Assembly (NCBI RefSeq): GCF_028767125.1
Contig: NZ_JAKCWP010000005.1
Span: 62,001 to 126,000, forward strand
From: Chelativorans sp. YIM 93263
GTDB taxonomy: Bacteria; Pseudomonadota; Alphaproteobacteria; Rhizobiales; Rhizobiaceae
Length of the DNA stretch: 64,000 nucleotides
Reading direction: 5' to 3'
Part shown: piece by piece, positions 1-64,000 of the stretch
How positions within the stretch are numbered: position 1 is the stretch's first letter
Layout of the letters: every line of letters begins with the position of its first letter
The notes under the pieces: generated by a model
Told to the model about the DNA's origin: nothing
Seen by the model: only the letters and a program-made list of their open reading frames with translations
Database searches by the model: none
Translations under genes and position numbers: made by a program

Positions 1-120
1 CGAAAACGCATCCGGGCCTTCGGCCAGCGCTTTTCGTCGCCTTCGCCAGACACGAGAGCATGGGCGTTTGCCAGAGCGGCGCCACGCTGGCGAACTTGCG
101 CGCTGATCGCTGCCTTCGGC
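1..120. other. Left edge, no gene named
   Basis: On the minus strand a stop-free frame overlaps the 3' end of the desaturase and runs off the left edge. It has no convincing start codon or ribosome binding site. It may be the 5' part of a downstream gene or chance openness in GC-rich DNA. I recognise nothing in its translation. Confidence 0.2.
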
Positions 121-1149
121 TTAGGTCGCTGTCCGCGCTTCTCGAAACGAGACAAGGCGTTTTGCGCTTTCGTCCCACAGCACGAGTTTGACGCAGCTCA
201 AGCTCTGGAGAAAGGTGATGCGGCTGGTGTCACGCAAATCGGGGTGGTCTCGGAGCACCTCCGGCAGACGGTAAAATGGCACCTTTGCCGCCAGATGATG
301 TACGTGGTGGATTCCGATGTTCCCCGTGATCCAGCGTAGCGGGAAGGGAAGGTCGTAGTGTGAGCTGCCGTGCAATGCGGCGTGCTGGAAGTTCCAGTCG
401 TCGCCCTCGGACCAGTGCGTTTCCTCGAACTGATGCTGAACGTAGAAGAGCCATACGCCCGCGGTGGCTGCCATCAGGGTGATCGGCAACTGGACTATGA
501 GAAAGGGGCCGACGCCCATCAGCCACATCAGACCGGCGACCGGCAGGGCGACGCCAAGATTGGTAGCGATTGTCGATGTCCAGGGCTGTACTCCGGCGCG
601 CATGAGGCCGAATGGCAATCGGTACTGGCAGATGAACAGCCAGGCGGGGCCGAGTCCAAACATCACCAGGGGATGACGATAGAGCCGATAGCGCGCACGG
701 CCCCACCAGGACAACGCACGATACTCACCGACCGTGAGAGTCTTGACGTCACCGATCCCCCGCTTGTCGAGGTTCCCCGCCGTGGCGTGATGGACGGCAT
801 GGGTGCGACGCCAATAGTCATAGGGCGTGAGGGTGAAAACGCCGATAACGCGACCTGTCCAGTCATTGATGCTGCGGCGGGCGAACAGAGCACCGTGGCC
901 ACAATCATGCTGCAGGATGAAGAGCCGCACCAGAAAGCCAGCCGCGGGGATCGTCAGCAGGAGGCCCCACCAGTAGCCGTTCACGACCGCCAGCGCCGTC
1001 AACGCCCACAATGTGGCAAAAGGTAGTGCCGTGATGACTATTTCGACCGTGCTGCGTATCGGGCTGGGTTGTCGATATTGCGCGAGGACCGCAGTCCAGG
1101 AGCGAGTTTTCGGCTCAGTACCGACCTGGTCGGCGATATTAATGTTCAC
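121..1149 (-). CDS. Fatty acid desaturase, membrane di-iron family
   Basis: A 342-residue integral membrane desaturase that should insert double bonds into acyl chains of membrane lipids. The three histidine boxes of the family are visible: HDCGH at 81-85, HAVHH at 117-121 and HHVHH at 281-285. Together they coordinate the di-iron centre, and hydrophobic segments lie between them. The start is GTG, chosen because a GGAGGT Shine-Dalgarno lies 5-6 bases upstream. Its length fits the omega-6/delta-12-like bacterial branch, but regioselectivity cannot be read from sequence. The cold shock gene nearby fits a membrane-fluidity role, though the two are not clearly one operon. Confidence 0.88.
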   Translation of the reverse strand: MNINIADQVGTEPKTRSWTAVLAQYRQPSPIRSTVEIVITALPFATLWALTALAVVNGYWWGLLLTIPAAGFLVRLFILQHDCGHGALFARRSINDWTGRVIGVFTLTPYDYWRRTHAVHHATAGNLDKRGIGDVKTLTVGEYRALSWWGRARYRLYRHPLVMFGLGPAWLFICQYRLPFGLMRAGVQPWTSTIATNLGVALPVAGLMWLMGVGPFLIVQLPITLMAATAGVWLFYVQHQFEETHWSEGDDWNFQHAALHGSSHYDLPFPLRWITGNIGIHHVHHLAAKVPFYRLPEVLRDHPDLRDTSRITFLQSLSCVKLVLWDESAKRLVSFREARTAT

Positions 1150-1217
1150 GAGACCTCCAGGAGATCAGGCTTGCATCCGGGAGGACGCGTGTTGAAAGTC
1201 AAGCGCCGAATCGACGC

Positions 1218-1463
1218 TCAGGCAGTGCGCCGGGAAGCGGTGCTTTTTGCTGTCTTTTTGGCACGGCTCTTGGCTGGCGCCGGTTCCGGTTGCCGCGCCT
1301 CCATTTCCAGCCGGGCCTGCCGCAGTCTCTGGGTCTTTGCTTCGCGGCTGTCGGTTTCGGCCTTTATGATTGCTCTGGCCGTGCTGTTCGTGATCTCCGC
1401 CTTGGTTTGCGGACTCGGGCGCGGGGACGGAAACAGATTGTCCTTGGTGATAATTCCGGCCAT
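1218..1463 (-). CDS. Small basic hypothetical protein
   Basis: An 81-residue protein I cannot assign to a named family. It has a short N-terminal segment, a charged central stretch likely to be helical (roughly 25-58), and a Lys/Arg/Ala/Pro-rich C-terminal tail that suggests nucleic-acid or ribosome contact. It is supported as a gene by a strong AAGGAGG ribosome binding site just before the ATG. The gene sits between the desaturase and a terminator that closes the cold shock gene, so it probably has its own promoter or depends on read-through. Confidence 0.6.
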   Translation of the reverse strand: MAGIITKDNLFPSPRPSPQTKAEITNSTARAIIKAETDSREAKTQRLRQARLEMEARQPEPAPAKSRAKKTAKSTASRRTA

Positions 1464-1495
1464 GTCATTGACCTCCTTGCGATTGTGCTGAAAGC

Positions 1496-1520
1496 AAAAA
1501 GGCCGGGCAGAAGCCCGACC
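1496..1520 (-). terminator. Rho-independent terminator of the cold shock gene
   Basis: Read on the minus strand, a GC-rich stem (GTCGGGC / GCCCGGC, with one G-T pair) with a four-base loop is followed at once by five T residues. It lies about 60 bases past the cold shock stop codon. Confidence 0.8.
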
Positions 1521-1576
1521 TCCTCGTATCTACGATCCGTGCCAGTACATCCGTGGTCACGGACAGAAGATGAAGC

Positions 1577-1786
1577 TTACGCTTCCTGCAGGTTTTCCGC
1601 AGCGGACTTGCCGGAGCGGTTGTCCTTGACGACGTCGAAGCTGAGCTTCTGGCCTTCCACGATGGTGCGCATGCCGGCACGCTCGACAGCGGAGACATGG
1701 ACAAATACGTCCGAAGCGCCGTCGTCAGGCTGGATAAAGCCAAAGCCTTTGGTTGAATTGAAGAATTTTACGGTTCCAGTGGTCAT
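1577..1786 (-). CDS. cspA: Cold shock protein, CspA family
   Basis: A 69-residue single-domain cold shock protein that binds single-stranded RNA or DNA and acts as an RNA chaperone. The RNP1 motif GFGFI (residues 14-18) and RNP2 motif VFVHV (27-31) carry the aromatic residues that stack on bases. Length and architecture are standard. It has its own terminator at 1496-1520. The ribosome binding site is AGGAAA. The A/T-rich stretch upstream could hold a long 5' leader of the kind cold shock mRNAs often have, but I cannot identify a thermosensor by eye. Confidence 0.95.
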
Positions 1787-2306
1787 GACGATTTCCTTTC
1801 AATCGGTCACGTTGTGTGGTGCCCGTCATGCCGAATGCATGGCGAAGCATTTCAGTCGATTTTGATAGGGAAGATCGTCATAGGCGCGGTTTCCGCGCGG
1901 CAACAAAGTTCGGCAAACAAGATCGATGTTCCCCATATAAACGTTTCTGGTGTTCAAAACAAGGCCTCTTTCATAAAACTTAACCTCCGGCACCACAGAG
2001 CCGACATCAGAAGACCCTCTTTCTTGAGCAAATGGTCCCTGTTTGCTCCTGTTATTCGACGGTCAAAGAACCTATATGAGGGTGTGGCCCCCCTACACGC
2101 CGGCCTCAGAAAGAATGCTCATGAAATTTCGGCCCCGTCATGACGGCATCGTTATCCGATGCGCCGAGCCAATGGCGCGTCGGGGATCGGATGATCATCC
2201 CCGGCGTTGAGAATGAGAAGCCTCAGGGCGGAATAGGCTACTTTAAATGTGCCCCGAGAATTCTTGGCGGAGATGATCAGCATAGCCGGAACAACAATCG
2301 GGAGGC
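1787..2306. other. Intergenic region upstream of cspA
   Basis: About 520 bases with no supported gene. Open frames on the plus strand (1814-2143, 2140-2400) lack ribosome binding sites and protein-like composition. The segment nearest 1787 should hold the cold shock promoter and leader. Confidence 0.5.
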
Positions 2307-2441
2307 ATGGCACCACACAATCACGGCAAGTCATCCACCGCCAAAGCATTGGATGAGGTTCAGCCGTCGAAATCGACACTCGTTTAGGCATGCGCCGTGA
2401 CGACCGCTGCCGCAGTACAGGCCGCCCTTGGACAGGAGTAG
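2307..2441 (+). pseudogene. Small ORF interrupted by an in-frame TAG
   Basis: An ATG preceded by GGGAGG opens a frame of 26 codons to a TAG at 2385-2387. It then continues in the same frame for 18 more protein-like codons, rich in Ala, Thr and Gln, to a second TAG at 2439-2441. The next gene starts 14 bases later. It reads like a 44-residue alpha-helical small protein broken by one nonsense mutation. Alternatives are a real 26-residue peptide or a non-gene. The GGAGG-to-ATG spacing is tight, which weakens the case. Confidence 0.3.
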
Positions 2442-2455
2442 ACCAGGTGAGAAGC

Positions 2456-2689
2456 ATGACAGCCCACCGTTTCGCAGTCGGACAACCCGTCCGCATGAAC
2501 AACAGGTTTGGCCTTTCGCCCTCGACGGCGGAAACCTACCGCATCACCGCTATCCTGCCGGTGAGAGAGGATAATTTGCCTCAGTACCGTATCCGCAACG
2601 ACGACGAACGCCACGAGCGCGTGGCAACGGAAGACAGCCTTGAAGAGATAAGAGCGCAGCCCTCCCCGGGCGACGCCGCACCCGAATAG
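2456..2689 (+). CDS. Conserved hypothetical protein, 77 residues
   Basis: A small soluble protein beginning MTAHRFAVGQPVRM, with the start chosen at an internal ATG behind a GGTGAGAAG element. The sequence resembles a short SH3-like or KOW-like barrel seen in rhizobial small proteins: alternating hydrophobic strands, a YRI segment and an acidic tail. I know no function. It is followed after 12 bases by another small gene with its own GGAGG site, suggesting a short operon. Confidence 0.6.
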   Translation: MTAHRFAVGQPVRMNNRFGLSPSTAETYRITAILPVREDNLPQYRIRNDDERHERVATEDSLEEIRAQPSPGDAAPE

Positions 2690-2701
2690 GAGGGCTTGAC
2701 A

Positions 2702-2839
2702 GTGGCTAAAGGACAGAAGCGCAGCAACCGCGAAATAAAAAAGCCGAAGCAGCAAAAGGCGCCTGCGAAAGTGGAGGCGCCACTCGGCTCCCAGGTCAAG
2801 CAGGCCAGCAACAGCATATCGCGCGGTAAGGCGCGGTGA
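2702..2839 (+). CDS. Very small basic protein, 45 residues
   Basis: A 45-codon gene starting with GTG behind a strong AGGAGG ribosome binding site. The product is very basic and Lys/Gln-rich in its first half (MAKGQKRSNREIKKPKQQK) and ends in an Arg/Lys tail. Proteins with this MAKGQKRSNREI-type beginning occur as unannotated small ORFs in rhizobia. The composition suggests RNA, ribosome or nucleoid association. It directly precedes a strong hairpin that probably ends the transcript. Confidence 0.65.
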   Translation: MAKGQKRSNREIKKPKQQKAPAKVEAPLGSQVKQASNSISRGKAR

Positions 2840-2844
2840 TCGAG

Positions 2845-2891
2845 TCCCATAGGGTCCGCGCGAGCGACGGCGCTCGCGCGGACCCTAGGGA
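2845..2891 (+). terminator. Long perfect hairpin after the small-gene pair
   Basis: A perfect 16-bp inverted repeat (2851-2866 with 2871-2886) around a four-base loop, extended by TCCC/GGGA after a small bulge. It starts six bases after the stop codon of the 45-residue gene. It lacks a T tract, so it may act as an mRNA 3' stabiliser or a two-way terminator rather than a classical intrinsic terminator. Confidence 0.65.
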
Positions 2892-3063
2892 GCGTCAATT
2901 GCGGCAATCAGGTCAGGTCATGACGCTGGGATGGATCATGACGCACCTGGACCTGCGTCAGGGGAGACATGGGGCAGTCGTCGTTCACCCATCAATGCGG
3001 GGAGCAGCGGGGCTGCAAACCAGGCATTCTCCATCCCCTCCAACGGCAATGAGGTATCCGATC

Positions 3064-3318
3064 GTGTCACTCACTTTCCCCAATAGAAGCCGCAGCTTTG
3101 ACGAAACCAGGCAGCGCGTTCGCTTCATAGGCCATGATGGCATGTTCGAAGTGCCCTTCTTCGTCGAGACGGATGCGCTTTCCACCGCAGCCACAGGCGA
3201 AGCGGATTATCTGGCCGCGTTCGATGCAGCGCGCTCCACCATCCACGATGTCGCGCGGGAAATTTACGGAAACGCCCGCAGGACCACATACGTGTTGACG
3301 GCGGCGGACTTCCGGTAA
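3064..3318 (+). CDS. DUF1488 family protein
   Basis: An 84-residue protein matching the DUF1488 pattern. It begins MSLTFPNRSRSFD, then RVRFIGHDG, then EVPFFVETDAL, and ends with YVLTAADF. Members are common as short proteins in rhizobia and other alphaproteobacteria and have no established function. The GTG start is chosen because GAGGT lies eight bases upstream and family members begin at this point. An ATG at 3049 is the alternative. Confidence 0.75.
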   Translation: MSLTFPNRSRSFDETRQRVRFIGHDGMFEVPFFVETDALSTAATGEADYLAAFDAARSTIHDVAREIYGNARRTTYVLTAADFR

Positions 3319-3374
3319 GCCGGCGGCTCGCAGGACCGCTCCGGTGGAAAATGAAACAAGGACCGGATGCTACT

Positions 3375-3653
3375 ATGCCCATTCGCACCACAGATACAGA
3401 GGTAACTTTCAAACGACCATTTATGCTGAGTGTCTTTGACACTTGGCAACCTGCGGGAACCTATCGTCTGGTGGTCGACGAAGAGGAGATCTTCGGGCTT
3501 TCCTTTCTTGCCTATCGGCGCACGGCCACGTTGCTGCACACTCCCGCGATTTCCGTCCAACGCGGCCGACATCAGGTCGTTGAAGTCGACCCGGAAGAAC
3601 TAGCGGCGGCTTTGGATGCAGACGTGCTCGCCAGCCGGCCTCTCGAGGAATAA
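3375..3653 (+). CDS. Conserved hypothetical protein of rhizobia
   Basis: A 92-residue protein beginning MPIRTTDTEVTFKRPF and carrying a PAGTYRLVVDEEE segment in its first half. This pattern recurs in short uncharacterised rhizobial proteins. The fold looks beta-rich. An ATG at 3351 would add eight residues, but the chosen start fits relatives I recall. It lies 57 bases after the DUF1488 gene and six bases before the next, so the three probably form one operon. Confidence 0.6.
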   Translation: MPIRTTDTEVTFKRPFMLSVFDTWQPAGTYRLVVDEEEIFGLSFLAYRRTATLLHTPAISVQRGRHQVVEVDPEELAAALDADVLASRPLEE

Positions 3654-3659
3654 TCGTTC

Positions 3660-3965
3660 ATGCAATATCTCGGTGGAATTCACGGTGCCGGTGTCCTGAA
3701 ATGCGGGGGCAAAACGCTTACCCGCGCTGATTATGACTTTGACGGCTTCCTGAGGAAGCCGGGGGAAATAGTCGGCAGCGGCGAAATTCGGATGCCTCCC
3801 GACACGCTGCGACAGGTGTTCGGTCGCGAGGATCTGCAACTCCTGACAGACGACGGGCGGCTTCTGAGCCTTCGTTTCTCCGAAAAAGATCTGCCCCCGG
3901 CCAGTGACGCCGCTCACGTCGATGTCGCCGGCGACCTGCCCCCGCAAACCGAGTGGCGCCACTGA
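3660..3965 (+). CDS. Conserved hypothetical protein
   Basis: A 101-residue soluble protein, last of the three-gene plus-strand set. It contains a glycine-rich start, a YDFDGFLRKPGEI segment and an LLTDDGRLLSLRFSEK segment that suggest a small beta-barrel. It has no signal peptide or membrane segment and I know no function. The very short gap to the preceding gene supports co-transcription. Confidence 0.6.
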   Translation: MQYLGGIHGAGVLKCGGKTLTRADYDFDGFLRKPGEIVGSGEIRMPPDTLRQVFGREDLQLLTDDGRLLSLRFSEKDLPPASDAAHVDVAGDLPPQTEWRH

Positions 3966-4146
3966 CACTCCGATGCCTAATGAGCTCCGTAGAGGCACGT
4001 CGGATCGTCCACCAGCAGCCTTGTCGTTGCTTTGGCTCAGGCGCGATGATTTGTCGGCAGCCCATCAAAGCCCCTTATTAGGCACATGCTCCTTGATAGC
4101 GGAGCCGGCCAGTCGGTTCCCAACAGCACCCGCCAAAGCTTGTCTG

Positions 4147-5238
4147 CTACCGGACTCTGACACCTTTGTCGTCGAAAGCCGTCATAAATTTCGGGTCCGC
4201 CATCACCCGCAGCTCAGTTCCTGCTTTGGCTTGGGTCTTGCGGTCGGAGGCTATCGTACAGAGGGCGCCATCGCCGACGTCGCCGTACAGATAGGTGGCT
4301 CCTCCGAGAAATTCCGCGAACTTCACACGGAACGGAAAAAACGGCTCACCCTTCTCGGCCAGTCGCAGATGTTCCGGCCGGACGCCCAGCGTAATCTCGC
4401 CCTTGGAGAGCGTCTTTACCGCCGGCCCCGGCAGGCGGTGGCCGCCAATCTCGATCTCGCCGCCGTCGAGGCGCGCACTGAAGAAATTCATCTTTGGCGA
4501 CCCGATGAAGCCCGCAACGAATATATTGTCGGGATCGTCATAGAGCTCCTCCCGTGTACCCACTTGCTCAATCCGTCCCGCTCGCAGCACGACGATCTTG
4601 TCGGCCAACGTCATCGCCTCGGTCTGGTCGTGGGTGACGTAGACCATCGTGTTTCCCAGTTCGCGATGCAGCCGGGCAATCTCGATCCGCATCTCGACCC
4701 TGAGCTCGGCGTCGAGGTTCGACAGGGGTTCATCAAAGAGGAACACGTCAGGATCGCGCACGATGGCCCTGCCGATCGCGACACGTTGGCGCTGGCCGCC
4801 TGAGAGCTGTCCAGGCCGGCGGTCGAGATAGTCGGTGAGCCGCAGCGTTCCGGCCGCTTTCTCTACCTTGCGGCGAAGTTCGTCCTTGGGCCGCCGCGCG
4901 ACTTTCAGCGAGAAACCCATGTTCTCGGCCACACTCATGTGCGGATAGAGCGCGTAGCTCTGGAAGACCATGGCGATGCCGCGCCGGGAGGGATCGGTGT
5001 CGGTGACGTCACGTCCCGAGATAATGATTTCGCCCGCCGTGACCTCCTCAAGCCCGGCGATGAGGCGCAGAAGCGTGGACTTCCCGCAGCCGGAAGGTCC
5101 GACAAAGACAACAAACTCGCCGCCCTTGATATTAAGATTGATATCCTTCAGCACCTCAATGGAGCCAAAGGACTTGTGGACGCGCTTGAGGGAAAGACCG
5201 GCTGTGACGGTAGCGTTGTCGCCGATGCGGTTCATCAT
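4147..5238 (-). CDS. Sugar ABC transporter ATP-binding protein (UgpC/MsmK type)
   Basis: A 363-residue ATPase that should energise the permease pair encoded upstream. Walker A (GPSGCGKS, about 47-54), the LSGGQ signature, Walker B with LFDEP and the switch histidine in YVTHDQTEA are all intact. The C-terminal third is the TOBE/MalK-type regulatory domain with GVRPEHL. Its start overlaps the stop of the GH127 gene by four bases (ATGA). It is the last gene of the operon after binding protein, two permeases and hydrolase. Confidence 0.92.
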
Positions 5239-7163
5239 TTCTCCTCTCTACGCAACCAGACCAGCATCTCGCCTGGATCCCGATTGTCCCAGGCGTAATA
5301 AGGGACGGCGGTCAGGCGTGCCGGCTGCCGCGATGGTGTACCCAGTCGGTAGAGCCCCTCCCCCTCCCACGTCTCACGCGTTGCGCGAGCAGTCAATTTG
5401 ACGATGCCACCCAGTTCCTGGCTTTCCTCGGTCGCGATTTCGGCAGTGTCGGAGAGGATCAGGGCATCGAGCTCCGCACCGTTGTCGACCTGTTCCAGGC
5501 AGTAGACGAACGGCCCGCGCATAAGCACCGTGCGGCCCTGGTCGTGGATGACCTTCGGATGCGCCGTAATACGGCGAGGGGTCAAATCGATGTCGAGCTG
5601 GACAATGTCTCCCGGAGCCCAGCGGCGGCTGAGCGCGATATAGCCATTCTTCGGCGCGGCATCGATCGGCCTGCCATTGACGGCGACAGTGGCACCCTCA
5701 CTCCATCCCGGAACGCGGAGCCAGAGGGTGAACTCGGTCTCCACCTGCGGCGCGACGGCGATCTCGACCCGTCCTTCGAACGGATAACGGGTTTCCTGCG
5801 TGAGAGTCACAGTGGTCCCGGCCACATCTATCCTGGCCTCGCCGGCGTTATAGAGATGCACTGCGACACCATCGTCCGAGACGCCGTAGAAGTAGGTCCC
5901 GATCGCGGCGACGAGGCGCGAAATGTTGGGTGGGCAGCAGGGGCAGCGATGCCAGACCCACCGGTGGTGGTCGCCGCGGCTGGCGAGAGGGTTGTCGTAG
6001 AAGAACCGTGTGCCATCGAGCGAAAGACCCGCCAGCGCGTTGTTATAGATCGCCTGCTCCATGACGTCGGCGTAGCGTCCGTCGGGACCGCGGCCGAGCA
6101 TCCGGCTTGCCCAGAAGACCAGAGCGACCGCGGCACAGGTCTCGGCATAGGCGGTTTCGTTGGGCAGATCGTAGTCGAAGGTCAATCCTTCGTTCCGGGC
6201 CGAGGGCCCGAAGCCACCATGGATGTATAAATTGCGGTCCACCAGATGCGACCACAGTTTCTCGAGCGGCGCGCTGAGCGTGTCATCGGCGAATTCGGTC
6301 GCGACGTCGGCCATGCCCGCATAAAGATATGCCGCACGGACGGCATGCCCGACAACGGTTTCCTGCTCGCGCACCGGCTTGTGGGCCTGGCAATATTCGA
6401 GCGTACCGAAATGAAACTGTTCGGGCCGCTCGCCCCGGCGTTCGGCCTCCTGGTCGAAGTAGTTCGGTGTCTGCCCGCGCTCGTCCACGAAGAACTTTGC
6501 GAGGTCGAGATAGCGCTGCTCGCCGGTTGTTCTGCCGAGCTTGACGAGCGCCAGTTCGAGCTCGGGATGACCCGGATAGCCGCGGAGTTGCCCCTCCCTG
6601 GGCCCGAAGGTGCGGTCAATATGGTCGGCGAAGCGGCAGAGAATATCGAGAAACTTGCGCTTGCCGGTGGCATGGTAATAGGCAACCGCTCCCTCGATCA
6701 GGTGGCCGGCATTGTAGAGCTCGTGCCGGTCGCGCAGGTTGGTCCATCGTTGACCGGGCTCGATGCGAATGTACCATGAATTGAGATAGCCATCCTCCTG
6801 CTGGAGGCGCCCATAGGCATCCACTACATCGTCTACACGCGCTTCCAGTTCAGGGTCGGGCTGGTGGTTCAGCGCGTAGGCGGCCGTCTCGATGAACTTT
6901 CCCCAATCGCTGTCCCAGAACATTTGACTGGTCACGGTATTATTGTGCTGGAAGGGAAGCACGAGGCCCGGATTGGGCCGTTCGGGATCCACCTGATCGA
7001 GCATCCCGGCTTCAATGCAACGGTCGAACAGCGTCCGCGCGGTTGCGGCCGAGATTGTGTCGACCCGCGATCCGAAAAAGCCGCGAACCCTGACCTTGTC
7101 CACCGAGATTGGGCGGAACTTGGCGCGAGCGGTGACTGCCATCGTCTGATCGGGATTGTTCAT
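5235..7163 (-). CDS. Glycoside hydrolase family 127, beta-L-arabinofuranosidase type
   Basis: A 642-residue cytoplasmic hydrolase of the GH127 fold. In the characterised Bifidobacterium enzyme HypBA1, a zinc-bound cysteine acts as nucleophile. The matching set is here: Glu325 in RNEGL as likely acid/base, Glu341 and Cys343 in AETCA, and Cys409-Cys410 in CPCCPPN. Cys409 is the predicted nucleophile and the others zinc ligands. There is no signal peptide, so it acts on imported oligosaccharides. It lies inside a sugar ABC operon, which points to uptake of short arabinosides or related sugars followed by intracellular cleavage. Exact sugar specificity is inferred. Confidence 0.88.
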
Positions 7164-7185
7164 GAAAGTCCTTTCAGGTCTGCAA

Positions 7186-8073
7186 CTACTTCACCGCGCC
7201 GGCTGTCAGGCCACGGATGTACGAGCGCTGGAGGATGAGAAAAAGGATCAGGCAGGGGATCATCATGATCGTGACGCCCGCCTGCACCGCACCCCAGTCG
7301 ACCGAGCCGTAGCGGCCGTAGCGCACGGCGGTCATGAGAACGGGCAGCGTGAACTTGTCCTGGTCGGTCAGAAGCACGAGCGCGGCGAGGAATTCGTTCC
7401 AGGCATTAAGAAAGGCGAAGAGGCCCACTGTCACGATGCCAGGAAGGACCAGCCGCCCCATGACCTGGACCAACATGCGGATGCCCTTGACTCCGTCGAT
7501 CCGGGCTGCCTCCTCGATCTCCTTCGGCACGGCGTCAAAGGCGTTCCGCATCATAAAAACCGAGAACGGAAGCTGCAGCGTGGTGTAGATGAGGATGAGA
7601 CCGAGCAGCGTGTTCTGCAGTCCCATCTTGGCCAGGAGAAGAAACAGCGGCGTCAGGATCGACTGAAAGGGAATCATGATCGTGGAGAGGATCAGAACGA
7701 AAACCAGCCCCTTGAGCGGAAAGTGGTAGCGCGAGAAGCTGTAGCCGGCAGGCACCGCGACGCCGATTGTCAGAAGCGCCGTGCCGACCGAGACGATGGC
7801 CGAATTCATGGTGTAGTGCAGAATCGATTGGCCGTAATTCTCGAGTCGTACGTAGCTGTCGAAGCTGAACCCCTCCGTGGGCCAAGGCGGCAGCGGTTGC
7901 AGCGCTTCCGAGGGCAGGCGAAACCCGGCGGCCACGACCCAGAAGATCGGCGCGAGGAAGAGGATCGCGACCAACGCGGCGGCAATGTGAAAAATCCAGC
8001 GATGGTACTTAATCCGGCCCCCTCCGCGTGGGGGCGCCGCTGCATCCTGCCCGACAATGGTCGTGGCCGTCAT
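7186..8073 (-). CDS. Sugar ABC transporter permease (MalG type)
   Basis: A 295-residue inner-membrane permease with about six membrane segments and the EAA loop EEAARIDG that docks on the ATPase. It starts at the ATG that overlaps the stop of the preceding permease by four bases, and it ends with RSYIRGLTAGAVK, typical of CUT1 MalG-like subunits. A longer in-frame extension upstream would run into the preceding gene and is not credible. Confidence 0.92.
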   Translation of the reverse strand: MTATTIVGQDAAAPPRGGGRIKYHRWIFHIAAALVAILFLAPIFWVVAAGFRLPSEALQPLPPWPTEGFSFDSYVRLENYGQSILHYTMNSAIVSVGTALLTIGVAVPAGYSFSRYHFPLKGLVFVLILSTIMIPFQSILTPLFLLLAKMGLQNTLLGLILIYTTLQLPFSVFMMRNAFDAVPKEIEEAARIDGVKGIRMLVQVMGRLVLPGIVTVGLFAFLNAWNEFLAALVLLTDQDKFTLPVLMTAVRYGRYGSVDWGAVQAGVTIMMIPCLILFLILQRSYIRGLTAGAVK

Positions 8074-8999
8074 GACTGATCTCCCTTGTCGCGGAGGAGC
8101 CAGAGCTGAACCACGCTGAGCACGAGCAGGATCACGAGCAACACCACCGATAATGCGGCGCCGTAACCGAGCCGGAACGACACGAAGCTTTCGTTGAAGA
8201 TGCGGTAGACGACGGTGACGGTCTGGTTCTGCGGTCCGCCGTTCAGAATAATATAGAACTGGTCGAATGCCAGCATCGACCCGGCGACTGCGAGGATCAG
8301 CGCCAGAGCGAAGGGCCTGCGGATGAGCGGCAGCGTAATCCAGCGGAAACGCTGACCCCAGCTCGCACCATCGATCCGCGCCGCCTCCTGATAATCGGTC
8401 GGGATCGCCTGCAGCCCGCTCATGATGATAACCATGTAGAAGCCGGCCATCTTCCATATGACCATGATCGTCACGGACCAGAAAGCCGGTGTGAAGGTCG
8501 CAAGGATGTTCACTCTGCCATCGGTCATTCCCAAATCCTGGGCGAGCGGTGAGAACAGGCCAGCGTCCACATTCGACAGCCACGCCCACAGAAGCGAGGC
8601 CGATGCAAAGCCCGTCACCACGGGCAGGAAATAGGCAGTGCGGTAGAAAGCGATGGCCCGGCCCTCACCCTGCACCATCAGAGCGAGCACGAAAGCCACC
8701 CCCAGCAGGCCAACCGTCGCGGCGATGGTGTATTGGATGGTAAAGACCAGGGCCGACCAGAAGCTCGTATCGCCCCAGAGCCGAGCGTAGTTGTCCAGCC
8801 CGATCCAGCGCGGCACGCCGATGAGCGGCCAGGCATGGAACGACATCCAGATCGACATGCCTAGCGGGATGAGGAAGAAGACGGCGACAAGCACGAGCGC
8901 CGGGGCTACGTAAAGAAGGCCCGTCCAGTCGCGGCGACGCCTCCTACGCGGGGGCGGTACCTCTAAAATGCTGTCTGAGATGTCCGTCTGTGCGGGCAT
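8070..8999 (-). CDS. Sugar ABC transporter permease (MalF type)
   Basis: A 309-residue permease, partner of the MalG-type subunit. A basic N-terminus (RRRRRR) precedes the first membrane segment, about six segments follow, and the EAA loop reads QEAARIDG. The start is the ATG preceded by GAGGGG. The upstream gap to the binding-protein gene is 82 bases and holds a strong hairpin, which may lower permease relative to binding-protein expression. Confidence 0.92.
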   Translation of the reverse strand: MPAQTDISDSILEVPPPRRRRRRDWTGLLYVAPALVLVAVFFLIPLGMSIWMSFHAWPLIGVPRWIGLDNYARLWGDTSFWSALVFTIQYTIAATVGLLGVAFVLALMVQGEGRAIAFYRTAYFLPVVTGFASASLLWAWLSNVDAGLFSPLAQDLGMTDGRVNILATFTPAFWSVTIMVIWKMAGFYMVIIMSGLQAIPTDYQEAARIDGASWGQRFRWITLPLIRRPFALALILAVAGSMLAFDQFYIILNGGPQNQTVTVVYRIFNESFVSFRLGYGAALSVVLLVILLVLSVVQLWLLRDKGDQS

Positions 9000-9026
9000 T
9001 CCGGGCCCCTCGGTCTGATATCGGGT

Positions 9027-9054
9027 GGCGCCGCGGGACAGACCCGCCGGCGCC
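9027..9054 (-). promoter_or_regulatory. Intercistronic hairpin between binding protein and permeases
   Basis: GGCGCC-GCGGG pairs with CCCGC-(C)-GGCGCC around a five-base loop, giving an 11-bp GC stem with one bulge and no T tract. In binding-protein operons such hairpins commonly protect the upstream message from 3' decay, so binding protein exceeds membrane subunits. That role is inferred here. Confidence 0.55.
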
Positions 9055-9081
9055 GTTCGCTCGCTGGGGAGAGAAAGGGAC

Positions 9082-10335
9082 TTAAGGCGCCGCGTCGATG
9101 ATCGACTGCATCTCGGCCTGGCCATCCTCGATCGCCTGCTGCACCTCCTCTTCGCTCTCGGCGAAGAAAGCGCGGTTCAGCGTTGTGATCCAAGGCCCGT
9201 TGCGCGAGTTGATCAGGTCGTTGAAGACGGTGGTGTAGGGCGTGCGCCCGCCCGCCATGGCCTTTGCCGCCGTCAGGTAGCGCTCATCGAGCTGTGATAG
9301 TGCCTCCTCTGCGACATCTCCGCGAACCGGAAGGGCGCCGTTATCCGCTAGGATGGTCTGGCCTTCCACCGAATATGCAAATTCGATGAAATCCTGGATC
9401 GCCGGGAGTTTGCTGTCGCCGGTACCGGCCGAGATGACTATGTTGTCGCCGCCTGCGAAGGAGGACCAGTCACCGTCCTTGCCCGGCAGAAAGGTCACGC
9501 CAAAGTCCAGATCGGGATACTGGTTGTTCAGCGCGCCGATGGAGAAGGACCCCGAGGGCGAGATGCCGATATTGCCATTGGCGAACGCGGCAAAGAAGTT
9601 CGAGCCGGTATCGGTCTGGGCGCCGCCGGGAACGAGACCGTCCATTACCATATCCCGGTAGAACTCGATCGCCTCTTTCACCTCGGGCGTGTCGAGGGTG
9701 GCGGTCTGGCCGTTATCCGCGAAAATGTCTCCGCCCGAGGCCCAGATCAATGGCGTGAAGGTGAAGATATTACAGCCACCGCAATTGCCCGAGAAATAGT
9801 ACCCGTAGGTCTCCTCGCCGAGCGCACCGACCGCCTCCGCCTGCGACCGCAACTCTTCCCAGGTGGTCGGCCCTTGCTCAGGGTCGAGACCGGCCTCTCT
9901 ATAGAGATCCTTATTCCAGACCAGGATCGAGGCGTCGGCCGAAAACGGTAGACCATAGATCCTGTCATCCACCGAGCCGACCGACAGGTGCGCCGGCGAG
10001 AGATGCTCGAAATAGGGCAGCGACTGGGCGAACTCGGTAAGATCTTTCAACTGGCCGGCTTCGGCGAACGCTGGCGTGTAGATCAGGTCAAGTGATAGAG
10101 CATCAGGAGCCGAGCCGCCGGCCGCGGCGATCGCGTATTTCTGCACCAGTTCGTTCACCGGCACGATCTGCAGTTTCGCGGTGTGCTCGCCTTGCGCATT
10201 GAACGCCTCGACAAGCTTGGGCATGAACTCGGACCCGTCCGAGCGCACCCAGATCGAGAATTCATCAGCCGAGGCGATTCCGGGAAGCGCAATAGCCGCA
10301 AGGGCGATCCCGCTGGTAATGGTCTTAAAGGTCAT
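9082..10335 (-). CDS. Sugar ABC transporter substrate-binding protein
   Basis: A 417-residue periplasmic binding protein of the CUT1 family. A signal peptide of about 23 residues ends ASA before DEFSIWV. The mature protein contains the usual WSSFAGGDNIVIS and ATLDTPEVKEAIEFYRDM segments. It is the first gene of the importer operon, below a promoter region with a LacI-type operator at 10373-10386. The neighbouring GH127 hydrolase suggests an arabinose-containing oligosaccharide as ligand. Confidence 0.92.
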   Translation of the reverse strand: MTFKTITSGIALAAIALPGIASADEFSIWVRSDGSEFMPKLVEAFNAQGEHTAKLQIVPVNELVQKYAIAAAGGSAPDALSLDLIYTPAFAEAGQLKDLTEFAQSLPYFEHLSPAHLSVGSVDDRIYGLPFSADASILVWNKDLYREAGLDPEQGPTTWEELRSQAEAVGALGEETYGYYFSGNCGGCNIFTFTPLIWASGGDIFADNGQTATLDTPEVKEAIEFYRDMVMDGLVPGGAQTDTGSNFFAAFANGNIGISPSGSFSIGALNNQYPDLDFGVTFLPGKDGDWSSFAGGDNIVISAGTGDSKLPAIQDFIEFAYSVEGQTILADNGALPVRGDVAEEALSQLDERYLTAAKAMAGGRTPYTTVFNDLINSRNGPWITTLNRAFFAESEEEVQQAIEDGQAEMQSIIDAAP

Positions 10336-10372
10336 CGTTTCCTCCCATCAGAGTTGATATCCGCCCATTTGG

Positions 10373-10386
10373 GCGAACGTTTGCGC
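10373..10386. promoter_or_regulatory. Putative LacI-family operator before the sugar operon
   Basis: GCGAACGTTTGCGC is a near-perfect palindrome centred on CG, the usual form of LacI/GalR operators. It lies about 38 bases before the binding-protein start. It matches the two sites found before the LacI-family gene itself, supporting joint control. Confidence 0.65.
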
Positions 10387-10427
10387 TTTGCTCAAACCTT
10401 CTCTCGTTCGATCCTCCCTTGAGAACG

Positions 10428-11501
10428 TCAGTCCGCTTCTGATCTCGCGCCACAAGACTCGCGAACGACGACCGTACATGGCGTGCGCCGAATACCAGCC
10501 GGGGTCGGCTTACCGTCGATCATACCGAGCATAGTCAAGCCGGCTTGACGACCGAGCTCCAGCAGTCCCATGTCCACTGTCGTCAATGGGGGGCGAGTTG
10601 CCTTCGCGAAAATTTCCCAGTTATCGTATCCGACCACTGCAACATCCTTGGGTACGCGGACGCCGATTTCAGTCAGCCGGTCGATCATGCCGCGTGCGAT
10701 CTGGTCGTTGCCACAGAACACCGCGTCGGGCATGCCACGGGATGTCTGCCCGAACAGATGGTCCGCCATGCGGTAGCCGTGCGCCTCGGACCATTCGCCG
10801 AAAAGTGCTTCTCCCCAGGGGGCAAGCCCCATCCTATCCAGAGCTTTTAACCAGCCGTCCGCGCGGATTCCCGTGGCGGCGAAGTTCCGCGGCCCCGTGA
10901 CATGCGCGATGCGCCGCCGTCCGAGCCCGGCAAGGTGAAGCGTTGCCGCTTCTGCTCCGCCGGAATCGTCGGGCACAAACCCCACCTCGCCCTCGGGACA
11001 AGCCGCATTGATGTAGATCGTGGGAATGCCGGTGCGCGGTAGCTCGACCGGCAGGCCACGGTCGATCCGCTTGCCTGATACGACCAGTCCGTCGACACAC
11101 TTCTCTTGCATGGCTTCAAGATTGAGAAGCGTGCGCTGCGGGTCGCCTTCTCCCGCGCACAGGAAAACGGATACACCTCGGTCGACCATTGCGGCCGAAA
11201 GGCCGGCAGCCACGGGCAACGTGAAGCGGCCATAGGTATCGTTCGTCAGAAGACCGATCGTGAACGATCGTTGGCTCACAAGGCCTCGGGCCATTGAATT
11301 TGGGCGATATCCCAGCTTGGCGGCAGCCTGGATGATCCGCTCGCGGGTTTCGCGCGCCATGCGCCCCGTGTCGTTCAGAGCCCGCGATGCTGTCGTCACG
11401 CTGACATTTGCATACCGGGCGACGTCGCGGATCGTTACGCGCGTCACTGCAGGCCTAGGGCTTTCCGCGCCTTTCGCCGGTATGGACGGGGTATCTGACA
11501 C
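10428..11501 (-). CDS. LacI family transcriptional regulator of the sugar operon
   Basis: A 357-residue repressor-type regulator. The N-terminal helix-turn-helix is clear (VTIRDVARYANVSVTTASRA, about 22-41), followed by the hinge helix region with GYRPNSMARGL. The rest is a periplasmic-binding-protein-like sugar sensor. The gene directly precedes the sugar operon in the same direction, with matching palindromes in front of both, so it very likely represses the operon and itself until the imported sugar binds. Confidence 0.9.
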   Translation of the reverse strand: MSDTPSIPAKGAESPRPAVTRVTIRDVARYANVSVTTASRALNDTGRMARETRERIIQAAAKLGYRPNSMARGLVSQRSFTIGLLTNDTYGRFTLPVAAGLSAAMVDRGVSVFLCAGEGDPQRTLLNLEAMQEKCVDGLVVSGKRIDRGLPVELPRTGIPTIYINAACPEGEVGFVPDDSGGAEAATLHLAGLGRRRIAHVTGPRNFAATGIRADGWLKALDRMGLAPWGEALFGEWSEAHGYRMADHLFGQTSRGMPDAVFCGNDQIARGMIDRLTEIGVRVPKDVAVVGYDNWEIFAKATRPPLTTVDMGLLELGRQAGLTMLGMIDGKPTPAGIRRTPCTVVVRESCGARSEAD

Positions 11502-11524
11502 TATTTGACACGACCTAGTTGGAT

Positions 11525-11565
11525 CTGCGCAAACGTTTCCTCAAGATGGGATAACGTTTGCGCAG
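11525..11565. promoter_or_regulatory. Paired LacI-type operators before the regulator gene
   Basis: CTGCGCAAACGTT (11525-11537) and AACGTTTGCGCAG (11553-11565) form a perfect 13-bp inverted repeat separated by 15 bases. Each arm contains the AACGTT centre seen in the operator at 10373. Two sites in phase over the promoter suggest autoregulation by cooperative binding. Confidence 0.65.
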
Positions 11566-11656
11566 TATCCTTGTCAACACGAATTCGTGTCAAAGGCACC
11601 CAGGCCCAATCTTACTCTGAGGGGCAGCCACCTTCCTGGCTGCCGGGGAGCGCGGG

Positions 11657-12298
11657 TTAAGACTGCGAATCCAGCGTCCCAATCACGTCCTCCACATTCT
11701 GAATACGGCAATAGCCGCCGAACGCGCGCAGGGCCGTTTCGTGGCGCTCGCGCGTATAGGCGGCGCAGGCATCCTGGGCGCAGACCATGTAGTAGCCGCG
11801 GTCGGCGCCATCCCGGATCGCCATATCGACACACTGATCCGTGACGAACCCGGTCACAATGACATTTTCGATGCCAAGATTACGCAGCACATAGTCTATA
11901 TTGGTGGAGTTGAAGACACCCGAGGACGTCTTCGGCAGCACGATCTCATCGCCAACCGGCGCGACCTCGTCAATGACCTGGGCCAACGGCGAGCCCTTGT
12001 GAACGAGAATGTTGGAAAGCTTGTGATCGAGGGAACGGTCCCTCCCGTCACGGGTGAGCGCCTCGATGACGGTGTAGATCACCTCGACGCGCCGCTCACG
12101 AGCGGCTTCAAGAAGCTTGCGCATCGCCGGCAGCGCACGCTCCTTCATCCCCGTGGCGAACTCCGGATGCTTATCCAGAATCGCCGGCTCCAGTTCGGCA
12201 TTCTGCGCATCGACAACGAGCACGGCGGTCCTGTCCGCTTTCAGCGGACGGTCACGGCCTTCATACTGTGCGAGGGTGCCCACGGCGGTCCCACTCAT
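11657..12298 (-). CDS. Cysteine hydrolase, isochorismatase-like family (copy 1)
   Basis: A 213-residue amidase-type hydrolase of the isochorismatase fold. The catalytic triad is visible as Asp30 (VVDAQN), Lys123 (LPKTSSG) and Cys156 (TDQCVD). Such enzymes cleave amide or ester bonds of small substrates such as nicotinamide, ureidoacrylate or carbamoylsarcosine. The start is the ATG behind GGGAG. It shares its length and most motif blocks with the hydrolase at 15940-16581, so the two are paralogues flanking the same transport island. Substrate unknown. Confidence 0.85.
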   Translation of the reverse strand: MSGTAVGTLAQYEGRDRPLKADRTAVLVVDAQNAELEPAILDKHPEFATGMKERALPAMRKLLEAARERRVEVIYTVIEALTRDGRDRSLDHKLSNILVHKGSPLAQVIDEVAPVGDEIVLPKTSSGVFNSTNIDYVLRNLGIENVIVTGFVTDQCVDMAIRDGADRGYYMVCAQDACAAYTRERHETALRAFGGYCRIQNVEDVIGTLDSQS

Positions 12299-12340
12299 GT
12301 GCTGCTTACTCCCTTTCTGTTTACGCCCATCATCTCGGAA

Positions 12341-12370
12341 CAAAAGAAAGCGGGGCTGATCCAGCCCCGC
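12341..12370 (-). terminator. Terminator after the amino-acid-type binding protein gene
   Basis: On the minus strand GCGGGGCTG pairs with CAGCCCCGC around a three-base loop, followed by TTTCTTTTG. It lies 27 bases past the binding-protein stop. It separates that gene from the downstream cysteine hydrolase, which would then need read-through or its own promoter. Confidence 0.85.
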
Positions 12371-12396
12371 CTGCCCGGTTCACAACGCTTTCATGA

Positions 12397-13539
12397 TCAG
12401 TTGACTTCCGGTGTCCAGATTTCTTCCACCTCGAACTCTCCACCGTGCACACTGATGATAGAGATCGGCTTCGGAGGCACCATGCTTTCGCGCGTATAGC
12501 TGATTTCACCGGTCACCCCCTTGAAGCCGCGGGTATCAGCCAGAGCATCGCGGATATCGGAGGGCTCGGTCGATTCTGCGCGGCGGATTGCCTCGGCGAC
12601 GAGCATCACTGCGTCATAGCCGAGGGGTGCAAAGGCGTTCTCGGGCTCATTACCGTGAAAAGCCTCGTAGTCCTCGATAAACTGCGTCACCTCCTCGCGG
12701 TCGTCGGCACGATAGGTATGCGTGGAGAAATAGACATCGTTTGCCAGTTCCGGCCCTGGCACGGTGGAGACCAGTTCCGTATCGAAGCCGTCGCCGGAGA
12801 TAATCGGCATGGTGATCCCCTGCTCGCGGATCTGCTTGACCGACAGCCCGGCCTCGGAGGGTATAGCCGATACGAACACGGCATCGGGCTCAGGATCAAT
12901 CGACGTCAGCCGCGCGATCTGCGCGGAGAAATCGGTGTCCCCCATCATGAAGGTGTCCGTGCCGACGATTTCGCCGCCCCGCTCCTCGAAGCGCTCGATG
13001 AAGAACTTGCTGAGTGCCTTGGTGAAGTCCATGGAATTATCGGTCCACACCGCCACCTGGCGCATGCCGAGCGTGTCGTAGGCATAGTCGGCGATCGCAT
13101 AGGACTGGTCATCGTCCCCGAAGGGCGTCATGAACATGTAGTCGCCGACCCACTGCGGCAGCTCGGGATGGGTAGCACCGGAGGTGACGAACGGAATGCC
13201 TGCCTCCTGGAAGAGCGGCGCTGCGGCCATGACGAAAGTCGTGTCTGACTGGCCGAAACCGGCAACCACACCTTCGGAAAGGACGCGTTGTGCGGCTTTC
13301 GCCGTTTCCTGCTGATCAGTCCTGCCGTCCGGGGCAATCAGTTCGACCTGCTTGCCGAGAAGACCGCCGTCAGCATTGATCTGTTCCACTGCGAGTTGGG
13401 CGCCCTTCAGCGACGGGCCGTCTAGCGACGACATTCCGCCGGTTAGATTGTAGAGAGCGCCGATTTTGATGGTTTCCTGGGCGTGAGCCGTTCCCAGAAG
13501 AGTGGCAAGAGCCACCGATGCGGCAAACAATGCTTTCAT
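12397..13539 (-). CDS. Branched-chain-type ABC transporter substrate-binding protein
   Basis: A 380-residue periplasmic binding protein of the LivJ/LivK (receptor ligand binding) family. A 20-residue signal peptide ends AHA before QETIKIG. Typical blocks follow: GALYNLTGG, LAVEQINADGG, PFVTSGATHP. It is transcribed divergently from the RpiR gene and lies apart from its presumed permease and ATPase genes at 16.6-20 kb. The ligand need not be an amino acid, since this family also binds amides, urea and aromatic compounds. Confidence 0.9.
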   Translation of the reverse strand: MKALFAASVALATLLGTAHAQETIKIGALYNLTGGMSSLDGPSLKGAQLAVEQINADGGLLGKQVELIAPDGRTDQQETAKAAQRVLSEGVVAGFGQSDTTFVMAAAPLFQEAGIPFVTSGATHPELPQWVGDYMFMTPFGDDDQSYAIADYAYDTLGMRQVAVWTDNSMDFTKALSKFFIERFEERGGEIVGTDTFMMGDTDFSAQIARLTSIDPEPDAVFVSAIPSEAGLSVKQIREQGITMPIISGDGFDTELVSTVPGPELANDVYFSTHTYRADDREEVTQFIEDYEAFHGNEPENAFAPLGYDAVMLVAEAIRRAESTEPSDIRDALADTRGFKGVTGEISYTRESMVPPKPISIISVHGGEFEVEEIWTPEVN

Positions 13540-13676
13540 GGCAATCTCCTGATTGTCTTTGTCGTTCCCCTGTGACGCAAGCTGCTCTCACCAGCCTTTA
13601 CGCATCCAGTTGCAGCATGACTCCGCAAATGGACGACGTCAATCGAATGGTACATTTTTTCTTCCAATAGGCTAAT

Positions 13677-13694
13677 TTGTCTGATTTGATACAA
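13677..13694. promoter_or_regulatory. Candidate RpiR-family operator, copy 1
   Basis: TTGTCTGATTTGATACAA lies between the divergent binding-protein and RpiR genes. It matches an 18-bp element at 20118-20135 in the other divergent promoter of the island at 14 of 18 positions. Its ends are complementary (TTGT/ACAA). Confidence 0.5.
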
Positions 13695-13726
13695 GTCCGG
13701 TCAGCGCATCGGGGATGAGGAACTAG

Positions 13727-14635
13727 ATGAACGTATTGGAGACCCTGCGCCGAGTGCAGCCGGAATTGAGTAGCCGGGAAGCACGTGCCGCACGCTATCT
13801 GATGGCTAACTATCCAACCGCCGGCTTGACCACAGTGGCCGAATTCGCTGAACAGAGCGGCGTCAGCACAGCCACTGTTCTGCGGCTGGTAAAACGCCTC
13901 GGTTTCCCGGTCTACGCCGAGTTCCAGGAAGCTCTCAGAACCCACATCGAGGAGACGCTGCAATCCCCTCTCCTGCGGTTCGGCGAGCGTAAGGAACGGG
14001 AAGAGACGACGCAGAAATCGCTTCTGGTGCGTACGAGCAACCGCATGGCGGAACATTTCCGAGCCCTGCCCGAATTGATCTCGGAGAAGGAGTTTGACCG
14101 GGCTGCCACACTCCTGGCCGATCCGAAGCGCGACATCCATCTTCTGGGCGGGCGCTACTCGTCCCATGTGGCGCGCTATATGGCCGATTTGCTTATGGCG
14201 GTGCGAGGCAAGGTTTATCCGGTGAACGGGCAGACCCAGGCCTGGCCGCAATATCTGCTGGACATGGGGCGCGGCAGCGTTCTGGTAGTCCTGGACGTGC
14301 GCCGTTACCAAAATGATGTGGTTCAGTTCACCCACGCCGCCGCCAAACGAGGGGCGACCGTCCTGCTGTTGACCGACATCTGGCAATCGCCTGCGGCGCG
14401 CAGCGCGGATCTCGTCCTCACCTTTCCGGTGGAATCGCCGTCGATCTTCGACGTTCTTTCCATCGGTATGGGCGTGGCAGAGGCGCTGGTCGGCGCCGTC
14501 GCAAGCAAGGCAGACCATGTAGGCAAGAGACGCATCGAAGCGCTGGAAGAGCTGCGCTCACGTCTTACGGACGCAGCTCCTCCGAAAGCCGCATCCAACC
14601 GAAAACGAAATGAGGGGAACGATGATACGCGATGA
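13727..14635 (+). CDS. MurR/RpiR family transcriptional regulator
   Basis: A 302-residue regulator with an N-terminal RpiR helix-turn-helix (about 1-77; VAEFAEQSGVSTATVLRLVK) and a C-terminal SIS sugar-isomerase-like domain (about 120-260; LLGGRYSS near its start). SIS domains normally sense phosphorylated sugars, but RpiR regulators also control amine and amino acid catabolism. Its 3' end overlaps the start of the glutamine-synthetase-like gene by 14 bases, so both are one transcript. It probably controls the divergent importer genes. Confidence 0.9.
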   Translation: MNVLETLRRVQPELSSREARAARYLMANYPTAGLTTVAEFAEQSGVSTATVLRLVKRLGFPVYAEFQEALRTHIEETLQSPLLRFGERKEREETTQKSLLVRTSNRMAEHFRALPELISEKEFDRAATLLADPKRDIHLLGGRYSSHVARYMADLLMAVRGKVYPVNGQTQAWPQYLLDMGRGSVLVVLDVRRYQNDVVQFTHAAAKRGATVLLLTDIWQSPAARSADLVLTFPVESPSIFDVLSIGMGVAEALVGAVASKADHVGKRRIEALEELRSRLTDAAPPKAASNRKRNEGNDDTR

Positions 14636-15938
14636 AATCATCATGTTGTGTACGGCAGATCTGGCGGGGCAGATCCGCGGAAAAGGCTTTCCATCCTCCG
14701 ATCTCGAAGCACGCCTGAAGAAAGGTATAGGCTGGACGCCCACCAACAGCATGATCACAGCGCACGGGCCTATCGCACCCAGCCCGTGGGGGCCCTATGG
14801 AGACACGGTGCTCATGCCCGACCCGGCCACCGAAATCCGCGTTGATTTCGGGCCGGAGACGGCGGCCTGCCACTTCATGATGAGCGACATCATGAATCTC
14901 GACGGCACGCCTTGGAGCGTGTGCCCCCGCAGCTTTCTCAAGCGGATGCTGGCGGAGCTTGAAGAACGGCACGGGCTGAAGCTGAAAGCCGCCTTCGAGC
15001 ACGAATTCATTCTGGAAGGTATCGAAGAACGGCCGAATTCCAGCTACGCGCTGGACGCGTTCCGCCGCCAGGGCCGATATGCCGAGACCTATCTCGGCGC
15101 GCTGAAAGCCGCCGGACTATCGATCGACACTTTCATGCCCGAATACGGCCCCCGGCAATATGAGGTGACCGTTGGACCGGCCGAGGGCGTATCCGCCGCG
15201 GATGAGGCGGTCGCAGTGCGTGAGATCGCGCGGGCAGTGGCGCATAATTGTGGCACCCGTGCCAGCTTCACACCGATCATGCGCCCGGACACCGTGGGCA
15301 ACGGCGTGCATGTGCATTTCTGCCTGCTCGATGCAAAAAGCGGCACACCGGTGAACTATGACGCCGCCGCCAAAAACAACGTTTCGGACAAGGCTGCCCA
15401 GTTCCTAGCCGGAATTCTGCGCCTCATGCCGGCGCTCACGGCCGTTACCGCCGCCTCCACCATCTCCTATCTGCGCCTGACTCCGGACCGTTGGAGCGCG
15501 GCCTACAACAATCTCGGCGAGCGCGACCGCGAAGCGGGGCTGCGCATCTGCCCGGTTTTCCCGGGCACGGGCAGCGATATCTCCCGGCAGTTCCATTTCG
15601 AATTCCGGGCTGCCGATGCGGCCGCCAGTCCCTATCTCCTGCTCGGCGCCATCGTCGCGGCGGGCCTTCATGGGCTGGACGAGAAGTTAGACCGGCCGAA
15701 GGTCTGCCCCTCGCCGCCGCAGCACCTCAGTGAAATGGAACGCGAGGCACTCGGCATCGTGCGCCTGCCGCAATCGCTGGAGGAAGCGCTGGACCTGTTC
15801 GAGAACGAGGCAGCGCTGCGGCCCCTCTTCGGAGAGGAACTGAGCGGAGCCTATCTGGCGCACAAGCGCTTCGAAGCCCAACTTATGCAGGAGCTATCAC
15901 CGGAAGCGCAGTGCGAGAAGTACGGGTTGGCGTACTAA
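14622..15938 (+). CDS. Glutamine synthetase family protein (gamma-glutamylamide ligase type)
   Basis: A 438-residue enzyme of the GlnA fold, shorter than standard GlnA (about 470). It keeps metal- and ATP-binding elements such as EHEFIL, NGVHVHFCL, ERDREAGLRICP and FHFEFRAAD. It lacks the adenylylation-site motif of housekeeping glutamine synthetase and is likely to glutamylate an amine other than ammonia, as PuuA/GlnA3-type enzymes do. The start ATG is chosen for the GAGGGG site within the end of the RpiR gene. Its stop lies two bases from the convergent hydrolase gene. Confidence 0.85.
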   Translation: MIRDEIIMLCTADLAGQIRGKGFPSSDLEARLKKGIGWTPTNSMITAHGPIAPSPWGPYGDTVLMPDPATEIRVDFGPETAACHFMMSDIMNLDGTPWSVCPRSFLKRMLAELEERHGLKLKAAFEHEFILEGIEERPNSSYALDAFRRQGRYAETYLGALKAAGLSIDTFMPEYGPRQYEVTVGPAEGVSAADEAVAVREIARAVAHNCGTRASFTPIMRPDTVGNGVHVHFCLLDAKSGTPVNYDAAAKNNVSDKAAQFLAGILRLMPALTAVTAASTISYLRLTPDRWSAAYNNLGERDREAGLRICPVFPGTGSDISRQFHFEFRAADAAASPYLLLGAIVAAGLHGLDEKLDRPKVCPSPPQHLSEMEREALGIVRLPQSLEEALDLFENEAALRPLFGEELSGAYLAHKRFEAQLMQELSPEAQCEKYGLAY

Positions 15939-15939
15939 A

Positions 15940-16581
15940 TTACCGGGCGAAGTCCTCGTTCATTGCCGCAAGGAGGCTTTTGGTAGTCTCCATGCGGCAA
16001 TAGCCCTTGAAGGCATTCAGGGCGGCCTCATGGCGGGCATGAGTATCCGTGGCGCATGCATCTGAGACACAGATCATGTGAAACCCACGGTCCGCGCCGT
16101 CACGAATCGTATGGTCCACGCACTGGTCGGTGAGGAAGCCGGCAACCATTATGGTGTCCAGCCCGATATTGCGGACGAGATATTCGAAATTGGTAGAGTT
16201 GAACAGGCTGGAGGAGGTCTTGGGGATGACCATCTCGTCACCTCCCGGCGCCAACGCGTCGATCACCTTCGCATCTCGGGAGCCTTTGGGGATGAAAAAA
16301 CCGGACAGCTTGTAATCGAGGCTGCGGTCGCGGCCATTCTCGGTGAAATTCTCCATCACAGTGTAGATGACCTCCACACCATGGCCGCGCGCTGCGTGGA
16401 TGAGATTGGCGATATTGCCAATCACATGGCCCCGAGTCGCGGCATAGAATTCCGGCCTCGGGTGGCGATTGTCCTCGTCCATCACCCAGTTCTGAGCATC
16501 GATCACCAGAAGCCCGCAGCGCCCTGCCCTGAGTGGCAACCGGCGGCCATCAAACACGTCCTGTGGGCGCGGTTTGGTCAT
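15940..16581 (-). CDS. Cysteine hydrolase, isochorismatase-like family (copy 2)
   Basis: A 213-residue paralogue of the hydrolase at 11657-12298, with triad residues Asp28 (VIDAQN), Lys121 (IPKTSSS) and Cys154 (TDQCVD). It starts at the ATG behind GGAGGAG that overlaps the stop of the LivM-type permease gene by four bases. It is thus the last gene of the importer operon. The downstream position suggests it hydrolyses the imported compound or an intermediate, yielding a carboxylate and amine or ammonia. Confidence 0.85.
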   Translation of the reverse strand: MTKPRPQDVFDGRRLPLRAGRCGLLVIDAQNWVMDEDNRHPRPEFYAATRGHVIGNIANLIHAARGHGVEVIYTVMENFTENGRDRSLDYKLSGFFIPKGSRDAKVIDALAPGGDEMVIPKTSSSLFNSTNFEYLVRNIGLDTIMVAGFLTDQCVDHTIRDGADRGFHMICVSDACATDTHARHEAALNAFKGYCRMETTKSLLAAMNEDFAR

Positions 16582-17630
16582 GCGTCTCTCCTCCCGCTGT
16601 AAAGCCGTCGCACCAAACCCGGCTCTCCGCTGCCAAAAAGGCCGGAGGGACGAAGGCGGAGCACGATGATCAGACAAACCGCCACAATCACTTGGCTCAA
16701 GCCATAAAGGCCGACGCTTTCCTCGACGGGGCGCAGTGCCTCCGAGAGGATGGTTATGGCTGCTGCGGCAAGCAACGCGCCGAAAATGCTGCCCGATCCG
16801 CCGATCACAACCATTACTACCAAGTTGAAGGCCAGCAGGACGGAGTAGGTCTTGGGCGTGATCACGCTGACCAGATGAGCAAGCAATGCGCCTCCTACGG
16901 CCGCCAGCACGGCGCCTATGACAAATGCAAGAATTTTCAACCGCGCCGGGTTGATACCGCTGCACTGAGCCGCCAGCTCGTTCTCACGCACCGCCATCAT
17001 CGAGCGGCCCAGAGAGGAAAATTTGAGCCGCCAGGTAAAGGCGACGACCAGAACGAGAAAGCCGAAGGCCCACCAGACATCGACAAGGCGCGGCAAGCCG
17101 CTGAGACCGGCGCCCCCCCTGGTGATCCCATCCCAGTTGTTCGCCAGCCCCTGCACCACGATGATAAGGCCCAGGGTTGCCACCGCCAGATAATGCCCCT
17201 TTAGCCGCAACACCGCCCAGCCGACGAACAACGCCAAAAGCCCGCCCGCGGCTCCGGCGATCAGCAGGGCCGGCAGTATGGAAAGCTGCGTTGCGGCAAG
17301 CCACTCAGGCAGGCCGGGTAGCATGGTGCCCTTGCGAGTGACCGGAAAGGTGAGAATCGCGGCCACATACGCGCCGACGGTCATGAAAGCGGGATGACCA
17401 AGCGAAAAAAGGCCTGTGAGGCCGTTGGTCAGCGTCAAGGAAACCGCCAGCGCGGCGTTGATGAACAGGAGCGCGAGCAGTGTGACCACATAGCTGCTCA
17501 GGCCTTGTTGGGCGGCGAATACGGCGGCACTGGCGATCAGCACGGTCAGGATGGCCGCCACAAATCCGCTGCGCGGCAGGGTGACGCGCGCATCCAGCTT
17601 CACGGGCGGGGTCTCGTGTGAGGTACTCAT
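16578..17630 (-). CDS. livM: Branched-chain-type ABC permease, LivM subunit
   Basis: A 350-residue permease with eight to ten membrane segments, carrying the LivM hallmark GLTGLFSLGHPAFMTVGAY and the GGSGSIFGALLAA stretch. The start is an ATG one base past the LivH stop. It pairs with LivH, LivF and LivG encoded immediately upstream. The name reflects family membership, not demonstrated leucine transport. Confidence 0.92.
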   Translation of the reverse strand: MSTSHETPPVKLDARVTLPRSGFVAAILTVLIASAAVFAAQQGLSSYVVTLLALLFINAALAVSLTLTNGLTGLFSLGHPAFMTVGAYVAAILTFPVTRKGTMLPGLPEWLAATQLSILPALLIAGAAGGLLALFVGWAVLRLKGHYLAVATLGLIIVVQGLANNWDGITRGGAGLSGLPRLVDVWWAFGFLVLVVAFTWRLKFSSLGRSMMAVRENELAAQCSGINPARLKILAFVIGAVLAAVGGALLAHLVSVITPKTYSVLLAFNLVVMVVIGGSGSIFGALLAAAAITILSEALRPVEESVGLYGLSQVIVAVCLIIVLRLRPSGLFGSGEPGLVRRLYSGRRDA

Positions 17631-17631
17631 C

Positions 17632-18522
17632 TCAGGCGCGCTCCTCCACCTGGCGAACAAAGAGGCCGGAGGGCCGCACGAGCAGTATGACGATCAGGAG
17701 CAGGAAAACGAACGTGTCACGGTAGCCGGAATACTCTTGCGGCAACAACCCCACGAACAGGACTTCCGCCAGCCCGAGGATGTAACCGCCCATCATGGCG
17801 CCACCGATAGAGCCAACACCGCCGATCACGCAGGCGACGAAGGCCTTCAGACCTGGCACGAAGCCCAAGAGGGGATCAATCTGGCCGAACTTGCCGCCCC
17901 AGAAGAAGCCTGCAACGGCAGCCAACGCGCTGCCGATGGCGAAAGCCGCGAGCACGGTCCGGTTGACCGCAACACCCATCAGGCGGGCGGCGGTGAGGTT
18001 CTCTGCTGTCGCGCGCATAGCTGTGCCGAGCCGCGTGCGATAAACTATGAGGAACAGGCCGCCGATGAGGATCAGCGTCAGCACGATGATTGCGATATCC
18101 GTCAGCGACGCATTAACGCCGCCGACACCGACACGCTGGCGCATGAATGCCGGAAAAAGGAAGTTCCGCGGCTGGCCGGACAACAGCATCAGCGCGCTGT
18201 TCTGAATCGTGATCGAAACGGCCAGCGTGGCAATGAATCCTGTCACCTGGCTTGCTCCGCGAATCGAGCGAAACACCACCATCTCGATGGACATGCCGGC
18301 GACCGCCCCCACCGCCAAAACGAACACCAGGATGATCGGCCAGGGCACACCGGCCGTAACCAGCGCCAAGGTGGAGAAGGCGCCGATCATCACCACGTCG
18401 CCATGAGCGAAATTGATCAGCCGCACGATGCCGTAGATCATGGAAAAGCCGATGGCGACCAATGCATACAGACTGCCGAGGGAGAAGCCGTTGATAAGTT
18501 GCTGGAAGAAATACTGGCTCAT
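17632..18522 (-). CDS. livH: Branched-chain-type ABC permease, LivH subunit
   Basis: A 296-residue integral membrane permease with the LivH signature LVAIGFSMIYGIVRLINFAH near the N-terminus and a GGVGSIGGAMMGG segment near the C-terminus. It overlaps the preceding LivF gene by four bases (ATGA). Together with LivM it forms the translocation channel. Confidence 0.93.
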   Translation of the reverse strand: MSQYFFQQLINGFSLGSLYALVAIGFSMIYGIVRLINFAHGDVVMIGAFSTLALVTAGVPWPIILVFVLAVGAVAGMSIEMVVFRSIRGASQVTGFIATLAVSITIQNSALMLLSGQPRNFLFPAFMRQRVGVGGVNASLTDIAIIVLTLILIGGLFLIVYRTRLGTAMRATAENLTAARLMGVAVNRTVLAAFAIGSALAAVAGFFWGGKFGQIDPLLGFVPGLKAFVACVIGGVGSIGGAMMGGYILGLAEVLFVGLLPQEYSGYRDTFVFLLLIVILLVRPSGLFVRQVEERA

Positions 18523-19241
18523 GCGGCCACCCCAAGATAGGACTGCCGCACCCGGTCGTTGTTGGCGAGCTCGCTGCCCGTACCCGACAGTACGATGCGG
18601 CCGGTTTCCATGACATAAGCCACATCGGCGATGTCGAGCGCCATGGCGGCATTCTGTTCGATCAGAAAGATGGTCACACCCGTGGATTTCAGGCGGGCAA
18701 TCACGTCGAAGATCTTTTCCACCACCAGCGGCGCGAGACCGAGGGACGGTTCGTCCAGCAGCAGCATTCTGGGTTGCGCCAGAAGCGCTCGGCCGATCGC
18801 CAGCATCATCTGTTCGCCCCCGGAGAGCGAGCCGGCGTGCAGGTTCGCGCGCTCCGCAAGAATCGGAAACAGCTCATAAACTTCCTCCAACGATTGCTTG
18901 ATGCCAGCTCGGTCGCGCCGCGTGTACGCGCCCATCGCAAGGTTCTCCGAAACGCTGAGCGACTGAAAAATCTGCCGCCCCTCCGGGCACTGAATAAGAC
19001 CGGCGCGCACGATCTTTTCCGAGGAGGCGCGCGTGAGGTCGAGCGGCTCTCCGTCGTTCGTGAACACGGCCGTCCCCGAGCGCGGCGGCAAGAGTCCCGA
19101 GAGTGTGAGCAAGGTGGTCGATTTGCCGGCCCCGTTAGCGCCGATCAGCGCGGCCAGCTCACCCTCTTCAACGCGAAAGGAGACATCCTTCAAGACATGG
19201 GTCGAACCGCGAAACACGTTGAGATCGCGTACATCAAGCAT
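18519..19241 (-). CDS. livF: Branched-chain-type ABC ATPase, LivF subunit
   Basis: A 240-residue ATPase with Walker A GANGAGKST, signature LSGGEQ, Walker B LLLDEPSLGL and the switch histidine replaced by a Gln-Asn pair in LIEQN, which is normal for LivF. Its start overlaps the end of the LivG gene by eight bases. It works as a heterodimer with LivG. Confidence 0.93.
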   Translation of the reverse strand: MLDVRDLNVFRGSTHVLKDVSFRVEEGELAALIGANGAGKSTTLLTLSGLLPPRSGTAVFTNDGEPLDLTRASSEKIVRAGLIQCPEGRQIFQSLSVSENLAMGAYTRRDRAGIKQSLEEVYELFPILAERANLHAGSLSGGEQMMLAIGRALLAQPRMLLLDEPSLGLAPLVVEKIFDVIARLKSTGVTIFLIEQNAAMALDIADVAYVMETGRIVLSGTGSELANNDRVRQSYLGVAA

Positions 19242-20025
19242 GAGCTCTCTCCTTGCGGCCCGCTCCCAGATAAGCCTCGATCACGGCCGCATCCCCCTGC
19301 ACCTCTTCCGGCGTTCCCTCGGCGATCAGCTTGCCACGGTTGAGCACCTGAATACGCTTGCACAGGTCCATAACCAGATGCATGTCATGCTCGACCACCA
19401 GCACGGCGATCCCGGACTCCTCGTTCATCTGGCGGATAAAGCTTACCAGGTCCCGGGTCTCGGAAGGATTGAGCCCGGCAGCCGGCTCATCGAGGAGAAG
19501 CACCTGCGGTTGCCCAGCGAGCGCGCGCCCGATCTCCACCCGCCTCTGATCCCCGTAGGAAAGATCACCTGCCCGCTGGCCCGCCAGCTCGGCCAGACCA
19601 ATGCGCTCCACGATCTCCTGGCTTGTTTGGCGGAGCCGTTCCTCTGCTCGCCAGAATGAGGGCAATTGCAGCATGGTGGCGACGGTGCTGGCGGCAAGAC
19701 GCGTGTGTCCGCCACACATCACGTTCTCCACGACGCTCAAGTCACTAAACAGGCGAATGTTCTGAAAGGTGCGCGCCAACCCTGCACGAGCCATGAGATA
19801 CGGCGCAGCACCGGTCATATCGCGGCCGGACAGGCTGATACGCCCGGCGGAGGGTTTCAGGACGCCAGTCAGAAGGTTGTACGCCGTGGTCTTGCCCGCA
19901 CCGTTCGGCCCTATCAGGCCAACAAGATCCCCCCTTTCAAGTCGAAGGTCATACTCGTCGACGGCGACAAGGCCACCAAACCGCTTTTCTAGGCTTCGTG
20001 CCTCGACAACAGGCGCTTCACTCAC
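19234..20025 (-). CDS. livG: Branched-chain-type ABC ATPase, LivG subunit
   Basis: A 263-residue ATPase with Walker A GPNGAGKTT, signature LSYGDQ, Walker B LLLDEPAAGLNP and switch histidine in VVEHDMH, as in LivG. The GTG start (MSEAPVVEARSLEK) is chosen because GGGGAG lies upstream. An ATG at 20076 has no ribosome binding site and would run into the divergent promoter. First gene of the five-gene minus-strand operon. Confidence 0.9.
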   Translation of the reverse strand: MSEAPVVEARSLEKRFGGLVAVDEYDLRLERGDLVGLIGPNGAGKTTAYNLLTGVLKPSAGRISLSGRDMTGAAPYLMARAGLARTFQNIRLFSDLSVVENVMCGGHTRLAASTVATMLQLPSFWRAEERLRQTSQEIVERIGLAELAGQRAGDLSYGDQRRVEIGRALAGQPQVLLLDEPAAGLNPSETRDLVSFIRQMNEESGIAVLVVEHDMHLVMDLCKRIQVLNRGKLIAEGTPEEVQGDAAVIEAYLGAGRKERAHA

Positions 20026-20117
20026 CTTGTGCTGCTCCCCTTTTTCTCTCACGACGATAGGGCGGAGCGCGGACATGCGTCAACAAAAAGATACATCTTG
20101 CAATGAAACAGGCAGAT

Positions 20118-20135
20118 TTGTACCATTTCATACAA
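20118..20135. promoter_or_regulatory. Candidate RpiR-family operator, copy 2
   Basis: TTGTACCATTTCATACAA is a dyad with TTGTA/TACAA ends. It lies between the divergent importer operon and the formylglutamate-amidohydrolase-like gene. It matches the element at 13677-13694 at 14 of 18 positions, with shared core TTGT-N3-ATTT-N-ATACAA. Confidence 0.5.
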
Positions 20136-20155
20136 TTTCGAACGGAGCAGCCAAG

Positions 20156-20947
20156 GTGTCTGATTTGCAAGAGACGAACGGGGGACGGATTTTAGGGGCG
20201 GACGAACCTCATCCGCTGGAAACATTCAACAAAAACACGCAATCGGACTATTTCATCATCTGCGAGCATGCTGGTCGCAGAATCCCCGCGAGCCTCGGCA
20301 CGATGGGCCTTTCGGAAGAAGACAGAAAGCGCCACATTGCGTGGGACATCGGGGCCCGCTCGGTGGCAGTGGCGTTATCGCAGGCGCTGGAGGCACCGCT
20401 CTATATGCAGCGCTATTCTCGCCTGATCTGCGATTGCAACCGCCATCCGGATGTTCTGGACTTCGCGCCGGAAATAAGTGAGGCGACGCCGATCCCCGGC
20501 AACCAGGACTTATCGCAAGCCGATCGTAAGGCCAGGGCCGATGCGATCTTCTGGCCATTTCATGATGCGGTGGCGGAAGCCCTCGCTCTGCGGGAAAAGA
20601 ATGGCCTCACCACGAAAGTGGTCACCATTCATTCGTTCACGCCGTCCTATCTGGGGAAATCGCGCCCGTGGGAGATCGGCATTCTCTACAACAGAGACCT
20701 AGCGCTTGCGCCGGCGATTGCGGAATGGCTCAAGGCCGAGACCGACCTCTACGTCGGGGTAAACCAACCCTATGCGGTTAGCGACGACAGCGACTACAGC
20801 ATTCCCGTGCACGGTGAGAAACGAGGGCTCCCTTGTGTCGAGTTCGAGATTCGCAACGATCTCATCAGCAGCGATGAAGAAGCTGAAAAATGGGCAGCAT
20901 TAATTCGGCAAGCGCTTTTCGCCGTCGAGGCGACAGGAAGCGTGTGA
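20156..20947 (+). CDS. N-formylglutamate amidohydrolase-like protein
   Basis: A 263-residue zinc-type amidohydrolase of the FGase family. Visible family blocks are IICEHAGRRIPASLG near the N-terminus, the CDCNR segment, VVTIHSFTPSYLG and VEFEIRNDLI. FGase enzymes release formate and glutamate from N-formylglutamate in histidine breakdown, but relatives in amine or amide clusters act on other N-acylated amino acids. The GTG start is chosen for the GGAG element and because upstream codons lie in the divergent promoter. No histidine-catabolism genes are nearby, so the role is tied to the RpiR island. Confidence 0.82.
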   Translation: MSDLQETNGGRILGADEPHPLETFNKNTQSDYFIICEHAGRRIPASLGTMGLSEEDRKRHIAWDIGARSVAVALSQALEAPLYMQRYSRLICDCNRHPDVLDFAPEISEATPIPGNQDLSQADRKARADAIFWPFHDAVAEALALREKNGLTTKVVTIHSFTPSYLGKSRPWEIGILYNRDLALAPAIAEWLKAETDLYVGVNQPYAVSDDSDYSIPVHGEKRGLPCVEFEIRNDLISSDEEAEKWAALIRQALFAVEATGSV

Positions 20948-21393
20948 ACCGCCCAACTCTGCGCTGACCTAGCGTCTGCTTCCGGCAAATAACGGGGCAC
21001 TTCCGATCGTCCACAAGCCGGCAAGCAAGGGCTTTGCGCGCGGCCGCTCCGACCCTTCGGGGCTGCTCATGTCGCCGTATTGATCAATATTATTTCGCAG
21101 ATCGAAATATGTAACTTTCATGACTGTTGTACACAGGCCTTGAATCGTGGCTGCTTCTTCCTGTAATGATCCTCACCAGAGGGTGTTCAGAAACAGAACG
21201 CTTAGCAAGTCGAATTAATGTGGTGGCGGTATCTCTTCGGGATGATAACGTTTCGAGCCGCGTCGTGGGCTTTCCTGCTCACTGACCATCCGCCCATCAC
21301 GGATCTGAAATGTACCTTTGGCGCCTGCATTCGCCACAAGCCGAGTCATAGCGACCCGGAGGTTCGAACACGTCAACGAAGAGAGGAGACGTT
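20948..21393. other. Intergenic region before the betaine operon
   Basis: About 445 bases without a supported gene. It should hold the promoter of the betaine operon. A 12-bp palindrome TATTGATCAATA at 21078-21089 and nearby A/T-rich dyads (ATTTCG/CGAAAT) are possible regulator sites. I looked for SAM- or SAH-binding riboswitch folds here and saw none. The short frame 21218-21415 is not convincing. Confidence 0.4.
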
Positions 21394-23082
21394 ATGTCCG
21401 ATTCGAGTGCCATGAACGCGGAGCTTACGCAAACTGACCAAGTGTACAGCGGAGACCCGCTTCAGGATCGTGAGACGGACCAGTATCGCAACGAATACGT
21501 CAAGACCTTCGTGGAAAAGTGGGACGAACTCATCGACTGGAGTGCGCGGGCCGAAAGCGAGGGCCAGTTCTTCATCGACATCCTGCGGGCTAGGGGCAAG
21601 GAGACTGTCCTCGACGTAGCCTGCGGCACCGGCTTCCATTCCGTGCGGCTGACCCAAGCGGGCTTTAACGTAACGTCGGCAGACGGATCGGCGGCGATGC
21701 TCGCCAAGGCTTTCGAAAATGGTCGCCAGCGCAGCCTCATCCTGAAAACCGTGCAGGCCGATTGGCGTTGGCTGAACCGCGACATCCAGGGCAAGTACGA
21801 CGCGATCATTTGCCTTGGCAATTCCTTCACGCATCTGCACGACGAAGCCGATCGCCGCCGTGCGCTCGCTGAGTTTTACGCGGCGCTCAAGCATGACGGC
21901 GTCCTCATCCTTGATCAGCGCAACTACGACACGATGCTGGATGACGGTTTCAAGACGAAGCACAAATACTACTATTGCGGCGACCAGGTCTCGGCAGAGC
22001 CGGAGCATATCGACGATAGCCTGGTGCGCTTCAAGTACAGCTTCCCCGACGGTGCTGAGTTCACCCTCAACATGTGCCCGATCCGCAAGAACTACGTGCG
22101 CCGGTTGCTGTCGGAGGCCGGCTTTCAGCGGGTTCGCTCCTATGGCGACTTTCAGGACACCTATGCGGAGAACGATCCCGACTTCTTCATCCACGTCGCC
22201 GAGAAGTCCAAGCTTCATGCGCTCCGTTCGGACACCGACGCCCAGAAGGCCGAAACGACGGACATTAGGGACGTTACCGAGGATTATTACGACGGCGACG
22301 ACGCCGACACCTTCTACAGCACGGTCTGGGGCGGTGAGGACCTGCATGTCGGCATCTACGACAAGACCACCGACATCCGCGAAGCCAGCGCCGAGACCGT
22401 CGATCGCATGGCCGAAGCCCTTCCCGTGCTCGATTCCGATACGAAAATACTGGATATCGGCGCGGGTTATGGCGGATCCATGCGTCGGATCGTCAGCCGC
22501 ATTGGCTGCGAGGCGACGTGCCTGAACATCTCCGAGACCCAGAACGACACCAACCGGTACAAGAACCGCCTTGCCGGGCTTACCGATAAAATCCGGGTCG
22601 TTCACGGCGTGTTTGAAGAGATTCCGGAGCCGGCCTCCAGCTACGATGTGGTCTGGAGCCAGGATGCAATCCTGCACTCCGATCAGCGCGAGCGGGTTCT
22701 ATCGGAGGTCCGGCGCGTGCTGAAGCCGGGCGGTCATCTCATCTTCACAGATCCCATGCAGGCCGACGATGTTCCAGAAGGCGTGCTTCAGCCAGTTTAT
22801 GACCGTCTCCAACTCAACAGCCTCGGCTCCTTCCGCTTCTATCGCGAGGCCGCGACCGCCCTTGGCTTTGAGGTGGTGGCGCAGGAAGACCTCACGAAAC
22901 ACTTGCGCCAGCACTACGACCGCGTTCGTGAGGACCTGACCGCCAACTACGATCGCTTGGTCGAGCGCGGCGCCTCGACCGAGTATCTCGATAAAATGAC
23001 CGTGGGACTCGGAAACTGGGTCGATGCTGCGGACGCGGGGCATCTTGCCTGGGGCATCCAGCTGTTCCGCAAACCCGTGTGA
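21394..23082 (+). CDS. Fused glycine/sarcosine and sarcosine/dimethylglycine N-methyltransferase
   Basis: A 562-residue bifunctional enzyme that should convert glycine through sarcosine and dimethylglycine to glycine betaine, using three SAM. Residues 1-275 are a GSMT-type methyltransferase with SAM motif I LDVACGTGFHS at 73-83 and LGNSFTHL at 141-148. Residues about 290-562 are an SDMT-type domain with YYDGDDADTFYSTVWGGEDL and motif I ILDIGAGYG at 352-360. In many halophiles these are two separate proteins, and fusions are less common. The start ATG follows GAGAGGAG. Betaine is a compatible solute, so salt induction is expected, and the adjacent methyl-cycle genes fit the heavy SAM demand. 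Confidence 0.93.
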   Translation: MSDSSAMNAELTQTDQVYSGDPLQDRETDQYRNEYVKTFVEKWDELIDWSARAESEGQFFIDILRARGKETVLDVACGTGFHSVRLTQAGFNVTSADGSAAMLAKAFENGRQRSLILKTVQADWRWLNRDIQGKYDAIICLGNSFTHLHDEADRRRALAEFYAALKHDGVLILDQRNYDTMLDDGFKTKHKYYYCGDQVSAEPEHIDDSLVRFKYSFPDGAEFTLNMCPIRKNYVRRLLSEAGFQRVRSYGDFQDTYAENDPDFFIHVAEKSKLHALRSDTDAQKAETTDIRDVTEDYYDGDDADTFYSTVWGGEDLHVGIYDKTTDIREASAETVDRMAEALPVLDSDTKILDIGAGYGGSMRRIVSRIGCEATCLNISETQNDTNRYKNRLAGLTDKIRVVHGVFEEIPEPASSYDVVWSQDAILHSDQRERVLSEVRRVLKPGGHLIFTDPMQADDVPEGVLQPVYDRLQLNSLGSFRFYREAATALGFEVVAQEDLTKHLRQHYDRVREDLTANYDRLVERGASTEYLDKMTVGLGNWVDAADAGHLAWGIQLFRKPV

Positions 23083-23094
23083 GCCAAGAGTGAC

Positions 23095-23119
23095 GGGCGG
23101 CGGCGTCGCGCCACCGCCC
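23095..23119 (+). promoter_or_regulatory. Hairpin between the methyltransferase and metF
   Basis: GGGCGGCGGCG pairs with CGCCACCGCCC around TCG, an 11-bp stem with one mismatch, 12 bases after the stop codon. No T tract follows. It could stabilise the methyltransferase message or attenuate read-through into the methyl-cycle genes. Confidence 0.5.
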
Positions 23120-23166
23120 ATCCATCCTCTCTTCCAGGTCACATAGCAAGATACGGAGCAATCCGC

Positions 23167-24045
23167 ATGGGCGGGCCTTTCCCCGAAAACCCCATCACCG
23201 TCTCATTCGAGCTGTTCCCGCCGAAAACCGAGCGGGGCATCGACAATCTTGGCCGCACCGTCGCCCAGCTCGCCAGCGCCGGTCCGCAATACTTCTCGGT
23301 CACCTATGGCGCCGGCGGAACCACACGCGACCGCACGGCGCGCGTGGTCGACATGGTGCGCCGGCACACCGGCTTACCGGTTGCCCATCATCTGACCTGC
23401 GTCGGCGCAAGCCGCGCCGAGATCGACGCCCAAGCGCAACGCCTTTGGGAGAGCGGCGTGCGCAAGATCGTGGCATTGCGCGGGGACCTGCCCGAAGGCC
23501 AAACTCTGGCCCCTGACGGTTATCACGACGCGGCCGAACTGGTGGCGGGCCTGCGCCGGGTGGCCGATTTCGACATCGCGGTTGCCGCCTATCCGGAAGT
23601 GCATCCCGAAGCAGCCAGTGCGCAAAGCGACCTTGATCACCTCAAGCGCAAACTCGACGCGGGCGCATCGCGGGCAATCACACAGTATGTCTTTGACACC
23701 GACAAAATCCTGCGCTTTATCGATCGTGCCCGCGCCGCGGGCATCGAAGCGCCGATCGTGCCCGGTATTATGCCTGTCGCCAATTTCGCCAGTCTCAAGC
23801 GGTTCTCAGAAGGCTGCGGCGCCTCGATTCCCGATTGGATGGAGGCGATGTTCGGCGGGCTGGACGATGCGCCCGACATGCGTGCGATGGTGGCGGCGAG
23901 CCTCGCCAGTGTTCAGTGCCGCCATCTTGCGGCCGAGGGCGTTACCGACTTTCATATCTACACACTGAACAAGCCCGACGTGAGCCTGTCTGTCTGCCGC
24001 GCGTTGGGCGTTCCCGCGCGGATCAGCGCCGAGGAAGCCGCATGA
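23167..24045 (+). CDS. metF: 5,10-methylenetetrahydrofolate reductase
   Basis: A 292-residue FAD-dependent TIM-barrel reductase supplying 5-methyltetrahydrofolate. Family blocks seen are [10 protein letters not shown] with the catalytic glutamate, [29 protein letters not shown] and ITQYVFD. The start follows a GGAGC element. It sits 84 bases after the betaine methyltransferase and 13 bases before the homocysteine methyltransferase gene, so it should feed methyl groups directly to the split methionine synthase. Confidence 0.95.
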
Positions 24046-24058
24046 GAGGACGAAACCA

Positions 24059-25131
24059 ATGACAGCCGACATCGAAAGACACGCTGCCGAACGCATCCTG
24101 GTGCTCGATGGCGCGATGGGAACGATGATTCAGCAGGAGAGACCGGACGAAGCCGTTTATCGCGGCGAGCGCTTTAAGGATCACCCAACAGACGTCGGCG
24201 GGAACAACGAGCTTCTCAGCCTGACCGCGCCCGAAATGATCCGCGGTATCCATGCCGCTTTCCTCGACGCCGGCGCCGACATCCTCTGCACCAACACCTT
24301 CGGCGCCAACGCCATCAGTCAGGCCGACTATTCCATGCAGGATCTGGTGGCCGAGATGAACACCGAGAGCGTGCGGCTGGCGCGCGAGGCGGCCGATGCC
24401 GTGGCCACGCCCGACCGGCCGCGCTGGGTCGCCGGCGGGATCGGGCCCACCAACCAGACGGCCTCGATCAGCCCCGACGTGAACGATCCAGGCTTCCGCT
24501 CCGTATCCTTCGACGACCTGGCCCATGCCTATGGCGAGGCCGCGCGAGCGCTGATTGAGGCAGGCGCGGATCTGCTTCTGATCGAGACGATCTTCGACAC
24601 GCTGAACGCCAAGGCCGCGATCTATGCTGTCGAATCGCTGCGTGACCAAGGCGTCGCGGTGCCACCGCTGATGATCTCGGGCACGATCACCGACCGGTCG
24701 GGCCGCACGCTGACCGGGCAGACACCCGAGGCGTTCTGGGCGTCGATGAGCCATGCCCGTCCGTTCTCCGTGGGGCTTAACTGCGCGCTGGGCGCAGGCG
24801 AGATGCGCCAGCACATCCGCACGCTGTCGGAAGTGGCCGACACCCGCGTCAGCGCCTATCCCAATGCGGGCCTGCCCAACGAGATGGGGGGCTATGACGA
24901 GACCCCCGAAGAAACCGCAAGTCATCTGGGCGAATGGGCCGAGTCCGGGCTCGTCAACGTCGTCGGCGGCTGTTGCGGCACCACGCCCGAACATATCGCG
25001 GCCATCGCCGAGGCGGTGAAAAACAAGGCACCCCGCGCCGTTCCGCCGAAGATGAAGCGGATGCGGCTCAGCGGGCTTGAAATGTTCGAGGTATCGGGCG
25101 CCGAGGCCCAGCAACCGCATGAGGGTGCCGC

Positions 25132-25135
<4 letters not shown>
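24059..25135 (+). CDS. metH: Methionine synthase, homocysteine-binding half (split MetH)
   Basis: A 358-residue protein equivalent to the first module of cobalamin-dependent methionine synthase, about residues 1-353 of the E. coli enzyme. It activates homocysteine on zinc. The ligands are seen as Cys242 (GLNCALG) and Cys305-Cys306 ([10 protein letters not shown]). The start motif [13 protein letters not shown] is typical. The gene stops where the next begins (ATGA overlap), so both halves are translated together and should form a complex. The module is complete, not truncated, and the split is at a natural domain boundary. Confidence 0.93.
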
Positions 25136-27807
<2,672 letters not shown>

Positions 27808-27854
27808 CTGTGCGATCACAACCACCCCATTCCATGCAGAAAGAGAGGAACGAG

Positions 27855-29039
27855 ATGAGCGACAACACCTGGCTTTTCACCAGCGAATCCGTGTCGGAAG
27901 GGCATCCTGACAAGGTCTGCGACAGGATATCGGATTCCGTCCTGGACGCCTATCTGGCCGCCGATCCGAACTGCCGCGTCGCCTGCGAAACGCTGGCCAC
28001 CACCGACCATGTGACCATTGCCGGCGAAGTTCGCGGTCCGGACGAGGTGCGCCAGCATGTCGAGGAGATCGCACGCCAGGCGATCAAGGACATCGGTTAC
28101 GAACAGAAGGGCTTCTCCTGGAAAACCTGCGCCGTCAATAACCTGCTGCACGAGCAGTCGGCAGACATCGCCATGGGTGTGGATGAAGGCGACAAGGGCG
28201 AAGAAGGTGCCGGCGATCAGGGCATCATGTTCGGCTATGCCTGCAATGAGACCGAAGAATTGATGCCGGCCCCGATCCAGTTTTCACACCGCATCCTGCG
28301 GCTGATGGCTGAGGACCGGAAATCGGGCAGCCAGCCCAAGTTCGGTCCTGACGCCAAGAGCCAGGTGACGCTCGAGTACCGCAACGGCAAGCCCGTTGCG
28401 CTCGATACTGTCGTCGTCTCGACGCAGCATGCCGAGGGCATCAGCCAGGAAGAAGTGCGCGAACTCGTCAAGCCCTATATCGCTGCCGTCTTCCCAGAAG
28501 GCTGGTCAGTGCCCGACGACCGGCTGATCGTGAACCCGACCGGCAACTTCGTTATCGGCGGGCCAGACGGCGACGCGGGCCTCACCGGCCGCAAGATCAT
28601 CGTGGACACCTATGGCGGTGCGGCCCCCCATGGCGGCGGCGCCTTCTCGGGCAAGGATCCGACGAAGGTGGACCGTTCCGCCGCCTATGCCGCACGCTAT
28701 CTCGCCAAGAACGTCGTGGCGGCGGGCCTCGCCGACAAGTGTCAGATCCAGCTCGCCTATGCCATCGGCATGCCGGAGCCGGTCGCGCTCTATGTCGAGA
28801 CCCTCGGCACGGGACGCGTGGACAATAACAAGCTGTCGTCGGTCCTGCGCGAGATGGTTCGCCTGACCCCGCGCGGCATCCGCGAGCATCTGGATCTTCT
28901 CAAGCCCATCTACGCCCGCACTGCGGCCTACGGCCATTTCGGCCGCAAGCCGGATGCCGATGGCGGCTTTTCCTGGGAGAAGACGGACCTGGCCGACGAA
29001 CTGGCTCGTACCTTCGGCGCCACCCTGGCGGCCGAGTAA
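27855..29039 (+). CDS. metK: S-adenosylmethionine synthetase
   Basis: A 394-residue MetK that makes SAM from methionine and ATP. Diagnostic motifs are [12 protein letters not shown] near the N-terminus, [10 protein letters not shown], and the P-loop-like [19 protein letters not shown]. The ATG is chosen for the GAGGAAC site, and upstream in-frame codons lie in the 47-base gap after metH. In many bacteria metK is a single housekeeping gene elsewhere. Its position here points to SAM supply for betaine synthesis, and a second metK in the genome is possible. Confidence 0.96.
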
Positions 29040-29071
29040 CCGAAACGCCTCAATCGGAAAGGCAAACAGAC

Positions 29072-30484
29072 ATGAACAAACCTGAGAAATTCACCCCCGA
29101 GAATTGCGCCATCCGCGATATCGCGCTTGCCGATTACGGGCGTCGTGAGCTCGACATCGCGGAGACGGAGATGCCCGGGCTAATGGCGCTCCGTTCGGAA
29201 TACGGCGCATCGAAGCCGCTGAAGGGGGCGCGGATCGCCGGCTCCTTGCACATGACGATCCAGACGGCGGTTCTGATCGAGACGCTGGTGGAGCTTGGTG
29301 CCGAGGTCCGCTGGGCGTCGTGCAACATCTTCTCGACACAGGACCACGCAGCGGCGGCGATCGCGGCCGGAGGCACACCGGTCTTTGCGGTCAAGGGTGA
29401 GACGCTTGAGGAATACTGGGACTACTGCGACCGCATCTTCCAGTTCGAGGACGGTGCCAACATGATCCTCGACGACGGGGGCGACGCAACGCTCTATGTC
29501 CTGATCGGGGCTCGGGTCGAGGAAGGCGAGACCGACCTCATCGCCAACCCGACTTCGGAAGAGGAAGAGGCGCTCTTCGCGCAAATTCGCAAGCGGATGG
29601 CCGAGACACCCGGCTGGTTTGCAAAGCAGCGCCAGCAAATCCGCGGCGTCAGCGAAGAGACCACGACCGGCGTGCACCGGCTCTACAAGATGATGGAGCA
29701 GGGGCAACTGCCGTTCCCGGCGATCAACGTCAACGACAGCGTGACAAAATCGAAATTCGACAACAAGTACGGCTGCAAGGAAAGCCTCGTCGACGGGATC
29801 CGCCGGGCTACCGACACAATGATGGCCGGCAAGGTCGCGGTGGTCTGTGGCTATGGCGACGTCGGCAAAGGCTCGGCAGCCTCCCTCAGCGGCGCGGGGG
29901 CACGGGTGAAGGTCACCGAGGTCGATCCAATTTGTGCGTTGCAGGCGGCGATGGACGGCTTCGAAGTGGTCCGGCTCGAAGATGTGGTGAAGACCGCCGA
30001 TATCTTCATAACCACGACCGGCAACCGCGACGTCATCCGCGTCGAGCACGTGCGCGAGATGAAGGATATGGCAATCCTGGGCAACATCGGCCACTTTGAC
30101 AATGAGATACAAGTGGCCGCACTGAAGAACCACAAATGGACCAATATCAAGGACCAGGTGGACATGATCGAGATGCCCTCGGGCAATCGGATTGTCCTTC
30201 TGTCCGAGGGACGGCTTTTGAACCTGGGCAACGCCACCGGGCATCCGTCCTTCGTGATGTCGGCCTCGTTCACCAACCAGGTTCTGGCGCAGATGGAACT
30301 CTGGACCAAAGGCGATAGCTACGACAACAAGGTCTACGTGCTGCCCAAGCATCTCGACGAGAAAGTGGCGCGGCTGCATCTCGACCGGATCGGCGTCAAG
30401 CTCACCGAGCTCGCTCCCGAACAGGCCGAATATATCGGCGTTACCGTCGACGGTCCGTACAAGCCTGACCACTACCGGTATTAG
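29072..30484 (+). CDS. ahcY: S-adenosylhomocysteine hydrolase
   Basis: A 470-residue NAD-dependent AhcY that splits SAH into adenosine and homocysteine. It removes the inhibitory product of the betaine methyltransferase and returns homocysteine to MetH. Clear motifs are the substrate-binding [18 protein letters not shown], the NAD-binding [10 protein letters not shown] and the C-terminal PYKPDHYRY. It lies 32 bases after metK and is followed by a strong terminator, so it closes the methyl-cycle operon. Confidence 0.97.
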
Positions 30485-30555
30485 GACGGCATACGGCCTC
30501 GGCAAGCCGAACCATCTCGGTAGCTGGCTTGGAGAATATCCTGGGTGAATATGTG

Positions 30556-30588
30556 GGCCCGGCCGATCGCGACGTGATCGGCCGGGCC
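30556..30588 (+). terminator. Terminator after ahcY
   Basis: A perfect 13-bp GC-rich stem (GGCCCGGCCGATC / GATCGGCCGGGCC) around a seven-base loop, 71 bases past the ahcY stop and followed by ACTTTG. It separates the methyl-cycle operon from gpmI, which would need its own promoter in 30589-30746. Confidence 0.8.
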
Positions 30589-30746
30589 ACTTTGCGTCGG
30601 GCGACATACATCTTGATGGAATGTCGTCGCACCTGCCGACGGACTCGACAGCGAATTGTCCATGGTGGAGAGGTAGCGGCGAACCGCGCTTTGTCCTATT
30701 TCGACATGTGCCGCCGACGAATCTAGTTTCAGGAACGGATCTCACC

Positions 30747-32273
30747 ATGCCTCAACACACGCCGACCATGCTTCTGATCCTCGATGGCTGGGGATGGCGG
30801 GAAGAACCGGAGGCCAATGCGGTCCTCCAGGCAGCCACGCCTAACTTCGACCGACTCTACAATTCCCGCCCGCACGCCTTTCTAAAAACTTGCGGCCCCG
30901 CGGTCGGCCTGCCCGAGGGCCAGATGGGCAACTCCGAGGTGGGGCACCTCAACATCGGCGCCGGTCGCATCGTCACGCAGGAGCTGCCGCGCATCGACCG
31001 GGCAATCGACAGTGGCGATCTCGACCGCCGGCTCCAGGCGAGCGGCCTGCCCGCCCGGTTGAAGGAGACCGGCGGAGTGTGCCACATCATCGGCCTCGTC
31101 TCGCCGGGGGGCGTCCATTCGCATCAGGCACATGCGGCCGCACTCGCCCGCCTGCTCGCCGAAAGCGGCCTGCGTTCAAAGATTCACGCGTTTACCGACG
31201 GCCGTGATACGCCGCCGGACTCAGCCAAGGGGTATCTTCGCGAACTTGAAGCGGACCTGCCCGAGGAAGCGGAGATCGTGACGGTGAGCGGGCGCTATTT
31301 CGCCATGGACCGCGACAAGCGCTGGGATCGAGTAAAGGCCGCCTATGAGGCACTCGCGCATGGAAAGGGCGTGGCCACCGGCTCGGCGGGCGAGGCGGTC
31401 GACACCGCCCTCGCCGATGGCAAGACTGACGAGTTTGTGACGCCCGCGGTGATCGGTGACTATGCCGGAATGAAAGACGGGGACGCGCTCATCTGCTTCA
31501 ATTTCCGTTCCGACCGCGCCCGCGAGATTCTCGGTGCACTCGTCCTGCCCGACTTCGATGGGTTCGATCGCGGACGGCGCATCGATTTTTCCGCCGCAGT
31601 CGGCATGGTCTCATACAGTGCCGAGCTTGAGGCACACATGAAAACCCTGTTCGAGGCACAGGACCTGAAAGACGGACTGAGCGAGACGGTCTCACGCGCG
31701 GGCAAAACCCAGATCCATATGGCGGAGACTGAGAAGTACCCGCATGTTACCTATTTCCTGAACGGCGGCCGAGAGGAGCCGTTTTCGGGCGAAGATCGCG
31801 TCATGGTCCCCTCCCCCAAGGTAGCGACCTACGATCTCAAGCCGGCAATGTCGGCTCCAGAACTGACGGAGGAAATCCTGAAGGCGCTTGAGCGCGACGC
31901 CTACGACCTCTTTGTCATCAACTACGCCAACCCGGACATGGTGGGTCATACGGGCAGCCTGGATGCCGCGATTGAGGCCGTTGAGGCGGTCGACACGGCG
32001 CTGGGGAAGATCGTTGAGAAGGTGGAAAGCCGCGGTGGCTCCATGCTGGTGACGGCCGATCACGGCAATTGCGAGATGATGGTTGATCCCGAGACCGGCA
32101 CTCCGCACACGGCGCACACGCTAAACGACGTGCCGGTGATCCTCGTATCACCCCGGAAGGCAAGCCTCTCTGACGGCAAGCTAGCCGACCTCGCCCCCAG
32201 CCTCTTGGGACTGATGAACATCGAACAGCCAGAAGCGATGACTGGCTCCTCGCTCATCACCTTCAAGGATTGA
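30747..32273 (+). CDS. gpmI: 2,3-bisphosphoglycerate-independent phosphoglycerate mutase
   Basis: A 508-residue alkaline-phosphatase-superfamily enzyme interconverting 3- and 2-phosphoglycerate. Metal-binding blocks are LLILDGWG, GNSEVGHLNIGAGR with the phosphorylated serine, AFTDGRDTPP, and TADHGNCE. Length is normal. It lies after the ahcY terminator. Placement beside betaine genes is notable because 3-phosphoglycerate is the precursor of serine and glycine, the methylation substrate, but a functional link is inference. Confidence 0.95.
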   Translation: MPQHTPTMLLILDGWGWREEPEANAVLQAATPNFDRLYNSRPHAFLKTCGPAVGLPEGQMGNSEVGHLNIGAGRIVTQELPRIDRAIDSGDLDRRLQASGLPARLKETGGVCHIIGLVSPGGVHSHQAHAAALARLLAESGLRSKIHAFTDGRDTPPDSAKGYLRELEADLPEEAEIVTVSGRYFAMDRDKRWDRVKAAYEALAHGKGVATGSAGEAVDTALADGKTDEFVTPAVIGDYAGMKDGDALICFNFRSDRAREILGALVLPDFDGFDRGRRIDFSAAVGMVSYSAELEAHMKTLFEAQDLKDGLSETVSRAGKTQIHMAETEKYPHVTYFLNGGREEPFSGEDRVMVPSPKVATYDLKPAMSAPELTEEILKALERDAYDLFVINYANPDMVGHTGSLDAAIEAVEAVDTALGKIVEKVESRGGSMLVTADHGNCEMMVDPETGTPHTAHTLNDVPVILVSPRKASLSDGKLADLAPSLLGLMNIEQPEAMTGSSLITFKD

Positions 32274-32536
32274 TTCACGAGCCCTCGCGGCCGGCTTGTC
32301 CATCTGCTGTGGCACGTCGAGCTGGCCTGCCGTCTTGCGCGGCGCGGTTCAGACAGGGCGGCACCCGACCAGGCCAGCGCTTTCACCGCCGGTCGATCTT
32401 CGTTTTATAGGCGCTGTCGCAAGAGCAAGATGATGCGCGATCCCTTTGGATAATTTCGGGCAGGTTCTCTCATAACCTATACAACTCTGTGATTTTCCTG
32501 GATTATCTGAACTTGATTTGGGTTTGGAGGCGGTCC
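32274..32536. other. Intergenic region after gpmI
   Basis: About 260 bases with no supported gene. The last part precedes a transposase remnant, so some of it may be degraded insertion-sequence DNA. I could not recognise terminal inverted repeats. Confidence 0.4.
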
Positions 32537-32662
32537 ATGGAAATAGCGCTGTTTTGGCTGATCGACGGGACCTGGGCGGCGACTGAGCCGCGTTTGCCGC
32601 GCGGCAGATCGGGATATCCGCAGGTCGACCGTCTGCGGGACCAGCGGCCGGTCTCATGCTGA
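32537..32662 (+). pseudogene. Remnant of an IS5-family transposase N-terminus
   Basis: A 41-codon frame whose start resembles the N-terminal region of IS5-group transposases: FWLIDGTWAATEPRLPRG, then GYPQVD and RPVS, where intact members read FWLsDeqWaaIEPhLPrg and VDDRRViSGI. It ends at a stop just as the next gene begins, and no catalytic DDE region follows. It is a short relic, left by deletion or replaced by the carboxypeptidase gene, whose ATG lies within its last codons. Confidence 0.6.
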
Positions 32663-33513
32663 GAGTGAGCGCAAGCCACCCTTTACGCCAGCTCGCATTC
32701 GTCTTGGCTGCGCTAGTATTGCTGGCAGGCTGCAGTACGACCTCGGTCCTCTCACCCGCAGTGGATCCGCTGGAGTCGGACAAATATGCATCCGTTGTCA
32801 TAGACGCGAATTCAGGAAGAATCCTGTTCGAGAGCGCATCAAACGAGCCCCGCCATCCGGCCTCCCTCACCAAGATGATGACGCTGTACCTCCTGTTCGA
32901 AGCGATGGATGCCGGTCTCCTCGACCGTTACAGCCAGATTCCGATCTCCGCTGAAGCGGCGTCGCGCCCGCCATCCAAGCTGGGGCTGAAGCCGGGGCAA
33001 AGCATCGATGTCCAGACCGCGATCCTCGCGCTTTGCGTGAAATCCGCAAATGACGTGGCCGCGGCAGTGGCTGAGTATCTCGGGGGCTCTGAGGAGCAGT
33101 TCGCTGCGATGATGACGGTGAAGGCACGTCAACTTGGCATGCACTCGACCACATTCCGAAATGCGTCCGGACTTCCAGACTCCGATCAGATCACGACCGC
33201 CCACGACATGGCCGTGCTTGCAGTGGCTCTACGCACGCACTTCCCGCATCAGTATCATAACTTTGCCAATCGCAGTTTCGAATATGGTGGCAAGACGATC
33301 CGCGGACACAACCATCTTCTCAGTCGCGAAGGAGTCAACGGTATCAAGACAGGCTATATCCGCGCTTCCGGATTCAATGTTGCCACCTCTGCCGCACGCG
33401 GCGGGAGACGGATTATCGCGATCGTGATGGGTGGCGAGAGCGCTAAGGAAAGAGACGGCCACATGGAGGAGCTGATCGAACATTACCTCCCCCGCGCTGC
33501 AATTGTCCGCTGA
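32656..33513 (+). CDS. Lipoprotein D-alanyl-D-alanine carboxypeptidase (S11 family)
   Basis: A 285-residue serine peptidase that should trim the terminal D-Ala of peptidoglycan stem peptides. The three penicillin-binding motifs are present: Ser70-LTK73, Ser130-Ala-Asn132 and Lys231-Thr-Gly233. The N-terminus is a lipoprotein signal with lipobox LAGC (Cys26), unusual because most DacA-type enzymes have a cleaved signal plus a C-terminal amphipathic anchor. No C-terminal anchor domain is seen, so lipidation replaces it. The start lies inside the transposase relic, and an alternative later start would lose the lipobox. Confidence 0.88.
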   Translation: MLRVSASHPLRQLAFVLAALVLLAGCSTTSVLSPAVDPLESDKYASVVIDANSGRILFESASNEPRHPASLTKMMTLYLLFEAMDAGLLDRYSQIPISAEAASRPPSKLGLKPGQSIDVQTAILALCVKSANDVAAAVAEYLGGSEEQFAAMMTVKARQLGMHSTTFRNASGLPDSDQITTAHDMAVLAVALRTHFPHQYHNFANRSFEYGGKTIRGHNHLLSREGVNGIKTGYIRASGFNVATSAARGGRRIIAIVMGGESAKERDGHMEELIEHYLPRAAIVR

Positions 33514-33602
33514 GCACGGGCACCCATTCTAACGCGCTGCAATGGGAACTATCATAGCATCACTACGCAACTACTGACCGGCAATCAGAGGTATGGAGGA
33601 CA

Positions 33603-33626
33603 AGCCCCGCCACATCGGGCGGGGCT
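33603..33626 (-). terminator. Terminator of the acidic-tail protein gene
   Basis: A nine-base-pair stem (AGCCCCGCC / GGCGGGGCT) with a six-base loop, starting nine bases past the stop on the minus strand. The T tract is weak (TTGTCC). It lies between convergent genes and may serve both. Confidence 0.7.
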
Positions 33627-33634
33627 GTGCTTCA

Positions 33635-34999
33635 TTAAGGGCAGTTCTCAGCCTCGGGAGGACACTCTTCCGCAGGAGTCCCGTCGGCAGGTGCCTCTTC
33701 AGCTTCCTCTGCGGGTTGCTCTTCGGCCGGCACTTCATCGGACGGCTGTTCCTCTGCTGTCGGCTCCTCTGCAGGGGCTCCGGTTTCAGGGGCTTCTCCT
33801 TCAGCCCCATCCCCCGGTTCCTCGGCTGGTGCCTCCTCAGTAGTGGATGCGCCGTTTGTAGGCTCCTCCTCGACAGGAGCACCTTCGGCAGGCGCCTCAT
33901 CTACTGCCGGCGCCTCGTCCGCCGGCTGCTCATCAGACGGAGCTTGATCAGTTCCGTCCGCCGGCTGTTCATCGGCAGGAGCGTCTTCGGTGGGAGCTTC
34001 CTCCGCAGGAGCTTCGTCGGACGTGCCATCTTCAGCCGGAGCCTGATCCGGGGTTACCTCCTCTTCCGGAGACTCTTCAGCGGGAGCCTCATCGGCTGGA
34101 GACTCGTCGGTTGGTGCTTCCGCCGGTGCCTCATCACCCGTTTGGTCCGACCCGTCCTCTGCACCTTCGATGTCCTGCCCTTCAGTCGGCGCTTCGACGT
34201 CGGCAGTCTCAATCGCTTCTTGCGGAGCAGCATCTTCCTCGGCCGTCAGCTCGCCTACGAACGCGGCCGGGGAGTCCGCCTGGGCCGCTTGTGCGGGATC
34301 ATCGACTTCCTGCACCTCGACAATGGTGATTTCCTCATCGGCATTCTGCTCAATGAAGTCGATATCGACGACGTTGTTCACGACGACATCGTTCTCAACC
34401 ACGACGGGGCCGAGGACCTCGGTCCGCTCGTATATGGTCGGAATTTCCGAGCGCTCCACAATCGTGACCGACAGATCGGAGGCCGTGAATTGGTTCACCG
34501 GCACGAAGGCCCAATACCCGGGGGGCGGCTCGACCGTGGACACTTCGACGCTAACGGCAAAGCCGTCGCCTTCCGGTGGAAGCGGTGCCCAGCCGATATA
34601 GTCGTCGCCACGCCGCCAGGAGACCCAGGCCGGCGCCCAGCGTGTGCCAGGAACCCAATACCAGCCAATGTCTGAGGCATAGGCCCAGCGGCCGTAATGA
34701 TAGACAGCCCAGGCAAAGGGTTCGTCCGATACGAAATACCAGCCATACTGATCAGTATAGACCCAGCGGCCATTCGTATACGGACCCCAGCCGGCATCCA
34801 CATCTGTGGGCACCCATACATAGCGATGTCGGGGGTGACTCACCCAGGATCCATAATCGCGCAAGCTGTCGAAGAAGACACTGATATCGACTTGAGCCTG
34901 CTGTGCGTATGCTGCCGAAGATCCCAGAGTTATATTAGAAGCTGCCATAGGAGCGGAGATAAACGCGGCGGCCGCCACGCCAACCAAAAGCTTCTTCAC
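33635..34999 (-). CDS. Exported DUF6600-like protein with a long acidic Pro/Ala/Glu tail
   Basis: A 454-residue exported protein starting with GTG behind GGAGG, with a signal peptide of about 30 residues ending near AYAQQ. Residues about 45-145 carry repeated Trp/Tyr/Gly motifs of the NGRWVY, YGRWAY and GTRWAPAWV kind, matching DUF6600-type proteins. The last 200 or so residues are a low-complexity, very acidic array of EEAPADE-like units ending CPPEAENCP. The tail is probably disordered and may bind cations or peptidoglycan, or be a salt adaptation. It has its own terminator. Function unknown. Confidence 0.8.
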   Translation of the reverse strand: MKKLLVGVAAAAFISAPMAASNITLGSSAAYAQQAQVDISVFFDSLRDYGSWVSHPRHRYVWVPTDVDAGWGPYTNGRWVYTDQYGWYFVSDEPFAWAVYHYGRWAYASDIGWYWVPGTRWAPAWVSWRRGDDYIGWAPLPPEGDGFAVSVEVSTVEPPPGYWAFVPVNQFTASDLSVTIVERSEIPTIYERTEVLGPVVVENDVVVNNVVDIDFIEQNADEEITIVEVQEVDDPAQAAQADSPAAFVGELTAEEDAAPQEAIETADVEAPTEGQDIEGAEDGSDQTGDEAPAEAPTDESPADEAPAEESPEEEVTPDQAPAEDGTSDEAPAEEAPTEDAPADEQPADGTDQAPSDEQPADEAPAVDEAPAEGAPVEEEPTNGASTTEEAPAEEPGDGAEGEAPETGAPAEEPTAEEQPSDEVPAEEQPAEEAEEAPADGTPAEECPPEAENCP

Positions 35000-35098
35000 T
35001 GCACATTCCTCCCATATTGGAATGCCAGTTGAATTCCCAAGAAGGCGATTTGTTCCGTCACATAGTGGCTCGATGGTTCTGCAACACCGGCGTTTCAG

Positions 35099-35127
35099 AC
35101 AAAAGAAGAGGCGGCCTGAGCCGCCTC
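35099..35127 (-). terminator. Terminator of the glycerol operon
   Basis: On the minus strand GAGGCGGC pairs with GCCGCCTC around a four-base loop, followed by TTCTTTTG, 25 bases past the binding-protein stop. A classical intrinsic terminator. Confidence 0.88.
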
Positions 35128-35152
35128 CCCTCTTCACATACGGCCTTTTCGC

Positions 35153-36880
35153 TTATGAGTCGTTCCAGCTCTTCACCAGCTCGTCATAGTTGATGGTGAT
35201 CGGCTCTTCCTTCTCGTTTTCAATCTTCAGCTGCGGTGCCAGATTGCCGGCTTCGACCGCTTGCGCATTCCAGTATTCGATATCGTGCTCCTCAGCGAGT
35301 GCTGGGCCGATATCGCCCTGAACGCCGGCCCGCTCGAGACGGGAAAGCACTTGCTCCTGCTCGGCACACAGCGAGTCCATCGCCTCCTGGGCCGTTTTGG
35401 CGCCAGAGGACGCATCGCCGATCGCCTGCCACCAGAGCTGCGCGAGCTTCGGATAGTCCGGCACGTTGGTGCCGGTCGGCGTCCACTGCACGCGGGCGGG
35501 CGAGCGATAGAACTCGACCAGACCGCCCAGCTCCGGGGCACGATCGGTAAAGCTGTCGTGCTGGATGGAGCTCTCACGAATGAAGGTGAGGCCCACATGG
35601 CTCTTCTTCACATCCACCGTCTTGGAAGTGACAAACTGAGCGTAGAGCCAGGCGGCCTTGGCGCGCTCCTCGGGCGTCGATTTCATCAGGGTCCATGCAC
35701 CGGCGTCCTGGTAGCCGAGCTTCATGCCGTCCTGCCAATAGACGCCGTGCGGGCTCGGCGCCATGCGCCATTTCGGAGTGCCGTCCTCGTTGACGACCGG
35801 GAGACCGTCCTTGACCATGTCAGCGGTGAATGCGGTGTACCAGAAGATCTGCTGGGCGACGTTCCCTTGAGCAGGCACAGGGCCGGATTCGGAGAAGGTC
35901 ATGCCTTGCGCTTCCGGCGGCGCGTAAGCCTCCATCCATTCCAGATACTTCTCGATGGAATACACGGCAGCCGGGCCGTTGGTGTCGCCGCCGCGCGCCA
36001 CGCAGGAGCCGACCGGGCGGGAGTTCTCGTCGACGCGGATGCCCCATTCGTCGACCGGCACGCCGTTCGGGATACCCTTGTCACCATTGCCGGCCATGGA
36101 CAGCCACGCGTCGGTGAAGCGCCAGCCGAGCGACGGGTCCTTCTTGCCGTAATCCATGTGGCCATAGACCTGCTGGCCATCGATCTCTCGGCCGGTGAAG
36201 AACTCGGCGATGTCCTCATAGGCGGACCAGTTCACCGGCACGCCAAGCTCGTAGCCGTACTCGTCCTCGAACTCCGCCTTAATGTCGGGATCGTTGAACC
36301 AGTCGTAGCGAAACCAGTACAGATTGGCGAACTGCTGGTCGGGGAGTTGATAGAGCTTCCCGTCCGGCGCCGTGGTAAAGGACTTGCCGATGAAGTCGTC
36401 GATGTCGAGATCGGGGTTGGTGACGTCGGCACCCTCGTTCTCCATCCAGTCGGTCAGGTTGCGCACCTGCTGGTAGCGCCAGTGGGTGCCGATGAGATCG
36501 GAGTCGTTGATATAGGCGTCGTAGATGTTCTCGCCGGACTGCATCTGCGTCTGCAGCTTCTCGACCACATCGCCCTCGCCGATCAGGTCATGTGTGATCT
36601 GAATGCCGGTGATGGCCGTGAAGGCCGGCGCCAAAACCTTGGACTCGTACTCATGGGTGGTGATTGTCTCCGAGACCACCCGGATGTTCATGCCTTGGAA
36701 AGGCTCCGCGGCATCGACGAACCACTGCATCTCCGCTTCCTGCTCTTCACGGGAAAGCGACGACATGTCGCCGATCTCGGCGTCGAGGAACTCCCTGGCT
36801 TCCTCCATGCCGGCCATGGCGCCGCCGGAACTCATGAGAAGCATGAGCCCCGAGGTCGTCATCAATAAGCGTCGTGTCAT
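35153..36880 (-). CDS. glpV: Glycerol ABC transporter substrate-binding protein
   Basis: A 575-residue periplasmic binding protein, larger than most, as in the GlpV family of the Rhizobium leguminosarum glycerol importer. A signal peptide of about 23 residues ends AMA. Mature-protein blocks include LPDQQFANLYWFRYDWF and DAGAWTLMKSTPEERAK. The start ATG has a GGAGG site, and a longer upstream frame crosses the small membrane-protein gene. It is the last gene of the glpDSTPQUV-ordered operon and is followed by a strong terminator. Confidence 0.9.
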   Translation of the reverse strand: MTRRLLMTTSGLMLLMSSGGAMAGMEEAREFLDAEIGDMSSLSREEQEAEMQWFVDAAEPFQGMNIRVVSETITTHEYESKVLAPAFTAITGIQITHDLIGEGDVVEKLQTQMQSGENIYDAYINDSDLIGTHWRYQQVRNLTDWMENEGADVTNPDLDIDDFIGKSFTTAPDGKLYQLPDQQFANLYWFRYDWFNDPDIKAEFEDEYGYELGVPVNWSAYEDIAEFFTGREIDGQQVYGHMDYGKKDPSLGWRFTDAWLSMAGNGDKGIPNGVPVDEWGIRVDENSRPVGSCVARGGDTNGPAAVYSIEKYLEWMEAYAPPEAQGMTFSESGPVPAQGNVAQQIFWYTAFTADMVKDGLPVVNEDGTPKWRMAPSPHGVYWQDGMKLGYQDAGAWTLMKSTPEERAKAAWLYAQFVTSKTVDVKKSHVGLTFIRESSIQHDSFTDRAPELGGLVEFYRSPARVQWTPTGTNVPDYPKLAQLWWQAIGDASSGAKTAQEAMDSLCAEQEQVLSRLERAGVQGDIGPALAEEHDIEYWNAQAVEAGNLAPQLKIENEKEEPITINYDELVKSWNDS

Positions 36881-36945
36881 TTCATCCTCCCTGACAAGAT
36901 CGCACACATTACGGAGAAGCCCTGCGGCCCCTCCGATCCACTTCC

Positions 36946-37227
36946 CTAGACCCACCGGAATACGCCGACGGCGTAAACAACAGATAGGGCCAGAGCCCAC
37001 CACAGGCTGGGACCGAAAAGTCCCAGCCATGCAAGATTGATAAAGCCGCTGCCGAGCAGCGATAGAAACAGCCGGTCGCCGCGTGTGGTCTCGATGCCCA
37101 GAAGACCCACCCGCGGATGACCGCCCGGTGCAAAATATTCCCATACGCCCATACTGGTGAGCAGAAGCGCTATGGTGATGAAGAAGATCGCGGTCGGCCA
37201 TGTCCAGGCCATCCAAGACAATTCCAT
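36946..37227 (-). CDS. glpU: Small membrane protein of the glycerol importer (DUF2160)
   Basis: A 93-residue protein with about three hydrophobic segments. It begins MELSWMAWTWPTAIFFITIA and contains GVWEYFAPGGHPRVGLLGIE, the DUF2160/GlpU pattern found only in glycerol ABC operons. It has a GGGGAGGG ribosome binding site and starts one base past the permease stop. Its precise role is unknown. It may assist assembly of the permease or binding protein. Confidence 0.9.
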   Translation of the reverse strand: MELSWMAWTWPTAIFFITIALLLTSMGVWEYFAPGGHPRVGLLGIETTRGDRLFLSLLGSGFINLAWLGLFGPSLWWALALSVVYAVGVFRWV

Positions 37228-37228
37228 G

Positions 37229-38155
37229 TCACACCCTCCCCAGGGCGAAGCCCTTGGCGATGTAGTTGCGCACGAACCAGATCACGAGCGCGCCGGGAAT
37301 GATAGTGAGCACGCCAGCGGCCGCCAACACGCCCCAGTCCAATCCGGAGGCCGAGACCGTGCGCGTCATAGTGGCGGCGATAGGCTTGGCTTCCGTAGTC
37401 GTCAGCGTGCGCGCGATCAGGAGTTCCACCCAGGAGAACATGAAGCAGAAGAAGGCCGCCACGCCGACGCCGCTGGCGATCAGCGGCATGAAGATTTTCA
37501 CGAAGAAGCGCGGAAAGGAGTAGCCGTCGATATAGGCGGTCTCATCGATCTCCTTCGGCACGCCGGACATGAAGCCCTCCAGGATCCACACGGCGAGCGG
37601 CACGTTGAAGAGACAGTGCGCCAGCGCCACCGCGATGTGCGTGTCGATCAGTCCGAAAGCGGAATAAAGCTGGAAGAAGGGCAGCGCGAAGACCGCCGGC
37701 GGGGCCATTCGGTTGGTCAGCAGCCAAAAGAACAGGTGCTTGTCGCCAAGGAAGCGGTAGCGCGAGAAGGCGTAGGCGGCCGGAAGGGCGGCGGTGACGG
37801 AAATCACCGTATTCAGAACCACGTAGATGATGGAGTTGATGTAGCCCGAGTACCAGGACGGGTCGGTGAAGATGACCACGTAATTGCGCAGGGTCGGGTT
37901 CTGTGGCCAGAGCGAGAAGGTGCCGAGGATCTCCGTGTTCGTCTTGAAACTCATATTGACGAGCCAGTAGATCGGCAGCATCAGGAAGATGATGTAGATC
38001 GTCGGCACCAACCACCAGAAACGGGATTGCCGACCGCGCCTGAGCATCGTCTGGCCCAGTTCAGCCTTTGCCTTGCCGGCGGCACCGGAGGCCGCCTCCG
38101 TCCGCTGCATCGCGATCGTATCCGCCGCAGCGGCATTGTTCTTCCCCGCCGCCAT
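37229..38155 (-). CDS. glpQ: Glycerol ABC transporter permease
   Basis: A 308-residue MalG-type permease with about six membrane segments and an EAA-like loop KEIDETAYIDGYS. It begins with a soluble Ala/Lys-rich stretch of about 45 residues. The chosen ATG shares its T with the stop codon of the preceding permease (TAATG-type junction), showing translational coupling. Pairs with the next permease. Confidence 0.92.
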   Translation of the reverse strand: MAAGKNNAAAADTIAMQRTEAASGAAGKAKAELGQTMLRRGRQSRFWWLVPTIYIIFLMLPIYWLVNMSFKTNTEILGTFSLWPQNPTLRNYVVIFTDPSWYSGYINSIIYVVLNTVISVTAALPAAYAFSRYRFLGDKHLFFWLLTNRMAPPAVFALPFFQLYSAFGLIDTHIAVALAHCLFNVPLAVWILEGFMSGVPKEIDETAYIDGYSFPRFFVKIFMPLIASGVGVAAFFCFMFSWVELLIARTLTTTEAKPIAATMTRTVSASGLDWGVLAAAGVLTIIPGALVIWFVRNYIAKGFALGRV

Positions 38156-39024
38156 TACCGCTTCTCCGTGCCGTAGTTGGTCATGACGGTGTAGAAGACC
38201 CATGACATGGCCAGGATGACCAGAAAGTAGATGATCGACATGGCTGCCGCTTCACCCAGGTTGAATTCGCCTATGGCAAGCTTCACCAGATCAATGGAGA
38301 GGAAGGTGGTGGTATTGCCCGGACCGCCGCCCGTCACCACAAAGGGCTCGGTGTAGATCATGAAGGAGTCCATGAAACGCAGCAGGATGGCGATCAGAAG
38401 CACCCGGTTCATCTTTGGGAGTTGGATGTAGCGGAACACCGCCCAGCGCGAGGCGCCGTCGATCCTGGCCGCCTGATAGTACGCATCCGGGATCGAGACC
38501 AGCCCGGCATAGGACAACAGCACTACGAGGCTTGTCCAATGCCACACATCCATCAGGATAATCGTCACCCACGCATCCACCGGGTCCCGGACGTAGTTGT
38601 AGTCGACCCCGAGGATATAGAGACCGCGTCCGAGCAGCCCGATGTCGATGCGCCCGAAGACCTGCCAGATCGTGCCCACCACGTTGAAGGGTATCAGGAG
38701 CGGCAGGGCCATCAAGACGAGGCAGACCGGCACGCCCCAGCCCTTTCGTGGCATGTTGAGCGCTATGAAGATGCCGAGCGGCACCTCGATAGCCAGGATG
38801 ATCGCCGAAAAGGCCAGGTTCCGGCCCATCGCCGCCCAGAACCGGTCTGAATGGAGAACCTCCTCGAACCACTCCGTGCCCACCCAGAAGAAGACGTTGT
38901 TGCCGAAGGTATCCTGCACCGAATAGTTGACAACCGTCATCAGCGGGATAACGGCCGAAAACGCTACCAGCGCCAGGACCGGCAGCACCATGAACCACGC
39001 CTTGTTATTCCAGGTCCTGTTCAT
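38155..39024 (-). CDS. glpP: Glycerol ABC transporter permease
   Basis: A 289-residue MalF-type permease. It starts MNRTWNNKAWFMVLPVLAL, has about six membrane segments, carries the EAA loop YQAARIDGAS, and ends with YTVMTNYGTEKR. Its start overlaps the end of the glpT ATPase gene by four bases. Together with the second permease it forms the glycerol channel. Confidence 0.92.
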   Translation of the reverse strand: MNRTWNNKAWFMVLPVLALVAFSAVIPLMTVVNYSVQDTFGNNVFFWVGTEWFEEVLHSDRFWAAMGRNLAFSAIILAIEVPLGIFIALNMPRKGWGVPVCLVLMALPLLIPFNVVGTIWQVFGRIDIGLLGRGLYILGVDYNYVRDPVDAWVTIILMDVWHWTSLVVLLSYAGLVSIPDAYYQAARIDGASRWAVFRYIQLPKMNRVLLIAILLRFMDSFMIYTEPFVVTGGGPGNTTTFLSIDLVKLAIGEFNLGEAAAMSIIYFLVILAMSWVFYTVMTNYGTEKR

Positions 39025-40097
39025 CGACCGCCCTCCAGTTCCACCCGCCAGGAGTCGGCGTAAAGATTGAGATGCGCCGGATCGAATATGACGCGCGGCT
39101 CGGCAGGGATCTCCCCATCCTCCTCGACGATAGCCGCGATTGCCTCGCCCTCCAAATTCGCGTGGATGATCTTCCGGCGGCCGATATCCTCGACCTTCGA
39201 GACAGACACCGGCATGCCCTCGCGGCCGAGCCGAACGAATTCCGGCCGGATGCCCAGTTCGATGCGCTCGCCGGAAAGCCGCCGTGGCGCACCGGGTAGC
39301 GCAACGGACTGACCGCCCAGCTGCGCGGTATTGCCGTCAATCCGGGCTGGCAGCAGATTCATACCCGGCGAGCCGATGAAATAGCCGACGAAGGTATGGC
39401 GCGGGCGCTCGAAAAGCTCCTCCGGCGTACCGATCTGCACAATCTCGCCCTCGTACATCACCACCACCGTGTCGGCAAAGGTGAGCGCCTCCGTCTGGTC
39501 GTGCGTAACATAGATCATGGTATGGCCGAAGCGGCGGTGCAGATCCTTGAGCTGCGTGCGCAGGGCCCACTTCAAGTGCGGGTCGATAACTGTCAGAGGC
39601 TCGTCGAACAGGATGGCACTGACATCGGGACGCGCCAAGCCGCGCCCCAGCGAGATTTTCTGCTTGTCGTCTGCCGTCAGCCCCTGCGCGCGGCGCTTCG
39701 CCCGCTCTTCCAGGCCGATCATGGCCAGGATCTCACGCACACGCCGGTCCACCACATCCTCCGGAACACGCCGGTTGCGCAGCGGGAAAGCCAGATTGTC
39801 GTAGACGGTCATCGTGTCGTAGACGACCGGGAACTGGAAGACCTGGGCGATGTTGCGCGCCTCCGTCGGCAGGCCCGTTACATCCAGCGTATCGAAATGC
39901 ACTTCTCCTTCGCTGGGTCTCAGAAGACCGGAGAGGATGTTGAGCAGCGTCGTCTTTCCGCATCCGGACGGCCCCAAGAGCGCATAGGCGCCGCCATCCT
40001 CAAACACATGGTCCACCCGCTTGAGGGCATAATCGGCATCCGTCGCCGGGTTCGGCATGTAGGAATGCCGGATGTCCTTCAGTCTCAGGCGCGCCAT
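39021..40097 (-). CDS. glpT: Glycerol ABC transporter ATPase with altered signature motif
   Basis: A 358-residue ATPase. Walker A GPSGCGKT (42-49), Walker B ILFDEP with Glu166, and switch His199 in YVTHDQTEA are intact, but the ABC signature LSGGQ is replaced by LTADDKQ (140-146). The C-terminal TOBE region contains GIRPEFVRL. The start is the ATG behind GAGGAG. The partner ATPase has the opposite pattern (good signature, no switch histidine), so the dimer should have one canonical and one degenerate ATP site. Confidence 0.92.
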   Translation of the reverse strand: MARLRLKDIRHSYMPNPATDADYALKRVDHVFEDGGAYALLGPSGCGKTTLLNILSGLLRPSEGEVHFDTLDVTGLPTEARNIAQVFQFPVVYDTMTVYDNLAFPLRNRRVPEDVVDRRVREILAMIGLEERAKRRAQGLTADDKQKISLGRGLARPDVSAILFDEPLTVIDPHLKWALRTQLKDLHRRFGHTMIYVTHDQTEALTFADTVVVMYEGEIVQIGTPEELFERPRHTFVGYFIGSPGMNLLPARIDGNTAQLGGQSVALPGAPRRLSGERIELGIRPEFVRLGREGMPVSVSKVEDIGRRKIIHANLEGEAIAAIVEEDGEIPAEPRVIFDPAHLNLYADSWRVELEGGR

Positions 40098-40107
40098 CCG
40101 CTGCTCC

Positions 40108-41190
40108 TCATGCCGCCTTCGCGAGGTCGGGCGCAGCGCTCCGCCCGGCCTTGTCGAAGACGAGCACATGCCGTGTGTCGAGATGAACCGGAATCCTTTC
40201 ACCGCCACTCAGGCGATGCACTCCCTCCTCTAACATCACCCACTGATTGCCAGCATAGTCGAGATGGACGAAGCTCTCCGAGCCGGTGACCTCCGTCACC
40301 GTCACACGTGCATCGAGCGATATACTGCTTTGCCCGCGCGGTGCGAGAGAAAGGTGATGCGGGCGAAAGCCCAACGTGTAGTCTGCGTCACGCAAGCCCG
40401 ACAGCGCCGCCGGAACGGGCAGCCCGGTGGTGCCTTCGAGCAGGAACCGATCGCGATCTTTGCGCACCTCGATTGTATTGAGCGGCGGGTCGGAAAAGGT
40501 CCGTGCCGTCAGGAGATCAAGCGGATTGCGAAAAACCTCGATCGTTTGGCCGAACTGGGTCACGCGCCCCTCGGAGAGCGTCGCCGTCTTGCCGCCCAGG
40601 AGCAAGGCCTCGCTCGGTTCCGTGGTCGCATAGATAAAGATTGCACCTGACTCGGAGAAAATGCGCGGCAGTTCCGCGCGTAACTCCTCGCGCAGCTTGT
40701 AGTCGAGATTGGCGAGCGGCTCGTCGAGAAGCACAAGGCGGGCGTTCTTCACGATGGCGCGGGCTAGCGCGGTGCGCTGCTGCTGCCCGCCCGAAAGCTC
40801 CAGCGGCAGCCGATCCAGGAACGGTTCGAGCCGCAGAAGCTCCGCCGCCTTCTTGACCTCGCGATCGATCGTGGCCCTGTCCCGCCCGGCCACGCGCAGT
40901 GGCGAGGCGATATTCTCATAGACCGACATGGAAGGGTAGTTGATGAACTGCTGGTAGACCATGGCCACGCTGCGCTTCTGCACCGGCACGCCGGTGACAT
41001 CGGCACCGTCCATGTGCACCGTGCCTGCGGTCGGCTGGTCGAGGCCGGCCATCAGCCGCATCAGGCTTGTCTTGCCGGCGAGAGTGGGCCCAAGGAGCAC
41101 GTTGAGCGAACCGGCCTCCAGCTTCAAGGAGACATCGCTGATGTGCCGCTCGCCCGAAACGGTCTTGGAGACGTCACGTAGCTCCAGCAC
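40108..41190 (-). CDS. glpS: Glycerol ABC transporter ATPase lacking the switch histidine
   Basis: A 360-residue ATPase with Walker A GPTLAGKT (34-41), intact signature LSGGQ (132-136) and Walker B LVLLDEP (152-158). The switch histidine is replaced by Thr190 (YATTEPSEA instead of YVTHDQTEA). The GTG start is chosen for the GGGAGG site eight bases upstream and gives MLELRDVSK, the normal N-terminus. The gene start overlaps the end of glpD by 17 bases. It pairs with the ATPase encoded next. Confidence 0.92.
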   Translation of the reverse strand: MLELRDVSKTVSGERHISDVSLKLEAGSLNVLLGPTLAGKTSLMRLMAGLDQPTAGTVHMDGADVTGVPVQKRSVAMVYQQFINYPSMSVYENIASPLRVAGRDRATIDREVKKAAELLRLEPFLDRLPLELSGGQQQRTALARAIVKNARLVLLDEPLANLDYKLREELRAELPRIFSESGAIFIYATTEPSEALLLGGKTATLSEGRVTQFGQTIEVFRNPLDLLTARTFSDPPLNTIEVRKDRDRFLLEGTTGLPVPAALSGLRDADYTLGFRPHHLSLAPRGQSSISLDARVTVTEVTGSESFVHLDYAGNQWVMLEEGVHRLSGGERIPVHLDTRHVLVFDKAGRSAAPDLAKAA

Positions 41191-42751
41191 GACGTTTTCC
41201 TCCCTTGCTCGCGCGACCATGTACGGCCGCCGCGCGCGTTTTCGTTTGCCGGCCACGCAGGTCACGCATGAATGCGTCCACCGCGTCGGCCTCCTCCCGT
41301 GTCAGCCGCAGCCCGCGCTTCGTGCGCCGCCACAACACATCCTCACCAGTGCGCGCCCATTCACGCGCGTCAAGATAGCGCAATTCCGCCTCGAAGACGT
41401 CTGCGCCGAAATGGCGGCCGAGATCCTCCAGCCCCGCTGCCTGTGCAAGGATAGCACGCGCCAGCGTTCCATACAGCCGGGCAAGACGGCGTGCATGCAC
41501 ATTATCGAGAAAAGGATATTCACGCTTGAGCGCAGCGACATAGTCGTCGAAACCTGTCGGTGTAAAGCCAGCGCCGGGGAGCGCTGCGCCCGCGGTCCAC
41601 GGTTCTCCCCGCGCGCCGAGTGCCCCACCGATCTCGTCCAGCGCGGCCTCGGCCAATCGGCGGAAGGTCGTGATCTTGCCTCCGAACACGTGGAGGACGG
41701 GGGCACCCGCCGCCTGATCCACCTTCAGCACATAGTCGCGCGTAGCCTCCTGCGCCTTGCCGGCGCCGTCGTCGTAGAGCGGGCGCACGCCGGAGAAGCT
41801 CCACACTACGTCCTCCGGCTGCACCGGCTCGGCGAAATACTCGCTCGCCGCCGCGCACAGATATTCTGTTTCCGTGTCGCTGATTTCGGCTTCGGCCGGA
41901 TCGCCCTCGAAGTCCTGATCCGTGGTGCCGATCAGCGTGAAATCGTCCTCGTAGGGAATAGCGAAGAAGATGCGGTCGTCGGCGTTCTGAAAGAAGAAGG
42001 CGCGCGGATCGTCGAACTTGCGGCGAACGACGATATGGCTGCCTTTCACGAGGCGCACATTGTGCGCGGTATTGCGTCCGAGCGCGCCGGCGATCACGTC
42101 GTCGACCCACGGTCCGGCCGCGTTGATCACCATCCTGGCGCGCACCTCATCCTGCGCTTCCGTCTCCAGATCGTGCAAGGTAAGACGCCACACACCGTCC
42201 TCGGCGCGCGCACCGACCACCTTCGTGCGCGTGCGGATTTCCGCGCCCTTCTCGGCAGCGTCCATCGCGTTCAGCACCACCAGCCGCGCATCGTTGACCC
42301 AGCAGTCGGAATATTCGAAGGCGCGCCGATAGTTGGCCTTCAGTGGCTTGCCTGCCGGATCGCTGCGCATGTCCAGCGTGCGGGTGGGCGGCAGGAGCTT
42401 ACGCCCGCCGATATGGTCGTAAAGGAAGAGCCCGAGGCGAATGAGCCAGCCGGGGCGCAGGCCCTTGTGCAGCGGAAGGACGAAGCGCATCGGCCAGATG
42501 ATGTGCGGCGCGCTGCGCCACAGCACCTCGCGTTCCATCAGCGCCTCGCGCACGAGTCGGAACTCGTAATATTCCAGGTAGCGCAGTCCGCCATGGATGA
42601 GCTTGGTGGAGGCTGAGGACGTCCCGCTCCCCAGATCGTTCATCTCAGCGAGCAGAACCGAATAACCCCGGCCGGCCGCGTCGCGGGCGATACCGCAGCC
42701 GTTTATGCCGCCACCAATGACGAACAGGTCATGGACAAGATCGTCGCCCAA
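41174..42751 (-). CDS. glpD: Glycerol-3-phosphate dehydrogenase, aerobic FAD type
   Basis: A 525-residue membrane-associated flavoenzyme oxidising glycerol 3-phosphate to dihydroxyacetone phosphate and passing electrons to quinone. FAD-binding LFVIGGGINGCGIARDAAGR is at the N-terminus, followed by SSASTKLIHGGLRYLE and a C-terminal GGKITTFRRLAE segment. I chose a TTG start because GGGAGGAG lies just upstream. A TTG at 42787 would add 12 residues. It is the first gene of the glycerol operon. Glycerol kinase and the regulator are not in the window. Confidence 0.93.
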   Translation of the reverse strand: MGDDLVHDLFVIGGGINGCGIARDAAGRGYSVLLAEMNDLGSGTSSASTKLIHGGLRYLEYYEFRLVREALMEREVLWRSAPHIIWPMRFVLPLHKGLRPGWLIRLGLFLYDHIGGRKLLPPTRTLDMRSDPAGKPLKANYRRAFEYSDCWVNDARLVVLNAMDAAEKGAEIRTRTKVVGARAEDGVWRLTLHDLETEAQDEVRARMVINAAGPWVDDVIAGALGRNTAHNVRLVKGSHIVVRRKFDDPRAFFFQNADDRIFFAIPYEDDFTLIGTTDQDFEGDPAEAEISDTETEYLCAAASEYFAEPVQPEDVVWSFSGVRPLYDDGAGKAQEATRDYVLKVDQAAGAPVLHVFGGKITTFRRLAEAALDEIGGALGARGEPWTAGAALPGAGFTPTGFDDYVAALKREYPFLDNVHARRLARLYGTLARAILAQAAGLEDLGRHFGADVFEAELRYLDAREWARTGEDVLWRRTKRGLRLTREEADAVDAFMRDLRGRQTKTRAAAVHGRASKGGKRRAGAT

Positions 42752-42937
42752 TGACTCCTCCCAACCAGGACCTAGGTCCTTCCTCAAAGTGAAACTAAAA
42801 CGAAGAAATTGCGAATGTCAAACGAATATAACGTGCTTTGTGAAACAGGTCTCAAAGACGCGCATCTTGGGATTCAGGGCGGTATCGCAAGAAGCCGCGC
42901 TTGGACAGGGATCGCGGGTAAACATTGTCCTAAGATC

Positions 42938-42974
42938 ACTTTCGTTTTTCCCGCGTTACAGCGGAAACGAAAGT
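42938..42974. promoter_or_regulatory. Putative DeoR/GlpR-type operator upstream of glpD
   Basis: ACTTTCGTTT and AAACGAAAGT form a perfect 10-bp inverted repeat separated by 17 bases. Two further AAACGA half-sites lie at 42797-42805 and 42820-42826 nearer the gene. DeoR-family repressors, including glycerol regulators, often use TTTCGTTT/AAACGAAA repeats. The rest of 42752-43109 holds no supported gene. Confidence 0.55.
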
Positions 42975-43109
42975 CTGAAAGAGGCCCCCATCGATGATCC
43001 GCAGCGTTGGGCGCTTGCGAAAGCAAGATGACAGCCAATCTCCCCCTCGTGCATGGCAGATAGAGGGCGCGAAAGAGTGCGAGGCTAAAGCAGCTGACGC
43101 CGCACCACC

Positions 43110-44420
43110 TCAGGCTCTAAGCGCCGAGGCTCCGGCCGGCTGTGCGCGGTTGTCTTCTCCCGTCCAGTACATGAAGTGCGCGGGATGCTCGAGATCGAAG
43201 TGCCGCTGACCCATGAGCGCGTTGACGATCATGGCGCTGCGCCAAGCCATCAAACTCAGTTGCGGCTCGGCGATACCATGGCTGAATCGCCCGGCATTGA
43301 GCGCGAATATGCGGCAGTCCGCCGGCCCGTCCCATTGGATGGAGAAATCGGCCGCCAGTCGCGGGAGACCGTTTTCGTCCAGCGCCAGGCGCTCCCCGAG
43401 CGGTGAAAGGCATTCCGGAAGGGCGAAGCTGTAGCCGGTCGCCAGCACTAGCGCGTCGGCATCGAGCGTCTCTATGCCCCCGTCGAAGCCGTTGCGCATG
43501 ACGAAACGCATTTCGTCTCCCTCCTGCGCCAGATCGAGCACTTCGCGATGTGGCAGCAGGTTTGTCTGCGGACCTTCCACCGAGAGGTGCCTGAGTTCGT
43601 AGAGGCGGCGGTAGATGGCGCACAGTGTAGAAGTGGATATGCCGTCCCCGGCCAGTTTCTGGTGCGCCACCGTGGCGCGTCGGCGCGGCTCGGCCAAGGC
43701 GTGAAAGCGCTCGACATAGTTCGGCGTGAACAGTTCATTGGTGAATGGAGTGTCATCCAGCGGCTGGAAGTTCGGCCTTCGGCTGATCCACGAGATTTCT
43801 GTGCCAGCGGGCGCATTCAACAACAGATTCAGCACGATCTCGGCGCCGCTCTGCCCGCCGCCGACCACCATGATCCGGCGCCCCTCTATGTTGTCCAGAA
43901 TGTATGCGGCCTCGGAAGAATGGAAGGCGCGGTCGCCCATAACGGGTTCCGCCCAAGCAGGTATATGCGGCGCAAGGCCGACCCCGAGCGACAGGTTGCG
44001 GGCAAGCCGCTCCTCACTGTCAAAAGAAAGCTTGAAGAATTCGCCGTCAAAGCTCACTTCCCGCACCTCGCGGCCGAAATGCAGCGTCGGCAGGTTCTCT
44101 GCCACCCAAGCGAGATAGCGTGCGAACTCCCGGCGCGGCACGGCTTCGAAATCGGCGTTCAGAAACTCATAGAAGCGCTTATGAGCGACGAGATAGGCAA
44201 TGAAGGACCAGGGGCTGGTCGGATTCGTCGCCATCACCAGATCCTTCAGAAAGGACGTCTGCAGTTCCACACCCGGCAACATCATGCCCGGATGCCATGC
44301 GAATTGCGGTTTCCGGTCGAAGAAGCGAACCTCTGGCCCAGCGATTGAATCGAGCTGGGCGGCAAGGCTGAGATTGAAGGGGCCAATGCCGATTCCGGCA
44401 AGATCGAGGGATTCTGTCAT
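43110..44420 (-). CDS. iucD: L-lysine N6-monooxygenase-like enzyme (IucD/SidA family)
   Basis: A 436-residue flavin-dependent N-hydroxylase that makes the hydroxylamine needed for hydroxamate siderophores. FAD-binding GIGIGPFNLSLAAQL is at the N-terminus, WHPGMMLPGVELQ and NPTSPWSFIAYL follow, the NADPH site reads VVGGGQSGAEIV, and the C-terminal substrate segment is present. It overlaps the IucC-type gene by four bases. Fourth in an iucA-B-C-D gene order, which favours lysine as substrate, but a diamine substrate as in rhizobactin RhbE is possible. Confidence 0.85.
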   Translation of the reverse strand: MTESLDLAGIGIGPFNLSLAAQLDSIAGPEVRFFDRKPQFAWHPGMMLPGVELQTSFLKDLVMATNPTSPWSFIAYLVAHKRFYEFLNADFEAVPRREFARYLAWVAENLPTLHFGREVREVSFDGEFFKLSFDSEERLARNLSLGVGLAPHIPAWAEPVMGDRAFHSSEAAYILDNIEGRRIMVVGGGQSGAEIVLNLLLNAPAGTEISWISRRPNFQPLDDTPFTNELFTPNYVERFHALAEPRRRATVAHQKLAGDGISTSTLCAIYRRLYELRHLSVEGPQTNLLPHREVLDLAQEGDEMRFVMRNGFDGGIETLDADALVLATGYSFALPECLSPLGERLALDENGLPRLAADFSIQWDGPADCRIFALNAGRFSHGIAEPQLSLMAWRSAMIVNALMGQRHFDLEHPAHFMYWTGEDNRAQPAGASALRA

Positions 44421-46258
44421 AGGGATGCTCCTGACAGGAGGGATCGGTCGGTGGCTTGGTAGGAAAGCGCCGTTTCGGCGAGGTAGAGAGGATTGTCGAG
44501 CTCGGTGCCGAGGTCCGGCACAGGGCGCTCGCCTGCATCACCATAGCCAATGGCGAAGCGCACACGGTTGATGGCGATGCGCGGAACCTTCGGCTGGAAA
44601 AGGTCGAACAGCGCGAAGCGCTCGGCAAGTTCCGGATGCTCGGCCTGATAGCGGCGGAGGCGCTCGGCGAGCGTGGCGTAGAAAAGATGCTCGTCCAGCC
44701 CGTCATGGTCCGCGAGGGCTTCGGAAACAAAGCGCAGCACGCTTGCGAAATGACCGGTCTGCAGGTGTTGGAGAAGATGCGCCGGCGGGCGGCGCTTCAA
44801 GACCTTGCGCACGGACTCGGACAATGTTTCGAGCTCGGGAAAAGGCTGGTCCACGAGGTCGGCATCGCCCTGGAAATCCTTGATCGCCACGCCGACAGGC
44901 ACCGCTCTGTCGAGGATTACCGTCACATTCTGTCCGTGGGCAATGAAGCCGACGCCATAGCGGCACATGAAGTGGTAGAGAGGAATGACGACGGCACCGA
45001 ACAGCCGGTCGAGCCATTCGGCGTACTCAAGGCCGGAGCGGGCGATCAGTGCACTGGCAATCGGCCAGCCGGCGCCATCCCGCTGTGCAAGCGCCCCCAT
45101 CATCATGGCGCGATGGCCCGCCGGCAGGCAGGCATTCGGGCTCTCGCGCCAGATCGCACCCAGCATTTCGCAGAACTGATAGGGCGCATCCGGGATACGT
45201 TCGTAGTGGGGATGCGGATAGAACGCGCCCGCCACCTCCTGCAACACCTTGAGCGGGCGCAGAACCGGATCGCGCGCGGCAATCCCCGCAAGCCAACTGG
45301 AGAAGGCCGGGCCGATCTCCATGTATTTGCCGGGCACGCCACGCCAGGCGGATGTATTGAGGATGGTGAGAGGCAGCTTGACGTGAAGTGCATCCGGCCT
45401 GCGGGCATTCGCGAGCGTACGCAGTGACTGCTGCGCCACGAAAGGATCGCCGAAGGTGCCGAGCGGCACGAGCCGCCTCGCCGCCACTTCACCGGCAAAC
45501 TGTGCGGCAATGACACCTTGCCACTGCCAGGGATGGACGGGCATCAACAGATGCGTTTCCGTCGAAACACCCGCCTCGGCGCAGGCGGCCTTCAGCCGTT
45601 CCATTTCGCCAGCATCCAGAGCCGCGCTCAAGAGCGCCTCTTCGCCGGTATCGGGGGGAAGGAAGAGTCGGCATTGCTCGCGCGCGGCGGCCAGCCAGAA
45701 AAGCGTTATCGTGCCGCCGAATTCGGGCGCGTAACCGGCAAAGTCTTCAAGCCCCCAACCGAGACGCCCCTTGTTGGCGGACGCCTTCGGGTGACCGTTA
45801 AGAAACCGCTGCAGTTGTGTATCGGAGAGTGCGGCAAGATCGTCGGCGGCAAGATGCGCCCTAGCCGCAGTGATCCGCGCATCGGCCATGAGGGTGTTAT
45901 AGAGCTCCTTGGCATAGGTGCAGAAGGTCGGCGGCGATATGTCGAGGGTTTCGCGCGCATCCGCCAGAAAGGCGATTGCATCGTCCACGGGCTGTTCTTC
46001 GCCCGACACGTCCCGCACCAGGCTTTCGGGACTAACCGTCAACTGCCCCCAGATGCGGCGCACGGCTTCAAAGCGATACCTTGCGCCGGAGGCGAGGCGG
46101 AGTTCCCATCGCGTTTCGGCCGGGTCCAACGGCACGGGCCGAAACGCCTCCTCGTAAGCAAGCTCGGAGATCGCCTTAGCTGTCGCCGCGCGGTTGATCG
46201 CTGTCCAAGTCTCACGCTCCACCGCCTGTCCACCGGGATGGGGCCCAAGCATCATCAC
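44417..46258 (-). CDS. iucC: NRPS-independent siderophore synthetase, IucC type
   Basis: A 613-residue IucA/IucC ligase that condenses an N-hydroxy-N-acyl amine with a citrate carboxylate using ATP. Family motifs are GHPKASANKGRLG (ATP and citrate region), MPVHPWQW, and the C-terminal HGQNVTVIL and IKDFQGD. It starts at a GTG overlapping the stop of the acetyltransferase gene. Its ferric-iron-reductase-like C-terminal domain is complete. Third gene of the siderophore operon, so it probably performs the second condensation. Confidence 0.87.
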   Translation of the reverse strand: MMMLGPHPGGQAVERETWTAINRAATAKAISELAYEEAFRPVPLDPAETRWELRLASGARYRFEAVRRIWGQLTVSPESLVRDVSGEEQPVDDAIAFLADARETLDISPPTFCTYAKELYNTLMADARITAARAHLAADDLAALSDTQLQRFLNGHPKASANKGRLGWGLEDFAGYAPEFGGTITLFWLAAAREQCRLFLPPDTGEEALLSAALDAGEMERLKAACAEAGVSTETHLLMPVHPWQWQGVIAAQFAGEVAARRLVPLGTFGDPFVAQQSLRTLANARRPDALHVKLPLTILNTSAWRGVPGKYMEIGPAFSSWLAGIAARDPVLRPLKVLQEVAGAFYPHPHYERIPDAPYQFCEMLGAIWRESPNACLPAGHRAMMMGALAQRDGAGWPIASALIARSGLEYAEWLDRLFGAVVIPLYHFMCRYGVGFIAHGQNVTVILDRAVPVGVAIKDFQGDADLVDQPFPELETLSESVRKVLKRRPPAHLLQHLQTGHFASVLRFVSEALADHDGLDEHLFYATLAERLRRYQAEHPELAERFALFDLFQPKVPRIAINRVRFAIGYGDAGERPVPDLGTELDNPLYLAETALSYQATDRSLLSGASL

Positions 46259-47349
46259 AGTGCCACCTCACGGAAGAAGCGGTCCCGTTCACAGCAGACC
46301 AGCGCGGCGCGCTTATGCGGAAAGTCGAACTCCTTGACCTTGTCATAAGCCATCTCCGCCGTGTAGCTCAGCATCTTCTGATGCGATGCGCGCGGCTCTC
46401 CCACGATGCGGTGCGTGCGCGGCTCGTCCAGAAACAGGTAATGCGTGACCGAGCAAAAGAGGGTGCGGGTCTTGGGCCGGCCGAGATGCCGCGAATTGCC
46501 GACGAGACCGTGCCAGCCGCGATCGAAATCCTCCGGCTCGTAGTAGGGGCCGAGCCGATCCTCCTTGGCCCAGTAAAATTCGAAATAGCCGACCGGTTCG
46601 CTATCGAAGCTGGCGATGACGCCGAAGATGTGCGGATCCGTCTCCAGTTCGGCGAGATAGGCGTCAAGCTCGGCCTCGCTTTTGGCGAGTTCCCAGAAAT
46701 GCGCGACCCGGCCCTGGTTCATCCAGCGATGGAAAAGGCCAAGATCGGTCCGGCGGTCTATTGGTCGCAGTGAGACATTCAGCCCGATTCCAGGCACCCA
46801 GCGCCGATACATCACGCCCGATGGTTTTTGTGGGCGCAATGGTGGCAGCCGGTCTTCCGGCCCGATTGCCGAGCGCAGACAGGGGTAAGCTACATGGGAT
46901 TTCTGCTCGCGCCACAACAGCGGCAGTTGTCGGAAGATCGCGCGCTCAACCACAGCCATTTCTTGTTCCGAGTCCGGTTCACGCGCCAGCTCTGTCGCCA
47001 GAGCGGTGACCGAGGCAAGGTTTTTTGCCGTGGGTAGCAGGATGCGGTCTAGATCGGGCAGGTGGATGAAAACGGCATCGATCAACGCCGCCAGAAGGCG
47101 CGTGGCGTCGGGCCGCGCTGGGTCGAGATTTACATCCGCCAGCCTCACTCCGTCCGGACGTTGCTCAAGCCGTGCGGACGCCAGGAATTCGCCTGCGTCG
47201 TGCGAAAGAGCAAGTCGGCCATTGGTTTCAAGACGTACCGTGACCGGCGCGTTGGTGGAGGCTGGATAGTGCCAGGTCATCCCCTGTCCCATTGCTGAGC
47301 GGGACGCGTTAGTACGGGCGAAATCACGATTGGCAGGCTGCACGGTCAT
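46255..47349 (-). CDS. iucB: N-hydroxylysine acetyltransferase-like protein (IucB type, GNAT)
   Basis: A 364-residue protein whose C-terminal half is a GNAT acyltransferase of the IucB/RhbD type (LRPIDRRTDLGLFHRWMNQ, AHFWELAKSE, GYFEFYWAKEDRLGPYY). It should acylate the hydroxylamine to a hydroxamate. The ATG start lies five bases past the upstream synthetase gene and has an AAGGTGAT site. It is longer than the E. coli IucB (about 315 residues), with an N-terminal domain of about 170 residues that is common in this group. Confidence 0.85.
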   Translation of the reverse strand: MTVQPANRDFARTNASRSAMGQGMTWHYPASTNAPVTVRLETNGRLALSHDAGEFLASARLEQRPDGVRLADVNLDPARPDATRLLAALIDAVFIHLPDLDRILLPTAKNLASVTALATELAREPDSEQEMAVVERAIFRQLPLLWREQKSHVAYPCLRSAIGPEDRLPPLRPQKPSGVMYRRWVPGIGLNVSLRPIDRRTDLGLFHRWMNQGRVAHFWELAKSEAELDAYLAELETDPHIFGVIASFDSEPVGYFEFYWAKEDRLGPYYEPEDFDRGWHGLVGNSRHLGRPKTRTLFCSVTHYLFLDEPRTHRIVGEPRASHQKMLSYTAEMAYDKVKEFDFPHKRAALVCCERDRFFREVAL

Positions 47350-47353
47350 CGGA

Positions 47354-49123
47354 TCACCTTTGGGCGAGCGGGTTTTGCAGTTGAACGTAGCCTGCCAGCG
47401 GGTCGGTAACGTCCGTGTTTTCGTTGATGTTGCCGAGCGAGAACATGAAGTTGCCCTTTGCGCCGATGGTCGGCGAGGAGAGCAGATAGTCGAGACACGT
47501 CCGGTCCTGGATCGGCTCGGCGGCGAGCTTTTCCAAAAACGCGCGGAAGCGGGCGAAGAACTCCTCCTCGTCGCCAAATCCGGCGGCGGCCAGCGCGCCG
47601 ACAACGGCGAAAGCGCCGTTGACGAACAGATAGTAGGCGACGATGCGGGCGGCCTCGTCCGCGCCGAAAACGTGGTCCTTGGCCGCTCCGGCTTCCGGCA
47701 GATGCTGTCTCAGCTCCGGCAGGAAGCTGCTGACATAGCCAGTGCCCTGGCAATCGCGGAAGTAGAGCCGGTCGGGCCATCCCTGCCGGAGGCCGAGAAC
47801 AAGGTTTTGCTGATGGGCGCCGAAGAGCAGCCCGAACTCACCTTGAGCGATAAGAAAAGGCCTGATAGCGACCTCTAGAAAGAGATCGAGCCAACGCTCG
47901 GCGATGCGTCCCGGCGCCTCGCTTTCGGCCTTGGCGATGCGGCGGATGAGATCGGCAAGGTGGCTATCGCGCTCGTCCGGGTGCCGTTCGCAAAGCGCGG
48001 CAAGGACGGCGGCTGAAGGCTGATCGGCGCCCTTGAACGGATTCTCGCGGAAGGAGACCATTGTTTCCTTGATGGTAGATCCATCGGGCGCGCGGAGCGC
48101 AAGCCATGCCGGTTCACCCATAACGTGAAACCCCGGGCAGCACTCTTTCAGTGCATCCCCGGTGGGACCCGTCAGCAGCCGGTAGACGGAAAGCCCGCGC
48201 GCGCATTCGTGCTCTTCCACGAGGCGGCGCGAATTGGTGAGCCGCAGGCTGAGCGAGAATTTCAGCATCCAGGCCACATCGGAGGAATACACCGTTCTGA
48301 GCGAGGTCGTCGCCCGCCATTTCGAGCTTCCCAGGCCGATGTCCATTATGCGGCCGGCGCGCATAAGCGCATCGATCGATGGCTCCTGCATCAGCCTTGC
48401 TGCCTGCCAGGGATGGAGTGGCATGAGCATCTTTCCGGGTGCGGCCCCGGTGCGTTCCATGAGTGCCGAATCGGGTGCGGCGAGTTCTTGCGTGGCTCCT
48501 GCCAGGCAGACCGGCGCCGCGCTTTCACCAGCCAGCAGATCCGGCTCGACCGCCCACCAGCGCAGGGAAAAGGCATTCCCGTATTCGGGACCGTAGCGGC
48601 GTGAATCCTCGCTCGTGAACTCGTCGCGGCTGCGCGGCGAAGGGTGTACCGCGTGCCCGAAGCGCAGGGCCTTCTCCGCCTCGATGAAGGAGGGATCGCC
48701 CGATGCAAAAGGGCGCTCTGCGCCAACCGCTTCGCTCACCTCCGCGACCGCGCAGGCACTGTCCAGAACACGGCGCAAGAAGAGTCCACGAGAGTTCAGG
48801 GAAGCACGCCCGCCGATATCGGCTTCACGCATCAGGAGGGTCACGAGCTCGGGCAGCGTGATCAGCTCGGCCGTGCCCTCGCTCCAGCTCACATGCATGG
48901 GATAGGCGAAAGCATGCGAGCCGCTTCGGGAATGGTGCGTGACCGGCACGCGAACCTCGGCACGCGAAGCCGGCAAGGAAAGGCAAAGCATATGGGAGGT
49001 GCCTTCCGGCTGGCCGCTTGAGCCCGCCTCTTCCATCCGCCATCCACTCCATTCCCGAATGAGCGCATTCAGGAAGCGGCTGCACGCCGGATCATATTTC
49101 AGGGTATCGACGGAGATCAACAT
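47354..49123 (-). CDS. iucA: NRPS-independent siderophore synthetase, IucA type
   Basis: A 589-residue IucA/IucC ligase, first gene of the siderophore operon, expected to attach the first hydroxamate arm to citrate. Motifs: HAVHPSPRSRDEF (the ATP and citrate motif region), MPLHPWQA, and GAHQQNLVLGL and YFRDCQGTGY toward the C-terminus. It starts with an ATG behind GGAGG. Together with the next three genes it reproduces the aerobactin order iucA-iucB-iucC-iucD. Confidence 0.87.
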   Translation of the reverse strand: MLISVDTLKYDPACSRFLNALIREWSGWRMEEAGSSGQPEGTSHMLCLSLPASRAEVRVPVTHHSRSGSHAFAYPMHVSWSEGTAELITLPELVTLLMREADIGGRASLNSRGLFLRRVLDSACAVAEVSEAVGAERPFASGDPSFIEAEKALRFGHAVHPSPRSRDEFTSEDSRRYGPEYGNAFSLRWWAVEPDLLAGESAAPVCLAGATQELAAPDSALMERTGAAPGKMLMPLHPWQAARLMQEPSIDALMRAGRIMDIGLGSSKWRATTSLRTVYSSDVAWMLKFSLSLRLTNSRRLVEEHECARGLSVYRLLTGPTGDALKECCPGFHVMGEPAWLALRAPDGSTIKETMVSFRENPFKGADQPSAAVLAALCERHPDERDSHLADLIRRIAKAESEAPGRIAERWLDLFLEVAIRPFLIAQGEFGLLFGAHQQNLVLGLRQGWPDRLYFRDCQGTGYVSSFLPELRQHLPEAGAAKDHVFGADEAARIVAYYLFVNGAFAVVGALAAAGFGDEEEFFARFRAFLEKLAAEPIQDRTCLDYLLSSPTIGAKGNFMFSLGNINENTDVTDPLAGYVQLQNPLAQR

Positions 49124-49242
49124 CGGTACACCTCCGCAGCGGCGCAGCTCCTAAAAGGAATGAACACCACCCTTCCAAACGGATTGAGATATAAGATATT
49201 ATATATATTATATATACAATTTAGAAGGCTTGGAGCGCTACC
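49124..49242. promoter_or_regulatory. Divergent promoter of the siderophore cluster
   Basis: 119 bases between the divergent synthetase and exporter genes. An alternating A/T stretch (49190-49216) should hold the -10 elements. TTTAGAAGGCTTGGA at 49220-49234 resembles one arm of the Irr-type TTTAGAA-N3-TTCTAAA element but the other arm is poor. I found no TGA-N9-TCA RirA-type box here. Confidence 0.45.
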
Positions 49243-50430
49243 ATGGTGGAGATAGCGGGGGTTCGGCCCAATGCACGCGCGCTGGCCGGCCGGCTTGCCT
49301 TCGGTGTCTCCGCTATCGGCTTCGGGCAATCGGCCTTCATCGCTCTCGTGCCCCTGATTGCCGTGCAGACCGGGCTCGGCACTGGCGAAATCGGCATGGC
49401 AGCGGCCTTGGGCGCGCTCGCCTTCGTCGCCGGTGCACCCATTTGCGGGTCCCTCGGTGCACGCTTCGGCCATGGACGCACCTTGTGTGCACTTGGGCTT
49501 GTGGTGCTTTGCGGACAGCTTCTTCTCGCCGGACTGATCTGGACAACCGCCCTGGCGCCGCTGCTCGCCCTGGCCGTTCTCATAACCTCGCGGTTGGTCT
49601 ATGGCTTCGGCGCGTCGGGGGTAATCCCGGTCGCGCAAAGCTGGGTGTGCCGGTCGGCTGCCGAGGAACAGCATCGAGGATTGCTGGCGCTGCTCAGCGC
49701 CGGGCTTGGAACCGGACGCATCCTCGGTTCCGTGGCCGCAATGACGGCGAGCCTGGCGGCGCAGCTTCCGTTCCTCCTTCTCGTGCTGAGCCCAATAAGT
49801 CTGCTCTTCGTGCCAAGGGAGAAGCGGCTTTCCCCAGCTCTCGATACCGACGAGAAAAAGCGCCTCTTTCCCTTCGACCGCCGCATTCTGCCCTTCCTGG
49901 CGATCGGCTTTTGCCTGATGGTGGGTTTCGGCCAGGTGCAGATGATGCTGGGGCCGATACTGGAGGCGAAGCTCGGCCTGACAGCCTCTTCCGCCACCAG
50001 TGCCACCGGCCTCATTCTCACCCTTGTCGCCGCAGCCATGATCCTCGTTCAGGTCTTCGCCATTCCCCGCCTGCCTTTCGATCAAGGTATCGGCGTGACA
50101 ACGGGCTCTATCCTGCTGGCACTTGGCGCGCTGACCGTTGTCGCAAGCGGCGGGTTCGCCCTCTGCGCGGTGGGGCTGGTCATCGGCGGAATCGGTGTTG
50201 CCATTGCCTCGCCCACCTATCTCGCCTGGCTCGTCTCCCGGGTCCAGCCGCGCGAGCAGGGTGCAGCTGCCGGATGGCTGGCGAGCGCCCACGTGCTGGG
50301 TCAGGGCGCGGGCGCCGTCATAGGCGGCTACGCCTTCGCCCTGTGGCCGCCGTTGCCGCTCCTTTTCTGCGCCGCGCCTGCCGGGGCGATTGCAGTGGCG
50401 GCCTGGTCGATAAAGCCCGGCAGGAGCTAA
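49243..50430 (+). CDS. MFS transporter, probable siderophore exporter
   Basis: A 395-residue major facilitator protein with about 12 membrane segments. The intracellular loop between segments 2 and 3 reads GARFGHGRTL, and the second half contains AWLVSRVQPREQGAAAGWLAS. It is transcribed divergently from the siderophore synthesis operon across a 119-base shared promoter, so export of the finished siderophore is the simplest role. It ends 29 bases from the convergent importer gene. Confidence 0.8.
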   Translation: MVEIAGVRPNARALAGRLAFGVSAIGFGQSAFIALVPLIAVQTGLGTGEIGMAAALGALAFVAGAPICGSLGARFGHGRTLCALGLVVLCGQLLLAGLIWTTALAPLLALAVLITSRLVYGFGASGVIPVAQSWVCRSAAEEQHRGLLALLSAGLGTGRILGSVAAMTASLAAQLPFLLLVLSPISLLFVPREKRLSPALDTDEKKRLFPFDRRILPFLAIGFCLMVGFGQVQMMLGPILEAKLGLTASSATSATGLILTLVAAAMILVQVFAIPRLPFDQGIGVTTGSILLALGALTVVASGGFALCAVGLVIGGIGVAIASPTYLAWLVSRVQPREQGAAAGWLASAHVLGQGAGAVIGGYAFALWPPLPLLFCAAPAGAIAVAAWSIKPGRS

Positions 50431-50459
50431 CGACCGGGAGACGTGTGCAAAATTCGTGT

Positions 50460-51740
50460 TCATCGCCCCTGCCCTCCCCCGGGAGTGGCAACGGCCATGC
50501 CGACAGTCGCGCCATTCGCCCGCAGCATCAGCATCGTTGCCACCACTGCCGCGCCCGACAGTGCCGCGGAGATGCCAAAGAGAGCGCTGTAGCCCAGGAG
50601 ATCGGCGAGCGCGCCTGAGGACATGGAACCGGCGAGATAGACGATAAGCTGACCGCAGGCGAGAATGGTGAAGTCGGTTCCCGGTTGCTCCGAGGAGGTC
50701 ACGCTCATGAAGAGGCTATAGAGCGCGACGATCTCCATATAGCGGATCAGCGTCTGAAACGCTGAGGCACCGTAGAGCGGCCACACGCCCAGAATGGCGC
50801 CTGACGCATGCAGTGCAAAGACGAGGAAGCACACGGTTCTCAAGCTTCCCAGCAGGCCGAGAACGGGTGCAACGCCCCAGCGCCGAAGCAGTATGGCTGC
50901 AATGACCGAGCCGGCGAGACCGGCAGTGGCCGCCGACGCGCCGGAAAGATAACCGATGATGTCAAGCGGGATGCCCGCATCGACCAGATACGAGCCCTCC
51001 ATCGCCTTCACCAGCCCCTCGCTTGCGCGATAGATAAGCGCGATCCAGAGGATCTGCCGCGCTTCCGGGCGGCGCAAGAAAGCCATAATAGAGGGGCGCG
51101 AAAGCCGCGCTCCGGACTGCTCCGATGCGGGGTCGGTTTCGCGCATGGCAAAGGCAGCGGCGAGCGGCAGGAGAGAGATGAGGGCTATCGTGCCCAGCAT
51201 GACGTCCCATCCCGCGTAGTGGTAGAGCACGAGCCCCATTGTCCCGCCCGCAATCACCCCGAAAGCGACCGCGCCGCCCTGGATGGCGTTGCCGATCGGC
51301 CGCTCCTCCGGCTCGAGATACTTCGAGGCATAGCCGTCGGTGGCGATGTCCTGGGTGGACAATAGCAGCGAAGCAAGGAAGCCGATGGCGAAGATCGCCC
51401 ATACATCGTTTGGCTCGACCGCCATCAGCGACAGAATGGCGGCAATGATGCCGCACTGGGTGATGATCACCCAGCCAGCGCGATGGGATCTCGCAAAGGG
51501 CCGTACGCGGTCCACAAGGGGTGCCCAGAGAAATTTCAGGACCAGCGGCAGGAGCAGGATCGAAAAGAAGCCGATCGCGGTGCGGGAGACGTCCTGTTCG
51601 CGCAGAATCGGCGGCAGGGCGGCAGCGAAGAGATAGGTAGGAATGCCTTGCGCCAGATAAAGGCCCGCCAGCACGACAAAGAGCCGGTAGCGCGGCTTGC
51701 CGGCAGCCTCCACCGCCGGGGATGTGTCCGTTGCGATCAT
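50460..51740 (-). CDS. MFS siderophore importer (RhtX/FptX type)
   Basis: A 426-residue inner-membrane permease with 12 predicted segments. It resembles the RhtX/FptX family that carries intact siderophores across the inner membrane in place of an ABC system: RLFVVLAGLYLAQGIPTYLF, LKFLWAPLVDRVRPF, STQDIATDGYASKYL. The start overlaps the preceding small gene by four bases. Downstream of the receptor gene in the same operon, it completes outer- and inner-membrane uptake. AmpG-like sugar permeases are related but less likely here. Confidence 0.82.
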   Translation of the reverse strand: MIATDTSPAVEAAGKPRYRLFVVLAGLYLAQGIPTYLFAAALPPILREQDVSRTAIGFFSILLLPLVLKFLWAPLVDRVRPFARSHRAGWVIITQCGIIAAILSLMAVEPNDVWAIFAIGFLASLLLSTQDIATDGYASKYLEPEERPIGNAIQGGAVAFGVIAGGTMGLVLYHYAGWDVMLGTIALISLLPLAAAFAMRETDPASEQSGARLSRPSIMAFLRRPEARQILWIALIYRASEGLVKAMEGSYLVDAGIPLDIIGYLSGASAATAGLAGSVIAAILLRRWGVAPVLGLLGSLRTVCFLVFALHASGAILGVWPLYGASAFQTLIRYMEIVALYSLFMSVTSSEQPGTDFTILACGQLIVYLAGSMSSGALADLLGYSALFGISAALSGAAVVATMLMLRANGATVGMAVATPGGGQGR

Positions 51741-52117
51741 GATCCGGCCTCCTCCGGCAAATGAGCGGCGAGGAAGAGTTCGGCGGCGTCGCTCCTGTCC
51801 GTCACGAGAACCGGGAAGCTCCACAATCCGCTGAAAGTACGCTGCATCTCCTCGCTGGGATTTTTGCGGACGATGGCGGTCGCGCGGCACGTCGCGTTCA
51901 TTTTCTCACGCGTCGCCTTGAACCAGAGATTCTGTGCCTTGCGCTGTACCTGCGGCAGGTCGAGCGGTATGCGGAAGGTGACCAGAAGCACGAACGGATC
52001 AGTTACGCCTGAAATCTCGTGAAGCGCGGCGATGTACCGCTCGGGATCGTCACTCCCGGCCGGCGCGTCGATGATCAGCGACAGAACCGCCCCTTCCCGA
52101 TCCAGATGCACGGCCAT
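51737..52117 (-). CDS. Hypothetical protein in the siderophore uptake operon
   Basis: A 126-residue soluble protein without signal peptide, coded between receptor and importer with 10- and 4-base junctions, so clearly co-transcribed. The sequence alternates strands and helices (LSLIIDAPAGSDDPERYIA, VLLVTFRIPLDL) and might be STAS-like. I recognise no family with confidence. Its position suggests an accessory role in siderophore uptake or iron release. Confidence 0.65.
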   Translation of the reverse strand: MAVHLDREGAVLSLIIDAPAGSDDPERYIAALHEISGVTDPFVLLVTFRIPLDLPQVQRKAQNLWFKATREKMNATCRATAIVRKNPSEEMQRTFSGLWSFPVLVTDRSDAAELFLAAHLPEEAGS

Positions 52118-52127
52118 GGCCGCATCC

Positions 52128-54335
52128 TCAGAATGTCATCTTGTAGGATGCGAAGACTGAGCGCCCCAGCCCCGCGACCGGAGCGCCGCGCGTGGCGGTT
52201 GCGCTGGGGTTTATATACTCCTCGTCGAAGAGATTGCGCACGGCCAGACTGAGCTTGCCATCATTGTCGAAGGATTTTGCCACCGCCACATTGACCAGCG
52301 TCGCGTCATCGATTTCGTTGCCCTCGATGCGGTCGCGCCCGGAGAAATGCTCCACCTCGCCGCGCGCTTCGAAGCCATTGCCGAAATACGCGTTCACGTA
52401 GGCAAGGCCCTTCCAGGTCGATGAAATGCGGTTGTTCGGCAGATACTCGCCATCGCCGATAGAGCCATCACCGTTCTCGTCGTACTTACCTTCGGTGTAG
52501 CCGAGAATGCCGCCGACCGTGAACATGGCATTGATGTCGTATTCGGCGTTCGCCTCCACGCCCCAGATGCGCTCCTTCTGCTGGGTAACGCGATTGGCCT
52601 CGAAATCGTAGTTCACACCGTCCTTGGACGTCGAAAGGTATGCGCTGACGCTGCCGCGCAAGTCGCCCCAATCGCCGCGCAGACCTGCTTCATAGGTGTT
52701 CACCAGTTGCGGCTCCGGCGCGATATTGCCGTAGCTGACGGTGAAATCGGGCATTCCGCCGCAGCCGAAGGAAGCGAGCAATCCCCCATAAGCATCGCAC
52801 GCTTCCGCCGTGGTATTCAGACCGGCGCGGCGGGTAAAGGCGCCGATGTCGGTCAGGCTGTAGCCTTGCGAGAAGTTTCCAAACGCCTGAAGGTCATCCG
52901 TGACGTCGAAAACGGCGCCGGCATTGAAGCTGAAAGCGTTGTAGTCGAAAGAACCGCCGAGCACATCAATGGCCGGAAACGCCATCCCAAACTGTCCAGC
53001 ATAGGCTTCCGGCCGCTCGAAGTCGTCAACGTCAAGGAAGAATTGGTCGAAGCGGACACCGCCCTGAATCCGGAAGCGGTCGGTGATTGGAACCTCGGCC
53101 TGTGCAAAGGCAGCAATCGAATGCTGCATCATCGGCGAGATGACGTTCCAGCCGTTCGTAAGCTTCTGGCTGGTCTCGTCATAGGTGTAGTCCGCACCCC
53201 AGGTGACGGTGCTGCCTTCGAAAAGGAAATCGGTCGGCGTGTTGACCGTCAGGTTCAGGCCGGCCCTATCGCTATGGAGGGCAGACTGGTTGAAAGCGGC
53301 CGTCGGGTTCGAGGGATCGCCCGAATAGTAAACCATGGAGTTGACAGCGGAGAACTTGGTAAAGGGCGACCGCTTGAAGATCTTGTTGTAATAGGCCTTC
53401 ACCTCCAAATCGCCCAGAGCGAAGGCGCTGTCGGTGTATTTGGCGGTGATATATTTGGAATTTTCCTCCAGAGGCTCGCCCGTATAGGAATCGGAAAAAT
53501 CCGGCGAGACCGGGTCTGTCGTGTAGTCAGTGAACCAGTCTGGTTTTTGTTCCGCATAGGTCCAGTCGACGCTCACTTCGAAACGCCGCGGTCCGCTCTC
53601 GTATCCCAGGACACCGAACAGGTCCGCCGAGCCGGTGCGGTCGCCGCCACCCTGGCCGAGCATTGCATCGGATGCCATCTCATTGCCGTAGCCGTCATAG
53701 GTGCGGCGGGTAAGCTCACCCGTGGCGGAAAAGATGTAGTCGAAATTGTCCTTCCGGCCCTCGACGGTGATGCTCGTTTCGGGAGCGGCCGACTTGCCGA
53801 TGTTTTCGGTGAAGGCGGTTACCCCCGTACGAACGGTGACGGTGGGCTTTTCGCTTGTTCCGCGCTTCGTGATGAAGTTGATCGTGCCGCCCGTCGCGCC
53901 TGCGCCATAAAGGCTCGAGGATCCGTTCACCACCTCAACGCGCTCGACTGTATCGAGATTGATCATGGAGAGTATGCGTGAGACATCACGCAGCGGCGTG
54001 TTGCGCGGCACGCCGTCGACCATGATCAGAACGCCGCGGCCGCGGAAGGTCTCCGACGCGCCGGAGATAGTCTGGTTGGAAGGGGAGAAGCCGGGCACCA
54101 GGCGCTCGACAAGATCGGTGGCGTTAGGCGAAATCTCCATCGCCTGCTCGATCTCGTCACGCTCCAGAACCATCACCGACTGCGCAACGCCCGCTATCGA
54201 GCTTTCCTCGCGGCCGGCCGTGACCACCAGCCGGTCAAGGAGCGTGCCCGCGCCATCACCCGGCGACGCCTGCTGTGCCAAGGCGGGAGAGACAAGACAG
54301 GTCGAGATGAGACAAGGCCAGATCCGCGACAGCAT
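52128..54335 (-). CDS. TonB-dependent siderophore receptor (IutA/RhtA-like)
   Basis: A 735-residue outer-membrane receptor. A signal peptide of about 20 residues ends ALA. The plug domain begins near RLVVTAGREESS and contains ERVEVVNGSSSLYGAGATGGT. The rest is the 22-strand barrel ending in a C-terminal Phe (ASYKMTF). A RirA-type box lies 80 bases upstream. Next to iucABCD-type genes, aerobactin-like ferric citrate-hydroxamate is the likely ligand, as for IutA and RhtA. Confidence 0.92.
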   Translation of the reverse strand: MLSRIWPCLISTCLVSPALAQQASPGDGAGTLLDRLVVTAGREESSIAGVAQSVMVLERDEIEQAMEISPNATDLVERLVPGFSPSNQTISGASETFRGRGVLIMVDGVPRNTPLRDVSRILSMINLDTVERVEVVNGSSSLYGAGATGGTINFITKRGTSEKPTVTVRTGVTAFTENIGKSAAPETSITVEGRKDNFDYIFSATGELTRRTYDGYGNEMASDAMLGQGGGDRTGSADLFGVLGYESGPRRFEVSVDWTYAEQKPDWFTDYTTDPVSPDFSDSYTGEPLEENSKYITAKYTDSAFALGDLEVKAYYNKIFKRSPFTKFSAVNSMVYYSGDPSNPTAAFNQSALHSDRAGLNLTVNTPTDFLFEGSTVTWGADYTYDETSQKLTNGWNVISPMMQHSIAAFAQAEVPITDRFRIQGGVRFDQFFLDVDDFERPEAYAGQFGMAFPAIDVLGGSFDYNAFSFNAGAVFDVTDDLQAFGNFSQGYSLTDIGAFTRRAGLNTTAEACDAYGGLLASFGCGGMPDFTVSYGNIAPEPQLVNTYEAGLRGDWGDLRGSVSAYLSTSKDGVNYDFEANRVTQQKERIWGVEANAEYDINAMFTVGGILGYTEGKYDENGDGSIGDGEYLPNNRISSTWKGLAYVNAYFGNGFEARGEVEHFSGRDRIEGNEIDDATLVNVAVAKSFDNDGKLSLAVRNLFDEEYINPSATATRGAPVAGLGRSVFASYKMTF

Positions 54336-54414
54336 GAAGCACCCTCACAAGTTATTATTCTTGTCGCTGGGTAGCTGCGTTCAGCGGCCTGGCTGCCCGT
54401 CCTCCTAGAAAAGA

Positions 54415-54429
54415 TGACTGTAATTGTCA
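54415..54429. promoter_or_regulatory. Iron-responsive operator of RirA type
   Basis: TGACTGTAATTGTCA is an exact TGA-N9-TCA dyad, the consensus reported for the rhizobial iron regulator RirA. It lies 80 bases before the receptor start, in an A/T-rich stretch where the promoter should be. It predicts repression when iron is sufficient. Confidence 0.65.
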
Positions 54430-54588
54430 AGATACAATGCCTCGACAAAACTCTTTTGGACTGCCCAATTCCCATCAATGCATGTATCGGATCGCAGGTA
54501 GCCTGTGGATAGTTGCGTTTTCCGCACGCCCTGGATGCCGGTTTGTAATGCCAGGCTTGGGTGCATTCGGCGCTACTGCCGACACGCT

Positions 54589-55509
54589 TTATTTTTGCTT
54601 GGCACCGGCAGGACTACGCGAGTGAGCACTGCAGCAGTTTTTGAATTTCTTGCCCGACCCGCAAGGGCACGGGTCGTTCCCGCTGCGCTGTAGTGCACCA
54701 ATCAGTGGCAGCACCAAGGATGCTGGCAACCAACTTGCAGCCATGGCTGCAAGTTTGGCTGATATGCCCGGGACGATGAGACGTCGGCGAGATTTGAACC
54801 CTCGCCACGCGCACTCGGCCACATCGTCGGGGTTCAGTGCCGGCAGGATTCGGAAGAGGGCGGCGTGCTTTGCTCCCGAATCCGCAAGGAAGTTCGTCCG
54901 CACAGGCCCCGGTGCGATGCAAGTGACAGTGACTCCGGTGCGGCGGAGCTCCTGGTGGAGTGCCTGCGAAAAGGAGCGTACAAAGGATTTGCTAGCGTAG
55001 TAGGATGCCATATACGGCCCTGCCGCGAAACCGGCTACCGAACTGAAATTGATTACGCCGCCTCGACCACGCTTCACCATTTCCGGGAGGAACCGAAGCG
55101 TCAGTTCACTGAGCACGTGGATATTGAGATCGAGAATGCCAAGCTGCTCATCGAGAGGAAGAGCAGTCGCCGCGCCGCGCCGGCCATATCCGGCACTGTT
55201 GACGAGCGTGTCGCAGACGAGATGATTTTCGAGAAGAAAGCGCTCGACGCGTGCTGGAGCGCCATCGTTCAGCAAATCCAACTCAAGGATGAACGGTTCG
55301 CCACCCGCTTGACGCACCTCCCTCGCCACCTCTTGGAGCCCAGCCGAGGCCCGTGCAACGAGAACGATCGCAGCGCCCTCCCGAGCAGCCACCTTTGCAA
55401 TAGCCCGGCCGATCCCCGCTGACGCCCCAGTCACGACAATGGCTCCTCGACGATCGTGCGATGGGTCCGTGAAGGAATCTGTCGTGGTGTGGTCAGAACT
55501 AGGAATCAT
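54589..55509 (-). CDS. Short-chain dehydrogenase fused to a C-terminal SEC-C motif
   Basis: A 306-residue protein. Residues 20-270 are a classical SDR: TGASAGIG (27-34) for NAD(P), NSAG (104-107), catalytic Ser156/157 and Tyr170-x3-Lys174. The C-terminal part has a hydrophobic stretch (LPASLVLPLIGAL) and then the zinc-binding SEC-C motif DPCPCGSGKKFKNCC at 279-293, normally found at the end of SecA and on nucleic-acid or protein-handling enzymes. An SDR carrying SEC-C is an unusual architecture. The ATG at 55509 has no strong ribosome binding site, and an internal start is possible. Substrate unknown. Confidence 0.85.
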   Translation of the reverse strand: MIPSSDHTTTDSFTDPSHDRRGAIVVTGASAGIGRAIAKVAAREGAAIVLVARASAGLQEVAREVRQAGGEPFILELDLLNDGAPARVERFLLENHLVCDTLVNSAGYGRRGAATALPLDEQLGILDLNIHVLSELTLRFLPEMVKRGRGGVINFSSVAGFAAGPYMASYYASKSFVRSFSQALHQELRRTGVTVTCIAPGPVRTNFLADSGAKHAALFRILPALNPDDVAECAWRGFKSRRRLIVPGISAKLAAMAASWLPASLVLPLIGALQRSGNDPCPCGSGKKFKNCCSAHSRSPAGAKQK

Positions 55510-55555
55510 CAGCGCCGAAATCGGAATGTGATCTCATTGTTTGTCACAACTCCAC

Positions 55556-56338
55556 TCACCGTTTCGGCTCTCTCTGTCGTTCGGGATCGCCAGCCGAGCG
55601 GCCGAGCGCCTTCAGTTCGTCCGCGATGGCACCGTTCAGAATTTCTTCGAACCGTGCTAGCGCACGAGCAACATCCGCGCCATCCATAACCCTGTGGTCA
55701 TAGTGGATGCGGACGCAAACGGAGCCATCATTGTCAATCGTGCCATAGTTGAGAAGGGTTGTCAGCGGTGTGAGCGGGTTAAGCGATTCCGCCCCCAGCC
55801 CCGAATAGACGGAAAGCTGAAATGTGCCAAAATAATTCGCCCGCTGTCGGCCCAGATTCAGACTGACCCACATCAGCGCTCGCCTGATCCACGCTGGTGC
55901 ACGCGCCAGCCTCAAGGCGCGCCGGAACTCCTTGACCTCAAGGACGGGGCTGGCCCGCACGTCCCGTAAAATCTCTCCCAAGCGCTGTATGGATTGTTGC
56001 TCCGGACCTTTCACGAGGCTGAACAGAACCGCTCGTTCGCCTTTATAATTGCGTTCATGCGTAATTGAGGCCACGCTCATCGGGTATTCGTATAGATGCG
56101 GTGTGGGCAGTTTGACGTACGCGCGCCGCAGTTCCGGCACTTCCTGGGCAAGAAGCGCATAGCCCTTCAGAAACAGCACGGTCCAGGACGGTTTCGGATC
56201 CAGGCCTGCCCTTGCCTGCACCAACGGCTCAAGCCGCATTTGCCGTTGAACGGCAACCCTTGGAATCTTGATCGAAAACCGCATGAGATCGCCGACCAGG
56301 CGCCGGGGATCGGAAAGCTTAACCGCTCTACCTCGCAT
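55556..56338 (-). CDS. Stand-alone acyltransferase resembling 2-oxoacid dehydrogenase E2 catalytic domain
   Basis: A 260-residue protein containing only the trimer-forming catalytic fold of E2/chloramphenicol-acetyltransferase enzymes. The active-site motif is YDHRVMDGADVARAL near the C-terminus (HRxxDG), with FGTFQLSVYSGLG earlier. There is no lipoyl domain and no peripheral-subunit-binding domain, and no E1 or E3 gene nearby, so it is not part of a normal dehydrogenase complex. It probably transfers acyl groups from CoA to a small molecule or lipid. Its stop lies 46 bases before the SDR gene in the same direction. Confidence 0.8.
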   Translation of the reverse strand: MRGRAVKLSDPRRLVGDLMRFSIKIPRVAVQRQMRLEPLVQARAGLDPKPSWTVLFLKGYALLAQEVPELRRAYVKLPTPHLYEYPMSVASITHERNYKGERAVLFSLVKGPEQQSIQRLGEILRDVRASPVLEVKEFRRALRLARAPAWIRRALMWVSLNLGRQRANYFGTFQLSVYSGLGAESLNPLTPLTTLLNYGTIDNDGSVCVRIHYDHRVMDGADVARALARFEEILNGAIADELKALGRSAGDPERQREPKR

Positions 56339-56347
56339 CGGCTTTCT

Positions 56348-56608
56348 CTAGAGGCTGGTAAGGACTTGGGGTGGAGACTGCATCAGAGCCGAAATCGCTC
56401 CTGGACAAGAGTAAAACGTTGTCGACAGAAATGTCCCACGGACGCGCTTCGCTACGCCACGTCCAACCGACTTTTGATTCAGGTCCTTAGCCGCCTTCAG
56501 GGCGCGCGGGGTATGGCAAAGAACCTCCCATTGCGTCGTCGCCGCCCCCTGTAAGGGGATAACTCGTCCCACGAAAAGCCCTCCTTGATCTGAAAAATTG
56601 TCGCTCAT
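56348..56608 (-). CDS. Doubtful small ORF before the acyltransferase gene
   Basis: An 86-codon frame beginning MSDNFSDQGG, with an internal GTG behind a strong AAGGAGG site that would give 74 residues. It ends nine bases before the acyltransferase start. The composition is unremarkable, no family is recognised and the C-terminal half looks random. It could be a small real gene or part of the leader of the acyltransferase message. Confidence 0.25.
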   Translation of the reverse strand: MSDNFSDQGGLFVGRVIPLQGAATTQWEVLCHTPRALKAAKDLNQKSVGRGVAKRVRGTFLSTTFYSCPGAISALMQSPPQVLTSL

Positions 56609-56639
56609 ATCGCGTTTCAAAAACAATCGATCGCGCGGG

Positions 56640-57233
56640 TTAGTACACAAATGGAATGATTCGCTTGGACGTGCCCATATAGCTTCGATATTGTTGGCCG
56701 AATTTATCCAGCATCATTTCTTCTTCTTTATCGACTCGCAAGAAAAACAATATAGCAAACCCAAGAAGGCCGAGTAATCCGACGAACCAGTTTGCCAACA
56801 GAAAGAATTGACCACTCACCATTAGCAGAAATGAAGTGTACATGGGGTGGCGAACAAGAGCATAAGGCCCCGTGCGGACCAGGCAATGCTGCTCACGAAT
56901 CTGCAGCGTAATCGACCAGTTCTTACCCAGTGACTTGTGGGTTATCCGGAAGAGTACAAGCGCGGAAAGAAAGATGCCGCCACCCAGGATAACGGTCCAA
57001 AGATGCACGGGGAAATCGGCAGCTTCGGGAATCCCCGAGATGACGTAGAAGACAGGAAAAATTGCAAGCCCGAACAGCGCTGAAGCGAGCCCGACCTTAT
57101 CGAGAAGGGAGTTCTTGTCTTTGACGATGCGAGCGCGCTTCGCCCTACGCTCGAAGGAATAACGGATGACGTACCAGGCGACGATTCCCAGGACCCATAT
57201 TGCTTCGCCGACGGAAGCTAGCGACACGTTCAT
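56640..57233 (-). CDS. Isoprenylcysteine carboxyl-methyltransferase-like membrane protein
   Basis: A 197-residue integral membrane protein with about five hydrophobic segments and the C-terminal ICMT/PEMT-type SAM-binding region: RTGPYALVRHPMYTSFLL, then KEEEMMLDKFGQQYRSYM and RIIPFVY. Bacterial members methylate unknown lipid or small-molecule substrates, since bacteria lack prenylated CAAX proteins. It lies upstream of the acyltransferase and SDR genes in the same direction, so a lipid-modifying pathway is possible. Confidence 0.82.
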   Translation of the reverse strand: MNVSLASVGEAIWVLGIVAWYVIRYSFERRAKRARIVKDKNSLLDKVGLASALFGLAIFPVFYVISGIPEAADFPVHLWTVILGGGIFLSALVLFRITHKSLGKNWSITLQIREQHCLVRTGPYALVRHPMYTSFLLMVSGQFFLLANWFVGLLGLLGFAILFFLRVDKEEEMMLDKFGQQYRSYMGTSKRIIPFVY

Positions 57234-57355
57234 GTTGTTTTACCGGTTCTGTACATTTGTCGGCGTGCCGATAGGCGCATCGGTCGCCGCTGGCGCATTG
57301 ATCTAGCACGCAAATAGTATAGCTCAATGTGAACCCGCACGCTCAGGCCGTCGGG

Positions 57356-58003
57356 TTATGCGGCAGGACGCGTTACACCAATCGCGTCCGGCCCGCCATT
57401 CATCTCTCGAAGCTTGGTTATGAATACCCGTGGCTTGAGCCAGATGAAGGGAGTTTTGTATCCCATGGAGCGGGCGATTTCAGCAACAAAGGCGTTGCAG
57501 TTGTACAAAGCGGCATGCCAGGTACGAGAGCTGTTCTGCAGCTCACGTATATCTGCCACCACCTTCTGGTATTCGTCTTTGTCGAGCGGTATGCGCCAGT
57601 TGGCAGACATGTATCGGTCGTCCAAATCTCCATCGCTCCATCCGGTTTCCGCAGGCACAGGCACCAGGTGACCGAGGATATAGGGAACGGAGCTGTCCGA
57701 CGCCGGGTGCAGGCCCGCCACTTCAGGATCGATCATGTTTCCCGCGGAATCCGTACGCCCGAAAATGACGAAAGAATGACCGTAACTGAGCGCGTAGCGG
57801 GAGCGGAACTCGATAAAATACTGCGCTTCAGTTGCTTCGGAAGATGGAGTCGCTGACGATTCCGAGGCTGGAGCAGCTGACGAGGCACTTGCAAGCTCTA
57901 GCTCTGCTTCCGATCCACTGTTCGTCTGACATGATGTGACAGCGAGTGCAAGAAAGCCGACCAAGCACCAACGCTTTACAAGATGCCTCCAAACGTCGTG
58001 CAT
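57356..58003 (-). CDS. Putative lipoprotein with a conserved Cys/His-type domain
   Basis: A 215-residue protein with an N-terminal lipoprotein signal (ALAVTSC lipobox) followed by a Ser/Ala/Glu linker of about 35 residues. The folded part contains YALSYGHSFVIFGR and, later, ALYNCNAFVAEIARSMG. The His and Cys in these two segments resemble NlpC/P60- or LRAT-like papain-fold enzymes, but this is only a pattern resemblance. The ATG is chosen over a TTG at 58030. No close neighbour suggests a function. Confidence 0.65.
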   Translation of the reverse strand: MHDVWRHLVKRWCLVGFLALAVTSCQTNSGSEAELELASASSAAPASESSATPSSEATEAQYFIEFRSRYALSYGHSFVIFGRTDSAGNMIDPEVAGLHPASDSSVPYILGHLVPVPAETGWSDGDLDDRYMSANWRIPLDKDEYQKVVADIRELQNSSRTWHAALYNCNAFVAEIARSMGYKTPFIWLKPRVFITKLREMNGGPDAIGVTRPAA

Positions 58004-58085
58004 GCTCCGTCCCGCGTCAAGCAGACTCAAAAAATACGCCTCTGCCGCCCATCATAGACGTCAAAAGCTTGAGCAAATGAATAGA

Positions 58086-58116
58086 TTGGACAAGAGCCAC
58101 CAGGGCTCTTGTCCAA
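58086..58116 (-). terminator. Terminator after the small lipoprotein gene
   Basis: A perfect 13-bp inverted repeat (TTGGACAAGAGCC / GGCTCTTGTCCAA) with a five-base loop, 13 bases past the small lipoprotein stop on the minus strand. Downstream is moderately T-rich (AATCTATTC). Confidence 0.8.
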
Positions 58117-58129
58117 CAATTCGCTTAAC

Positions 58130-58264
58130 TCACTTATAAACTGGAGCCTGCACCGGCGCTGGCTCCATTACCGGCGGCGGAGCCTTGCCCTTGCCTTTTC
58201 CGACGCAGCCAGCAAGACTGGTCACGGCGAGCGCAGTAGCCACAATAACAACAACTCTGCTCAT
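58130..58264 (-). CDS. Very small lipoprotein, 44 residues
   Basis: A 44-residue lipoprotein. The signal MSRVVVIVATALAVTSLAGC has lipobox LAGC with Cys20, leaving a 25-residue mature peptide of Gly/Lys and then Pro/Val/Ala residues (GKGKGKAPPPV). It has a GAGGGA ribosome binding site, a stop and its own strong terminator, which together make it a convincing gene. Similar tiny lipoproteins occur in rhizobia without known function. It resembles an entericidin-sized envelope peptide but is not recognisably one. Confidence 0.75.
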   Translation of the reverse strand: MSRVVVIVATALAVTSLAGCVGKGKGKAPPPVMEPAPVQAPVYK

Positions 58265-58658
58265 GATTTATCCCTCTTTGCATTACCAAATAAATCTAAC
58301 CTAGTGCTAAAGCGCCAAGATGCCTAGTGCATAAAAGCCACAACATCCACATATAATGATCAAAACTTAAATGCGTCCGCTGCTTTCAGTGAAAGCACAT
58401 CAGAAGACCACAACCACCGCTTGTGAAATTTTGCCGACTGTTTAGAAGCTTGGCGCGGCAGGACAAGTCCACCACTTTCAGACCGCAACGCCTTCTGATC
58501 CGCACGGCCACACGGCTGAAGCTGCCGTACGCCTGGCCAAACTGATTGCTTTCCCGGACGTCCTTCCACAGGAACGATGCCGAGTTCCCTTCCACCTCTC
58601 TGTCGCGATCGCTTCTTGCAAAGCATCTCTACAGGACAATCGGGAAGGGTCTCGCGCA
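58265..58658. other. Intergenic region, nothing recognised
   Basis: About 390 bases. The first 100 are A/T-rich and should hold the small lipoprotein promoter. Minus-strand frames at 58360-58683 and 58386-58595 have no ribosome binding site or protein-like pattern. Confidence 0.4.
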
Positions 58659-59066
58659 TTAATTTGCCGCCGGGACAGGGCAACCTAGATCACCTTCCTG
58701 GCACCTCAGATAATCCTCGAGATCCTGAGTCCTGGCGTCGGTGAGTTGTCGCAAGCAGAAGGCACGGATTGTCGGATAGATGCTGCCGCCTTCGACACCG
58801 GATGCCTGAAATTTGCATTCCGCGTCGCGATAGGCAATCCACGCGCGTTGCGCTGCTATCAGGCTGCTTTTGGTAGCATCATCATCACCCAGGCGCTTCA
58901 TGACTGCCTTGTATTCAGCGTTCAGTCGCTCATCTGCCGTGTTGTATGCATCGTAAGCGCATTCGTTCAGCGTGGCCTGGTCTTGCGCATCGGCGCAATT
59001 TTCATCAGCCATCGCGCTTGATGCGAACGCGCCCAAGACAGCCGCAGCAAAAAGCAGTGGTCTCAC
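58659..59066 (-). CDS. LprI/DUF1311 family secreted protein
   Basis: A 135-residue exported protein. GTG start behind GGAAGGAG, a signal peptide ending SAMA, then the DUF1311 (lysozyme inhibitor LprI) domain: four or more cysteines, CADAQDQATLNECAYDAY, AAQRAWIAYRDAECKF and FCLRQLTDARTQDLEDYL. LprI of Mycobacterium inhibits lysozyme, but most gram-negative members are uncharacterised periplasmic proteins. A longer upstream frame lacks a signal peptide and is rejected. Confidence 0.85.
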   Translation of the reverse strand: MRPLLFAAAVLGAFASSAMADENCADAQDQATLNECAYDAYNTADERLNAEYKAVMKRLGDDDATKSSLIAAQRAWIAYRDAECKFQASGVEGGSIYPTIRAFCLRQLTDARTQDLEDYLRCQEGDLGCPVPAAN

Positions 59067-59464
59067 CCGGTATCTCCTTCCCTTCGGCACTACACCATTG
59101 ACCGGTCGTCCTATATTACCCTCGGGTCTGTGGGCATCAACAAAATGGCGCAAGGACCAAGAACCATCAATCTCGTCTACGATTCCATTTGCATTCTGCT
59201 GCGAACAGCGCCATATGCAGTGCATTAGGCGCTTGGGTCGATTAAGATGACCCTCCTGCAGAGGACTTGGTTGCGTCTGATTTCTCCCTTTCCGACTATC
59301 ACGGCAAGCGCGAGAATAAGCCCCGAGGCATGAAGCTTGCGGGCACGACAGCGCATCCGTGTGGGAAATCCCGCCGTTTCGTCGTAAATACCAAATCATT
59401 TGACCGGCAGATGCGCTCTGCCGCGATAGTTTTTGCGGCCGAGGCTGCATGAAAGAGAACAATT
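59067..59464. other. Intergenic region between divergent genes
   Basis: About 400 bases holding the divergent promoters of the LprI-like and helicase genes. The plus-strand frame 59267-59452 lacks a ribosome binding site. I see no structured RNA or operator I can name. Cold-regulated leaders are common before RhlE-type genes, but none is evident. Confidence 0.4.
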
Positions 59465-60838
59465 TTGAATATTGCAATTAATCCGGAGCCGATGGGCTTC
59501 GCCGAACTTGGAATATCAGGTGCACTGCTGAAGGCCGTCGGCAGCATCGGCTTTACCGAGCCGAAGCCGATCCAGCAGCAGGCTATCCCCGCGCATCTCC
59601 AGGGCCGAGACCTCCTTGGTGTCGCCCAAACCGGCTCCGGGAAGACGGCGGCGTTCAGCCTGCCCATTCTGATGAAGCTCGTGGGGCTTGCCGCCAAGCG
59701 GAAGCGTAAATCCGCACACGCGTTGATCCTGGCACCCACCCGGGAGCTGGCCGTGCAGATCGAAGAGACAATTCGCGTCTTGTCTAAAGGCTTGCATATC
59801 TCGACCGCGCTCGTCCTGGGCGGCGTATCGCGCAACTCTCAAATCAGACGGATTGCATCTGGTGTCGATGTCCTGATCGCTACGCCGGGCCGGCTAACCG
59901 ATCTCGTCCGCGCCGGCGAGGTGAACCTCGCCGAGACACGCTGGCTGGTACTCGATGAGGCCGACCGCATGCTCGACATGGGCTTCATCCGGGATGTGAA
60001 ACGCATCGCGAGTGCTACGCACCCGGACCGCCAGACCGCGCTGTTTTCCGCCACCATGCCGAAGGAGATCGACGCGCTCGCGCAAGGACTTCTCAAGGAT
60101 CCGGTCCGTGTCGAGGTCGCGCCACAAGGCACGACGGCCGCCGAGATTACGCAGAGCGTGGTTATCGCGCGGACCAAACAGAAACGGCAGGTTCTTTCCA
60201 GCTTGCTGACCGACGAGGCGATGCGATCCGTGATCGTCTTCGCGCGAACCAAGCATGGCGCGGATCGGGTAACCCGCGATCTGGAGCGTGACGGCTTCGA
60301 CGCGGCCGCGATCCACGGCAACAAGTCGCAGAATGCCCGACAAAAAGCGCTGAAGGGTTTCCGCAGTGGCAATGTCCGCATCCTTGTCGCGACCGATATC
60401 GCCGCCCGTGGCATCGACGTGCCCGGCATCACACACGTCGTGAACTTCGACCTGCCGGACGAGGCGGAAAGCTATGTTCACCGCATCGGGCGGACCGGGC
60501 GTAACGGCGCTGACGGGATCGCCATCACCTTGTGCGACCCAACCGAAAGCTCGAAACTGCGAGCAGTCGAACGCGTGATACGCATGCGCCTCCCGATCGC
60601 GGCCGATCATTCCCGCGGGCCCGACCCGCAGCAACCGGCGCGTGAGCAGAACCGCGCGCAAGATGCAATCGCGAACGGCAATGCGAAGTCACGAGACGAC
60701 TATGCTTCAGGGCAGCGTCCGAGCCGCCAACGCAACGGTGAATTCGGCAGCGGCAAAGCACCGGCCGGCCAACGCGCAGGCAAGAGGAAGTTTCGTGGAA
60801 AGCGCCGCGGATTTGGCGCGGGAGAGCGGGCTGCATAA
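59465..60838 (+). CDS. rhlE: DEAD-box ATP-dependent RNA helicase, RhlE type
   Basis: A 457-residue RNA helicase. Motifs in order: Q motif with PKPIQQQAIP, Walker A AQTGSGKT, PTRELAVQ, ATPGRLTDL, DEAD box LDEADRML, SAT in FSATMP, then VATDIAARGIDVP and HRIGRTGR. The C-terminal 90 residues are a basic, Gly/Arg/Gln-rich tail that binds RNA. The annotated start is TTG. An ATG at 59492 (MGFAELG) aligns with typical RhlE N-termini and is equally possible. Likely role is ribosome assembly or mRNA turnover. Confidence 0.94.
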   Translation: MNIAINPEPMGFAELGISGALLKAVGSIGFTEPKPIQQQAIPAHLQGRDLLGVAQTGSGKTAAFSLPILMKLVGLAAKRKRKSAHALILAPTRELAVQIEETIRVLSKGLHISTALVLGGVSRNSQIRRIASGVDVLIATPGRLTDLVRAGEVNLAETRWLVLDEADRMLDMGFIRDVKRIASATHPDRQTALFSATMPKEIDALAQGLLKDPVRVEVAPQGTTAAEITQSVVIARTKQKRQVLSSLLTDEAMRSVIVFARTKHGADRVTRDLERDGFDAAAIHGNKSQNARQKALKGFRSGNVRILVATDIAARGIDVPGITHVVNFDLPDEAESYVHRIGRTGRNGADGIAITLCDPTESSKLRAVERVIRMRLPIAADHSRGPDPQQPAREQNRAQDAIANGNAKSRDDYASGQRPSRQRNGEFGSGKAPAGQRAGKRKFRGKRRGFGAGERAA

Positions 60839-60907
60839 GAGCGCGGCCCATTCCTCACCACACCTTTAACCCGACATCTTCGGTAAGGCGCGGCCATCGC
60901 GAAGTTA

Positions 60908-62059
60908 TTAGAGATGGTTGCGCTTTGCCAAGTTACGCATCAAAGCAGCGACGCCGAACCGCCACTCGGGACACTCGGTAGAAAGACGTACGGTGTTGAT
61001 CAGCGGGCCAAGCTGCGGATTGGAGATCCTGACGACATCGCCCGTCTTGTGAGTGAACCCCTGGCCGGGCGCATCGCGGTCCTTAACAGGGGCGAACAGC
61101 GTTCCGAGAAAAAGCATAAAGCCGTCAGGATACTGGTGATGCCGCCCGATCGTTTGTGATACGAGATCGAGCGGATCACGGCTGATCTCCCGCATCGAGC
61201 TATGCCCCTCGAGAATAAACCCGTCCTCGCCTTCGACGACCAGATCCAGCTCGGCGGAGCGGACGTGATCCATGGAATAGGTATCGTCGAACAAGCGGAT
61301 AAAGGGCCCGATTGAGCAGGAAGCGTTGTTGTCCTTCGCCTTCCCCAGAAGCAGCGCGGAACGCCCCTCGACGTCACGCAAATTGACATCATTGCCGAGT
61401 GTCGCCCCTTTTACCGTTCCGCCGCTATCGACCGCGAGCACGATCTCGGGCTCCGGATTATTCCATTTCGAGATCGGATGTAGCCCAATGGAAGCCCCCC
61501 ATCCTACGGAGGCCATCGGCTGGCTTTTCGTGAAGACCTCAGCATCGGGGCCGATACCGACCTCCAGATACTGCGACCAGACACCCTCCTCCTGAAAGGC
61601 CTTCTTCATTGCCGCCGCCTCGGGCGAGCCGGGTTTTAGGTTGTTCAGACTCTCGCCAATGATCTTGATCGCGCGTTCGCGGATTGCGGCGGCCTTTGAC
61701 GGATCTCCCGCAGCCTGCTCTTCGATAACACGCTCGATCATTGAGCGTGCAAACGTCACACCACAAGCTTTGACCGCCTGCAGATCACACGGGGCAAGAA
61801 AATGGAGACTGTCGGCGGAAGGTTCGCGTGAACTCTCCGCAACGGCTTCAAGAGAGCCAAGGTCTGCTCCCTTTGCGTCATCGACAGCCGCTACAGGATC
61901 ATCTAACTCCAGCAGGTCCCGCATTGTAGGGATTTCACGCGAAGTGATGTCGACCACGCGTCCCTCGCGCACGACGACAACGGCCGGCCCATCGACGTCC
62001 GGGCGCCAGACGCGCCCGACGAAGTGCCCAGCGTCAAACGTTTCCCGTTTCAATATCAA
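60908..62059 (-). CDS. Fumarylacetoacetate hydrolase family protein, possible 2-keto-3-deoxypentonate dehydratase
   Basis: A 383-residue FAH-fold metal enzyme with NPEPEIVLAVDS and LGNDVNLRDVEGRSALLLGK, the metal- and substrate-binding core. The overall length and the GKAKDNNASCSIGPFIRLFD segment resemble XylX/AraD-type dehydratases that convert 2-keto-3-deoxypentonates to 2-oxoglutarate semialdehyde. Other FAH members hydrolyse acylpyruvates, so the activity is uncertain. No pentonate genes are adjacent, but a GH127 arabinosidase operon lies elsewhere in the window. Confidence 0.78.
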   Translation of the reverse strand: MILKRETFDAGHFVGRVWRPDVDGPAVVVVREGRVVDITSREIPTMRDLLELDDPVAAVDDAKGADLGSLEAVAESSREPSADSLHFLAPCDLQAVKACGVTFARSMIERVIEEQAAGDPSKAAAIRERAIKIIGESLNNLKPGSPEAAAMKKAFQEEGVWSQYLEVGIGPDAEVFTKSQPMASVGWGASIGLHPISKWNNPEPEIVLAVDSGGTVKGATLGNDVNLRDVEGRSALLLGKAKDNNASCSIGPFIRLFDDTYSMDHVRSAELDLVVEGEDGFILEGHSSMREISRDPLDLVSQTIGRHHQYPDGFMLFLGTLFAPVKDRDAPGQGFTHKTGDVVRISNPQLGPLINTVRLSTECPEWRFGVAALMRNLAKRNHL

Positions 62060-62167
62060 CGCTCCTGCAGGAAGAATCGAGTTCGGATGAGCTTAATCAC
62101 TAACCCACGCGTGTCAAAGATGTATCCGTCCCAGAGATCACTGTGCCTTTGGCTTGCAGCGTAGCGC

Positions 62168-62668
62168 TTACGTTGGGAAATCGTACCTTCCGACCAGTTG
62201 CCATACGTCCCGGTTGATGGTGCCCAAGGAGGCGATGCAATCCCGGATTCTTTGAACTTCCGCCTCGTCCAGGCTTTCAACCTTCCCGTACCGGATCTCG
62301 TCCTTGCTGTCGGCAATGCGCATCATTTGTGTCATACCGCGGCCGTTCTCGGGGTCGAACGAGTATATGCAGTGGTTGAACTTGTTGCGTAGACCCGCCT
62401 CGCGCAGCAGGCTTCTTGTCAAGGAAAGCACTTCCTGCCGGCAATCGGCCGGCGTGGACTTCAGCTTGGCGAGTCGCTCCACAAGGTCGATCCGTGCCCG
62501 TGTGGTATTAAGCGTCAGAAAAATGACGGCAGCTTTCTCCTTGTCGACACTGGCGAGCCCAGCGATCAGATATATCAGCAAACTTTCTGTATTCGTCCAT
62601 GTGTAGTTCAATCGGCCGAGCAGCAGCAAAATCTCGTGCAGGTTCGACATACGACTGGGCACGTTCAT
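62168..62668 (-). CDS. Hypothetical protein co-transcribed with a LuxR regulator
   Basis: A 166-residue, mostly alpha-helical soluble protein (LHEILLLLGRLNYTWTNTES; LREAGLRNKFNHCIYSFD). It overlaps the end of the LuxR-family gene by four bases (ATGA), so the two are translated together. The pattern recalls short helical proteins of rhizobia with a conserved RNKxxHxxYSFD block. The family is unknown to me. The coupling suggests it modulates or responds to the regulator. Confidence 0.7.
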   Translation of the reverse strand: MNVPSRMSNLHEILLLLGRLNYTWTNTESLLIYLIAGLASVDKEKAAVIFLTLNTTRARIDLVERLAKLKSTPADCRQEVLSLTRSLLREAGLRNKFNHCIYSFDPENGRGMTQMMRIADSKDEIRYGKVESLDEAEVQRIRDCIASLGTINRDVWQLVGRYDFPT

Positions 62669-63450
62669 AGCGGCACCTCATTGGAGGCGGCTTGTAATCC
62701 ACCCCGCCAGCCCTCGGTGCAGCGGAAATACAGGGCCGCGGCCTCGGTTCTGTTATGCGCGCCGAGTTTTCGAATGGTGTTATGGATATGAATCTTGACC
62801 GTGTGTTCAGAGAGGCCGAGCTCAGCTGCAATGAGCTTGTTCTGTAGGCCCTTGGCGACGCAGGAGAGCACTTGCAGCTCTCTTGCGGTAAGACCCTTGA
62901 CGGCACGGGCGCTATCGGTCGGCTCCGCGGTATGCTTTGGCGGCGCTTCTACCGGCGCTGACAGGTCGCTTGTGTTGCGCTGAAACAGTTCCGGCGGAAA
63001 GTATTCGCCCCCCTTTAGCATTATACAAACCACGGAAAGCCAGATGTCGAGGTTGACGTCCATCGGCACTATGCCCCGGATAGCCCGCCTCGCCGCTGCT
63101 TTCTGAAACGCGTCCATGCATATCTTGCTGTGACTGGCGGTCACAGCCATGGAAGCAAAGGGATGCGCCTCTTCAATTTCCTTCCAGTGCTCTAGCAACT
63201 CGTCGATATGGTTCGTATCGACCAGGATAAGCTGTACCGGAACATCGAACTTCGCACGTGCCAGTGCCGGCTCCGGAACGATCCGCACCGAGATCCACCT
63301 GAACTCCCTCTCGATCGCCGCTACAAGCGCTTCCGAAATACTTCCCGGCGGAGCGACGAACAACAGCACTCTCTGATGCTGCTTCACCGCCTCTCCATCG
63401 AGCACCCTCGAAAAGCCGGCTGATCCAGCTCCCAGTTCGCTGCGTAGCAT
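62665..63450 (-). CDS. LuxR family regulator with degenerate receiver domain
   Basis: A 261-residue regulator. Residues about 25-150 look like a response-regulator receiver: LILVDTNHID would be the phosphorylation-site strand. The N-terminal acidic pair is replaced by uncharged residues (VLLFVAPPG), so normal phosphorylation is doubtful. The C-terminal LuxR helix-turn-helix is clear (LTARELQVLSCVAKGLQNK, LSEHTVKIHIHNTIRKLGA). A terminal tail of about 15 residues overlaps the next gene. Target genes are unknown. Confidence 0.87.
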   Translation of the reverse strand: MLRSELGAGSAGFSRVLDGEAVKQHQRVLLFVAPPGSISEALVAAIEREFRWISVRIVPEPALARAKFDVPVQLILVDTNHIDELLEHWKEIEEAHPFASMAVTASHSKICMDAFQKAAARRAIRGIVPMDVNLDIWLSVVCIMLKGGEYFPPELFQRNTSDLSAPVEAPPKHTAEPTDSARAVKGLTARELQVLSCVAKGLQNKLIAAELGLSEHTVKIHIHNTIRKLGAHNRTEAAALYFRCTEGWRGGLQAASNEVPL

Positions 63451-64000
63451 GGCAGACCTCCTCCCAGGTCAACAAACCGATCTATTCGGAGGAATTCTAC
63501 CCGAACTGCACCAGGTTCTAGAAACTGGCTGAAGGAGCGAGGTGCCACCTCAATGGTAGTAGGTAACGTCGACGACGCATTAGCCGATTGGTAGGAAGGT
63601 GTAGCTCTTTCCACGCAATCTGTTCGAAAGAGGAGAACCTCATTGCACGCTGGAAACCGCGTGCGGGCTCACGAACCCGGGCGCAAGGGAGCTACGGCTG
63701 CCTATTCGCTCGAATGAGCTAATACATAGGCGCTGCACTAGCCAAACCACTGCTTTTCCCGGACCAAACTTCCTAAACTGAAGTGTCATCTTATGCGCCC
63801 CCCTGTTCAAAGGCACACTTGCCCCGTTGCAATGGCGACGCAGGTGTTCCGGGGCAAGGCCACCTGAGTACTGCGTGAAAAAAGCCGCTGGCAAAGCCCC
63901 ACACCCCGGCGCCCTCGAAACAAGGGAGGGTCCCACAAGGAACAGGTGCATTCCGGGTGCATGCCGCGTCGATGCGCGTCCATCACCCGCAAACCAGAAA
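63451..64000. other. Right-edge intergenic region, nothing recognised
   Basis: About 550 bases. The first part should hold the LuxR gene promoter. Minus-strand frames 63640-63951 and 63384-63614 have no ribosome binding site and no recognisable protein pattern. A plus-strand frame open to the right edge is too short to judge. Confidence 0.4.

What the first reader, a model, noticed from the sequence alone, without database searches (positions are those of the whole stretch)
21394..30484. Self-contained betaine-synthesis operon with its own methyl cycle
Seen: a fused GSMT-SDMT enzyme is followed on the same strand by metF, split metH, metK and ahcY, with short gaps, and closed by a terminator. 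Known: the three-step methylation of glycine uses three SAM and yields three SAH, and SAH inhibits methyltransferases. Inferred: the operon is a dedicated SAM regeneration module that lets the cell make betaine without draining housekeeping SAM. This is the most system-like locus in the window.
Basis: partly seen in the sequence, partly recalled or inferred. Interest (0 to 1): 0.85.

Follow-up and report, generated by a model that had tools for sequence, protein, structure and literature searches.

The report
Betaine operon with a SAM cycle
A bacterium carries, in one run of six genes, an enzyme predicted to make the salt-protectant betaine from glycine plus the enzymes that renew the methyl donor it uses; this arrangement is already described in related bacteria, and what is new here is mainly where it sits and what else the genome holds.

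Summary
Window 21394-30484 encodes, on one strand with gaps of -4 to 84 bases, a fused GSMT-SDMT, metF, a two-gene metH, metK and ahcY. Seven of seven checked ligand residues of a solved GSMT are kept.

The arrangement is published: PMC7824335 lists "fusedMT-MTHFR-MS-MAT-SAHase" clusters in two Rhodobacteraceae with the same rationale. Its alphaproteobacterial branch held no Rhizobiales; this genome and two Chelativorans add some. The cycle genes look Rhodobacterales-like, probably by transfer, but direction is not settled.

"Dedicated" is partly supported. The genome has further metF, metK and ahcY copies and homologues of a three-part methionine synthase, but no second classical MetH. A second metK follows linkage to the betaine gene: 30 of 32 linked, 0 of 10 unlinked, 0 of 26 without it (linkage). 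In two relatives the operon metK and ahcY are the only ones found.

"Self-contained" is too strong: methyl groups come from folate, and the kinase that follows ahcY in 10 of 12 loci is absent. The closing hairpin has no U-run. Salt induction is untested.

The parts
21394..23082 (+). fused glycine/sarcosine N-methyltransferase - sarcosine/dimethylglycine N-methyltransferase (GSDMT), 562 aa
   Evidence: NF051855 464 bits over residues 16-272; NF041675 300 bits (below its cut-off of 550) over 293-560; 5h02, 5gwx and 2o57 are the best solved relatives; R52, L141, N143, H147, R176, Y215, M227 match MpGSMT R43, L132, N134, H138, R167, Y206, M218 (chain offset of 20 inferred)
23167..24045 (+). metF, methylenetetrahydrofolate reductase, 292 aa
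   Evidence: PF02219 295 bits, TIGR00676 306 bits; 47.6% identical to the metF on contig C26
24059..25135 (+). metH part 1: homocysteine-binding module, 358 aa
   Evidence: PF02574 333 bits; matches positions 10-355 of PRK09490; GGCC and GLNCA motifs (zinc role recalled)
25132..27807 (+). metH part 2: folate, B12 and reactivation modules, 891 aa
   Evidence: PF00809, PF02607, PF02310, PF02965; PRK09490 1504.6 bits; DVHDIG at 409; the only PF02965 match in the genome
27855..29039 (+). metK, S-adenosylmethionine synthetase, 394 aa (start ATG 27855 chosen; the ORF is open from a GTG at 27810)
   Evidence: TIGR01034 509 bits; 59.6% identical to the metK on contig C1
29072..30484 (+). ahcY, S-adenosylhomocysteine hydrolase, 470 aa
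   Evidence: TIGR00936 606 bits; 78.6% identical to the ahcY on contig C1
30553..30590 (+). strong GC hairpin after ahcY, possible operon end, no U-run
   Evidence: z -4.6, 0 of 200 shuffles as stable; not listed by the terminator scan
21381..21390 (+). GAGAGGAGAC, probable ribosome-binding stretch before the first gene
   Evidence: shared with 4 of 80 other upstream stretches (L013, L015, L018, L024); function inferred

Best explanation
An operon for making glycine betaine from glycine together with supply of its methyl donor. GSDMT methylates glycine three times with SAM. AhcY splits the inhibitory product SAH, MetF makes methyl-folate, two-part MetH turns homocysteine into methionine, and MetK makes SAM again. 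The cycle genes resemble those of Rhodobacterales and were probably gained by horizontal transfer. They supplement the resident metK, ahcY and metF, whereas MetH is the cell's only classical MetH. Shown here: gene content, second copies, recurrence in other genomes, closeness to Rhodobacterales genes. Inferred: enzyme activities, co-transcription, induction by salt, source and direction of transfer, and that the extra capacity serves betaine.
For: Families and kept residues. Same gene order in Rhodobacterales contigs and on a complete Roseinatronobacter plasmid. Second metK in 30 of 32 genomes where metK adjoins GSDMT, in 0 of 10 where it does not, in 0 of 26 without GSDMT. Trees place the window MetK, MetH and AhcY among Rhodobacterales rows; holding the window AhcY with all 22 housekeeping rows of its relatives is rejected (p-AU 0.013), and MetH shares the long stem of the Rhodobacterales type (p-AU 0.00016 against the alternative). 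SAH and betaine inhibit GSMT (PMC5201303, passages).
Against: No expression or biochemistry. SDMT half below its NCBIfam cut-off. No promoter-like site on the + strand and no known riboswitch upstream. MetH may be housekeeping. A tree with the window MetH just outside the Rhodobacterales clade is not rejected (p-AU 0.36), and holding the window MetK group with seven housekeeping MetK rows is not rejected at 5% (p-AU 0.062), so transfer and its direction are not proved. In C. salis (L013) the operon metF has lost its middle and no ahcY follows; in C. xinjiangense (L015) ahcY is interrupted by an IS630-type element, so not all six genes are needed as a unit. In G086 and G094 the operon metK and ahcY are the only ones found (completeness of those assemblies not told).
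Confidence: 0.75

Rival explanations
1. The operon is mainly the cell's housekeeping methionine cycle, to which the betaine gene is attached; it is expressed at all salinities and its MetH is needed for methionine itself.
For: Only one PF02965 MetH in the genome, in the operon; the operon MetH is the sole PF02965 match in 20 of 20 searched named genomes that carry it; in G086 and G094 the operon metK and ahcY are also the only ones found; metH is full length in both Chelativorans whose operon metF or ahcY is broken.
Against: Second metK and ahcY and a further metF exist here, as do homologues of all parts of a three-part methionine synthase (MtgC, MtgD, MtgE, RamA-like, DUF1638), which provides methionine synthesis in Phaeobacter (PMC5764234, passages), and a core-MetE-like protein.
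Confidence: 0.3
2. The first enzyme serves glycine or sarcosine methylation as a SAM buffer (like animal GNMT) rather than osmolyte synthesis.
For: GNMT is a distant relative.
Against: Best match is GSMT, 464 bits and over its cut-off, with a fused SDMT-like domain that a SAM buffer would not need; the MpGSMT residues that fit the extra methyl group (His138, Met218) are kept.
Confidence: 0.04
3. The betaine gene and the downstream cassette have separate histories: a resident GSDMT received a metF-metH-metK-ahcY cassette, or the GSDMT was swapped later.
For: Between the window and L015, GSDMT differs at 19.3% but metF at 7.2%; the ratio 2.68 lies outside the 0.20-0.94 of 120 Rhodobacterales pairs; for metH part 1 it is 2.86 (range 0.34-2.31) and for metK 5.06 (range 0.38-4.10). 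The GSDMT tree does not place the window with the Rhodobacterales rows.
Against: For metH part 2 the ratio 2.42 lies inside the range (0.31-3.27, mean 1.03), as do the window-L013 ratio for metK (3.75) and for metH part 2 (2.07). Holding the window GSDMT with the 25-row Rhodobacterales clade is not rejected (p-AU 0.15; 0.37 with its Hyphomicrobiales kin). The tree is a quick one and poorly resolved there.
Confidence: 0.42

Closest known systems
fusedMT-MTHFR-MS-MAT-SAHase betaine clusters of Roseivivax roseus DSM 23042 and Roseovarius nitratireducens (Imhoff et al. 2020, PMC7824335; abstract, passages and table excerpts seen)
   Same: Same genes in the same order, fused methyltransferase; for such clusters the paper proposes methyl supply and SAH removal. 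My locus L055 (Tranquillimonas rosea DSM 23042) bears the same strain number as its R. roseus.
   Different: Window lies outside Rhodobacterales (the paper's alphaproteobacterial GMT branch had 'no Rhizobiales'; it surveyed mainly phototrophs); no kinase gene after ahcY, unlike L055; methionine synthase resolved here as two genes.
Halorhodospira GMT-DMT-MAT-SAHase-MTHFR and Actinopolyspora fusedMT-MAT-o-MS-SAHase-MTHFR clusters (PMC7824335, passages)
   Same: Betaine genes joined to SAM-cycle genes.
   Different: Other order and lineage; in Halorhodospira methionine synthase lies elsewhere and the methyltransferases are separate.
Methanohalophilus sams-sahh-gsmt-sdmt(-adk) cluster (PMC3176816 and PMC5201303, passages)
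   Same: SAM synthetase and SAH hydrolase beside the betaine genes; a second SAH hydrolase copy; adenosine kinase, as in Rhodobacterales relatives of the window operon.
   Different: Archaeal, separate GSMT and SDMT, no metF or metH named in the passages seen.
Three-part methionine synthase / MtgBCDE of Phaeobacter and Ruegeria (PMC5764234 and PMC12478193; abstract of the second and passages of both)
   Same: B12-dependent methionine synthesis in separate genes; homologues of its parts are elsewhere in this genome.
   Different: The operon MetH is a classical MetH cut in two, with PF02965 reactivation domain.

Membership tests
Glycine-methylation betaine cluster with SAM-cycle genes (fusedMT-MTHFR-MS-MAT-SAHase) | Fused GSMT-SDMT protein | tested here: met
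   GSMT half over cut-off, SDMT half below the NF041675 cut-off but aligned end to end with 2o57
Glycine-methylation betaine cluster with SAM-cycle genes (fusedMT-MTHFR-MS-MAT-SAHase) | MTHFR, methionine synthase, MAT and SAHase directly downstream in that order | tested here: met
Glycine-methylation betaine cluster with SAM-cycle genes (fusedMT-MTHFR-MS-MAT-SAHase) | Ligand-binding residues of GSMT | tested here: met
   7 of 7 MpGSMT residues checked are kept
Glycine-methylation betaine cluster with SAM-cycle genes (fusedMT-MTHFR-MS-MAT-SAHase) | Makes betaine from glycine; rises with salt | not testable with these tools
   needs enzyme assay and RNA
Classical B12-dependent MetH | Homocysteine, folate, B12 and reactivation modules | tested here: met
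   PF02574, PF00809, PF02607, PF02310, PF02965 in two adjoining genes
Three-part (Mtg-type) methionine synthase | Separate MtgC, MtgD, MtgE, no PF02965 | tested here: not met
   operon MetH part 2 holds folate, B12 and PF02965 in one chain
Intrinsic terminator at operon end | GC hairpin followed by a U-run | tested here: not met
   hairpin yes, U-run no
Known methionine-related riboswitch upstream | Rfam match | tested here: not met
   none at gathering score in the window; at E up to 5 in 20940-21400 only two snoRNA-type chance matches

The most novel reading that the evidence does not exclude
The genome runs two B12 methyl-transfer systems in opposite directions: MtgB-MtgC-MtgD homologues can strip methyl groups from betaine, while the operon's own classical MetH feeds SAM for making betaine. 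The gained operon would keep synthesis apart from demethylation, and once in place it displaced the fused MetH usual in this family (30 of 34 MetH-bearing relatives among the 60 searched have an ORF of 1260 aa or more).
Probability: 0.2. Interest if true: 0.55.

Novelty: new member of a known kind. Interest (0 to 1): 0.36.

Why it matters
It extends a known betaine/SAM-cycle operon beyond Rhodobacterales, shows the same cassette on a plasmid, and gives a quantitative sign that an extra SAM synthetase goes with the betaine gene. It offers a tractable case for asking whether cells give a methyl-hungry osmolyte pathway its own SAM supply, and how betaine making and betaine demethylation coexist in one cell. 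For engineering, the cassette is a natural template for SAM-limited betaine production.

Tried and rejected
Riboswitch or known RNA upstream: none. Sigma-70-like promoter: the three listed in 20800-30800 are all on the - strand, no more than shuffles give. Shared upstream DNA: only short stretches shared with Chelativorans, Devosia and Aquamicrobium loci. Native metF-metH pair broken by loss of metH: rejected, since of 15 fetched metH regions of other genomes only G048's had a metF match. 'MetH is the cell's only methionine synthase': dropped after finding homologues of the three-part system. Shared flanks: eight flanking proteins were sought in the 80 loci; only a solute-binding protein had a match, in L091 (the gpmI query was out of frame and was repeated).

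Tests mended on re-reading. GSDMT: one search rejected a joint clade, but that group left out L067 and L072, which sit inside the Rhodobacterales clade; the fuller test does not reject, and I keep that. AhcY: (p 0.00016) used 15 of the 22 housekeeping rows; with all 22 p is 0.013. MetH: (p 0.00003) used a hand-picked group; one search gives p 0.00016 for a fuller group, but p 0.36 when L189 is put on that side too, i.e. a place just outside the Rhodobacterales-like clade is not rejected. MetK: window group outside the 18 Rhodobacterales rows p 0.0445; window group with seven housekeeping rows p 0.062. The groups were named after the trees were seen. All trees are 'quick' ones with SH-aLRT only, and in the MetH tree many genes stand twice (locus and search hit).

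Counts: metK matches include four weak partial ones (G069, G070, G072, G076), which do not change which genomes have at least two. G022 and G095 look like one genome reached twice (identical hit positions) and count once. In G002 the contig ends about 0.7 kb after GSDMT; I call it unlinked because its only metK match is of the low-scoring housekeeping type (101 bits). Not in the MetH count: L030 and L033 (not given) and L042 (not held).
Full report
WHAT IS THERE. Six genes lie on the + strand from 21394 to 30484. Profile searches give: fused glycine/sarcosine and sarcosine/dimethylglycine methyltransferase, MetF, the homocysteine module of MetH, the folate-B12-reactivation part of MetH, MetK and AhcY. 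Gaps are 84, 13, -4, 47 and 32 bases. The GSMT half scores 464 bits (cut-off 350); the SDMT half scores 300 bits against a model with cut-off 550, so its label rests on full-length similarity, including to 2o57. Seven residues that a structure paper names as contacts in MpGSMT (PMC5146677, passages) are identical (the offset between paper and chain numbering was inferred from the fit). Motifs usual for MetH, MetK, AhcY and MetF are present (the motifs and their roles are recalled). After ahcY comes a very stable hairpin without a U-run; it may end the transcript with help, or stabilise it.

SECOND COPIES IN THE GENOME. The genome is 4.25 Mb in 27 contigs, 99.99% complete. Its name is not given; its family group holds G022, whose hit positions are those of G095, the genome of L067 (Fulvimarina pelagi), so I take it as Hyphomicrobiales. 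metK: two copies, the other (C1) 59.6% identical. ahcY: two, 78.6% identical. metF: one further full match on C26, 47.6% identical, plus two more distant family members. MetH: the operon holds the only PF02965 match. PF01717 finds no full-length MetE, only a 372-residue core-MetE-like protein: 43 bits to PF01717, 447 bits to PRK06520, over that model's cut-off of 313. Whether such proteins make methionine in aerobic marine bacteria is called questionable in PMC12478193 (passage). [quoted passage not shown] These are an MtgE/Bmt-like protein (PRK07534, 544 bits), an MtgC-like B12 protein, an MtgB-like MTTB protein (796 bits) and DUF1638 on C12. On C21 are an MtgD-like protein (PRK07535, 396 bits), a second MetF and a RamA/RACo-like activator. 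Orthology with the tested proteins was not examined. So each step of the operon's cycle has another candidate in the genome, although there is no second classical MetH.

HOW THE KIND IS SPREAD. Of these 80: 23 have both metH parts downstream (19 with metF, one of these a remnant; 4 without), 15 have metK or metK-ahcY only, 5 have metK upstream, 2 have metF before the contig ends, and 35 show none of these genes (5 of those 35 with under 1.5 kb to look at, 6 more with under 8 kb). In the window's family, a full-length GSDMT of 70% identity or more is in 4 of 61 genomes, the window's included. PF02965 MetH is in 35 of 61, the window's included; 30 of the other 34 have an ORF of 1260 aa or more, the window's has 894. 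The split form alone is no sign of transfer: G010, G048 and G019 of the same family also have short ORFs (893-946), and G010's sequence groups with the family.

LINK OF SECOND METK TO THE BETAINE GENE. Of 69 genomes searched, I count 32 with metK beside GSDMT (the window's, 20 with metH in the operon, 11 with metK or metK-ahcY): 30 have at least two metK; G086 and G094 have one, the operon's. Ten have GSDMT apart from metK: all have one metK. Twenty-six family genomes without a full-length GSDMT: 25 have one, one has none. G022 and G095 are taken as the same genome. This is the best quantitative support for a supply role. It does not prove that the copy is used only for betaine. ahcY counts are blurred by contigs that end inside the gene in several Rhodobacterales, which suggests near-identical copies there; G086, G087 and G094 show one ahcY, the operon's. 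How complete the named genomes are was not told.

METH. In 39 GSDMT genomes searched, 38 have exactly one PF02965 match and one has none; in two of the 38 (G098, G099) the match is weak, 155-158 bits. In 20 of 20 searched genomes whose locus carries metH, that match is the operon gene. Thus the operon does not duplicate MetH; it holds it.

ORIGIN. Window MetK falls with two Chelativorans and a Devosia (starred), inside a starred set of Rhodobacterales operon MetKs. Window MetH part 2 falls with Chelativorans inside a starred 36-row Rhodobacterales set (many genes standing twice) that also includes two MetH not in betaine operons; G019, a family member without GSDMT, sits just outside it. Window operon AhcY falls inside a starred set of Rhodobacterales rows, whereas the other AhcY of the genome falls with its relatives. 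Tests: AhcY with all 22 housekeeping rows is rejected (p 0.013), and MetH without the long Rhodobacterales-type stem is rejected (p 0.00016), but MetH just outside the Rhodobacterales clade is not (p 0.36). MetK outside the Rhodobacterales rows is barely rejected (p 0.0445), and MetK with seven housekeeping rows is not (p 0.062). So the operon genes are Rhodobacterales-like and transfer is likely, but source and direction are open. Whether GSDMT came along is also open: its divergence from the Chelativorans gene is out of line with metF, metH part 1 and metK but not with metH part 2, and the tree test does not reject descent with the Rhodobacterales clade. A complete 137-kb Roseinatronobacter plasmid carries GSDMT-metF-metH1-metH2-metK-ahcY and then an annotated adenosine kinase (the plasmid's gene table omits metH, found by tblastn). 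It is typed non-mobilizable, and it is the only one of 72,556 plasmid records with a GSDMT match at E 1e-60.

A SEVENTH GENE. In 10 of 12 loci with a complete ahcY (L040, L046, L050, L055, L056, L060, L062 cut by the contig end, L066, L075, L265; not L074, not the window), a PfkB-family kinase, annotated as adenosine kinase on the plasmid, follows on the same strand. NCBIfam gives it no name above cut-off, so the substrate is inferred. It would remove adenosine and pull SAH cleavage forward. An adk in the Methanohalophilus betaine cluster is mentioned in PMC5201303. The window lacks it at this place; the rest of the genome was not searched for it.

DECAY IN RELATIVES. In C. salis (L013) metF keeps only residues 1-18 and 184-282 and no ahcY match follows; in C. 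xinjiangense (L015) ahcY is interrupted after residue 113 by an IS630-type element, and only residues 112-122 were found beyond it. GSDMT, both metH parts and metK match over their full length in both. Each genome keeps a full ahcY elsewhere.

WHAT IT WORKS LIKE. Best reading: betaine synthesis from glycine with co-encoded renewal of SAM and removal of SAH (confidence 0.75). Enzyme functions follow from families; one transcript, salt control and exclusive use are inferred. 'Self-contained' is not right: methyl groups enter through folate (from serine or glycine, established knowledge), B12 is required, and adenosine removal is left to other genes.

WHAT IS KNOWN. PMC7824335 (Imhoff et al. 2020; abstract, passages and table excerpts) lists this gene order in two Rhodobacteraceae and related versions in others. 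It states, of the Halorhodospira clusters, that the enzymes are expected to supply methyl groups and remove SAH. Methanohalophilus has a shorter version (PMC3176816, passages), and metK2 of Halorhodospira was used in an engineered operon (PMC8092242, passages). I found no description of the operon in Hyphomicrobiales in searches of the open library, which lacks most subscription papers; the listings were read, not every paper in them. Hence: new member of a known kind.

Noticed in passing
L096:8887-13826 and L098:8195-12788 (window's own genome, contigs C21 and C12): Homologues of a B12-dependent betaine demethylase / three-part methionine synthase (MtgB-, MtgC-, MtgD-, MtgE-like, second MetF, RamA/RACo-like, DUF1638) in the same genome that seems to make betaine; how a futile cycle is avoided is unknown.
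   Followed up: partly
L265:21090-22082; also after ahcY in L040, L046, L050, L055, L056, L060, L062, L066, L075, and after metK in L018: A PfkB-family (adenosine kinase-like) gene extends the betaine/SAM operon in relatives but not in the window.
   Followed up: partly
L029, L030, L032, L059, L064, contig ends inside ahcY: Several Rhodobacterales assemblies break inside the operon ahcY, as expected if two near-identical ahcY copies exist (recent duplication or gene conversion).
   Followed up: no
L260 (G019 of the window's family): A split metH 75-78% identical to the operon's stands without a metF match nearby, in a genome without GSDMT, on a 150-kb contig.
   Followed up: no
window 43110-54335: Siderophore-type gene set: two IucA/IucC-type synthetases, lysine/ornithine monooxygenase, acetyltransferase, two MFS transporters, TonB receptor.
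   Followed up: no
window 5235-7163: Glycoside hydrolase family 127 (beta-L-arabinofuranosidase) between parts of an ABC transporter at 4147-10335.
   Followed up: no
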